The translations under genes were made by a program, and so were the position numbers. A stretch of 41,018 bases of DNA from the NCBI GenBank assembly GCA_902788555.1, contig CADAKQ010000021.1, positions 1 to 41,018 of the forward strand, written 5' to 3'. Under the pieces are notes generated by a model. That model had not been told where the DNA came from. It did no database searches and saw only the letters and a program-made list of their open reading frames with translations. This document shows positions 1-41,018 of the stretch, piece after piece. The stretch comes from an uncultured Lachnospiraceae bacterium (GTDB taxonomy: Bacteria > Bacillota > Clostridia > Lachnospirales > Lachnospiraceae). The first letter of the stretch is position 1. Every line of letters begins with the position of its first letter.

Positions 1-95
1 CAAGGGCTTATCCAACATAAGCTTCACAACTCATTTGTAGCTTAAGTATATACTTTTAACTGAAAGGATGAATTTACACACAAATTTGGACTTGA
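1..95. other. Non-coding left edge with a small inverted repeat
   Basis: No reading frame with a ribosome-binding site is visible. Positions 18-44 hold an imperfect inverted repeat (TAAGCT..ACAA against TTGT.AGCTTA). It has no T-run behind it, so it is not a convincing terminator. It may belong to the 3' end of a gene lying outside the window. Confidence 0.35.
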
Positions 96-432
96 CTAAC
101 AGGAGAAAGAAAAAGACATGAATTTATAGCCGTATAAGAGAAAAAACAAGAAGAATAAGCTGAAACTGGCTAACGGATGAAAGAAAAAAGCCCGAATTTA
201 TAGCCATATAAGAGAAAAAATAAGAAGAATAAGCTGAAACTGGCTAACAGGAGAAAGGAAAAAGCCCGAATTTATAGCCATATAAGAGAAAAAATAAGAA
301 GAATAAGCTGAAACTGGCTAACAGGAGAAAGGAAAAAGCCCGAATTTATAGCCGTATAAGAGAAAAACAAGAAGAATAAGCTAATACCGGCTAACAGAAA
401 AGGGGAAAAAGTCACTTATAGTAGCCGTTAAG
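96..432. repeat. 74-bp tandem direct repeat, four full units plus a partial one
   Basis: Units start with CTAAC at 96, 170, 244 and 318, giving lengths of 74, 74, 74 and 73 bp. A degenerate fifth unit starts at 391 and fades out near 432. Units 2 and 3 are nearly identical, while units 1 and 4 carry scattered changes. Each unit holds a purine-rich AGGAGAAAGG-like block, a CCCGAATTTATAGCC block and an AGAAGAATAAGCTG block. The unit length is not a multiple of three and no open frame runs through the array. It ends about 40 bp before the flavin reductase-like gene. Confidence 0.85.
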
Positions 433-469
433 AATTTAGAAATAGTAAAGAAGAAAGGAAGAGAAAAAA

Positions 470-943
470 ATGGAATTCAAAACAGATATTTTTAAGACAT
501 TTGATAAGAAGTGGGCGCTTCTTACGGCAGGCAACAAGGAAAGCTTCAATATGATGACGATAAGCTGGGGCGGACTCGGAACCTTATGGAATAAGCCTGT
601 GGCAACAGTGTATGTAAGAACCTCAAGATATACACATGACTTTATGGATAATAATGAATATTTTACAATAAGCTTTTTCCCGGAAGAGTATAAAAGAGTG
701 CTTGGTGTGCTCGGTTCAAAATCAGGCAGGGACATAGATAAGATAAATGATTCAGGACTTACTGCCAAAGAGCTGGATGCTTCCGTCAGCTTTGAAGAAG
801 CAGAGGTAACTCTTGTATGTAAGAAGCTTTTTAAGCAGGAGTTATCGGTAGCGAATATGCCGGAAGAAATTGCCGAAAGCTTATATTCAGGGGATGCACC
901 TCATGATATGTATATAGGTGAGGTTGTTGGAATTATAGAGTAA
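470..943 (+). CDS. Flavin reductase-like FMN-binding protein
   Basis: The 157-residue product resembles the flavin reductase-like (flavoredoxin/split-barrel) family, whose members bind FMN and move electrons between reduced nicotinamides, flavins or ferredoxin and acceptors. Visible family traits are an N-terminal segment with a WALLTAG block, NMMTISWGGLG and the following VYVRTSRYT stretch, which usually form the flavin-binding barrel, and a C-terminal MYIGEVVGI strand. Length fits the short cytoplasmic members. ATG at 470 is preceded by a purine-rich GGAAGAG site. The gene stands alone between the 74-bp repeat and a short hairpin. Its substrate cannot be predicted. Confidence 0.8.
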   Translation: MEFKTDIFKTFDKKWALLTAGNKESFNMMTISWGGLGTLWNKPVATVYVRTSRYTHDFMDNNEYFTISFFPEEYKRVLGVLGSKSGRDIDKINDSGLTAKELDASVSFEEAEVTLVCKKLFKQELSVANMPEEIAESLYSGDAPHDMYIGEVVGIIE

Positions 944-957
944 TAATGTATTTTATG

Positions 958-989
958 GGGACAGGTATGTGTGATAAGGTGCCTGTCCC
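958..989. repeat. Short inverted repeat (GGGACAGG/CCTGTCCC)
   Basis: GGGACAGG at 958-965 pairs perfectly with CCTGTCCC at 982-989 across a 16-nt loop. No T-run follows, so it is a poor intrinsic terminator. The sequence resembles a small palindromic repeat found between genes in many Clostridia, but that is recollection and not shown here. Confidence 0.5.
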
Positions 990-1019
990 TGTGTCATATT
1001 AAATAGGAGTACTAAATAA

Positions 1020-2117
1020 TTGAGAAAACACTTTATTGATAATTTAAGATGGATGGTGATTCTTCTTCTGGTTCCGTATCATGCTGCGCAGGCGTTTAAT
1101 ACGTGGGGAGAATTGAATTATATAGTATTTGAACCCAATAAGGCTATAAGCAGTATTGTGGTTTTTCTTAGTCCGTTTTATATGCCGATTATGTTTTTGC
1201 TGGCGGGAATGAGTACAAGATATGCACTTAAGAAGCGTTCATACAGTCAGTTTATTATGGAGAGAATAAAGAGACTTCTGATTCCTTTTGTGTTTGGAAC
1301 TGTTTTCTTTTGCCCGATTATGGCATACATAGGAGATAAGACAAATTTTGGTTATGATGGAAGCTTTTTCGAGCATTATAAAGTATTCTTTACCAAGTGG
1401 ACAGACTTATCGGGATTTGACGGTGGCTTCGGGGTAGGTCAGTTCTGGTTTCTTTATTTTCTTTTTATAATATCACTTGTTGGTTTAGGAATAGTTGCGT
1501 TAGTAAATCGGATTGGCAGGAATAAGAATAGCAATAGGAATATTCCATTCCTTGTAATATGTCTTTTTGTTGTGCCGCTTCCGCTTTTTTATGATCTGCT
1601 CGCGGTGGGCGGAAAGAGCTTTGCGGAGTATCTTTATATATTTTTGATAGGTTATTATATTCTGTCAAACGACAAGGTTATAGAAAAAGCAGAGAAATAC
1701 AGATTTATTACTTTGTTAATCGGTCTTTTTGCAGGGATTATAGATGTATATATGTTCATATGGTCGGGAAAGGATTATGGACTTCTAAATACGATTGCAA
1801 AAGCATTTACCGAATGGTTTATGATTTTTGCTTTGATTGGTATAGGTAAAAAGAAATTTGATTTTCATGGTAAGGTGTCAAAATATCTGTCATCACGGTC
1901 CTTTCTTTTCTTCAGTATTCACTTTGTGTGGGTTGTTTTGTTTCAATATTGGTTTTCTGATGTACTCATAAACAATATGGTATTGCTGTATTTTGTTCCT
2001 GTTATATTAGCATATTTGGCGACATTTATCTGCTCGGAGATTTGTATAAGAATACCGTTTTTGAAGTTTTTGATGGGAATAAATGATAACATGAAAAAGT
2101 TTCAAAAAATTTTTTGA
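1020..2117 (+). CDS. Acyltransferase 3 family membrane protein
   Basis: The 365-residue multi-pass membrane protein fits the acyltransferase 3 (Acyl_transf_3) family, which O-acylates sugars of surface polymers; the N-terminal RKHFIDNLRWMVILLLVPYHA matches the usual start of such proteins, including the conserved Arg and the His at the end of helix 1. About ten hydrophobic segments follow. Translation probably starts at the rare codon TTG at 1020, since AGGAG at 1005-1009 lies 10 nt upstream and no better start is near. The acceptor is unknown, with MdoC/OpgC-like glucan modification as one possibility. The last codons and the stop are part of the terminator stem. Confidence 0.8.
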   Translation: MRKHFIDNLRWMVILLLVPYHAAQAFNTWGELNYIVFEPNKAISSIVVFLSPFYMPIMFLLAGMSTRYALKKRSYSQFIMERIKRLLIPFVFGTVFFCPIMAYIGDKTNFGYDGSFFEHYKVFFTKWTDLSGFDGGFGVGQFWFLYFLFIISLVGLGIVALVNRIGRNKNSNRNIPFLVICLFVVPLPLFYDLLAVGGKSFAEYLYIFLIGYYILSNDKVIEKAEKYRFITLLIGLFAGIIDVYMFIWSGKDYGLLNTIAKAFTEWFMIFALIGIGKKKFDFHGKVSKYLSSRSFLFFSIHFVWVVLFQYWFSDVLINNMVLLYFVPVILAYLATFICSEICIRIPFLKFLMGINDNMKKFQKIF

Positions 2118-2126
2118 AACTTTTTT
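2094..2126 (+). terminator. Intrinsic terminator overlapping the acyltransferase stop codon
   Basis: AAAAAGTTTCAAAAAA at 2094-2109 is a perfect complement of TTTTTTGAAACTTTTT at 2110-2125, giving a 16-bp palindrome with no spacer, which in RNA would fold with a few bases in the loop and run into a U tract. The stop codon of the acyltransferase gene (2115-2117) is inside the second arm. Confidence 0.75.
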
Positions 2127-2226
2127 AAGTTTAAAAACGTTTTACTTTTGGATAAATTTTAGGGCATAGTTAATTGAAACATTATAATATGCAGACTTGC
2201 CGGAAAGACAAAAGGAGAATAATGAT

Positions 2227-3051
2227 ATGTTAAAGAAAAAGTTTATTTGTATTATCACAGCAATTTGTATGACTTTTTGTTTTACAGCTTGTGGTAAGAA
2301 AGAAGATTCAGTTGATAATACTGTACCAAAGCAGACTACAGAAATTATAACTGAAAGCAAGGATACCGGGGCAACAGATGATACTGAGGATGTGCCAAAG
2401 GAAAACGAAGAAGAATTATCCGAAGAGGTTTCAGAAGAAAACACAGAAGAAAACACAGAAGAAAACACAGAAGAAAACACAGAAGAAACTTCAGAGACAA
2501 GCGATAATGATGTTGAAAATATATCGGAAAAATCCGGAAAATACGTTGATTTTAACGAGATGTGTTTTTACATAAATGATAAGAAATATGTACTTGGTAA
2601 AACCACGCTTCAGGAAATGATAGATGATGGAGTACCTTTTGATGAAAATGATTTGACAAATGCAGGTAATAATCTGAATCCTGATTATAAGTCACAGGGA
2701 TTCAGGATAAGATTGGGAGAATATTATACTGCGCAGGTGTTTGCATTTAACGATACAGAAGAAAATAAGCCAATATCAGAATGTTATATTAATTATGTTT
2801 ATCTTCCTGTAAAAGAGGATGAAGAACCTAATATTTTAACCTTTAATTTTCCTACGGATATGACAATGGAGGAATTAAAGGAGAATTCCGGTGAACCAAC
2901 AAATGAAAAGCATACTGATTTTGAAGATGGAAGATATGTTGATCAATTAGAATATGAAAATCAATCGGAAATATATATTCGTGCATGCAGCTACAAATTT
3001 GAATTTATCAGTGGGAAATTAAAATATATAAATATTGAATACATGCCATAG
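2227..3051 (+). CDS. Lipoprotein with a Glu/Thr/Asn-rich linker
   Basis: The 274-residue product begins with a lipoprotein signal: lysines, a hydrophobic core and the lipobox FTAC, so the mature protein would start at Cys19 and be lipid-anchored outside the cell. A low-complexity acidic region follows, including four EENT units. The C-terminal part, from about residue 100, is a folded domain I do not recognise (YVDFNEMCFYINDKKYVLG onward). I chose ATG at 2227 over the in-frame TTG at 2197 because AAAGGAG at 2211-2217 is spaced 9 nt from it and the signal peptide then starts correctly. It is followed after 40 bp by a membrane protein gene and then by the sigma factor fusion, which suggests one operon. 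Confidence 0.75.
   Translation: MLKKKFICIITAICMTFCFTACGKKEDSVDNTVPKQTTEIITESKDTGATDDTEDVPKENEEELSEEVSEENTEENTEENTEENTEETSETSDNDVENISEKSGKYVDFNEMCFYINDKKYVLGKTTLQEMIDDGVPFDENDLTNAGNNLNPDYKSQGFRIRLGEYYTAQVFAFNDTEENKPISECYINYVYLPVKEDEEPNILTFNFPTDMTMEELKENSGEPTNEKHTDFEDGRYVDQLEYENQSEIYIRACSYKFEFISGKLKYINIEYMP
2434..2481 (+). repeat. 12-bp in-frame tandem repeat (EENT x4)
   Basis: GAAGAAAACACA is repeated four times without error (2434-2445, 2446-2457, 2458-2469, 2470-2481). It encodes EENTEENTEENTEENT in the linker between the lipobox and the folded domain. Perfect short repeats like this readily change copy number by slippage while keeping the frame. Confidence 0.9.
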
Positions 3052-3091
3052 AAAAACATAAGAGAAAATATATAAATAAAGGAGAAAGCAA

Positions 3092-3733
3092 ATGATTTTT
3101 AAATATAAGAGTCACCCAAGAACAAAAGGGAGTGAAACAATAGTTACATTAATTAGTGCACTGATGATATTGGGCATAGGAATTCTGGGACTATATACTT
3201 CCAAGCAGATAAATGAAGAAGATACCGGATATTTTCTTGCCTGGGCTGTAACAGCCATTGTATATGTTATAATTTCATTTATTGTGCAGTGGATTAAATC
3301 CTCTGATACCATGTACTCAACTCTTGCGATTACATATAATCAGGCAAAGGGGCTTTATATCTATGATGTAAATGATGACAGCTTTCTTGCAGGATTTAAT
3401 TTGATGGATTATAAGATTTATCCGGCAAAAGGAGGATATTTTTCTCTTAATGCTTCTTTAAAACGTCAATATACAATGCAAAGGCTGTTATTAAGAGAGA
3501 TTGATAAGCGACAAATATTTGAAAATATCATTGCTAATGGAGCTGAAGATTATTACGGAAAAAGAATATTTAGCATTAAAGAGCTTTCAAGGAAATCAAA
3601 CTGTATTAAAATGACATATTCCTATCTGCCTAACGGACAGAATAATTTTGAAAGAGAAGATATTGTAAGAATTTATAAGGGAATAAATGATTATAAGGAG
3701 CTTTACGAGCTTTTACTTAAGCTAAAGGGCTAA
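3092..3733 (+). CDS. Small membrane protein of unknown function
   Basis: The 213-residue product has two hydrophobic segments near the N-terminus (about residues 17-35 and 48-66), then a soluble region of about 145 residues. The soluble region is basic and carries YIYDVNDDSF and YKIYPAKGGY motifs, somewhat like PH-type membrane-associated domains, but I do not recognise the family. ATG at 3092 has an AAAGGAGAAAG ribosome-binding site. It lies 40 bp after the lipoprotein gene and 35 bp before the sigma factor fusion, so the three are probably co-transcribed and may work together. Confidence 0.65.
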   Translation: MIFKYKSHPRTKGSETIVTLISALMILGIGILGLYTSKQINEEDTGYFLAWAVTAIVYVIISFIVQWIKSSDTMYSTLAITYNQAKGLYIYDVNDDSFLAGFNLMDYKIYPAKGGYFSLNASLKRQYTMQRLLLREIDKRQIFENIIANGAEDYYGKRIFSIKELSRKSNCIKMTYSYLPNGQNNFEREDIVRIYKGINDYKELYELLLKLKG

Positions 3734-3768
3734 ATAGTACAACTAAAATAAATCAAAAGAGTGACTAT

Positions 3769-5088
3769 ATGAACGAGCATAACGATTATCAATTCACAAC
3801 TGAGGAAGCAATTAAAAAATACGGCGAGCTGGTATGTAATCTTGCCAGGCTTAATACGCAGACGATGCAGGATGCCGAGGATATATTTCAGGATGTATTT
3901 CTTAAGCTGTTTTGCAATGAGGAACATATAAACAGTGAGGAACATCTTAAGGCCTGGCTTATAAGAGTTACTGTAAATGAGTGCCATTCAAAGGCAAGAA
4001 AGGCATACAGACAGTATGAAACATCTGTCGGAGATATAAGTTACATTGAAAAGGCTGCCTGTGAAGAATGGGACAGGCTTTCGGAGGACGACATATATTT
4101 TAAGATAAAAAAGCTTCCGGCAAAGTATCGTGAGGTAGTTCTTTTATATTACTATGAGGATTATTCGATTAAGGAGATTGCTGACCTTCTTGATATGAAT
4201 GAAAATACAGTTAAGACGAGGCTTAAGAGGGCTAAACAAAGACTTGCGGCTATGATTATAGCCGGTGTAGTATTTATAATACTTTTGCTTGGTTCTATCC
4301 TTTTTATAAAAAGCAAGATAAATAAAAATAAAATGGACAGCGTAAAAAATACATATACCTCCGATAATTTAAAGGAGGATGTACAGACTATTATACCTTT
4401 TGTGGCTGAAAAAGAATGTATAATAAAGCTTCCGGACGGAAGTGAGATGATAATTGAGAAAGGTAAATTATCAGTTTGGGAATGTGTGGATGAGAAAAAC
4501 GGTTCATATGTTATGAAGCTTGACACCTATGATGTTAAAAAGGATAAGATGAATTCAAAGGATATGGACACTGTTGAAAATATATTGCGGGCAAGTCTTC
4601 CGGAAAAACAGTTTATAATCATGGATTCCTCCGGTCAGGAAAGTGAATGTACGGCTGTTCAAAAGGAAATCGGTACAGATTATTATATATATGAGATTAC
4701 TCTTTATATAGATGATTTGTCAGGGGAGTCTTTTAAGACCGACTGGATAAAGCTTGAAGTAAAGACAGACCTTGATTACGGTAATCCTGTAATTGTTGGT
4801 ACAAATCTTCGTAATAAGGACGGGGAATATATAATGACCGAATATAAATTTAAAGACGGTACGGTAATTCATCCGTTTGCCTTTATGAGAAACATAGCCT
4901 ATGACGAGAATGGCAATATACTGCCGTTTGATAAATGGGAAGGAATGTCGGAGGCATATGTAGGCTTTGCAATAAACGGTGAAATTAGTGTAAAAACTGT
5001 TCCTTTAAATAATAAGAATACTATTAAATACGTATTTAATATATTTGATAAGGATGGTAATTCTTATTGGTCGGATATATCTGAATAA
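3769..5088 (+). CDS. ECF-type sigma factor fused to a membrane segment and extracellular domain
   Basis: The 439-residue protein starts as an ECF sigma-70 factor. Region 2 spans about residues 14-82, with DAEDIFQDVFLKLF and LKAWLIRVTVNECHSKAR; region 4 spans about 108-158, with LPAKYREVVLLYYYEDYSI, a helix-turn-helix KEIADLLDMNENTVKTRLKR and its basic end. A single strong transmembrane helix (161-180) follows directly, then a lysine-rich stop-transfer and about 250 residues predicted outside the cell. Normal ECF factors end near residue 160. No obvious anti-sigma domain lies between region 4 and the helix. The ectodomain is unrecognised, but anti-sigma partners with extracellular DUF4179-like domains are common in Clostridia, so this may be a sigma/anti-sigma pair merged into one chain. 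The ribosome-binding site is weak. Confidence 0.8.
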   Translation: MNEHNDYQFTTEEAIKKYGELVCNLARLNTQTMQDAEDIFQDVFLKLFCNEEHINSEEHLKAWLIRVTVNECHSKARKAYRQYETSVGDISYIEKAACEEWDRLSEDDIYFKIKKLPAKYREVVLLYYYEDYSIKEIADLLDMNENTVKTRLKRAKQRLAAMIIAGVVFIILLLGSILFIKSKINKNKMDSVKNTYTSDNLKEDVQTIIPFVAEKECIIKLPDGSEMIIEKGKLSVWECVDEKNGSYVMKLDTYDVKKDKMNSKDMDTVENILRASLPEKQFIIMDSSGQESECTAVQKEIGTDYYIYEITLYIDDLSGESFKTDWIKLEVKTDLDYGNPVIVGTNLRNKDGEYIMTEYKFKDGTVIHPFAFMRNIAYDENGNILPFDKWEGMSEAYVGFAINGEISVKTVPLNNKNTIKYVFNIFDKDGNSYWSDISE

Positions 5089-5133
5089 TATATTATAAAG
5101 AATAAAATATATAAAATTACAACAATAAAAACA

Positions 5134-5194
5134 CAAGTTAACGTTACAATTTTTGAAAAAAATTAAATATTTGTAACGTTAACTTGCGTTTTTT
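5134..5194 (+). terminator. Strong intrinsic terminator
   Basis: CAAGTTAACGTTACAA at 5134-5149 is perfectly complementary to TTGTAACGTTAACTTG at 5171-5186. After one mismatch, the flanking A-run and the CGTTTTTT at 5187-5194 extend the pairing. It ends the sigma factor transcription unit and can work in both directions. Confidence 0.85.
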
Positions 5195-5243
5195 ACTTAT
5201 TTGAGTTATTATAAACGTACAAATAAGGAAGGTGAGTTATAAA

Positions 5244-6473
5244 ATGAAATTATTTGTAAGAGAAAAGTATTTAAAAAAAATAAGAGGATTCTACCATAGC
5301 GAGGATATTATAAAAGTTATTACGGGTGTTAGAAGATGTGGCAAATCAAGTATGATGGAAATGATAGCAGATGAGTTGCGAAACTCTAATGTACCGGAAA
5401 GTAATATTATATTTATTAATTTGGATATTAGGGAATATAGAAAGGTAAAAACGGCAGATCAATTAGAACAGGTAATTGATCAGAGAATACAAAAAGAAGG
5501 CTTGAATTATATTTTTATTGATGAAATACAAAACGTAAAAGGATTTGAAGAAGTTATAAATGGATTTCGTGAGGACGGTAATTGTTCAATTTTTATTACA
5601 GGTTCTAATTCTTATCTGTTGAGTGGTGAATTGATAACAAAACTAACAGGGCGTTATATTGAATTTGAAATCTATACATTAACTTTCGAAGAATATGAAC
5701 AAATGAAAGTGTTTTATGGTTATCAATTAGATTCAAATCCTGCAATTGAGCTTCGAAATTTTATTCTTGAGGGTGGTTTTCCGCGAACGGTAAGAATTGA
5801 TGGCTTGGAAGATAAAAGAAGTTATACAAAGAGCGTAGTAGATGAAATATTTGAAAAGGATATCCGAAAACGTGTAAAAATAAGAAATAGAGAGTCCTTT
5901 GAAACAGTTAGGCAGTATATTATAAATAATTTTGGGTCGACAGTCAGTATAAAAAATATATATGAAGATTTAAGAAAAAATGGTCAGATTATTAGCCGAC
6001 AAACAGTTACAGTCTATATTAAAGCATTGATTGATGCAAAAATATTATATGAATGCAACAGATTTGATTTAAAATCCAGAAGATCTCTATCAGGTGAGAA
6101 AAAATATTATCTGGGAGATTTGAGTTTTTATTATGCTTTAAATACTGATAACAGAATTAATTACGGTCCTGTTCTGGAGAATTTAGTGTATTTTTATACG
6201 AGAAGTATGGGTAGTGAAGTTAGTGCTGGAAAAATTGGTAAGCTGGAATGTGATTTTATTTTACGAAATAAAGCAATGGATTATTCTTATGTTCAAGTGG
6301 CATATACTATTGCATTGAGCAAGGATACCGAAGACAGAGAATTTCGAGTTCTTGAAAAGATAAAAGACAATTATCCTAAATACGTGATAACAACAGACTA
6401 TCTGCTTCAGGAACGCAATGGTATTAAGCATGTTAACTTAATGGATTTTATGAAAGAAGAAAATGTTTTTTGA
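5244..6473 (+). CDS. AAA (AAA_14)/DUF4143 family ATPase
   Basis: The 409-residue protein belongs to the widespread ATP-binding family with an N-terminal AAA_14 domain and a C-terminal DUF4143 domain. The Walker A motif is GVRRCGKSS (around residues 28-36), Walker B is YIFIDEIQN, and ITGSNSYLLSGEL is a sensor-like motif typical of the family. The C-terminal part has GPVLENLVYFYTRS and KLECDFILRN, a region often compared to restriction-endonuclease-like folds. I prefer ATG at 5244, 8 nt after GAAGGTGA, to an in-frame GTG at 5232 that lies within that ribosome-binding site. The gene is monocistronic. Its cellular role is unknown; homologues are often multicopy accessory genes. Confidence 0.85.
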   Translation: MKLFVREKYLKKIRGFYHSEDIIKVITGVRRCGKSSMMEMIADELRNSNVPESNIIFINLDIREYRKVKTADQLEQVIDQRIQKEGLNYIFIDEIQNVKGFEEVINGFREDGNCSIFITGSNSYLLSGELITKLTGRYIEFEIYTLTFEEYEQMKVFYGYQLDSNPAIELRNFILEGGFPRTVRIDGLEDKRSYTKSVVDEIFEKDIRKRVKIRNRESFETVRQYIINNFGSTVSIKNIYEDLRKNGQIISRQTVTVYIKALIDAKILYECNRFDLKSRRSLSGEKKYYLGDLSFYYALNTDNRINYGPVLENLVYFYTRSMGSEVSAGKIGKLECDFILRNKAMDYSYVQVAYTIALSKDTEDREFRVLEKIKDNYPKYVITTDYLLQERNGIKHVNLMDFMKEENVF

Positions 6474-6544
6474 ATTAGCAAAATAATAAAAAATTCATTT
6501 TAAAATATTTGTTTATTGTATTTTCCAAGTATTTATTCCCTTTC

Positions 6545-6573
6545 TTGACCGTAAAACGTAAATTGGGTATAAT
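6545..6573 (+). promoter_or_regulatory. Sigma-A promoter of rnhA
   Basis: TTGACC at 6545-6550 and TATAAT at 6568-6573 are separated by 17 bp, close to the vegetative consensus. Transcription would start near 6580, about 45 nt before the RNase HI start codon. Confidence 0.8.
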
Positions 6574-6624
6574 GACTAATAGTTATGTGCTGTTATAAAA
6601 CAATATAAAAATCAGGGTGATTAT

Positions 6625-7290
6625 ATGGCAAAATATTATGCTGTAAAGGTAGGTAAAACTCCGGGAATTTATCTTACATGGGACGAGTGTAAGGACAATG
6701 TAAACGGGTTTCCGGGTGCATTATATAAGAGCTTTAAAACCGTTGAAGAAGCGGAAACTTTTGCAGGGGTAAAGTTCGATAGGGAAAAGTTGAAAGAGGT
6801 TGAAAACGATAACCCGTCAAATGATAAATCAAATGATAAATCAGAAGATAATAACATTTCTTTGAGCGATAAATCAGCCTGTTATGCCTTTGTGGACGGT
6901 TCATTTAATGTTGCTACAAATATATATGGATACGGAGGATTTCTTGTTATAGATAATGAGAAAATTATCGTTCAGGGTTCGGGCAATGATGAAGAGATGG
7001 CAGCCATGAGAAATGTAGCCGGCGAGATAGAAGGTTCTGCGGCAGCAGTTAAGCTTGCTATAGAAAAGGGTGTTAAAGAGCTTGATATATACTATGATTA
7101 CATGGGCATAGAGATGTGGGCAACCGGAGCGTGGAAGAGAAATAAAAAGGGAACTGTTGCTTACTATGAATACATGCAGAGCATCAAGGATAAAATCAAA
7201 CTTAATTTTATCAAGGTTAAGGGACACTCTGGTATAGAAGGAAACGAGGAAGCCGACAAACTTGCCAAGGAAGCAGCGGGGATTACATAA
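6625..7290 (+). CDS. rnhA: Ribonuclease HI with N-terminal hybrid-binding domain
   Basis: The enzyme degrades the RNA strand of RNA-DNA hybrids during replication and repair. The 221-residue protein has the N-terminal hybrid-binding (caulimovirus VI-like) domain, about residues 2-50 (YYAVKVGKTPGIYLTWDEC, FPGALYKSFKTVEEA), a charged linker with SNDKSNDKS, then the RNase H fold from about 86. The four catalytic acidic residues are visible: D91 (FVDGS), E134 (AGEIEG), D158 (YYDYMG) and D211 (EEADKLA). KVKGHSGIEGNEEADKLA is the typical C-terminal signature. This two-domain form is common in Firmicutes and resembles eukaryotic RNase H1. It has its own strong promoter and is monocistronic. Confidence 0.95.
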   Translation: MAKYYAVKVGKTPGIYLTWDECKDNVNGFPGALYKSFKTVEEAETFAGVKFDREKLKEVENDNPSNDKSNDKSEDNNISLSDKSACYAFVDGSFNVATNIYGYGGFLVIDNEKIIVQGSGNDEEMAAMRNVAGEIEGSAAAVKLAIEKGVKELDIYYDYMGIEMWATGAWKRNKKGTVAYYEYMQSIKDKIKLNFIKVKGHSGIEGNEEADKLAKEAAGIT

Positions 7291-7308
7291 AAAAATAATA
7301 GAAGATAA

Positions 7309-7335
7309 TTGACAATTTTCATAAAGTTATAATAT
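7309..7335 (+). promoter_or_regulatory. Possible promoter of the ior operon
   Basis: A consensus TTGACA lies at 7309-7314. The best TATAAT (7328-7333) is only 13 bp away, which is too close; TAATAT at 7330-7335 gives a 15-bp spacer. Either form is less than ideal, but no other candidate exists between rnhA and iorA. Confidence 0.4.
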
Positions 7336-7390
7336 TAAAATTTTATAAGATAGAATTCAAAACGATTTACACAAAAGGACATGATTAAAA

Positions 7391-9205
7391 ATGAAAGAAT
7401 TATTAATGGGAAATGAAGCCATAGCGCTTGGTGCGATTATGGCAGGAGTTAAGGTGGTTGCCGGTTATCCGGGCACACCATCCACAGAGGTTTTGGAAAC
7501 CATAGCAAAGAGAAATCCGGGCAAGATACATGTGGAGTGGTCTACCAATGAAAAGTCTGCCCTTGAGGTAGCTGCGGGAGCAGCGTACACGGGAGCACGC
7601 TCAATAGTTACCATGAAGCAGGTCGGATTAAATGTTGCTTCTGATCCGCTTATGAGCCTTAATTATGTAGGTGTAAAGGGCGGAATGGTTGTATATGTAG
7701 CTGATGATCCGGGGCCTATATCCTCACAAACCGAGCAGGACACAAGGCATTTTGGCAAATATGCAAAGATTCCGGTATTTGATCCTGCCACACCGGAGGA
7801 AGCATATGAAATGATACAAGATGCATTTGCTTATTCCGAAAAGTATGGTATGCCTGTTTTCTTTAGAGCAACCACAAGGGTTTGCCACAGCTGTGCAACC
7901 ATTGATGTGGGAGAATTTCCTGAACCGACAGAGGGAGAGGGATTTATCAAGGATACTTCAAGATGGGTTATATTTCCAAAGCTTTCTTATGAGAGTAAGA
8001 AGAAGCTTGAGGCAAGAGAGGTAGAGCTTGCGAAGGAATTCTCAAAGTTAAAGTACAATTTTATTACAGGCACAGGCAGGATAGGAATTGCCTGTGGCGG
8101 TGTAAGTCGTGCGTATGTGTGTGAAGCTGTAAATGATTTGGATGAAAATAAAGATATATTCAGTATATTTAATGTCGGAACACCGTATCCGTTTCCGGAG
8201 GACGCAGCACTTGAATTTATAAACAGTATAGATAAGCTTATATGCTTTGAGGAGCTTGACCCTGTTATCGAGGATGCATTTACATACCTCTTAGGAAAGC
8301 ATAATATTAAGCTTGAGATACTGGGTAAGAGAACGATGGATGTACCTAATGCAGGTGAGCTTGGTGTTGTAAGTATAACAAAGATCCTTGCCGGGCTTAC
8401 AGGTAAGGAATACACGGAATCACAGGAAAGATTTAAGGATTTGCCTGATATACCGGGCAGACCTCCGGTGCTTTGCGCAGGCTGTCCTCACAGGGCATCA
8501 TTTTATGCGGTAAAGCAGGCTATGAAGGGAAGAAAAGCGATTTTCTGCGGAGATATAGGCTGTTATACTCTCGGCAATGCCGCACCGCTTGATATGACGG
8601 ATACCTGTCTATGTATGGGCGCAGGTATAACCATAGCCGAGGGGCTTGATTATGCTGAGTTTGATAAGGATGACAGAAGTGTTAAATTTGCATTTGTCGG
8701 AGATTCCACATTTTTTGCTTCGGGAATTACCGGAGTTATAAACGGTGTATATAATAAGGCCAATATTGTAGTATGCGTGCTTGATAATTCAACTACAGCC
8801 ATGACCGGACATCAGCCGCATCCGGGTATAGGCAAGACTATGATGGGCGATGTATCCAATGCCATAAGTATACCTAAGGTGCTAGAAGCAATCGGATTAA
8901 CAAAGGTTGTAACAGTTGACCCGCTTAATCAGGAGGAGGCAATAAATGCTGTTAAGGAGCTTGCCGATTTACCGGGAGTTAAGGCGATTATATTTAAGTC
9001 ACCATGTGTCGCTATAGTAAAGACAAAGAAGTCGGCTGAGGTTGACAGGGATAAATGTATAGGCTGTAAGAAATGTATAAATGAGCTTGGCTGTCCCGCA
9101 CTTTATATGAAGGATGGCAGGGCTTGTATAGATAAGGCATTATGTACGGATTGCGGACTTTGCAAAACCGTATGTCCTGTAAAATGTATAAAGGAGGAAG
9201 CGTAG
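7391..9205 (+). CDS. iorA: Indolepyruvate:ferredoxin oxidoreductase, alpha subunit
   Basis: The enzyme oxidatively decarboxylates aryl pyruvates, made by transamination of aromatic amino acids, to aryl-acetyl-CoA and reduces ferredoxin; it is oxygen-sensitive and typical of anaerobes. The 604-residue subunit has the N-terminal pyrimidine-binding domain (GNEAIALGAIMAGVKVVAG, YPGTPSTE), the CAGCPHRASFYAVK segment, and a thiamine diphosphate domain (GDSTFFASG ... VLDNSTTAMTG). A C-terminal two-cluster ferredoxin domain follows from about residue 550, with CIGCKKC and CTDCGLCKTVCP. Length matches family members. The beta subunit gene follows one base later. In some Clostridia the same complex runs in reverse to make aromatic amino acids from the acids. 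Confidence 0.95.
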   Translation: MKELLMGNEAIALGAIMAGVKVVAGYPGTPSTEVLETIAKRNPGKIHVEWSTNEKSALEVAAGAAYTGARSIVTMKQVGLNVASDPLMSLNYVGVKGGMVVYVADDPGPISSQTEQDTRHFGKYAKIPVFDPATPEEAYEMIQDAFAYSEKYGMPVFFRATTRVCHSCATIDVGEFPEPTEGEGFIKDTSRWVIFPKLSYESKKKLEAREVELAKEFSKLKYNFITGTGRIGIACGGVSRAYVCEAVNDLDENKDIFSIFNVGTPYPFPEDAALEFINSIDKLICFEELDPVIEDAFTYLLGKHNIKLEILGKRTMDVPNAGELGVVSITKILAGLTGKEYTESQERFKDLPDIPGRPPVLCAGCPHRASFYAVKQAMKGRKAIFCGDIGCYTLGNAAPLDMTDTCLCMGAGITIAEGLDYAEFDKDDRSVKFAFVGDSTFFASGITGVINGVYNKANIVVCVLDNSTTAMTGHQPHPGIGKTMMGDVSNAISIPKVLEAIGLTKVVTVDPLNQEEAINAVKELADLPGVKAIIFKSPCVAIVKTKKSAEVDRDKCIGCKKCINELGCPALYMKDGRACIDKALCTDCGLCKTVCPVKCIKEEA

Positions 9206-9206
9206 T

Positions 9207-9788
9207 ATGAAGAGCTTATTACTTTGCGGTGTCGGCGGACAGGGTACTGTGCTTGCCTCAAGAATACTTGCACAGGCAGCTATGGAGGAAGGAAAGTTTG
9301 CAAGGACTGCCGAGACCATCGGTATGGCACAAAGAGGAGGATGTGTTGTCAGCCATGTAAGGATTGACAGCAAGGATTGTTCACCTCTTGTACCGTTAAA
9401 AAAGGCAGATATACTTATAGCATTTGAGCCGGGAGAGGCAGTAAGAAATCTTCCGTATCTAAAACCGGAGGGGATAGTTATCGTCTGCGATAATCCCATA
9501 TGTCCGGTAACTGCTTCCCTTGCCGGAATCGAGTATGACAGCCGTAAGATGATTGATTATATAAAGTCAAAGGTTGAAAGGGTTATAGTTGTCGACGGCA
9601 ATAAAATATGTGAGGAATGTGGCTCCTCCAAGGTTGTAAATGTGGCTTTGGTGGGTACAATTATAAAGACAGGAGCCGCAGAGCTTTCGGAAGAGTCTGT
9701 AAAAAAGGTTCTTAAAGATAAGCTTAAGCCGGAGTTTTTGGAAATGAACATGAAGGCTCTTACTCTTGGAATGGAGTATGCAATTTAG
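9207..9788 (+). CDS. iorB: Indolepyruvate:ferredoxin oxidoreductase, beta subunit
   Basis: The 193-residue partner of IorA contains the pyruvate/ketoisovalerate oxidoreductase gamma-type domain, seen in CGVGGQGTVLASRILAQAA at the N-terminus, GMAQRGGCVVSHVRI, and ADILIAFEPGEAVR. These form the coenzyme A-side half of the active complex. Its start codon comes one base after the iorA stop and its ribosome-binding site, AAGGAGG, lies inside the end of iorA, so translation is coupled. An acyltransferase gene follows after 8 bp, which shows that the operon continues. Confidence 0.95.
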   Translation: MKSLLLCGVGGQGTVLASRILAQAAMEEGKFARTAETIGMAQRGGCVVSHVRIDSKDCSPLVPLKKADILIAFEPGEAVRNLPYLKPEGIVIVCDNPICPVTASLAGIEYDSRKMIDYIKSKVERVIVVDGNKICEECGSSKVVNVALVGTIIKTGAAELSEESVKKVLKDKLKPEFLEMNMKALTLGMEYAI

Positions 9789-9796
9789 TTAATTTT

Positions 9797-10582
9797 ATGG
9801 AAAAAAGAAAAGTTATATATTATGAAAATGAATTAGAGGATGAATTTGCAAAGGCAAAAATTACTGCCAGAAGGATAGATGAAAGCTATGATTATGATGG
9901 CGGTGTCGGAAGAAGGATAGCAAGATTTATCATCTATGGAATAATTGCAAAGCCTGTTGCATTTTTATATCTTAAGCTTGTTTACGGACATAGGATAGTA
10001 AACAGAAAAATAATTAAAGAGTATTTAAAGAAAAAAGAGGATAAAGGCTTTTTCTTATATGGCAATCATACCAATGCGGGCGCCGATGCGCTTATACCGT
10101 CCATGATATGTATGCCTAAAAATGTTTCGGTTATTGTTCATCCCGATAATGTTTCTATGCCGGTATTCGGACATGTTACACCATGCCTTGGTGCAATTCC
10201 GCTGCCGGATGATAAAAAGGCTATGATTAATTTTATGAAGTCTCTTGAAAGGCGTGTATGTAAGGTAAAGGATTGCATAACCATATATCCTGAGGCTCAT
10301 ATATGGCCGTTTTATACACATATAAGACCATTTACGGATAAATCCTTTGGTTATCCGGTAAAATATAAAACTCCTGTTTTTTGCTTTACCAATACCTATC
10401 AAAAAAGATTCCTCTTTGGCGGTATAAGGATGGTTACTTATGTAGACGGACCGTTTTATCCGGAGGAAAACATTTCGGTTGTTGAAAGCAGAAAGAGACT
10501 TAGGGACAGTGTGTATGATATAATGGTTAAGCGAAGTGGAAATAATACATTTGAAAAGGTTCGATATATAAAAAAGGGTTAA
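9797..10582 (+). CDS. PlsC-like acyltransferase
   Basis: The 261-residue protein resembles the lysophospholipid acyltransferase (PlsC) family. GNHTNAGAD around residues 89-97 corresponds to the catalytic block, although His91 and Asp97 are separated by five residues instead of the canonical four. TIYPEAHIWPF matches the later glycerol-phosphate-binding PE block. A hydrophobic stretch near residues 43-62 could dip into the membrane. Family members with NHTQ-like motifs and HX5D spacing probably exist in Firmicutes, so the spacing is unlikely to be a defect. It lies in one operon with iorAB and two glycosyltransferases, and its acceptor may be a glycolipid or polymer intermediate, which is inference. 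Confidence 0.75.
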   Translation: MEKRKVIYYENELEDEFAKAKITARRIDESYDYDGGVGRRIARFIIYGIIAKPVAFLYLKLVYGHRIVNRKIIKEYLKKKEDKGFFLYGNHTNAGADALIPSMICMPKNVSVIVHPDNVSMPVFGHVTPCLGAIPLPDDKKAMINFMKSLERRVCKVKDCITIYPEAHIWPFYTHIRPFTDKSFGYPVKYKTPVFCFTNTYQKRFLFGGIRMVTYVDGPFYPEENISVVESRKRLRDSVYDIMVKRSGNNTFEKVRYIKKG

Positions 10583-10584
10583 TT

Positions 10585-11415
10585 ATGAATATACTATATG
10601 CAGGTAATTATAAGGTTTTTGACGGAGTTATGACAAGTATGCTTTCAATTTTAAAGCGTACCAAGGTTAAAGAACCATTTAATTTTTATATACTCACAAT
10701 GGATGTTTCCTTTATCAGGGAGGAATACACTCCAATCACCAAACGTCAGATAGATATACTTAGCCGGGCGGCTAAAAAATACAATTCCGATAATGAGATA
10801 AAATGCATAGATGTGACAGATATTTATAACAGGGAATTTGCGGGCAGTCCAAATGAGCAGTGCTATTGTTCGCCGTATACACTTATAAGGCTTTTTATGG
10901 ATATGCTTCCCGACATACCGGATAAAATTTTGTATCTTGACGCGGATATCATGTTTAACAGGGATATCGAGCTTTTATACAAGCATGATATTTCGGATTA
11001 CGAGTATGCGGCAGCGAGGGATCATTATGGAAAATATCTCATATATCCCAATTATATAAATGCAGGCGTGCTTTTGTTTAACATGAAAAAATGCAGGGAA
11101 ACAAGACTGTTCGAGAAGGCAAGGGAGCTTATAAAGCTTAAGAAGCTTACATTTGCGGATCAGAGTGCGATTATCAGAAGTACCACGAGAAAAAAGATGC
11201 TTCCGCAGAAGTTTAATGACCAGAAGTTTTTGCATAAATCAACTGTGGTAAGACATTTTTCAAAGAGACTATTTTATCTTCCGTATCCACACACGGAAAA
11301 TGTAAAGCAGTGGCATATAGACAGAATGAAAAAGGTTTTTAGATATAACCAATTTGATGATATTTTGGACGAATATTTGGATTGGAAGGAGAAATTGGAA
11401 CATGAGCAGATTTAA
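10585..11415 (+). CDS. Glycosyltransferase family 8 protein
   Basis: The 276-residue protein has the GT-A fold typical of GT8 retaining transferases (galactosyl- and glucosyltransferases acting on lipopolysaccharide, teichoic acid or glycolipids). Visible motifs are the N-terminal MNILYAGNYKVFDGVMTSMLSIL, the metal-binding DXD at Asp119-Ala-Asp121 (KILYLDADIMFN), and YINAGVLLFNMKKCR, with TFADQSAI as the next conserved block. The gene starts 2 bp after the acyltransferase stop and its end overlaps the next gene by 14 bp. No membrane segment is present, so it is cytoplasmic or peripheral. The sugar and acceptor are not known. Confidence 0.88.
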   Translation: MNILYAGNYKVFDGVMTSMLSILKRTKVKEPFNFYILTMDVSFIREEYTPITKRQIDILSRAAKKYNSDNEIKCIDVTDIYNREFAGSPNEQCYCSPYTLIRLFMDMLPDIPDKILYLDADIMFNRDIELLYKHDISDYEYAAARDHYGKYLIYPNYINAGVLLFNMKKCRETRLFEKARELIKLKKLTFADQSAIIRSTTRKKMLPQKFNDQKFLHKSTVVRHFSKRLFYLPYPHTENVKQWHIDRMKKVFRYNQFDDILDEYLDWKEKLEHEQI

Positions 11416-13204
11416 TTTGGCAGACAGAAGGTTGATGAGAAAGAGCAATTTGATACCTGTTTTTTTTGCGATTGATGATAAGTATGTTAAATATTTTGCG
11501 GCTTGTCTTAAATCACTTATAAATAATACAAATCCTGAAAATCAGTACAACATACATATTCTTCATGAGGATATAACCAATCAAAATCAGGACAGAATCA
11601 AGGAGATGGAGACTGAAAATGTTTCCATAAGCTTTGAAAATGTAACAAAAAGAATTGAAAAGATAAGAAAAAAGCTATCCATAAGAGATTATTATTCGTA
11701 TACTACCTACTACAGAATGTTCATAGCGGATATGTTTCCGCAGTATGATAAGGTGCTTTATCTGGATGCGGATATTATTATTTTGGATGATGTTGCGAAG
11801 CTTTATCAGTATGAGCTTGGAAAAAACTATGTAGGTGCTGCAAATGAGCAGGTTATGGTAAATCATGAAATATTCGGAAGCTATGTTGAGCAGGTACTTG
11901 GTATAAGCAGAATGGCTTATTTTAATGCCGGAGTTTTGGTTATAAACAGCAGGCAGTTTAGAAGACAGAACATTTTACAGAAGTTTGTGGATTTAATAAA
12001 TCAGTATACCTTTGTTGTAACTCAGGATGAGGATTATCTCAATATTATATGTCAGGATAAGATACTCTGGATTGATAAAAGATGGAATTACCAGACATCA
12101 GACCCGGTGGACAGAAATTTAGATGATATAGGAATAATTCATTATGCTTATGCAGTCAAGCCTTGGCATAGTAAGGATATAAGAAATTCTAAGGTGTATT
12201 GGGACATTTCCAAAGAAACCATGTTTTATCCTATGCTCAAAAAGGAATATGATGAACGTACGGCAGCAGACAATAAAGCCTTTGATGAGGTCGGAGAAAG
12301 ACTTGAGCATATTGCTATAGATGAGATGCAAAGGGAGGATAATTATCTCCATAAATATCTTGGTATCGACCAGCCGAAGATAACCAGACAGGACATTATA
12401 AAGAAGATAGAGCAGTACGAAAAGGAAGGCAGATTTGACGAGGATGTGGAGGATGATCCACCGGGAAGAGAGCTTATGCCTGATGAGGTTGACTATCTAA
12501 GAAAAAATATGTCCAATCGTATGAGAACCAGATATGCTTTCAGGCTTGCAAGGTGGTTTCTCAATACTATGATAAGGAAAAAGCAATTTATCATAAAAGA
12601 AATAAAAGGTATAGAAAACTACAGAAATCTAAAGAGCGGTGCAATTATTACCTGTAACCATTTCAATGCCATGGACAGCTTTGCCATGCATATAACATAC
12701 GAAAAATCAAGACAGAGAAGACGTAAATTCTTTAGAATTATACGTGAGGGAAACTATACCAGCTTCCCAGGCTTTTACGGTCTTTTGATGCGTAACTGTA
12801 ACACGCTTCCTTTAAGCTCAAATAAGGAGACCATGAAGAAGTTTATAAAGGCTGTGGATACAATACTCCAAAAGGGACATTTCATACTTATTTATCCTGA
12901 GCAGAGTATGTGGTGGAACTACAGAAAGCCAAAGCCTTTAAAGAAGGGCGGATATACCTTTGCAGCTAAAAATAATGTCCCTGTTCTTCCTTGCTTTATA
13001 ACCATGGAGGACAGTAACGTACCGGGTGAGGGAGGACTTCCTGTTCAGGAATACACTATCCATGTATCCGAGCCTATTTATCCGGATCCGGACAAGAGCC
13101 GTGCAGCCAATGTAAAGGAAATGATGGATAAAAACTATGCCGTATGGAAGGAAATATACGAAACCACCTACGGAATTCCGCTAAAATATACTTGTGATGA
13201 ATAA
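11402..13204 (+). CDS. Fusion of GT8 glycosyltransferase and PlsC-like acyltransferase
   Basis: The 600-residue protein joins two enzymes. Residues about 14-290 are a GT8 domain with IPVFFAIDDKYVKYFAACL, the DXD at Asp122-Ala-Asp124, YFNAGVLVINSRQFR, and a late HYAYAVKPWH motif. An acidic linker follows (about 300-370). Residues about 375-600 form a PlsC-type domain with canonical CNHFNAMD (His420, Asp425, HX4D) and ILIYPEQSMWWN. Start at ATG 11402, with GAAGGAG at 11385-11391, is preferred to an upstream in-frame start at 11354 buried in the previous gene. One chain carrying a sugar transferase and an acyltransferase suggests stepwise synthesis of an acylated glycolipid or glycopolymer. The intact order of both catalytic motifs argues against a pseudogene. 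Confidence 0.85.
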   Translation: MSRFNLADRRLMRKSNLIPVFFAIDDKYVKYFAACLKSLINNTNPENQYNIHILHEDITNQNQDRIKEMETENVSISFENVTKRIEKIRKKLSIRDYYSYTTYYRMFIADMFPQYDKVLYLDADIIILDDVAKLYQYELGKNYVGAANEQVMVNHEIFGSYVEQVLGISRMAYFNAGVLVINSRQFRRQNILQKFVDLINQYTFVVTQDEDYLNIICQDKILWIDKRWNYQTSDPVDRNLDDIGIIHYAYAVKPWHSKDIRNSKVYWDISKETMFYPMLKKEYDERTAADNKAFDEVGERLEHIAIDEMQREDNYLHKYLGIDQPKITRQDIIKKIEQYEKEGRFDEDVEDDPPGRELMPDEVDYLRKNMSNRMRTRYAFRLARWFLNTMIRKKQFIIKEIKGIENYRNLKSGAIITCNHFNAMDSFAMHITYEKSRQRRRKFFRIIREGNYTSFPGFYGLLMRNCNTLPLSSNKETMKKFIKAVDTILQKGHFILIYPEQSMWWNYRKPKPLKKGGYTFAAKNNVPVLPCFITMEDSNVPGEGGLPVQEYTIHVSEPIYPDPDKSRAANVKEMMDKNYAVWKEIYETTYGIPLKYTCDE

Positions 13205-13225
13205 GACAAGGTGGTGTTATAATCT

Positions 13226-13402
13226 ATGCAGACAAGTTGTGATACATGTGCATATTTTGCATATGATGAAGAATATGAAGAGTATTATTGTGATGTAAAT
13301 ATGGATGAGGATGACTACGGAAGACTGGTGTCGGGTAATTTTAAGGAGTGTTCATATTATAAGGACGGAGACGAATATAAGGTTGTGAGACATCAAATTT
13401 AA
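13226..13402 (+). CDS. DUF6472-type small cysteine-rich protein
   Basis: The 58-residue acidic protein has four cysteines in the pattern CDTC ... YYCDV ... ECSYY, which fits the DUF6472 family of Lachnospiraceae, possibly a metal-binding knuckle. ATG at 13226 is preceded by AAGGTGG. It lies 21 bp after the GT8-acyltransferase fusion and ends just before a terminator, so it is the last gene of the ior operon. Nothing is known of its function. It is too short for a usual length cut-off and is easily missed. Confidence 0.8.
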   Translation: MQTSCDTCAYFAYDEEYEEYYCDVNMDEDDYGRLVSGNFKECSYYKDGDEYKVVRHQI

Positions 13403-13410
13403 AAAAAAAC

Positions 13411-13442
13411 AATCCCCATCAAAATCTATTTTGATGGGGATT
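13411..13442. terminator. Bidirectional intrinsic terminator
   Basis: AATCCCCATCAAAAT at 13411-13425 pairs perfectly with ATTTTGATGGGGATT at 13428-13442, with a 2-nt spacer. An A-run (13401-13409) and a T-rich stretch flank it, so it can stop both the + strand ior operon and the - strand DUF1292 gene. Confidence 0.9.
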
Positions 13443-13447
13443 ATATT

Positions 13448-13759
13448 TTATTCTTCAAAGCTGTTAAATTCTTCTTCATCAAGGAGCTCATCAAAAGCAT
13501 CGGCAACTGCTTCGTATTCTTCTTCGGTTTCTATCTGTGCAAGCTCGATATCATCGCCATCAAGCTCTTTATAGCGGTATAAGAATACTTCATTTTCCTC
13601 ATAGCCTTCTACAGGCTTATTTGGAAGCAGGGCTATATAATCTCTGTCATCTACAGGAAAGATAGCGATTACATCACATTCAAGCTCAGTACCGTCTTCA
13701 AGAGTCATTGATACGGTTGGCTCATCAAATTCTTCATTATCATTTATGTTTTCACTCAT
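13448..13759 (-). CDS. DUF1292 domain protein
   Basis: The 103-residue, very acidic protein carries the DUF1292 pattern: TVSMTLEDGTELECDVIAIF, then DYIALLPNK and EVFLYRYKE. Members are small cytoplasmic proteins common in Firmicutes and have no established function. I place the start at the ATG with its complement at 13757-13759 (MSENIN), because GAGGA lies 8-9 nt upstream on that strand; a further in-frame ATG at 13774 has no better site. It converges on the ior operon and shares its terminator. Confidence 0.85.
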   Translation of the reverse strand: MSENINDNEEFDEPTVSMTLEDGTELECDVIAIFPVDDRDYIALLPNKPVEGYEENEVFLYRYKELDGDDIELAQIETEEEYEAVADAFDELLDEEEFNSFEE

Positions 13760-13874
13760 ATAAATAGTCCTCATTCTTTCTTTATATTTAAATCCTTAAA
13801 TCAACTAATATTTTGCATAATATATATATAATTGTCAAGGCATATTTTCAGCAAATAAACGACCTACTAAATGA

Positions 13875-13903
13875 GTGACAACTTATAAAAAGTGGTGTAT
13901 AAT
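13875..13903 (+). promoter_or_regulatory. Promoter of the ABC exporter operon
   Basis: GTGACA at 13875-13880 and a perfect TATAAT at 13898-13903 are 17 bp apart. The predicted start near 13910 leaves a 5' leader of about 30 nt. Confidence 0.7.
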
Positions 13904-13940
13904 GGCGTTATTGTAATTTGAAAGAGAAAAGGTTTATGCT

Positions 13941-15710
13941 ATGAAACGATTACTTGGATACTTTAAAAATTATAAATTGAAATCTGTTCTTGCACCACTT
14001 TTCAAGATGCTTGAAGCGAGCTTTGAGCTTTTGGTTCCGCTTGTAATGGCTGCAATAATTGATAAAGGTATAAATAATAATGACAAGCCTTATATATATA
14101 AAATGGGGCTTTTACTTATAGCACTTGGAATAATCGGACTTGTATGCTCTATAACGGCTCAGTATTTTTCCGCAAAGGTTGCCATGAGAATTGGTAAGGA
14201 AATGAGATATGATTTATTTGCACATATTGAGACACTTTCTTATACCGAAATTGACGAGATAGGGGCTTCAACGCTTGTTACGCGTATGACAAGTGATATC
14301 AATCAGGTTCAGACCGGCATAAATATGTTTTTAAGACTTTTTATGCGCTCACCGTTTATTGTATTTGGAGCTACAATAATGGCATTTACGGTTGATTCAC
14401 ATGCAGCACTTGTTTTTCTCATAACATTACCTGTGCTGATTCTTATTGTATTTGGCATAATGTTCATATCTATACCTCTTTATAAAAGGGTTCAGCAAAA
14501 GCTTGACAGGGTTACACTTAAGACACGTGAAAATCTTTCGGGTGTCAGAGTGATTCGTGCCTTTAATCAGGAAGTACATGAAAAAAATGAATTTGGTGAG
14601 GTTACAAAGGAATTGGCAAAGGGACAGATATTTGTAGGAAGAATCAATTCATTTTTAAATCCTCTTACTTATGTTGTAATAAATCTTTCTATTGCTTTTC
14701 TTATCTGGAAGGGTGGCGAGCGTGTTGAAGGAGGCTTTATCCTTCAGGGTTCGGTTTATGCGCTTGTTAATTATATGTCACAGATACTTGTTGAGCTTGT
14801 TAAGTTAGCCAATCTCATAATAACCGAAACAAAGGCTGTTGCCTGTGCAAAGCGTATAAATGATGTGTTTGATACAAAGAGCAGTCAGACCTTTAAGGCT
14901 CATGAGGATATAGGTAATGACTTATGGAAAATTCAACATACAGAAACTAACGAAGGAGATAAGGATATAGCTCCTAAGGTTGAATTTGTAAATGCAGGAC
15001 TTACCTACAAGCATTCCAAGGAGCCTTCCGTGGAAGGAATTAATCTTAAGGTAAATAAGGGTGAAACCATAGGTATCATAGGAGGTACCGGTTCGGGTAA
15101 ATCCTCCTTCGTAAATCTGATTCCGAGATTTTATGATTGCACTGAGGGTAAGGTACTTATAGACGGAATTGATGTAAAGGATTATCCAAAGGAAAAATTG
15201 ATTGATAAGATAGGCGTTGTACCGCAAAAGGCGGTTTTATTCAGCGGAACCATTGAAGATAATATCAAATGGGGTAAGACGGATGCAACAAGAGAAGATA
15301 TTGAGTTGGCACTTGATATAGCACAGGCAAAGGACTTTGTGGATGAAAAAGAGGGTGGTATAGGCTTTAAGCTAAATCGCGGAGCGAAGAATCTTTCCGG
15401 CGGTCAAAAGCAGAGGCTGACCATAGCCAGAGCTCTTGTGAAGAATCCGGAGATACTTATACTTGATGATTCTTCATCAGCTCTTGATTTTGCAACCGAC
15501 TCTGCACTTCGTATGGCAATTAAAGAAAAAATCAAAGACTCTACGGTTTTTATGGTATCACAGAGAGCTTCGTCAATAATGTATGCCGACAAGATAGTAG
15601 TGCTTGATGACGGAAAGGTTGTAGGACTGGGTACTCATGATGAACTCATTTCCTCCTGTGAGGTATATAAGGAGATTTATAACTCTCAAAATAGGGAGGT
15701 GGCTTCATAA
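13941..15710 (+). CDS. ABC exporter half-transporter with degenerate ATP-site residues
   Basis: The 589-residue protein has an N-terminal six-helix ABC membrane domain (about residues 15-300) and a C-terminal nucleotide-binding domain. Walker A is GGTGSGKSS with Lys387, and the signature LSGGQ at 485-489 is canonical. The residue after the Walker B Asp is Asp510 instead of Glu (LDDSS), and the H-loop residue is Gln541 instead of His (VSQRAS). These changes are known from heterodimeric exporters such as TM287/288, where one ATP site is non-catalytic. The stop codon overlaps the start of the next gene (TAATG), so the two subunits are translationally coupled. The exported substrate is unknown; drugs, lipids or peptides are typical. 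Confidence 0.9.
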   Translation: MKRLLGYFKNYKLKSVLAPLFKMLEASFELLVPLVMAAIIDKGINNNDKPYIYKMGLLLIALGIIGLVCSITAQYFSAKVAMRIGKEMRYDLFAHIETLSYTEIDEIGASTLVTRMTSDINQVQTGINMFLRLFMRSPFIVFGATIMAFTVDSHAALVFLITLPVLILIVFGIMFISIPLYKRVQQKLDRVTLKTRENLSGVRVIRAFNQEVHEKNEFGEVTKELAKGQIFVGRINSFLNPLTYVVINLSIAFLIWKGGERVEGGFILQGSVYALVNYMSQILVELVKLANLIITETKAVACAKRINDVFDTKSSQTFKAHEDIGNDLWKIQHTETNEGDKDIAPKVEFVNAGLTYKHSKEPSVEGINLKVNKGETIGIIGGTGSGKSSFVNLIPRFYDCTEGKVLIDGIDVKDYPKEKLIDKIGVVPQKAVLFSGTIEDNIKWGKTDATREDIELALDIAQAKDFVDEKEGGIGFKLNRGAKNLSGGQKQRLTIARALVKNPEILILDDSSSALDFATDSALRMAIKEKIKDSTVFMVSQRASSIMYADKIVVLDDGKVVGLGTHDELISSCEVYKEIYNSQNREVAS

Positions 15711-17452
15711 TGAATAAGAGTAATTTATGGATTTTAAAAAGAATTATGCAGCACATAAAAAGGTACACATTTTGGGTTGTACTTTCGTTTGTATGCGCAT
15801 TTATATCCGTGATTGCTACACTTTATGCACCTATTCTTACCGGTGATGCCATCAATCTCATAGTTGAACCGGGCAAGGTCGATTTTGACGGTATCAGGAA
15901 TATTATTGTCAGATTTCTCATAGTTATAGCAATCACTGCGGTTTCCCAATGGATTATGAGCATAATCAATAACCGCATAACATACATGGTTGTTAAGGAT
16001 ATAAGGATAGAAGCATTTAATCATCTTTCGGATATGCCGCTTTCTTATATTGACTCACATGCACACGGAGACATAGTCAGCAGAATTGTAACGGATATAG
16101 ACCAGTTTGCAGACGGACTTTTGATGGGCTTTTCACAGCTTTTTACCGGAATGGTTACCATAATCGGAACCCTTGGTTTTATGCTTTATATAAATGTGTC
16201 CATAGCCCTTGTGGTTGTAGTGCTTACACCTTTATCGCTCTTTGTGGCAGCATTTATTGCCAAGAGAACCTATAAGCTTTTCCGCAGTCAGTCTGAATCA
16301 CGTGGAGAGCTTACTTCACTTGTTGATGAAATGATAGGAGAGCAAAAGATTGTTCAGGCCTTCGGCTATGAGGATAAGGCTTTGGAAAGATTTGCTGTCA
16401 TAAATGACAGACTCGAAAATGACAGTATGAATGCAACCTTTTATTCATCACTTGTCAATCCGTCCACAAGGTTTGTAAATGGATTGGTATATGCTGCGGT
16501 CGGTATAATCGGTGCATTTGCGGCTATAAAGGGCAGACTTAGCATCGGTCGCCTTACAAGCTTTCTTAGCTATGCCAATCAGTACACCAAGCCTTTTAAT
16601 GAGATTTCCAATGTTATTACTGAACTTCAAAATGCTATAGCCTGTGCCGGAAGGGTTTTTGAACTTATAGACGAGCCGGGCGAGGTTAGTGTTCCTTTGG
16701 ATGCAAAGGTTTTAAAAGAGGCACGTGGTGATATCGCCATAGATAATGTTTCTTTTTCTTACACCAAGGACAAGAAGCTTATCGAAAATCTAAGTCTTTT
16801 GGTTAAACCCGGCATGAGAGTTGCGATTGTCGGTCCGACAGGATGTGGCAAGAGTACGCTCATCAATCTTTTAATGCGTTTTTATGATGTAAACAGCGGA
16901 AGTATAGCTGTTGATGGTACTGATATAAGGCATATGACGCGCGAGAGTCTGCGTGATAATTACGGTATGGTTCTACAGGAAACCTGGCTCAAATCCGGAA
17001 CTATAAGGGACAATATTACCTATGGCAAGCCCGATGCAACTGATGAAGAGGTGCTTGATGCTGCTAAGAAGGCTCATGCACACAGCTTTATAAAAAGACT
17101 TCCTAACGGCTACGATACCGTCATCACTGAGGATGGCGGAAATCTTTCTCAAGGTCAAAAGCAGCTTCTTTGTATAACGAGAGTTATGCTTCTTATGCCA
17201 CCTATGCTCATACTTGATGAAGCGACTTCATCTATTGATACAAGAACCGAAATTCGTATTCAGAAGGCATTCAACAAGATGATGGAGAATAGAACCAGCT
17301 TTGTGGTTGCTCATAGACTTTCGACTATCAAAGAAGCCGATATCATTCTTGTAATGAAGGATGGAAACATAATTGAAAAAGGCTCGCATAATGAGCTTCT
17401 TGCTATGAAAGGATTCTATAGTGAGTTATACAATGCACAGTTTGCACATTGA
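15710..17452 (+). CDS. ABC exporter half-transporter with the catalytic ATP-site residues
   Basis: The 580-residue partner has a six-helix membrane domain followed by a nucleotide-binding domain with Walker A GPTGCGKST (Lys381), signature LSQGQ (479-483), catalytic Glu504 after Walker B (LILDEATSSID) and His535 in the H-loop (VAHRLSTI). It thus brings an intact Walker B and H-loop that face the canonical LSGGQ of the upstream subunit, while its own altered signature faces the upstream subunit's defective site. The two proteins therefore form one consensus and one degenerate site. A terminator and long inverted repeat follow. Confidence 0.9.
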   Translation: MNKSNLWILKRIMQHIKRYTFWVVLSFVCAFISVIATLYAPILTGDAINLIVEPGKVDFDGIRNIIVRFLIVIAITAVSQWIMSIINNRITYMVVKDIRIEAFNHLSDMPLSYIDSHAHGDIVSRIVTDIDQFADGLLMGFSQLFTGMVTIIGTLGFMLYINVSIALVVVVLTPLSLFVAAFIAKRTYKLFRSQSESRGELTSLVDEMIGEQKIVQAFGYEDKALERFAVINDRLENDSMNATFYSSLVNPSTRFVNGLVYAAVGIIGAFAAIKGRLSIGRLTSFLSYANQYTKPFNEISNVITELQNAIACAGRVFELIDEPGEVSVPLDAKVLKEARGDIAIDNVSFSYTKDKKLIENLSLLVKPGMRVAIVGPTGCGKSTLINLLMRFYDVNSGSIAVDGTDIRHMTRESLRDNYGMVLQETWLKSGTIRDNITYGKPDATDEEVLDAAKKAHAHSFIKRLPNGYDTVITEDGGNLSQGQKQLLCITRVMLLMPPMLILDEATSSIDTRTEIRIQKAFNKMMENRTSFVVAHRLSTIKEADIILVMKDGNIIEKGSHNELLAMKGFYSELYNAQFAH

Positions 17453-17458
17453 GGGATG

Positions 17459-17778
17459 GCTGTTTGGACAGATTGATACACGCATGCCCTTGTAAACGCT
17501 TACCGCCTGTGGATACTCGCATAGCATGTTCGCACTCTTTGAAACAAGTAGGAGTACTAAGCTTATAAATATTATTTCATCTAATGCAAACCAATTAAAA
17601 AAACATAGCATGAAATGTTTTTGCATAAATGCAAACATTTCGTGCTATGTTTTTTTCTTGCTTCGCAAGAAGAAAGTATATTTATTTGCTAAGTGCTCAC
17701 ATGTTTCAAACGGCTACGCTAAGCATCCACAGGCGATAAGCGTTTACAAGGGCATGCGTACATCCCTGTCCAAACAGC
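17459..17778. repeat. Long imperfect inverted repeat, arms of about 87 and 76 bp
   Basis: The left arm at 17459-17545 aligns with the reverse complement of 17703-17778. The best block, from CGCATGCCCTTGTAAACGCT to GCCTGTGGAT, is interrupted by a single mismatch, and both outer ends (GCTGTTTGGACAG) and inner ends (TTTGAAAC) match exactly. The left arm has a few extra bases near 17526-17540. The 157-bp centre contains a terminator hairpin. It could be a dispersed repeat in two opposite copies, a MITE-like element or a structured transcript end. Confidence 0.8.
17597..17656. terminator. Terminator of the ABC exporter operon
   Basis: AAAAAAACATAGCA at 17597-17610 pairs with TGCTATGTTTTTTT at 17643-17656, and inside this GAAATGTTT pairs with AAACATTTC and GCAT with ATGC. 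Only small mismatches interrupt a stem of more than 25 bp. The T-run completes an intrinsic terminator that would also work on the other strand. Confidence 0.85.
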
Positions 17779-17935
17779 ATCATGCTTCGCATGATATGGT
17801 GAGCTGAGATAAAAGATGTTATGTAAACTCAACTAAATGTTGTTTCTGATGATTTGTAAAAATACTATATATTGATATATTTCAAAAAATCGCATAAAAT
17901 AACGATTTTTCGTTATATTTTACAAAAAATAGGTG

Positions 17936-17964
17936 TTGAAAAAATCTTGTTTTTTCGATATTAT
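17936..17964 (+). promoter_or_regulatory. Promoter of the giant adhesin gene
   Basis: TTGAAA at 17936-17941 and TATTAT at 17959-17964 are spaced by 17 bp. Transcription would start near 17971, leaving a leader of about 87 nt before the ATG at 18058, which is served by AGGGAGG. Confidence 0.65.
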
Positions 17965-18057
17965 GTAAAGTAAAATATTTATATTGTGGGATAAGTGCGC
18001 CCATTTTAAGAAAATAATACTTTTGATATAGAATAATGATTCAGGGAGGATTATTGT

Positions 18058-21000
18058 ATGAAAAATTTAAAGGGAAAAGTAACAAGACCAAGAAAGAGAG
18101 TGATAGCAATACTGCTGTCATTACTTATGGTTATGTCTATAATTCTGCCAAGTGGTGGAAGCGGTGTAAGGTACAATGCTTACGCTGAAGGGGAGGAGTC
18201 TGCCATTGGGGAAAGTGTAGATGTAAATGTTGCTACTTTGAGTGATGCTACATTAAGCGATGCATCAGAAGAAAAAGAATCGCTTATTTTTATTCAAGGA
18301 AATAATTTTATGGATGGCGGTTCTGATACTTATGTATATAGCTATGATTTGAATAAATTTATTACGGAGGCTGCAATATTAAAAAATAACACGGAAGTTA
18401 CAACACTTGATAAAGGAGATACTTATTCATTTAGATTTAAATTTAATGAGAGTTCAAGTTATCAGTTCTATAACGATGGAAATACTTTTACGTACACTAT
18501 TCCAAGTGAGTTTACTTTAAATACATATAATGGAACTGTACCGATTTATATGAATGTAGATGGAGAAAGCAAGGAGTTACCAAGTAATGCATATACAGTC
18601 AATGGTAATAGCATAACTTTTAATTTTAATACTACTCATGAATTATTCTCAAAATTAAATGAGTCGACGGCTACATGGTTTCAGATGGATTTAACCGGAA
18701 CGCTTTCGGATACCGCAACAGAAGGAAGTCATAATGTAGATTTTGGTAATAATATAACAAAAACATACAATTTTAATGTGAATGAAAATGTATCTGTTGA
18801 AAAGAGCTTTTCAAGCTATGATTCTTCGACACAGACTGCAACGTATTCCATGAAAATCAAATCAAAAGGTAATAACAGCAATGTGACAATAAGCGATACC
18901 ATAGGAGGTGTTTTGACATTTAATGGTATTACAAATGATGATTTTACTTTAACAGATAATAGTAATAATTGGGAACAACAGCAAAATTTACTAACAGCTT
19001 TTAAAAATCAACTAAATATAACGTCAGAAGGATTTACATCTACTATTGCCAATATGACAAATAATCAGGAGATTACGATTACTTATAAGGCAAAGATTGA
19101 TCCCGATAAAGTAAGTACGCAGCTTGGTGCGGATGTTGATGGATATTTAGATGAAACTAATACTGTTACAGTTAATTCTAATGAGGATACTGATAATACT
19201 GATAATACGAGTACAACAAATAATACCAACAAAATTAAATATTCAAGTATTTCAAAGCAGGCTTCGGTTGGTGAGGCTTCTGACGGAAAGGTTGTAACAA
19301 CCTGGACTGTTACGGTAAACTCTGAGCAGTTAATTTCCTTAGCAGGAACTGATATAACAGATGCGTTAGCAGGTGGCTCGGCACTGGATAAGTCGAATTT
19401 ATCAGGTGATGGATTATCTATAACTTATAATCCGAAAGAAGGAAGCCCGGAAACAAGGAATATTAGCTGGACGGAAGCTAAAGTTGGAGATAAAGGCTGG
19501 AAATATACTGTCCCAACCACTGATGTTGTGGCTTCATATATTATCACATATACAACTGAAACTGATATTTCTTCATATATTGAGGATAAAACGCTTCAAA
19601 ATAATACCGTATACAAATACGGAAATACATCTGAGACTGCAAATATCGGAATAGGTGAAGCGGATAAATTAACAGTTAATAAAACAGCTACATCTGTAGG
19701 CGCAAATGAGGTTGAATGGACTATAACAATAAACGTTCCGAAAAACGGGTATGATAGTTTAACTCTTATAGATACACTTCCTAATATATGGAAGAATAGC
19801 ACTCTTTGTATAGACAATTACATTGCTGAAAGCTTATCCATTACGGATTCCGCAGGTGTTTCTTTTGGATATGACTTCACAATTACAGGAGATAACAATA
19901 ATTATGTTGATATAAAATTTTATAAGGATGCAGAAAAAAATAATGAAGGTTTATCTTCCTATACAACAAACAGAACTCTTACAATTAAATTAAAAACTGA
20001 GGTTAATAGTGAGTGGGCTGAAGCTGCAAGGACAGATAATAATTATAAGCAGCATACAAATAACGTATCAGTAACAGCAAATGGAGTAACTAAAAGTGAT
20101 AGTGAAACTGTAGAACCACCTATTATAGCTGTTGACAAAATGATATGCGATAGAGACGGTTATAAGGACGGTACGGTTGAAATTAGTGGTAAAGAATATC
20201 CATACTTTGCATACGCAATAAGACTTTCAGGTATAAGTGAAAGCACTGTTGATTCAAATGGAAGAATTACTATAAATGATTCTTTTGATACTGATCTTTT
20301 TAAAGTTTATACTGAAAAAACAACTTCGGATAGTGGTGTTTTTGCCGGAAATGATAATGCATGGTATCAAGGTGAGAACGGAGGCAGTTATCATAGTGTA
20401 AATGAAAATGGAGAACTTGTAATTACACCGGCTAAAAAAGACGGTGAATACTATAAATATTATTATATTATATATTACCTTATTCCTAAAGATGAAACGG
20501 CATTGAGCACCTTAAAGACTCGTGCCATAGCAAATAACGGAACTTATAGCTTTGAAAACACAGCTACTTTCAGCGGCGTATCTGATAGTCAAACAAATAC
20601 ATACAAATATGGTGAAGATGCACTTGACAAAAAATTGATTTCGATTGATGGACACACAGTTAAATACTCAATAACTGTAAATCCTGAGGCATTGAAATTA
20701 AATAATGGAAATAATTTAACACTTATTGATGAATTTAATAATGGACTGAATATTGAGTATTCATCTATTACTATTTCTCCATCTGATGGAGTATCATATG
20801 ATTTTAGCGGTAATACCGGAACATTTACACTTAAAGATGAAACTGCTTATACTATTACTTATGAAATGATGTTGTTGCATAATGACAGCGGTAATAACCT
20901 TATATCAAATTATTATAATAAAGCAACATTAAAAGCCGAAGATACAGTATATGATTCGGACGAAAGCTCCGGCTCCCGAACCTTTAGTTCAGAGATTGGT

Positions 21001-24000
21001 GGGGCTGATACGTTGACCATAAAATTAAATAAGTATATAGCAAGGGATATGAACCAACCGTTGGAAGGAGCGGTTTTCCAACTTTACAAAAAAAATGGAG
21101 ATAAATATATTCCTGTTGCAGATAAACCATCAGGTGCATATGTTACCGGAATAACACAAGAAAATGGTACCGTGGTATTTACAGGTACATCTACAGATGG
21201 CGGAAATACTGGATGGGCTTTCTTTGCCGGTGATGTTTATGCTTTAAAGGAGATTGTTGCACCGGAAGGATATAACATTAGTCAAACATACTATGAATTT
21301 GAACTTACTAATGATTATACAAAAGTTAAGTATGATGAGACAAATAGTGTTTGGGTTTATTATACCGGTACTGAGCTTAAGGTATATGATACTCCGGGTG
21401 TTTCTATATTGGCTCAAAAGGTTGACAGTACAGACAATACCAAGAAGATTGAAGGTGCAACATATAAGCTTTATACAGACAGCTCATGTCAGACTGAATA
21501 TACTGGCGGCAATGGTAATTTAACTACTGATAATAATGGAGTTATAAGTTATTCTATTGAAAATGTAACATCAAGCTTTGATTTATATTTAAAGGAAGTA
21601 AGTGCACCGTCAGATTATCAGTTGGATGATACTGCATATAAACTTTCAATAACATACGATAATGTAAATAATAAGGCTACGTTAAATTCAGAATTAGAAA
21701 AAATTAACACTTATTATTTAAAACTGACAGATATACCGGATAGCACAATCGAGACCGGCACCATATCAGCTACAAAGAAGTTTGTTTCACAAAACGGAAA
21801 AACTGATACATTCTATCTGACACTTTATAAGGTTGACAACGAAAATAAAGATGAAGCTTTTGACCCGATTACAGATTATATTAAAAAGATTGATAATTTA
21901 ACCGGAACATCAGCAGGTGCAGAACAAACTGTTACATGGGAAAATATTCCTTATGGAACCTACAGGGTATATGAAACAGATGAGACTGGCAGAATAATAC
22001 TATATACTTCAAATATAGAAAAGTATATAATAAATGGTCAAGGTAATAATATTACTCTTGATGATACCCACACATCACCGAGCGTTACTGTTACAAATAC
22101 CGAAAAAACCGGAAAATTAAAGGTAAATAAAGTTTTCAAGGATGTGTCGGGAAGTGCGATTACGGATTCCTCAAAGAAAAAGCCTGTAACGATAGCACTT
22201 TACTCTGTAAACGGCGGAACAGAAACCTTAGTTGAAGCAAAGACTATTGCTGCAACAGAAACCTTTGCTGAGTTTACGGGGCTGGATGTGGAAAAGACAT
22301 ATAAGGTATATGAGGTAACCGGAACAGATCCGGATTATACTACACATGAATCAAGCATAACCTTAGATGGCAAGGATTATACAATTACTACTGAGCATAC
22401 AACTAACATCACTTTTGATTATGCTTCAGCAACCACGGCAATCGTAGATGCAACAGATGCAACCATAACCAATACCGAGGTTTTAGATAAGGGAAGTCTT
22501 GTTATAAGTAAGACATTTGAAGGCGTGGATTCAGAGGATTTAGCCAATATGTCGGAAGCCGACAAGCAGGCACTTACCTTTACTGTAACTAATTCAACAA
22601 ATGAAGAAGTAAAGACTATAACCTATGCACAGTTTACAGGTGATGCCGGTGATGCGGATGATGCTGCGGATACTTATACTATAGCCAATCTTCCTGTAGG
22701 AAGCTATACTGTAACGGAATCAGGATATAATGGTATTCTTAACAAGTATGTATTTACTGCAACAGGTTCAGAAACGGCTGTAACAAAAACCGTTGAAAAA
22801 AATGCTTCCGTAACAGCTCAGCTTAAGAATAAATATGAGAAAAAGACCGGTAGCCTAAAGGTAAATAAGGTATTTAAGAATAGTACCGGAACGGAAATAA
22901 CAGGAGCTTCAAACAGAAAAGATGTTACATTTGGGCTTTTCTCAGTAACAAATGCTGGTGAGACTTTTATAGAGGCAAAGACACTTACAGCAGGTGCAGC
23001 AACAAGGTATGTTGAGTTTACAGGTCTTGATGTAACCAAGACTTATAATGTATATGAAGGAACCTATGATGGAACTACATTTACCAAGTATGGAACAAGC
23101 ATTTTAATAGGTTCGACTACATATGCTGTTACAAAGTCACATGCATCGAATATCAAGTTTTTATATGAAAGTTCTGCAAATAATGTTGTAAATGCAACAG
23201 ATGCAACCATAACCAATACTGAGGTAAACGAGAAGGGCAGTCTTGTAATTAAAAAGACCTTTGGAGGCTTAGCTCAAGGAGTATCAGAAGGTATGACTGA
23301 TGCTCAAAAGAATGCACTTAAATTTACAGTCACTAACTCCGCAGGAGGTGAAGTTGAAACTATAGCATACAAAGATTTTACTGATTCTGATAGCGATGGC
23401 ATTTTAGATTCATACACTTTGGAAAATCTTCCGATTGGAAATTATACGGTGACGGAGTCCGGTCAGAGCGGAATATTTGATAAGTATGTACTTGTAACAA
23501 CAGGTACGGGTGCATCTGTTACAGAAAAAACAGCAGAGGTTGTTGATAATGGCTCTGTTACGGCAGAACTTAAGAATAATTATACCGAGAAAAAGGGAAC
23601 CATAAGAGTAAATAAAGTATTTAAAGACACTGATGGACATGAAATAACAGATGCGGCAAATCTTAAGGATGTGACAATCGGTCTTTATTCAGTAGATGGT
23701 GGAGTTGAAACCTTTAAAGAAGCAAAGACAATTCAGGCAGGTGCTAATGACAGATATGTTGAATTTACAAACCTTGATGTGACCAAGAAATATAATGTTT
23801 ATGAAGGAACACTTTCAGGTACCGATTTTGAGAAGGGTGGTTCTACCATAACTCTTGGTGATAAGAAGTATACAATTTCTTCTGAAAATGCAACGAATAT
23901 TACATTTACCTATGCAGCTGCATCAACTGCAAATGTAACCGCTGATGCCGCAACCATAACCAATACCGAGATGGCTGCTTCTCTTACCATCAAGAAGTCG

Positions 24001-26595
24001 TTTGATGCTGCAAGTGCAAAGCAGGCGGCTGATATAACATCAGGTCAGATTAAGTTTGATGTACGCGGAACCAATACCGGATATCACCGGATATATGATT
24101 ATGTGGATGATGGTATTGTAAACGGAGCAATTACCATACCTGTAGAACCTGATGCATATACCATAACTGAGACTTCAACCATAGAAGGCTCTGAGTATCG
24201 AAGAACAACAAGTATAAAGGTAGGTGGCATAGACCAAGGCGAGACAACAAGCACAGATGTTACAACTAATTCCGGAGATGAAATAAATGTAGAGTTCATA
24301 AATAATTATACTGTTATTGAAAATGGAAAGATTACTGTTAAGAAGTCGGTAAATGGATTACCTGACAGTATAGCTTCGTCAAAGGAATTTAAGCTTGTAA
24401 TTGAATATAAGGAAAATGCAGCAGCACCAACGAAGTATGTTGCAAAAACAGCAACAGGATATGGTATAGTTGATACGGAACCTGTAGGAGACGCGATTCC
24501 TTTTGTTAAAGCAGGCACACCTCTTACTATAACAGCTCTTCCTTACGGAACTTATAAAGTAAAGGAAGTAATGGGAGATGTAGATGTAGAATTCTATGAT
24601 TATATGGATGCTGATGCCTTGACTAATCCGAGTGTAACAACAGGGGATGCTGTCATTGATTCAAATGCTGTAAAGACGGTTGAGCTTATAAATAATTATG
24701 TTGAAAACAGAACCGTTGGAGTAGCTAAGTATGATGTGTCAGGCGAAACTGCCAAGCTTTTAAAGGGTGCAAAGCTTAAAATAACTGAAGGTACAAATGA
24801 GATAGCAGAATGGACTTCAAGCGACACGGCACCTTACTATGTAAATGGTCTTAAGTCGGGAGTTGTTTATACTCTTACAGAGACAAGTGCACCGGATGGA
24901 TTTATAAAGGTTAAGACTTCAACATTTGTTATAGACGAGGATGGAAGAGTTACAGTTACAGCCGGAAAATCAGGTGAAGTTACATACAGCAACGGTGAAG
25001 GTCTTATATATGTAAATAATAAGAAAACTTCGGTTAAGATATCAAAAGTTGATGTTACTTCCCAAGAAGAACTTTCAGGTGCTAAGATTCAGATTCTTGA
25101 CGAAGATGGTAATGTTGTAAAAGATGAAGACGGCAATTCCATTGAGTGGATTTCTACTGATAAGCCGAAGGAGATTACAGGTCTTAAGACCGGAGTAAAA
25201 TATACTCTTCGCGAGGTAGTTGCACCGAACGGATATCAGCTTACAACAGACACTGTATTTGTTATAAATGAAGATGGAAGTGTAAACGGTTCCGAAACTA
25301 CTACGGCAATTTCCGAAGAGGGGGTTTTGCTTGTTGAGGATGCACCGCTTGGAACCTTTGTAATCAATAAGAAGGGTCTTTACAATGAATTGTGTGCTGA
25401 AGATGCAGATGCAACGATTCCTCTTGAAGGTGCCGGATTTACGATTACAATTCCGGATGATGATTCCTTTGATGCTATTGTAAAGGTAACTGACAAGGAT
25501 GGCATCGCAGCATTTACCGACCTTGAACCGGGCAAATATGAGATAAGAGAAACTAAGGCTCCTAAGGGTTATATTCTCGGAGAGGATGTATATTATATCG
25601 AGATAAAGGCCGATGGTTCAAATGACGGTATAAGGGATAAGGACGGAAATGTAGTTGCGGGTAACAATATTATAAATGATGTACCGAGAACAAATATTAG
25701 CTTTGTCAAGGTAAATCTTGACAATAACGGCGAGAAGCTTCCGGGTTCAACCTATGGATTGTTCAAGCCGGGTGAGAATAATGCTCTTGTTAAGGTTGCC
25801 GAGGCAACCACGGACGATGAGGGTGTACTTGAATTTGACGGTGTTCTTACTGATGTGGAATATACAGTACAGGAGCTTGTTGCACCGGATGGCTTCTATG
25901 TATCGGAAAACCCAATAAGCATCAGCTTTAAGGTTGACGAGGATAATAATGTTGTTATAGATAAGTTTGACGACGGAAGCGGAACTGCAACTGTTGATGA
26001 GAATGGAAATATAACATGGCTTGAGCCGGAGGTTAAGGTAAGCTTTACTAAGCAGGATATGGAAGGTCATAATCTTGCAGGTGCAAGTCTTAAGGTTGTG
26101 GATGAGGATGGTAAGGATGTTATATCCTGGACATCGACAACAGAGCCTTATGTTGTAAACGGAACATTTATAGCAGGTAAGACTTATAAGCTTGTTGAGG
26201 TAGCAGCTCCTGACGGATATAAGCTTGCAGATCCTATAAGCTTTACCGTAAACGAAAAGGCGGGTGCTAAGGGTGAAGAAACTATAGCGGTTGTTATGAA
26301 GGATGAGAAGGAGACTACATCGACAACGCCTGATACACCGACAACGCCTGATACACCGACAACGCCTGATACACCGACAACGCCTGATACACCTACAACA
26401 CCTGATACACCGACAACGCCTGATACACCGACAACAACTGTTACGACAACTACGACAACGACTACTACCACCACAGAGGTAGAAACAGGAGATACAACAC
26501 CTGTTAAGCCGTTGGAAAATATGATGATTGTATCATTTGTGGGAATCGTACTTATGGCGGTGTTTGGAAGAAAACGTAAGGATTTATTTAAATAA
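18058..26595 (+). CDS. Giant sortase-anchored SpaA/Cna_B repeat adhesin
   Basis: The 2845-residue surface protein has a long signal peptide, likely cut after AYA43, and an ATLSDATLSDA motif at 59-69. Residues about 75-980 contain several pilin/adhesin-type beta domains (each starting with a VEKSF, ISKQAS, VNKTA or VDKM strand). Two SpaA-like domains follow at about 982-1215. Then come Cna_B-like domains to about 2215: three LKVNKVF/IRVNKVF units starting near 1350, 1596 and 1846 alternate with SLVISKTF-type units near 1478, 1726 and 1973. Five more SpaA domains start near 2219, 2326, 2431, 2546 and 2660, each ending in an E-x-x-APxGY motif. A Pro/Thr stalk and a sorting signal close the chain. 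The Lys-to-Asn/Asp isopeptide links typical of such domains would stiffen it. It probably acts in attachment or as a pilus-like fibre. Nothing in the window encodes a sortase. Confidence 0.92.
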   Translation: MKNLKGKVTRPRKRVIAILLSLLMVMSIILPSGGSGVRYNAYAEGEESAIGESVDVNVATLSDATLSDASEEKESLIFIQGNNFMDGGSDTYVYSYDLNKFITEAAILKNNTEVTTLDKGDTYSFRFKFNESSSYQFYNDGNTFTYTIPSEFTLNTYNGTVPIYMNVDGESKELPSNAYTVNGNSITFNFNTTHELFSKLNESTATWFQMDLTGTLSDTATEGSHNVDFGNNITKTYNFNVNENVSVEKSFSSYDSSTQTATYSMKIKSKGNNSNVTISDTIGGVLTFNGITNDDFTLTDNSNNWEQQQNLLTAFKNQLNITSEGFTSTIANMTNNQEITITYKAKIDPDKVSTQLGADVDGYLDETNTVTVNSNEDTDNTDNTSTTNNTNKIKYSSISKQASVGEASDGKVVTTWTVTVNSEQLISLAGTDITDALAGGSALDKSNLSGDGLSITYNPKEGSPETRNISWTEAKVGDKGWKYTVPTTDVVASYIITYTTETDISSYIEDKTLQNNTVYKYGNTSETANIGIGEADKLTVNKTATSVGANEVEWTITINVPKNGYDSLTLIDTLPNIWKNSTLCIDNYIAESLSITDSAGVSFGYDFTITGDNNNYVDIKFYKDAEKNNEGLSSYTTNRTLTIKLKTEVNSEWAEAARTDNNYKQHTNNVSVTANGVTKSDSETVEPPIIAVDKMICDRDGYKDGTVEISGKEYPYFAYAIRLSGISESTVDSNGRITINDSFDTDLFKVYTEKTTSDSGVFAGNDNAWYQGENGGSYHSVNENGELVITPAKKDGEYYKYYYIIYYLIPKDETALSTLKTRAIANNGTYSFENTATFSGVSDSQTNTYKYGEDALDKKLISIDGHTVKYSITVNPEALKLNNGNNLTLIDEFNNGLNIEYSSITISPSDGVSYDFSGNTGTFTLKDETAYTITYEMMLLHNDSGNNLISNYYNKATLKAEDTVYDSDESSGSRTFSSEIGGADTLTIKLNKYIARDMNQPLEGAVFQLYKKNGDKYIPVADKPSGAYVTGITQENGTVVFTGTSTDGGNTGWAFFAGDVYALKEIVAPEGYNISQTYYEFELTNDYTKVKYDETNSVWVYYTGTELKVYDTPGVSILAQKVDSTDNTKKIEGATYKLYTDSSCQTEYTGGNGNLTTDNNGVISYSIENVTSSFDLYLKEVSAPSDYQLDDTAYKLSITYDNVNNKATLNSELEKINTYYLKLTDIPDSTIETGTISATKKFVSQNGKTDTFYLTLYKVDNENKDEAFDPITDYIKKIDNLTGTSAGAEQTVTWENIPYGTYRVYETDETGRIILYTSNIEKYIINGQGNNITLDDTHTSPSVTVTNTEKTGKLKVNKVFKDVSGSAITDSSKKKPVTIALYSVNGGTETLVEAKTIAATETFAEFTGLDVEKTYKVYEVTGTDPDYTTHESSITLDGKDYTITTEHTTNITFDYASATTAIVDATDATITNTEVLDKGSLVISKTFEGVDSEDLANMSEADKQALTFTVTNSTNEEVKTITYAQFTGDAGDADDAADTYTIANLPVGSYTVTESGYNGILNKYVFTATGSETAVTKTVEKNASVTAQLKNKYEKKTGSLKVNKVFKNSTGTEITGASNRKDVTFGLFSVTNAGETFIEAKTLTAGAATRYVEFTGLDVTKTYNVYEGTYDGTTFTKYGTSILIGSTTYAVTKSHASNIKFLYESSANNVVNATDATITNTEVNEKGSLVIKKTFGGLAQGVSEGMTDAQKNALKFTVTNSAGGEVETIAYKDFTDSDSDGILDSYTLENLPIGNYTVTESGQSGIFDKYVLVTTGTGASVTEKTAEVVDNGSVTAELKNNYTEKKGTIRVNKVFKDTDGHEITDAANLKDVTIGLYSVDGGVETFKEAKTIQAGANDRYVEFTNLDVTKKYNVYEGTLSGTDFEKGGSTITLGDKKYTISSENATNITFTYAAASTANVTADAATITNTEMAASLTIKKSFDAASAKQAADITSGQIKFDVRGTNTGYHRIYDYVDDGIVNGAITIPVEPDAYTITETSTIEGSEYRRTTSIKVGGIDQGETTSTDVTTNSGDEINVEFINNYTVIENGKITVKKSVNGLPDSIASSKEFKLVIEYKENAAAPTKYVAKTATGYGIVDTEPVGDAIPFVKAGTPLTITALPYGTYKVKEVMGDVDVEFYDYMDADALTNPSVTTGDAVIDSNAVKTVELINNYVENRTVGVAKYDVSGETAKLLKGAKLKITEGTNEIAEWTSSDTAPYYVNGLKSGVVYTLTETSAPDGFIKVKTSTFVIDEDGRVTVTAGKSGEVTYSNGEGLIYVNNKKTSVKISKVDVTSQEELSGAKIQILDEDGNVVKDEDGNSIEWISTDKPKEITGLKTGVKYTLREVVAPNGYQLTTDTVFVINEDGSVNGSETTTAISEEGVLLVEDAPLGTFVINKKGLYNELCAEDADATIPLEGAGFTITIPDDDSFDAIVKVTDKDGIAAFTDLEPGKYEIRETKAPKGYILGEDVYYIEIKADGSNDGIRDKDGNVVAGNNIINDVPRTNISFVKVNLDNNGEKLPGSTYGLFKPGENNALVKVAEATTDDEGVLEFDGVLTDVEYTVQELVAPDGFYVSENPISISFKVDEDNNVVIDKFDDGSGTATVDENGNITWLEPEVKVSFTKQDMEGHNLAGASLKVVDEDGKDVISWTSTTEPYVVNGTFIAGKTYKLVEVAAPDGYKLADPISFTVNEKAGAKGEETIAVVMKDEKETTSTTPDTPTTPDTPTTPDTPTTPDTPTTPDTPTTPDTPTTTVTTTTTTTTTTTEVETGDTTPVKPLENMMIVSFVGIVLMAVFGRKRKDLFK
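26323..26430 (+). repeat. 18-bp in-frame tandem repeat of the wall-spanning stalk
   Basis: Six units of ACAACGCCTGATACACCG (units 4 and 5 carry one change each) encode TTPDTP six times. A threonine-only run follows. This is the usual proline-rich spacer that crosses the peptidoglycan, and its copy number can change without losing the frame. Confidence 0.95.
26476..26592 (+). other. C-terminal cell-wall sorting signal of the adhesin
   Basis: The last 39 residues (2807-2845) read EVETGDTTPVKPLENMM, then a hydrophobic segment IVSFVGIVLMAVF and a basic tail GRKRKDLFK. The layout is that of a sortase signal, but LPXTG is replaced by EVETG, which keeps only the TGD part found in many clostridial LPxTGD signals. 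Confidence 0.75.
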
Positions 26596-26610
26596 AAATG
26601 TTTATTTAAC

Positions 26611-26651
26611 AAAAAAGCGTAATGGTTTTTAGATGACTGTTACGCTTTTTT
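26611..26651. terminator. Terminator after the adhesin gene
   Basis: AAAAAAGCGTAA at 26611-26622 pairs perfectly with TTACGCTTTTTT at 26640-26651 around a 17-nt loop. The T-run is part of the second arm. Confidence 0.85.
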
Positions 26652-26652
26652 C

Positions 26653-26681
26653 TTGACTTTATGCAGGGTTGCTATTATAAA
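26653..26681 (+). promoter_or_regulatory. Promoter of the EamA transporter gene
   Basis: TTGACT at 26653-26658 and TATAAA at 26676-26681 are 17 bp apart. The -35 box begins two bases after the adhesin terminator. Confidence 0.75.
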
Positions 26682-26714
26682 TATTAATAGACTAAAAGCA
26701 GGCAGGATTATATT

Positions 26715-27680
26715 ATGGCAAAAAAAGATAACTCACTTAGAAATTCATTTTTACTTTTACTTACGGCAATTATCTGGGGAACATCGTTTGTGGCTCAGTC
26801 GGCAGGTATGGAATATATCGGCCCTTTTACCTTTAGTGTTACACGGTATATATTGGGTGGAACAGTGCTTATACCGGTTATATTATTTATGAATAATATA
26901 AACAGGAAAAGCAGAATAAAGGATGGAATATCTGAGGTTGATATAAAGCGTGAAGAAAAGTACGTATTTAAGCTTTCGGTAAAATACGGTATCGTCTGCG
27001 GTGTTATTCTTTGTGCCGCCAGCAATTTTCAGCAGATGGCTATGCTTCATGCTTCGGCAGGAAAAGCGGGCTTTATAACGGCATTTTATATAATACTTGT
27101 GCCTGTAGTCGGCATTTTTATGAAGAAAAAGACTTCGCCTGTTATATGGTTTTGTGTATTGCTTGCACTTATCGGGCTTTATTTCCTCTGTATAGGAAGG
27201 GGAGGAAGCTATGAATTTGAGATTTCTGATGTGCAGCTTTTAATCTGTGCACTTATATTTTCGTTTCATATAATTTTTGTTGACTATGCCAATACTAAAA
27301 AGGTAAATGGTGTGATTATCTCCTGCACACAGTTTTACACTGCCGCCATAATAAGTGCTGTTTTCTTATATCCTATGGATGGATTGGTTTACGATATGAT
27401 ACCATCTATGGACTTAATTATTAAAGCAGCTCCTTCAATTTTATATTCAGGTATTATGTCCTGCGGTGTTGCTTATACTTTACAGATAATAGGGCAGAAG
27501 GATGTTAATCCGACTGTGGCCTCGCTTATTATGAGCCTTGAATCTGTGGTATCGGCTATATCCGGTTTCCTTATCCTTGGTCAGAAGATGTCGTTGGATG
27601 AAATAATCGGTTGTATTGTTATGTTTGTGGCAATTATACTTGCGGAGCTTCCGATAGGGAAGAAAAAGGAAAAAAGATAG
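26715..27680 (+). CDS. EamA/DMT-family transporter
   Basis: The 321-residue protein has ten predicted hydrophobic helices in two EamA repeats, each about 140 residues. LLTAIIWGTSFVAQSAGMEYIGPFTFSVTR is typical of the first repeat, and GVAYTLQIIGQKDVNPTVASLIMSLESV of the second. The second repeat ends with FLILGQKMSLDEIIGCIVMF. Family members export amino acids, drugs or other metabolites by antiport or efflux. A charged loop of about 20 residues (residues 62-83) lies between helices 2 and 3. The gene is monocistronic and converges on the LysR gene. No clear terminator separates them in the 38-bp gap. Confidence 0.88.
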   Translation: MAKKDNSLRNSFLLLLTAIIWGTSFVAQSAGMEYIGPFTFSVTRYILGGTVLIPVILFMNNINRKSRIKDGISEVDIKREEKYVFKLSVKYGIVCGVILCAASNFQQMAMLHASAGKAGFITAFYIILVPVVGIFMKKKTSPVIWFCVLLALIGLYFLCIGRGGSYEFEISDVQLLICALIFSFHIIFVDYANTKKVNGVIISCTQFYTAAIISAVFLYPMDGLVYDMIPSMDLIIKAAPSILYSGIMSCGVAYTLQIIGQKDVNPTVASLIMSLESVVSAISGFLILGQKMSLDEIIGCIVMFVAIILAELPIGKKKEKR

Positions 27681-27718
27681 TATAATACCATAATAACGAA
27701 GTAGAAATTCTTCAAAAT

Positions 27719-28702
27719 TTAGGAAACTGTACAATAATCAATAAATTTTTCAAGAGCCGTATGTTTTATCTTTCCGTTTGGATAGATAAATCCGACGGTT
27801 CTTTTTTTGACCTCATTTTCAAGAGGCAGTTCAATAATTTGACCGCTTTCAAGATAATCGGTTGCAAATTCACGTACAATACTTGCGACTCCCATGCCGA
27901 TAGCAGCAAAGTCTATAAGAAGGTCCATATTATTTATTTCAAGTACTTGATTTGGGTATATTCCTTCCTCAGCCAGATAGCTGTCTATATGGGTTCTGGT
28001 TAAATTGTTGGGTTCAAGCAGCATTAGATTGGATTTTTCAAGTATTTCCTTGATTGAAAGTTTGAATTCCGGTTTGCTTTCTTCCTCAGGTATAAAGGAT
28101 GTAAGATTGCCGGCAAAAAAGTATGGACTTTCGGCATTTTCCATATCATCCTTTTCTCTTAAATGCAAATTATCTATATAGCTGTCGGAAGCTACAAATA
28201 TATCGTGAATATCCTGAAGCTTCTTATATTCATAACCCTTCGGAATATCCGTTTCACATATAAGACCTATATCGATTTTATCATTTTGAAGAAGCTTGAT
28301 AGTATTGATGGTGGAGTGGCAGTCAATGATTACCTTAATATGAGGATTCTCGGTTATAAATCCCTTAAGATAATCAAGCAGTATATGCTTACACAGCGAG
28401 GTGCTTACACCAATCCTGAGCTGACCTATACCGAATTCATTAATCTTTTTAATTTCGTCTTCACCCTTGGCAATATTTTCAAAAGCAGTCTCAATATGTT
28501 TATATAAAACCTCGCCCTCCTGAGTCAAAGCAACTCCCTTTGAGGTCCTTTCAAACAGCTTTGTTTCAAGCCCTTCCTCAAGCTTAGCCAGAGATTTACT
28601 GATTGCCGGCTGACTGATAAAAAGCTTTTCGGCAGCCTTGCTGAGACTTCTATACTTCGCAACATTATAAAAAACCTTGTAATTATTTAAATTATCGTAC
28701 AT
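27719..28702 (-). CDS. LysR-family transcriptional regulator, divergent from leuC
   Basis: The 327-residue protein has the LysR winged helix-turn-helix at residues 1-60 (NNYKVFYNVAKYRSLSKAAEKLFISQPAISKSLAKLEEGL, FERTSKGVALTQEGE), a coiled linker helix (about 60-88) and a substrate-binding effector domain from about residue 92 (GQLRIGVSTSLCKHILLDYL ... DIGLICE). It is transcribed away from leuC, with a perfect LysR-type operator in between, the classical arrangement for a regulator of the divergent operon. The effector is not predictable; for leucine operons it is often a pathway intermediate such as isopropylmalate, but that is an inference from other systems. Confidence 0.9.
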   Translation of the reverse strand: MYDNLNNYKVFYNVAKYRSLSKAAEKLFISQPAISKSLAKLEEGLETKLFERTSKGVALTQEGEVLYKHIETAFENIAKGEDEIKKINEFGIGQLRIGVSTSLCKHILLDYLKGFITENPHIKVIIDCHSTINTIKLLQNDKIDIGLICETDIPKGYEYKKLQDIHDIFVASDSYIDNLHLREKDDMENAESPYFFAGNLTSFIPEEESKPEFKLSIKEILEKSNLMLLEPNNLTRTHIDSYLAEEGIYPNQVLEINNMDLLIDFAAIGMGVASIVREFATDYLESGQIIELPLENEVKKRTVGFIYPNGKIKHTALEKFIDYCTVS

Positions 28703-28863
28703 AAAACAACCTCACAAATTATTAATAAAAAAATTCAAAAATAAAATTCAGAAATATAATTCAAATATCTTTGTTAATCTATTTAAAGACATTAACCCTA
28801 ATTGGTTTCCGACATAAAGAATTATTTTATTTTATATAACAGAATTTTATTATACATCAACAT

Positions 28864-28886
28864 TGATATAACTTCAAGTTATATCA
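28864..28886. promoter_or_regulatory. LysR-type operator (perfect 11-bp dyad, T-N11-A)
   Basis: TGATATAACTT at 28864-28874 and AAGTTATATCA at 28876-28886 are perfect inverted repeats around one C. The core TAACTTCAAGTTA fits the T-N11-A recognition rule of LysR regulators. Its centre is about 65 bp upstream of the predicted leuC start site, the usual position of the activator's recognition site. Confidence 0.8.
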
Positions 28887-28903
28887 TCTATCAAAATAAT
28901 TCA

Positions 28904-28933
28904 TTATGAAAATAATACTCCTTATGTTACAAT
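28904..28933 (+). promoter_or_regulatory. leuC promoter, weak -35 and good -10
   Basis: TACAAT at 28928-28933 is a good -10 box, and TTATGA at 28904-28909 (18-bp spacer) is a poor -35 box, as expected for an activator-dependent promoter. Transcription would start near 28940, just before the leader hairpin. Confidence 0.55.
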
Positions 28934-28949
28934 AACAATCAGTTTATTG

Positions 28950-29203
28950 GCGGATTTATTGGCGTGCCGTACAAAAACTTTAATTTTAGTTGGACGAATA
29001 ACAATGTATAAGCAGGTACTCTGAAGACGCCGGTTGTTAGTGGATTAATATAAAAATATATAACGAGCAAAGTGAGTTAATATTTTTTTTATTAAGACAC
29101 TTACTACCGCTGCGTCTGAGGGTAGCGAGAGCGTGCCTGCGATACATTGGTTATCTGTACAACTAAGTCAAGAAATTAAAACGGCACGCCCACAAATTCT
29201 CGC
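28950..29203 (+). ncRNA. Structured leader element, copy 1 (leuC)
   Basis: The conserved core (29012-29140) is held in an outer stem that reaches about 28950 and 29203, with interruptions; the outermost part GGCGTGCCGT pairs with ACGGCACGCC. P1 is GCAGGTAC (29012-29019) with GTGCCTGC (29133-29140). P2 is AGACGC (29025-29030) with GCGTCT (29112-29117). P3 is 29031-29042 with 29098-29109. A long A/T-rich stem is inserted below the apical cap, where ACGAG (29063-29067) faces TGAGT (29073-29077). leuC starts 28 nt after the element. See the findings for the family evidence. Confidence 0.8.
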
Positions 29204-29231
29204 TAAAATGATATAAATGGAGGAAACCAAT

Positions 29232-30497
29232 ATGGGTATGACTATGACACAGAAAATTCTTGCAGCTCATGCAGGACTTGAAAGTGTAAGCGCAGGACAG
29301 CTCATTGAAGCAGATTTGGACTTGGTTTTAGCCAATGATGTCACAGCTCCTGTTGCAATTCATGAGATGGAAAAATTCAATAAAAAAGAGGTATTTGACA
29401 AGGAAAAGGTTGCTCTTGTCATGGACCATTTCACTCCGAATAAGGATATCAAGAGTGCAGAGCATTGTAAATGTGTAAGAGAGTTTTCAAAGGACTATGA
29501 TATTACAAACTTTTTTGATGTAGGTGCAATGGGAATCGAGCATGCATTATTACCGGAAAAAGGTCTTATAGTGGCAGGTGAAACCTGTATAGGTGCTGAT
29601 TCACATACATGTACATATGGTGCACTCGGTGCATTTTCAACAGGTGTCGGAAGTACAGATATGGCAGCCGGCATGGTTACTGGAAAGGCTTGGTTTAAAG
29701 TACCTTCCGCAATCAAGTTTAATATAGTCGGAGAAAAGGCTAAATGGGTAAGCGGTAAGGATGTTATCCTTCACATTATCGGTATGATTGGTGTGGATGG
29801 TGCATTATATCGTTCCATGGAGTTTGTAGGTGAGGGTATTAAGAATCTCACTATGGATGACAGATTTACCATAGCCAATATGGCTATTGAAGCGGGAGCA
29901 AAAAATGGTATCTTTCCTGTAGATGAGCTTACCGAAGAATATATGAAGGAACACTCAACAAAGTCTTATACAAAGTATGAGGCAGATGCCGATGCAGAAT
30001 ATGATGAGGAATATACGATTGATTTGTCAACTCTTAAGCCTACCGTAGCATTTCCTCATCTTCCTGAAAATACAAAGACTATCGATGAGGTTGGCGATAT
30101 AAAGATTGATCAGGTTGTAATCGGTTCTTGTACAAACGGTCGTATCTCTGATATGAGAATTGCAGCCGAGATTATGAAGGATAAGCATGCTGCCGACGGA
30201 GTAAGAGTTATCGTTATTCCTGGAACTCAGGATGTTTATCTTCAGATGTTAAAGGAAGGCTTGACTGAAATATTTATAAAAGCAGGTGCTATAGTTTCAA
30301 CACCTACCTGTGGTCCTTGCTTAGGAGGACATATGGGCGTTATGGCTGCCGGTGAGAAAGCAGTTTCAACAACCAATCGTAACTTTGTAGGCAGAATGGG
30401 ACATGTGGATTCAGAGGTTTATCTTGCAAGTCCGGCTGTTGCTGCGGCATCCGCCATAACAGGTAAGATAAGCTGTCCATGTGAGCTTGGTTTATAG
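29232..30497 (+). CDS. leuC: 3-isopropylmalate dehydratase large subunit
   Basis: This subunit isomerises 2-isopropylmalate to 3-isopropylmalate in leucine synthesis, together with LeuD. The 421-residue protein holds the aconitase-type [4Fe-4S] site: GSCTNGR and [12 protein letters not shown] carry cluster cysteines, with C in [13 protein letters not shown] as the third. Start at ATG 29232 is chosen, since GGAGG at 29219-29223 lies 8 nt upstream and an in-frame ATG at 29217 falls on that site itself. Its length is that of the HacA-type (archaeal and clostridial) LeuC. leuD follows 19 bp later. Confidence 0.95.
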
Positions 30498-30516
30498 GAC
30501 AAAGGAGGTTATGAAA

Positions 30517-31005
30517 ATGAGAGCATGCGGAACAGTACACAAATACGGTGACAATGTAGATACAGACGTAATTATACCTGCAAGATATCTTAATTCTTCG
30601 GATCCTGCTGAATTAGCGAAAAACTGTATGGAAGATATAGATAAGGATTTTGTAAACAGAGTAAAGCCGGGCGATATCATGGTTGCCAACAAGAACTTCG
30701 GATGCGGTTCTTCAAGAGAGCACGCACCGATAGCTATAAAGGCTTCAGGCATAAGCTGCGTTATAGCAGAAACCTTTGCCAGAATCTTTTACAGAAATGC
30801 AATCAATATAGGACTTCCGATTATAGAATGTCCTGAAGCTGCCAAGGCAATCGAAGCCGGTGATACAGTGGAAATCGACTTTGATTCAGGTATGATATAT
30901 GACAAGACAAAGGGCTTGGAATTTAAAGGTCAGGCATTCCCGCCATTTATGCAGGAGATAATCAAAAGCGGCGGACTTATAGCGAGAATCAATGCTAAAA
31001 ATTAA
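30517..31005 (+). CDS. leuD: 3-isopropylmalate dehydratase small subunit
   Basis: The 162-residue swivel-domain partner of LeuC contains [15 protein letters not shown] at the start and [10 protein letters not shown], the substrate-binding loop. Its short length matches the archaeal/clostridial small subunit and not the enterobacterial one of about 200 residues. AAAGGAGG at 30501-30508 points to ATG 30517 with an 8-nt spacing; ATG at 30511 would be too close. It is co-transcribed with leuC. Confidence 0.95.
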
Positions 31006-31091
31006 TTTATAATTATTTAATTTTTTTATTAATTAAAAGTTCATTTAATAATTATTTTATTAGTATTTATTTTAACTGTTAAAAATTAACA

Positions 31092-31231
31092 GGATTTGAC
31101 AGGATAGAAATAATTCATAAGCAGGTACTTTGAACACGCCGGTACTTAACGAGCATGCGAGTTTAGTACCGTTGCGTGTGAGAGTAGCGAGAGCGTGCCT
31201 GCGATGAATTAATATCTATTCTGGAAAGTCC
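31092..31231 (+). ncRNA. Structured leader element, copy 2 (purC)
   Basis: The core is 31121-31202, with P1 GCAGGTAC/GTGCCTGC, P2 ACACGC/GCGTGT, and P3 CGGTACTTA/TTTAGTACCG. The apical cap pairs ACGAG (31149-31153) with CGAGT (31158-31162) around CATG. An outer stem is formed by 31092-31118 and 31204-31231; its inner part TAATTCAT/ATGAATTA is perfect and the outer part has a few mismatches. purC starts 21 nt downstream. Confidence 0.8.
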
Positions 31232-31252
31232 GTAAAGAGAAAGGAAGAAAAA

Positions 31253-32122
31253 ATGAAAGAATTTAAACCGGTTAAGGAAGGTAAAGTAAGAGAGATATAC
31301 GATAACGGCGATAATCTTATTATGGTAGCTACAGACAGAATAAGCTGCTTTGACGTAATACTTAACAATGTCGTAACCAAAAAGGGTACAGTGCTTACCC
31401 AGATGTCAAAGCTCTGGTTTGATATGACAGAGGATATAATTCCAAACCATATGATATCCGTTGATGTAAATGATATGCCGGAGTATTTCAGACAGCCACA
31501 GTTTGATGGCAATTCAATGATGTGTAAGAAGCTTGAAATGCTTCCTATCGAGTGTATCGTGCGTGGATATATAACAGGAAGCGGTTGGGAGAGCTACAAG
31601 AAGGATGGTACCGTATGTGGTATAAAGCTTCCTGACGGTCTTAAGGAGTCTGATAAGCTTCCGGAACCTATATACACACCTTCCACAAAGGCCGAGATAG
31701 GCGAGCATGACGAAAATATTTCCTATGAGCAGAGTGTGGCACATCTTGAAAAGTATTTCCCTGGTAAGGGTGAGGAATACGCTTCAAAGCTCAGAGATTA
31801 TACAATAGCACTTTATAAGAAATGCGCCGATTATGCACTTACTAAAGGCATAATCATAGCAGATACCAAGTTCGAATTCGGTCTTGATGAGGATGGAAAT
31901 ATGGTTCTCGGCGACGAAATGCTTACACCGGATAGCTCCAGATTCTGGCCTGCAGACGTATACGAGCCGGGACATTCACAGCCGTCCTTTGATAAGCAGT
32001 TCGCCCGTGATTGGTTAAAGAGCCATGAAGGACATAACTGGACACTCCCACAGGACGTAGTTGATAAAACAATAGCAATTTACCTCGAAGGATATGAGAA
32101 GCTTTCAGGTAAGAAGTTATAG
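31253..32122 (+). CDS. purC: Phosphoribosylaminoimidazole-succinocarboxamide synthase
   Basis: PurC condenses CAIR with aspartate, using ATP, to make SAICAR in purine synthesis. The 289-residue protein has the N-terminal GKVREIYD and ATDRISCFDV, the IECIVRGYITGSGW signature, and IADTKFEFGLDEDG as the second signature. The C-terminal SFDKQFARDWL extension marks the longer enzyme form. Aspartate links it to the amino acid genes around it, but no other purine gene is in the window, so its position in a leucine/isoleucine-valine cluster is unusual. It is preceded by the second copy of the structured element and followed by the third. Confidence 0.95.
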   Translation: MKEFKPVKEGKVREIYDNGDNLIMVATDRISCFDVILNNVVTKKGTVLTQMSKLWFDMTEDIIPNHMISVDVNDMPEYFRQPQFDGNSMMCKKLEMLPIECIVRGYITGSGWESYKKDGTVCGIKLPDGLKESDKLPEPIYTPSTKAEIGEHDENISYEQSVAHLEKYFPGKGEEYASKLRDYTIALYKKCADYALTKGIIIADTKFEFGLDEDGNMVLGDEMLTPDSSRFWPADVYEPGHSQPSFDKQFARDWLKSHEGHNWTLPQDVVDKTIAIYLEGYEKLSGKKL

Positions 32123-32167
32123 AATAAATAATTATACAATTTATTTGAGTAGAACTTAAAAATAACA

Positions 32168-32308
32168 GGAAGTAATTGGATATGATAATTCATAAGCAGG
32201 TACTTTGAACACGCCGGTACTTAGTGAGGTTTTTTCGAGCTTAGTACCGTTGCGTGTGAGAGTAGCGAGAGCGTGCCTGCGATGAATTTATCATATACAA
32301 TTACTTCC
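32168..32308 (+). ncRNA. Structured leader element, copy 3 (leuB)
   Basis: The core is 32196-32280. The outer stem is nearly perfect over 26 bp: 5' GGAAGTAATTG and GATATGATAATTCAT at 32168-32193 pair with 32282-32308, which has one extra base. An AA/G internal loop separates it from P1, as in the other copies. The cap pairs GTGAG with CGAGC around a T-rich loop. Only 45 bp lie between the purC stop and this stem, so there is little room for a separate promoter. leuB starts 22 nt downstream. Confidence 0.85.
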
Positions 32309-32330
32309 GTAATGAGAAAGGAAGAGAAAA

Positions 32331-33413
32331 ATGAATTGTAACATTGCAGTTATAAAGGGCGACGGTATCGGTCCCGAGGTCGTAACCGAAGCTATGAAGG
32401 TGCTTGATGCGGTAGGAAAAAAATTCGGTCATACATTTAACTATGAACAGCTTCTTATGGGCGGCTGCTCCATAGACAAATACGGTGATCCTCTTACCGA
32501 CGAAACAGTTGCCATAGCAAAGTCCAAGGACGCGGTTTTACTTGGCTCAATCGGTGGAAATACTCAGACCTCACCTTGGTATAAGCTTCCTCCAAATAAA
32601 AGACCTGAAGCGGGACTTTTAAAAATCCGTAAGGAACTTGGGTTGTTTGCAAATCTTCGTCCTGCATATCTTTATCCTGAACTTAAAGAGGCTTGTCCTC
32701 TAAAGGAAAGTGTTGCTGAAAGAGGCTTTGACATGATGATAATGCGTGAGCTTACCGGCGGACTTTATTTTGGAGAAAGATACACCAAAGAAATAGATGG
32801 TGTAATGACAGCGGTTGATACGCTTACATACAATGAAAATGAGATAAGAAGAATAGCTGTTAAGGGCTTTGATATAGCTATGAAGAGAAGAAAAAAGGTT
32901 ACCCTTGTAGATAAGGCAAACGTACTTGATTCATCCAGACTTTGGAGAAAGGTAACCGAGGAAGTTGCAAAGGATTATCCTGAAGTTGAATATGAAACAA
33001 TGCTTGTAGATAATGCCGCTATGCAGCTTGTAAAGGATCCGGCTCAGTTCGATGTAATGCTTACAGAGAACATGTTTGGTGACATACTTTCAGATGAGGC
33101 TTCCATGATAACAGGCTCTATAGGAATGCTTTCGTCAGCATCTCTTAATGAAACAAAGTTTGGACTCTATGAGCCTTCGGGTGGTTCGGCTCCTGACATA
33201 GCAGGTCAAAACATAGCTAATCCGATAGCAACAATCTTAAGCGCAGCTATGATGCTTCGATATACCTTTGACCTTGATAAAGAAGCAGATGCCATCGAGA
33301 ATGCGGTAAAGAAGGTTCTTGAAGAAGGCTATAGGACCATTGATATCGCAAAACCTGGCGAGCCACAGGTTAAATGTGATGAGATGGGCAGCTTAATAGC
33401 GGAAAGAATTTAA
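32331..33413 (+). CDS. leuB: 3-isopropylmalate dehydrogenase
   Basis: This NAD-dependent enzyme oxidatively decarboxylates 3-isopropylmalate. The 360-residue protein shows VIKGDGIGPEV at the N-terminus, LLKIRKELGLFANLRPA, MIMRELTGGLYFG, and the family signature NMFGDILSDEASMITGSIGML with the metal-binding aspartates; GSAPDIAGQNIANP lies near the end. ATG at 32331 is preceded by AAAGGAAGAG. The ribosome-binding stretch AGAGAAAGGAAGA before purC is almost the same, suggesting that these two leader regions share recent ancestry. Confidence 0.96.
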   Translation: MNCNIAVIKGDGIGPEVVTEAMKVLDAVGKKFGHTFNYEQLLMGGCSIDKYGDPLTDETVAIAKSKDAVLLGSIGGNTQTSPWYKLPPNKRPEAGLLKIRKELGLFANLRPAYLYPELKEACPLKESVAERGFDMMIMRELTGGLYFGERYTKEIDGVMTAVDTLTYNENEIRRIAVKGFDIAMKRRKKVTLVDKANVLDSSRLWRKVTEEVAKDYPEVEYETMLVDNAAMQLVKDPAQFDVMLTENMFGDILSDEASMITGSIGMLSSASLNETKFGLYEPSGGSAPDIAGQNIANPIATILSAAMMLRYTFDLDKEADAIENAVKKVLEEGYRTIDIAKPGEPQVKCDEMGSLIAERI

Positions 33414-33442
33414 TTTTTTTAATTATATGTAACCAATAAACA

Positions 33443-33583
33443 GCTTGTTATCTGACTTATAAATCTAAAGTCAGGTACTTTGAACACGCCGGTACTTAGC
33501 GAGGTTTTGTCGAGCTTAGTACCGCTGCGTGTGAGAGTAGCGAGAGCGTGCCTGACGTAGATTTGATAAGTCAGATAACAAGC
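33443..33583 (+). ncRNA. Structured leader element, copy 4 (ilvD)
   Basis: The core is 33470-33556. P1 differs from other copies in both arms (GTCAGGTAC with GTGCCTGAC) and remains fully paired. The outer stem (CTTGTTATCTGACTTAT, then AAATCTA, at 33444-33467) pairs with 33558-33582 with one bulge. The cap pairs GCGAG with CGAGC. The stem starts only 29 nt after the leuB stop, so read-through from leuB is likely. ilvD starts 30 nt downstream. Confidence 0.85.
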
Positions 33584-33613
33584 GTGATTAAAACATAAAA
33601 GGAGAAATGATTT

Positions 33614-35281
33614 ATGCAAAGTGATAATATGAAATGCGGTCTTCAGCAGGCACCGGCACGTTCACTTCTGAATGCACTCGGATACACTGCCGAAGAAATC
33701 AAAAAGCCAATGGTTGGTATCGTATGCTCCTACAATGAGATTGTACCGGGACATATGAACCTTGATAAAATTGCCGAGGCTGTTAAGCTCGGAGTTGCCG
33801 AAGCAGGCGGAACACCTGTTATGTTTCCGGCAATAGCGGTATGTGATGGTATCGCTATGGGACATGTGGGTATGAAGTATTCACTTGTAACAAGAGATTT
33901 GATAGCTGATTCTACAGAGTGTATGGCTATCGCTCACCAGTTTGATGCACTCGTTATGATACCTAACTGTGATAAGAACGTTCCGGGACTTCTTATGGCG
34001 GCTGCAAGAGTAAATGTTCCTACTGTATTTGTATCGGGAGGACCTATGCTGGCAGGACATATCCATGGAAGAAAGAGAAGTCTTTCATCTATGTTCGAAG
34101 CAGTCGGAGAGCGTACTGCCGGAAAGATTACCGATGAGGATGTTGTAGAGTTTGAGGAAAAGGTTTGTCCGACCTGTGGTTCCTGTTCAGGTATGTACAC
34201 TGCAAACTCCATGAACTGTCTTACTGAAGTACTCGGTATGGGACTTCCGGGAAACGGAACTATACCTGCGGTTTATTCTGAGAGACTTCGTCTTGCAAAG
34301 AAAGCCGGATATGCAGTTATGGATATGTTAAAGAAGAACATCCGCCCGCGTGACATTATCACTAAGGATGCTATTTTAAATGCTCTTACAGTGGATATGG
34401 CACTTGGATGTTCAACAAATTCCATGCTTCATCTTCCTGCAATTGCACATGAGATAGGCTTTGACTTTGATATATCCTTTGCCAATCCAATCAGTGAGAA
34501 GACTCCTAACCTCTGTCACCTTGCACCTGCAGGTCCTACATATATGGAAGACCTCAATGAAGCAGGCGGTGTATATGCAGTAGTTAAAGAGCTTTGTGAT
34601 ATCGGACTTATAAATGAAGATTGTATGACAGTTACCGGTAAGACCATCGGTGAAGCTGTTAAGAATTCAGTAAATAGAAATCCTGAGGTTATACGTCCTG
34701 TAGATAATCCATATTCTAAGACAGGCGGACTTGCGGTTCTTAAGGGTAATCTTGCACCGGACGGTTCGGTTGTAAAGCGTTCCGCTGTAGTACCTGAGAT
34801 GCTTAAGCATGAAGGCCCTGCAAGAGTATTTGATTCGGAAGAGGATGCGATTGCAGCTATCCTTGGAGGAAAGATTGTTGACGGAGATGTTGTTGTTATA
34901 AGATATGAAGGCCCTAAGGGCGGTCCGGGTATGAGAGAGATGCTCAATCCTACATCAGCAATTGCAGGTATGGGACTTGGTTCATCAGTAGCACTTATTA
35001 CAGACGGACGTTTCTCAGGAGCAAGCCGTGGTGCTTCCATAGGACACGTATCACCGGAAGCAGCAGTTGGCGGACCTATTGCCTTTGTAGAAGAGGGAGA
35101 TATAATTGAGATTGATATCAATAATTACTCCATCAACTTAAAAGTATCCGATGAGGAGCTTGCAAAGCGTAAAGCCAACTGGACACCAAAGGAGCCAAAG
35201 GTAACAACAGGATATCTTGCAAGATATGCAAAGATGGTAACCTCAGGCAACAGAGGCGCAATACTTGAGATTAAGGATTAA
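33614..35281 (+). CDS. ilvD: Dihydroxy-acid dehydratase
   Basis: IlvD makes the 2-keto acid precursors of valine, leucine and isoleucine. The 555-residue protein carries the iron-sulfur site cysteines in [26 protein letters not shown] and, further N-terminal, [34 protein letters not shown] is the C-terminal signature, with KGGPGMREM before it. ATG at 33614 has AAAAGGAG in front. The short all-alpha/beta form is that common in Clostridia. The gene is not followed by an evident terminator, and ilvB has a separate promoter. Confidence 0.96.
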
Positions 35282-35306
35282 AATCATTCACATAACAAAT
35301 TATGAT

Positions 35307-35335
35307 TTGAAATATTATATGGATTGTGTTATTCT
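35307..35335 (+). promoter_or_regulatory. Promoter of ilvB
   Basis: TTGAAA at 35307-35312 and TATTCT at 35330-35335 are 17 bp apart, so transcription would start near 35342. No structured element of the leuC type lies in this 118-bp gap, so ilvB-serC-serA seems to form a separate regulatory unit. Confidence 0.55.
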
Positions 35336-35399
35336 ATCAAACATAATTATTATAGAAAATATAATTCATACAGCAGAAAAATAGAAAGGAAGAATTTGT

Positions 35400-37088
35400 A
35401 TGAAACAGTTGACAGGCTCAGAAATTATAATTGAATGTTTAAAAGAGCAGGGAGTTGATACAGTATTCGGATATCCTGGAGGTACTATACTTAATGTATA
35501 TGATGCACTTTACAAGCATCAGGATGAGATTCATCATATACTTACCTCACATGAGCAGGGGGCCGCACATGCTGCTGACGGATATGCCAGAGCAACCGGT
35601 AAGGTTGGCGTATGTATGGCTACTTCAGGTCCGGGTGCTACAAATCTTGTAACAGGTATTGCAACAGCATATATGGATTCCATTCCTCTTGTCGCAATTA
35701 CAGCAAATGTAAATGTTACAGCACTCGGTAAGGACAGCTTCCAGGAGATAGATATAGCAGGCGTGGTTATGCCTATTACAAAGCACAGCTTTATCGTTAA
35801 GGATGTACACAAGCTTGCTGATACGATAAGAAGAGCATTTAAGATTGCAAAGACCGGAAGACCGGGACCTGTACTTGTGGATGTAACAAAGGATGTTACC
35901 GCAAATGTTGCCGATTACGAGGCAAAGGCACCGGAGTCAATAGAAAGAGTTACAAGTACAATTAAGGCAGAGGACTTGGAGCAGGCTGTTAAGCTTATTG
36001 ATAAGAGTGAGAGACCGTTTATCATAGCAGGCGGTGGTGTGATAGCGGCAGATGCTTCACCGGAGTTAAAGAAGCTTGCTGATAAGATAGATGCTCCTGT
36101 ATGTGATACTCTTATGGGTAAGGGTGCATTTGACGGAACAAATGAAAGATATACCGGTATGATAGGTATGCATGGTACAAAGGTTTCAAACTTTGCAGTT
36201 AATAAGGCTGACCTTGTAATTGTTGTAGGAGCAAGATTCTCGGACAGAGTTATCGGTGATGCCAAGAAGTTTGCAGCCAATGCCAAGATATTGCAGATAG
36301 ATGTAGATGCCGCAGAGGTTGATAAGAATGTAGTTGTAGATGCAAGTGTTATCGGTGATGCCAAAGAGGTTCTTAAGATGATTTCTTCAAGAATCAAGGC
36401 AGGAAAGAAGCCTGAGTGGCATGCTGAGATTGAGGAATTAAAGAAAACATATCCTGACCATGGTGATATGAACGCTTTCTCAGGACCTGCTATTATTAAT
36501 AAGATATATGAGATTACAAAGGGTAAGGCAACAATCACTACTGACGTAGGACAGCATCAGATGTGGGCAGCACAGTACTACAAGTACACTAAGCCAAGAC
36601 AGCTTCTTTCATCAGGCGGACTTGGTACCATGGGATACGGTGTTGGTGCATGTATCGGTGCAAAGGTCGGCGAGCCTGACAATATTACAATCAACATCGC
36701 AGGTGACGGATGCTTCAGAATGAATATGAATGAGATTGCTACAGCAGCAAGATATAACATTCCTATTATTCAGGTGGTTATAAATAACCATGTTCTCGGT
36801 ATGGTTAGACAGTGGCAGACACTTTTCTACGGTGAGAGATATTCCAATACCGTACTTGAGGATAATGTTGATTTTGTAAAGGTTGCCGAAGCTTTAGGTG
36901 CAACAGGTGTAAGAGCAACAAACCTTAAGGAGTTTGAAAAGGCGTTAAAGGATGCGATCAAGCTTAATAAGCCTGTAGTTATCGATTGTATAATAGATAA
37001 GGACGATAAGGTTTGGCCTATGGTTCCTGCAGGAGCTCCTCTTGAGACATGCTTTGACCAGCAGGATTTAGATGCTAAGAACAAGTAG
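35400..37088 (+). CDS. ilvB: Acetolactate synthase, large (catalytic) subunit
   Basis: This thiamine diphosphate enzyme condenses pyruvate with pyruvate or 2-ketobutyrate, the first common step of branched-chain synthesis. The 562-residue protein has the N-terminal SEIIIECLKEQGVDTVFGYPGG, the catalytic Glu in SHEQGAAHAADGYARATGKVG, and the metal/cofactor motif GDGCFRMNMNEIATAARYNIP. The FAD-site region and the substrate-access VVINNHVLGMVRQWQ match biosynthetic enzymes. No gene for the regulatory small subunit IlvN follows; serC does. A small subunit may be encoded elsewhere. Confidence 0.95.
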   Translation: MKQLTGSEIIIECLKEQGVDTVFGYPGGTILNVYDALYKHQDEIHHILTSHEQGAAHAADGYARATGKVGVCMATSGPGATNLVTGIATAYMDSIPLVAITANVNVTALGKDSFQEIDIAGVVMPITKHSFIVKDVHKLADTIRRAFKIAKTGRPGPVLVDVTKDVTANVADYEAKAPESIERVTSTIKAEDLEQAVKLIDKSERPFIIAGGGVIAADASPELKKLADKIDAPVCDTLMGKGAFDGTNERYTGMIGMHGTKVSNFAVNKADLVIVVGARFSDRVIGDAKKFAANAKILQIDVDAAEVDKNVVVDASVIGDAKEVLKMISSRIKAGKKPEWHAEIEELKKTYPDHGDMNAFSGPAIINKIYEITKGKATITTDVGQHQMWAAQYYKYTKPRQLLSSGGLGTMGYGVGACIGAKVGEPDNITINIAGDGCFRMNMNEIATAARYNIPIIQVVINNHVLGMVRQWQTLFYGERYSNTVLEDNVDFVKVAEALGATGVRATNLKEFEKALKDAIKLNKPVVIDCIIDKDDKVWPMVPAGAPLETCFDQQDLDAKNK

Positions 37089-37154
37089 GATAAAAACAAA
37101 TAATATATACAAAGAAATAAAGATAAATAAATAATAATCAGGAGGATTTTATTA

Positions 37155-38237
37155 ATGGCAAGAGTATTTAATTTTTCAGCAGGACCTTCAGTATTACCTG
37201 AGGTCGTTTTACAGCAGGCAGCAGATGAGATGATGGATTATAAGGGCTCTGGCATGAGCGTTATGGAGATGAGCCATCGTTCAAAGGTATATGATAACAT
37301 CATCAAGGAAGCAGAGAAGGATTTAAGAGACTTACTTGAGATTCCTGACAACTATAAGGTGCTTTTCCTTCAGGGCGGTGCTTCACAGCAGTTTGCAGCT
37401 ATCCCTATGAACCTTATGAAAAACGGTGTTGCTGACTACATCATAACAGGTCAGTGGGCTAAGAAGGCTTATGAGGAGGCTAAGAAATATCTTAAGGCAA
37501 ATGCCATAGCTTCATCAGCAGACAAGACCTTCTCATACATACCTGATTGTTCTGATTTACCTATATCAGAGGATGCAGACTATGTATATATCTGCCATAA
37601 CAATACTATTTACGGAACTGCATTTAAGGAGCTTCCAAATACAAAGGGTAAGATTCTGGTTGCAGACATGTCCTCAGATATTCTTTCACAGCCTGTAAAT
37701 GTAAGTGACTACGGCTTAATCTACTTCGGTGTTCAGAAGAATGTCGGACCTGCCGGTGTAGTTGTAGTTATCATAAGAGAAGATTTAATCAGAGATGATG
37801 TGCCGGAGTTTTGCCCGACTATGCTTAAGTATAAGACTCAGGCGGATGCTGATTCTCTTTACAATACACCTCCTTGCTACGGCATTTATATCTGTGGTCT
37901 TGTATTTAAGTGGGTTAAGGAAATGGGCGGACTTTCAGCTATGAAGGCTCACAACGAGAAGAAGGCTGCAATCCTTTATGATTTCCTTGATTCTTCAAAG
38001 ATGTTCAAGGGAACAGTTGAAAAGAAGGACCGTTCACTTATGAATGTTCCTTTTGTAACAGGAAATGAGGAGCTTGATGCCAAGTTTGTTAAGGAAGCAA
38101 CAGAGGCAGGCTTTGTAAACCTTAAGGGACACAGAACTGTAGGCGGTATGCGTGCATCCATCTACAATGCTATGCCAATCGAGGGTGTTGAGAAGCTCGT
38201 TGCATTTATGAAGGAATTCGAAGAGGCTAATTCATAA
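37155..38237 (+). CDS. serC: Phosphoserine aminotransferase
   Basis: This PLP enzyme makes phosphoserine from 3-phosphohydroxypyruvate and glutamate. The 360-residue protein begins NFSAGPSVLPEVVL, has SGMSVMEMSHRS, and the PLP lysine is in IYFGVQKNVGPAG (K of VQKN). Its C-terminus carries GHRTVGGMRASIYNAMP, which holds the phosphate-binding arginine. CAGGAGGATTT precedes the ATG at 37155. It lies 66 bp after ilvB and 75 bp before serA, forming a serine pathway pair. Confidence 0.95.
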   Translation: MARVFNFSAGPSVLPEVVLQQAADEMMDYKGSGMSVMEMSHRSKVYDNIIKEAEKDLRDLLEIPDNYKVLFLQGGASQQFAAIPMNLMKNGVADYIITGQWAKKAYEEAKKYLKANAIASSADKTFSYIPDCSDLPISEDADYVYICHNNTIYGTAFKELPNTKGKILVADMSSDILSQPVNVSDYGLIYFGVQKNVGPAGVVVVIIREDLIRDDVPEFCPTMLKYKTQADADSLYNTPPCYGIYICGLVFKWVKEMGGLSAMKAHNEKKAAILYDFLDSSKMFKGTVEKKDRSLMNVPFVTGNEELDAKFVKEATEAGFVNLKGHRTVGGMRASIYNAMPIEGVEKLVAFMKEFEEANS

Positions 38238-38312
38238 GAACATATATTTAAGGCATTTATATAATAATATATGATTTGTTGATAAATGTTATACATTAAA
38301 GGAGAGTTAAAG

Positions 38313-39476
38313 ATGATAAAGGTTAATTGCTTAAATCCTATAGCTGACTGCGGTATGGATTTATTTACTGATAACTATGAGAAGACTGATGATTTTGCCG
38401 ATGCAGATGCGGTACTTGTAAGAAGTGCGGCTATGCACGATATGGAGCTTTCGGATAAGCTGCTTTGTGTAGGACGTGCAGGTGCAGGAGTAAACAATAT
38501 TCCTCTTGATAAATGTGCCGAGAAGGGTATCGTTGTTTTCAATACTCCGGGTGCCAATGCAAATGGTGTAAAGGAGCTTGTTATAGCTGGTCTTTTACTT
38601 GCATCAAGAGACTTGATGGGTGGATACAACTGGGTTAAGGAAAATGCAAGTGATGAAAATATAGGTAAGGCTGTTGAAAAGCAAAAGTCAAAATATGCCG
38701 GAAATGAAGTTATGGGCAAGAAGCTCGGTGTAATCGGTCTTGGAGCAATAGGTGCAAAGGTTGCCAATATCGGTTTCAGACTTGGTATGGAGGTTTACGG
38801 ATATGACCCGTATGTATCTGTAGATGCTGCATGGAGACTTTCAAGCCACGTTAAGCACATCACAAATGTTGAGGATATATATAAGGAATGTGATTATATC
38901 ACTATTCATGTTCCTGCACTTGATTCTACAAAGGGTATGATAAATAAGGATGCATTTGCACTTATGAAGGATGGAGTTAAGATTCTTAACTTTGCAAGAG
39001 ATATCCTTGTAAATGATGATGATATGATAGAGGCACTTGCATCGGGAAAGGTTGCTAAGTATGTAACCGATTTCCCTAATGCCAAGATTGCAGGTGTTGA
39101 TAATGTTATAACCTTACCACATCTTGGTGCATCGACTGCTGAATCAGAGGATAACTGTGCTATTATGGCAGTTAAGGAAATTATGGAATTTGTTGAGAAT
39201 GGTAATATTAAGAATTCCGTTAATTATCCTGCAATTGATGCAGGTGTTTGCACAAGCACTTCAAGAATTACAGTTTGCCACAAGAATATTCCTAACATGC
39301 TTACTCAGTTTACCGGTGCATTTTCCGCAAAGGGCATAAATGTAACCGATATGGTTAGCAAGTCAAGAGGAGATTGGGCATATACTATACTTGATGTAGC
39401 TGATAAAGCAGACGATAATATTGTAAATACAATCAGTGCCATTGATGGTGTTGTTAAGGTAAGAATAGTAAAGTAA
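38313..39476 (+). CDS. serA: D-3-phosphoglycerate dehydrogenase with ACT domain
   Basis: SerA oxidises 3-phosphoglycerate to phosphohydroxypyruvate with NAD. The 387-residue protein contains the GLGAIGAKVANIGFRLGMEVYGYDPY NAD-binding fold region, DYITIHVPALDSTKGMI, and the catalytic His in LPHLGASTAESEDNC. The usual NAARG block reads NFARD. The C-terminal third holds an ACT domain (ISAKGINVTDMVSKSRGDWAYTI region), the site of serine feedback in related enzymes. I start at ATG 38313, 8 nt after AAAGGAG at 38298-38304, and not at the in-frame ATG at 38286 upstream of that site. Confidence 0.93.
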   Translation: MIKVNCLNPIADCGMDLFTDNYEKTDDFADADAVLVRSAAMHDMELSDKLLCVGRAGAGVNNIPLDKCAEKGIVVFNTPGANANGVKELVIAGLLLASRDLMGGYNWVKENASDENIGKAVEKQKSKYAGNEVMGKKLGVIGLGAIGAKVANIGFRLGMEVYGYDPYVSVDAAWRLSSHVKHITNVEDIYKECDYITIHVPALDSTKGMINKDAFALMKDGVKILNFARDILVNDDDMIEALASGKVAKYVTDFPNAKIAGVDNVITLPHLGASTAESEDNCAIMAVKEIMEFVENGNIKNSVNYPAIDAGVCTSTSRITVCHKNIPNMLTQFTGAFSAKGINVTDMVSKSRGDWAYTILDVADKADDNIVNTISAIDGVVKVRIVK

Positions 39477-39514
39477 GCTAATATTAAGCTTTGTTGTAAA
39501 TTAAGAAGTAATGA

Positions 39515-39591
39515 GACCTTGTATATAAGAAAAGCTTAGCCACGCGTTAAACGATGAGTGTGCGTGGCGAGTTTTTCTTATATATAGGGTC
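39515..39591 (+). promoter_or_regulatory. Long leader hairpin of asd, possible attenuator or terminator
   Basis: GCCACGC (39539-39545) pairs with GCGTGGC (39562-39568), and the flanks continue: TATATAAGAAAA with TTTTCTTATATATA, and GACC (39515-39518) with GGTC (39588-39591), with small internal loops. The GC-rich top followed by GAGTTTTTCTT looks like an intrinsic terminator. asd starts only 21 nt below, leaving no space for a promoter, so the hairpin should lie in the asd leader and could act by attenuation. Its core differs from the leuC-type elements. Confidence 0.75.
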
Positions 39592-39612
39592 GTAGGGAAA
39601 GGTGTGATTAAT

Positions 39613-40698
39613 ATGAGCGAAAAGTTAAAGGTTGGTATCCTTGGCGGTACGGGTATGGTAGGTCAGAGATTTATTTCTCTTTTGGAAAATCACCCTTGGT
39701 TTGAGGTTGTAACTATAGCAGCCAGCCCAAGAAGTGCAGGAAAGACCTATGAAGAGGCAGTAGGTGGAAGATGGAAGATGGACACTCCTATGCCTGAGGC
39801 TGTCAAGAATATTATTGTTCATAATGTAAATGAAGTAGAAGAGGTTGCAAAGACCGTTGACTTTGTATTCAGTGCCGTAGATATGTCTAAGGATGAGATT
39901 AAGGCTATCGAGGAGGCTTATGCAAAGACAGAGACTCCGGTTGTTTCAAACAACAGTGCACACAGATGGACACCTGATGTTCCTATGGTGGTGCCTGAGA
40001 TTAATCCTGAGCATATGAAGGTTATTGAGTTCCAGAAGAAGAGACTCGGAACTACAAGAGGCTTTGTAGCGGTTAAGCCTAACTGTTCAATTCAAAGCTA
40101 TGCACCTGTTCTTACTGCATGGAAGGAATTTGAACCGTATGAGGTTGTTGCTACAACCTATCAGGCTATTTCCGGTGCAGGTAAGACCTTTGCAGACTGG
40201 CCGGAGATGGTTGGAAATATCATTCCATACATCGGTGGTGAGGAAGAAAAGTCTGAGAAGGAGCCTCTTAGAATCTGGGGTGAAATCAAGGACGGCGTTA
40301 TCGTTCCGGCTGAGTCACCTAAGATTACCTGTCAGTGTATAAGAGTTCCTGTTCTTAACGGACATACTGCAGCAGTATTTGTTAAGTTTAAGAAGAATCC
40401 TACTAAAGAACAGCTTATCCAAAAGCTGGTAGAGTTCAAGGGTGTTCCACAGGAGCTTGAGCTTCCGAGCGCACCAAAGCAGTTCATTCAGTATCTTGAG
40501 GAGGACAACAGACCTCAGGTTTCGCTTGATGTGGATTATGAAAATGGTATGGGTATCTCTGTTGGACGTCTCAGAGAGGATTCTATCTACGATTGGAAGT
40601 TTGTAGGCTTATCCCACAATACCGTAAGAGGTGCTGCAGGCGGAGCAGTCCTATGTGCTGAACTCTTAAAAGCACAGGGATATATAACCAAGAAATAA
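39613..40698 (+). CDS. asd: Aspartate-semialdehyde dehydrogenase
   Basis: Asd reduces aspartyl phosphate to aspartate semialdehyde, the branch point to lysine, threonine and methionine and to diaminopimelate for the wall. The 361-residue protein has the NADP-binding GILGGTGMVGQRF, the active-site Cys in VKPNCSIQ, and the catalytic His in LNGHTAAVFVKF. The sequence style (PNCSIQ, YQAISGAGK) matches the archaeal/fungal-type enzyme also found in Clostridia. ATG at 39613 is preceded by AAAGGTG with 8 nt spacing, and preferred to GTG at 39604. A terminator follows at 40742. Confidence 0.93.
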   Translation: MSEKLKVGILGGTGMVGQRFISLLENHPWFEVVTIAASPRSAGKTYEEAVGGRWKMDTPMPEAVKNIIVHNVNEVEEVAKTVDFVFSAVDMSKDEIKAIEEAYAKTETPVVSNNSAHRWTPDVPMVVPEINPEHMKVIEFQKKRLGTTRGFVAVKPNCSIQSYAPVLTAWKEFEPYEVVATTYQAISGAGKTFADWPEMVGNIIPYIGGEEEKSEKEPLRIWGEIKDGVIVPAESPKITCQCIRVPVLNGHTAAVFVKFKKNPTKEQLIQKLVEFKGVPQELELPSAPKQFIQYLEEDNRPQVSLDVDYENGMGISVGRLREDSIYDWKFVGLSHNTVRGAAGGAVLCAELLKAQGYITKK

Positions 40699-40741
40699 AT
40701 CGGTGGGATAATTGCATATATAAAAAAGAATATATAAACAT

Positions 40742-40790
40742 CAAAGGACTTTGTAACTATCTTAAAAGATGGTTTCATGGTCCTTTGTTT
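40742..40790 (+). terminator. Terminator after asd
   Basis: CAAAGGAC (40742-40749) pairs with GTCCTTTG (40780-40787), and inside it AACTATC pairs with GATGGTT. TTTT continues after the stem, giving an intrinsic terminator. Confidence 0.8.
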
Positions 40791-40873
40791 TGATTGAAAT
40801 TTCAGCCTTTTTGTGTTAGAGTTTAGAAAAGCATTAATAATGATTTTAGTGTTTTCATGAGGAGGTGTATATC

Positions 40874-41018
40874 GTGAAAAAGATTGGCATAGGATATGAG
40901 GATTACAAAAGATTCATAGATGATGATATGTATTACGTTGATAAGACAATGCTCATTTATGACGTTATAGAAAAAGGCGGAGTAGTCACACTGTTTACCA
41001 GACCGAGACGTTTCGGTA
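40874..41018 (+). CDS. AAA-ATPase-like protein (N-terminal fragment)
   Basis: The first 48 codons are visible before the window ends. KKIGIGYEDYKRFIDDDMYYVDKTMLI and TLFTRPRRFG match the N-terminus of the AAA-ATPase-like (PF09820, often with a C-terminal PD-(D/E)XK nuclease-like domain) family; the Walker A loop would follow directly. Translation probably starts at GTG 40874, since AGGAGGTG lies just upstream. These genes are usually present in many copies in Lachnospiraceae and Bacteroidetes genomes, with unknown function. Confidence 0.8.
   Translation, partial: MKKIGIGYEDYKRFIDDDMYYVDKTMLIYDVIEKGGVVTLFTRPRRFG

Follow-up and report, generated by a model that had tools for sequence, protein, structure and literature searches.

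What are the structured elements that precede four biosynthesis genes in this DNA of an uncultured Lachnospiraceae bacterium? They could be a regulatory RNA dedicated to those genes, or copies of a repeat. The window (the whole analysed stretch of 41,018 nucleotides) carries four elements of about 140-245 nt on the + strand, with one common fold. They lie upstream of leuC (28954..29197), purC (31092..31231), leuB (32168..32308) and ilvD (33437..33590), the four 3' genes being assigned by NCBIfam. Our covariance model matches them at 28998-29153, 31107-31215, 32182-32294 and 33457-33568, respectively. The leuC copy presents a longer apical arm, of a type found in other copies too, and a long imperfect outer stem (about 28954-29197). 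None of 200 dinucleotide shuffles folds as well as the real element in any of the four copies (z of -9.6 for leuC, -9.1 for purC, -9.6 for leuB and -10.6 for ilvD). This agrees with the original prediction, which had placed four elements of one architecture here. Its P1, the double change in P2 (AGACGC/GCGTCT vs ACACGC/GCGTGT), the U-U mismatch in P3 and the YT bulge were likewise recovered.

The core consists of a three-way junction closed by a long basal stem, P1. Its tandem GA mismatch and its variable apical loop both lie in the P2/P3 arm, and the remaining part is a short hairpin of two pairs with a GNRA loop. This hairpin, GC-GAGA-GC, is found inside GAGRGTAGCGAGAGC (29125-29132, 31187-31194, 32265-32272 and 33540-33547, in the order of the genes above), and it is what makes the core a three-way junction. 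Here the description has to be corrected, since GAGRGTAGCGAGAGC and TYTGA had been taken as unpaired. TYTGA and GAGRG are partly paired, and their Y-R pair covaries (UA in 22, CG in 6 and another combination in 1 of 29 copies). The motif GAGAGUAG may resemble loop E of 5S rRNA.

Covariation of the helices, also proposed before, was confirmed in two alignments against 500 shuffles. With 29 copies, 95.5% of the cells are paired and 22 of the 40 pairs present double changes. Four of the five covariation measures were matched by no shuffle, and the fifth, the number of pair types, by 15 of the 500. With 85 copies from several genera, 94.7% of the cells are paired, double changes reach 32/40, and no shuffle matched any of the five measures. 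The GNRA rule is obeyed by 81 of the 85 loops. Rfam 15 has no match in the whole window at the gathering score. A permissive threshold gives three matches with E of 4-5, all far under their own cut-offs. These results support a structured-RNA family with covariation above controls and no Rfam match.

The same prediction read the elements as regulators of branched-chain amino acid and purine genes. A riboswitch or attenuator dedicated to these and other biosynthesis genes would fit the conserved RNA fold. In the window's genome (G000), copies adjoin many such genes (leuC, purC, leuB, ilvD, trpD, argC, panD, ribBA and carA). The median distance from model end to start codon is 38 nt, and sense copies exceed antisense ones by 24 to 9 in G000 and by 21 to 3 in G006. 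However, the covariance model finds at least 39 copies in G000, a lower bound from 150 scored candidates of 1634, and 9 of the 39 are antisense. Copies also adjoin unrelated genes: gpr, lepA, pgsA, ldh, rlmD, ftsY and sufB. The neighbours in G006 are mostly other genes than in G000, with few shared targets. Element presence differs at orthologous sites. No U-run follows the stem when the sequence is read by eye; the scan that found no terminator-like sites at the four copies was limited to loops of 3-8, so the missing U-run depends on that reading. Gene content, orientation and turnover at orthologous sites led us to reject the regulon, and a dedicated cis-regulatory RNA is highly improbable. 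Ligand sensing is not indicated. The elements look like a new structured repeat rather than a switch devoted to amino-acid or purine genes.

The repeat is not a product of chance. A pattern of the 3' core with up to 3 mismatches gives 31 matches in G000 and its reversed control 0; the covariance model counts at least 39 copies there. The family turned up in 77 of the 199 Lachnospiraceae genera sampled, and the sampled genomes of other bacterial families gave no matches. Among close relatives, the presence of the element at orthologous sites varies. L154, compared with L156 and L158, gives a filled and empty pair. In G237, near-identical copies occupy different loci, and the recent copies share their arms. 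The 23-base core pattern has no exact match in the viral contigs, the purC copy no similarity to phage records, and one G237 copy none to plasmid records.

Traces of movement are present in related genomes, four of which belong to the window's genus. They have copies of ~207 bp that share the terminal inverted repeats AGGTAATTGCGAAACTC. At least one terminal-repeat end occurs in 18 of 357 examined sequences, and 10 of these have paired ends about 146-204 bp apart. Direct repeats flank 8 of 13 ~207-bp copies and 2 of 156 mispaired controls, in a test that omitted L352 and in which some second ends were set by eye (L293, L340, L341). At score 9 the difference is 6/13 against 0/156, and 5 of the 13 copies score below 8. 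Perfect direct repeats reach 16 bp in L339 and 15 bp in L293. The ~207-bp copies have two marks of a MITE, shared terminal inverted repeats and target-site duplication. Two viral contigs, L360 and L364, carry IS1182-like transposase genes between ends (TAGGTAATTGCGAAACTC) that match those of the ~207-bp copies, and L360 has a perfect direct repeat of 11 bp. The likeness of these proteins to the IS1182 model is weak (68-69 bits, cut-off 270). The core motif was not found in L360 by pattern.

The mobile repeat had been named before as an alternative, on the understanding that its helices would not covary. The first part is right for the family, as the G237 copies and the direct repeats show, and the second is not. 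The family is mobile and yet its helices covary, so two options treated as mutually exclusive both hold.

With a probability of roughly 0.7, we consider that the four elements belong to a MITE-like mobile repeat that is dispersed in Lachnospiraceae and carries a selected RNA core. The sense bias in G000 and G006 counts in favour. Several observations count against it. Neither the window nor any other G000 locus has the terminal repeats, and no clear direct repeats flank the 39 G000 copies. By these two marks, the window's four copies were not recognised as MITEs. Besides, the G000 arms, unrelated between copies, are unlike normal MITE ends, and the weak IS1182 likeness and the unbiased orientation in G044 also weigh on this side. 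A transposase of the IS1182-like type may have mobilised the family in trans, and the window's copies would derive from such insertions. Copies between co-directional genes would be co-transcribed. The long stem just 5' of the ribosome-binding site could then be cut by RNase III, or stabilise the 5' end of the next cistron. Any effect on mRNA is one that we infer, and a role as an operon processing element, as also proposed before, is possible.

The arms of the G000 copies bring two other explanations into consideration. Each copy has a basal stem of its own, well self-paired and unrelated to those of the other copies. A search for sources elsewhere in G000 with 36 arms (40 of 80 candidate stretches scored) placed 63 of its 68 matches at the elements' own loci, the other 5 having E 0.68. 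A DNA-level palindrome family would produce arms of this kind; template switching during replication, instead of selection on RNA, would then maintain their pairing. Arms at a given locus differ completely from species to species (e07, e10, e28), and in G024 hairpins persist without a core (e15, e22, e36). Three U-G pairs of the core are nearly invariant (29/29, 29/29 and 28/29 copies). Without them, the core has 4 G-U against 9 A-C; it thus gives no strand signal, which weakens the evidence for RNA selection. Nevertheless, the arms have 18 G-U against 6 A-C, and this count, the GNRA rule and the three U-G pairs speak against template switching. We consider it unlikely.

Alternatively, the arms could arise at insertion, by snap-back, in which the sequence flanking a mobile core on one side is duplicated in inverted form on its opposite side. 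Some relatives that lack the element at ilvB, folD or sufB carry there the arm adjoining the ribosome-binding site. This 3' arm stands without the 5' arm at ilvB in G016 and the window, at folD in G024, and at sufB in G024 and G023. In the window, the sequence upstream of ilvB (35360..35374, + strand) equals the 3' arm of the L118 element at the same site, with neither core nor 5' arm. Simple insertion of a unit does not predict such lone arms, unless deletions took place. On the 5' side of e13, the downstream ribosome-binding site and start recur in inverted form. However, neither arm is kept in 27 of 42 sites scored as core-less, and the common arms of the recent G237 copies do not fit. At L118 purC and e30, core remnants accompany the lone arm, which points to deletions. 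We had drawn the idea of arms as inverted target copies from the ilvB site, and the scoring of core-less sites showed that it is not general. As an account of the family, snap-back is rather improbable.

A repeat driven by a REP/RAYT system or a reverse transcriptase is scarcely credible. It would suit small hairpin repeats in many copies, and a GTAG motif adjoins a hairpin; GTAG/CGTC-tagged REPs are outlined in PMC3733652. These are also palindromic repeats, and some REP dimers are reported there within longer palindromes. But REPs measure 20-40 bp in that account, and the present elements are far longer. Within the genus, 8 of 37 genomes have PF01797, and G000 (88.7% complete, no RAYT-type gene found), G006, G008 and G024 are not among them; the G006 genome is one contig and has 29 copies. 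Likewise, PF00078 is found in 14/37 and is absent from G021, G028 and G034, which have 22, 22 and 24 matches.

The MITE-like reading has parallels among known repeats. Correia/NEMIS, ERIC and QMITE2, prokaryotic MITEs that act at the transcript level, are, as outlined in PMC10969869, also short non-coding intergenic repeats with stable hairpin transcripts, and RNase III cleaves those of Correia according to that review. Their inverted-repeat ends and direct repeats have a counterpart in the ~207-bp copies. Unlike them, as far as that outline goes, the part common across genera here is an RNA with a covarying three-way junction and a GNRA loop, and the window's genome shows private arms per copy and no shared ends. 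The bcr repeats of the Bacillus cereus group, from other organisms and likened by description only, are intergenic families that are frequently transcribed as part of UTRs or within operons (PMC3446304). According to the same summary, some have conserved secondary structure, and a correlation links bcr3 to a longer half-life of mRNA.

The usual definition of small mobile repeats is through their DNA ends; here, a covarying RNA fold unites the repeat across genera. A more tentative idea gives the working role within the mobile element to its RNA core. This core would serve the element itself, by helping movement or by insulating the host mRNA; cores would be exchanged between copies, and private, well-paired basal stems would be kept or regenerated. 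If so, insertions just before ribosome-binding sites would do little harm through this insulation, and what defines this bacterial mobile element would be an RNA fold instead of DNA ends. The role of the RNA becomes testable, whether in movement, in protection of host transcripts or in regulation. The natural pairs of present and absent alleles allow the effect of a hairpin before a ribosome-binding site on expression to be measured. The case is also a warning that covariation and a place before biosynthesis genes do not by themselves demonstrate a riboswitch.

AT-rich flanks had suggested that a promoter might lie where the element begins. Promoter-like sites in the whole stretch number 32, against 19.6 +/- 4.5 in shuffles, a count that is uninformative for the element sites.

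The gaps before leuC, purC, leuB and ilvD hold one element each, four in the window, and each of the four folds with high significance. The covariance model of the element core matches 28998-29153 before leuC, 31107-31215 before purC, 32182-32294 before leuB and 33457-33568 before ilvD. With the arms (the outer basal-stem strands of one copy), these elements span about 28954-29197, 31092-31231, 32168-32308 and 33437-33590, respectively. The limits in the original prediction are near these arm-inclusive limits in all four cases. It did not recognise the element as a T-box, SAM, lysine or ykkC element, and nothing in the whole window reached the gathering score of an Rfam family. At E-values up to 10, the region 28700-33700 had only three matches (E 4-5), far below their own cut-offs. 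Searches of the open-access literature, with subscription papers outside their scope, turned up no paper recognised as a description of this element.

The basal stem is the outermost part of the fold. It extends 13-17 nt past the 112-position model in 23 of the 39 copies of the window's own genome (G000), often with GG at the start and CC at the end. The conserved end of P1 is GCAGGUAC/GUGCCUGC, and a three-way junction lies next inward. One side of the junction carries a hairpin of two pairs with a GNRA loop. On the other side, a U-Y-U/G-R-G step is followed by a tandem GA/GA mismatch, then by P2 and by P3, which contains a U-U mismatch and a YU bulge; the apical loop comes last. Copies fall into two loop types, a short one of about 80 nt between core marks and a long one of about 130 nt. 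At one locus with matching arms, the loop type can differ between species, as in copies e04, e22 and e25 of G000 compared with the relative G008. The same core was also seen between different outer arms in genomes G249, G118, G113, G131 and G170 (L337-L356).

The predicted helix covariation was confirmed against shuffles in two sets of copies. In G000, we used 29 copies of 30 loci, excluding the short L030. Paired cells reached 95.5%, with double changes in 22 of 40 pairs. None of 500 shuffles reached four of the five measures, and 15 reached the number of pair types. The second set, 85 distinct copies drawn from the genus and from further genera, had 94.7% paired cells and double changes in 32 of 40 pairs. 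The covariation score was 0.556 versus 0.185 in shuffles, and 0 of 500 shuffles reached any of the five measures; this alignment was fitted to the model and leans towards it. Shifting the same alignment by 1-3 columns lowered the score to 0.095 or less.

The tetraloop follows the GNRA rule in 81 of the 85 copies (45 GAGA, 12 GAAA, 12 GCAA, 8 GGGA, 2 GCGA, 1 GTAA, 1 GGAA), and four have other loops. The arms of 36 copies (e37-e39 excluded) contain 854 Watson-Crick, 18 G-U, 6 A-C and 35 other pairing cells. Once three nearly invariant U-G pairs are set aside, the core shows no strand-specific signal, because its G-U cells (4) do not exceed its A-C cells (9). The strand-specific signal comes from the GNRA rule and the three U-G pairs.

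The element had been proposed as a possible cis-regulatory RNA or operon processing element for branched-chain amino acid and purine genes, and the neighbouring genes speak against such a regulon. We scanned one gene per locus at 30 of the 39 G000 loci (6 of the 30 without an NCBIfam match at the limit used). Amino acid, nucleotide and vitamin genes are found alongside lepA, pgsA, gpr, ftsY, sufB, ldh and rlmD. Biosynthesis genes look enriched among them. In a second genome, G006 (20 of 29 downstream genes, one without a match), only purC and rlmD are common to both, and the others differ. Orientation was assigned from automatic gene calling. It was 24 sense, 9 antisense, 3 convergent and 3 divergent in G000, and 21, 3, 3 and 2 in G006. 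G044 had 4, 4, 7 and 6 (21 of 22 loci, truncated L302 excluded). Of the 27 G000 copies in sense or divergent orientation, 24 were measured from the model end to the start codon, with a median distance of 38 nt; e23, e28 and e32, with the called start inside the element, were excluded.

We read the element as a MITE-like repeat with an RNA core. In G237, different loci share one core sequence. Related copies measure about 207 bp and have the ends AGGTAATTGCGAAACTC.../...GTTTCGCAATTACCT; they are present in several genera, as well as in four genomes of the window's genus (L068, L070, L075 and L077). Direct repeats scoring at least 8 surround 8 of 13 such copies versus 2 of 156 mispaired controls; at a score of at least 9, the counts are 6 of 13 versus 0 of 156. 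The five copies below 8 have scores of 0-6. The direct repeat is perfect over 16 bp in L339 and 15 bp in L293. The ilvD-ilvB gap is empty in L156 and L158 and filled in L154 by a shortened copy with ends of this type; its direct repeat is exact over 9 bases and reaches about 15 when mismatches are allowed. None of the G000 loci has such ends. A symmetric flanking-repeat search over all 39 copies of G000 found a single weak case with a score of at least 9, the same as mispaired controls.

Two IMG/VR viral contigs carry insertion sequences with a gene between ends of the 207-bp type. In L360 (369-2164) the gene encodes 485 aa, with an 11-bp perfect repeat. In L364 (about 8985-10750) it encodes 507 aa, and no flanking repeat was seen by eye. 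Both transposases are DUF772-type, with a PF05598 match above cut-off; against the IS1182 model they score 68-69 bits, under the cut-off of 270. The repeat would probably be mobilised in trans by an L360-type transposase. Once transcribed into mRNA, it would form a long stem with the junction as cap. That sense copies prevail in G000 and G006, and that start-codon distances are even in G000, suggests that such copies are tolerated or useful there. By analogy with Correia elements (PMC10969869) and bcr repeats (PMC3446304), the likeliest effect on mRNA would be that RNase III cuts the element or that the following cistron is protected.

For 32 of the 39 loci, we looked for orthologous regions in G008, G024 and G022, and a script scored 60 regions from G008 and G024. 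By this scoring, the core was present in 18 and absent in 42; among the 42, both arms remain in 8, one arm in 7 and none in 27. At least three of these 42 hold a core of another type (e19 in G024, e22 and e25 in G008). The core alone was lost at e15, e22 and e36 in G024, and losses at e30, L118 purC and e34 left the arm adjoining the ribosome-binding site. From these counts, the hairpin is gained and lost mostly as one unit, with some core-only and arm-leaving losses. Core-less hairpins with arms still paired were seen in G024 (the L221 region before panD, L233 and L257). In L119 (about 4760-5000), the gap before leuB lacks the element and contains a tandem repeat with a length of roughly 68-70 nt (CCGGTAACAAAA...).

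The outer 14 nt of 33 G000 copies are 33% identical, versus 29% expected by composition; core stretches in the same comparison are 80% and 71% identical. Between species at one locus, the arms are identical at e01 and e14, show one compensated change at e22 and diverge widely at e07, e10 and e28. At the ilvB, folD and sufB sites, the arm on the ribosome-binding-site side is present in some relatives without the element. On its 5' side, e13 (L100; G000 contig 34, 2207-2317) carries the downstream ribosome-binding site and start codon a second time, in inverted orientation, and this inverted copy is missing at that site in G008 and G024. Deletion models and copying models each fit parts of these data.

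G000 contains at least 39 matches with an E-value of 1 or lower (150 of 1634 candidates scored). Copy numbers are lower bounds, because only part of the candidates was scored per genome. With 30 candidates per genome, 47 of 99 relatives had matches: all 37 of the genus (own genome counted), 10 of 24 other family members and 0 of 38 genomes from other families of the order. A family-wide sample (15 candidates per genome) gave 78 of 200 genomes, or 77 of 199 genera. In a class-wide sample, the 7 genomes of 196 with matches all belong to this same bacterial family. Of the 80 named LeuB relatives, most carry the label Lachnospiraceae, from which the family name used here is taken. LeuB of L118 (RGIG4472) is 99% identical, and L118 appears to be G024, since its two elements are equally spaced.

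Elsewhere in the window, a unit of 73-74 nt (TAACAGGAGAAAGAAAAAG...) occurs in five tandem copies at 68-428. An open frame of 2845 aa at 18058-26595 contains stretches that repeat and has a tandem tail of the TPDTPT type; by eye, it looks like a large cell-surface protein.
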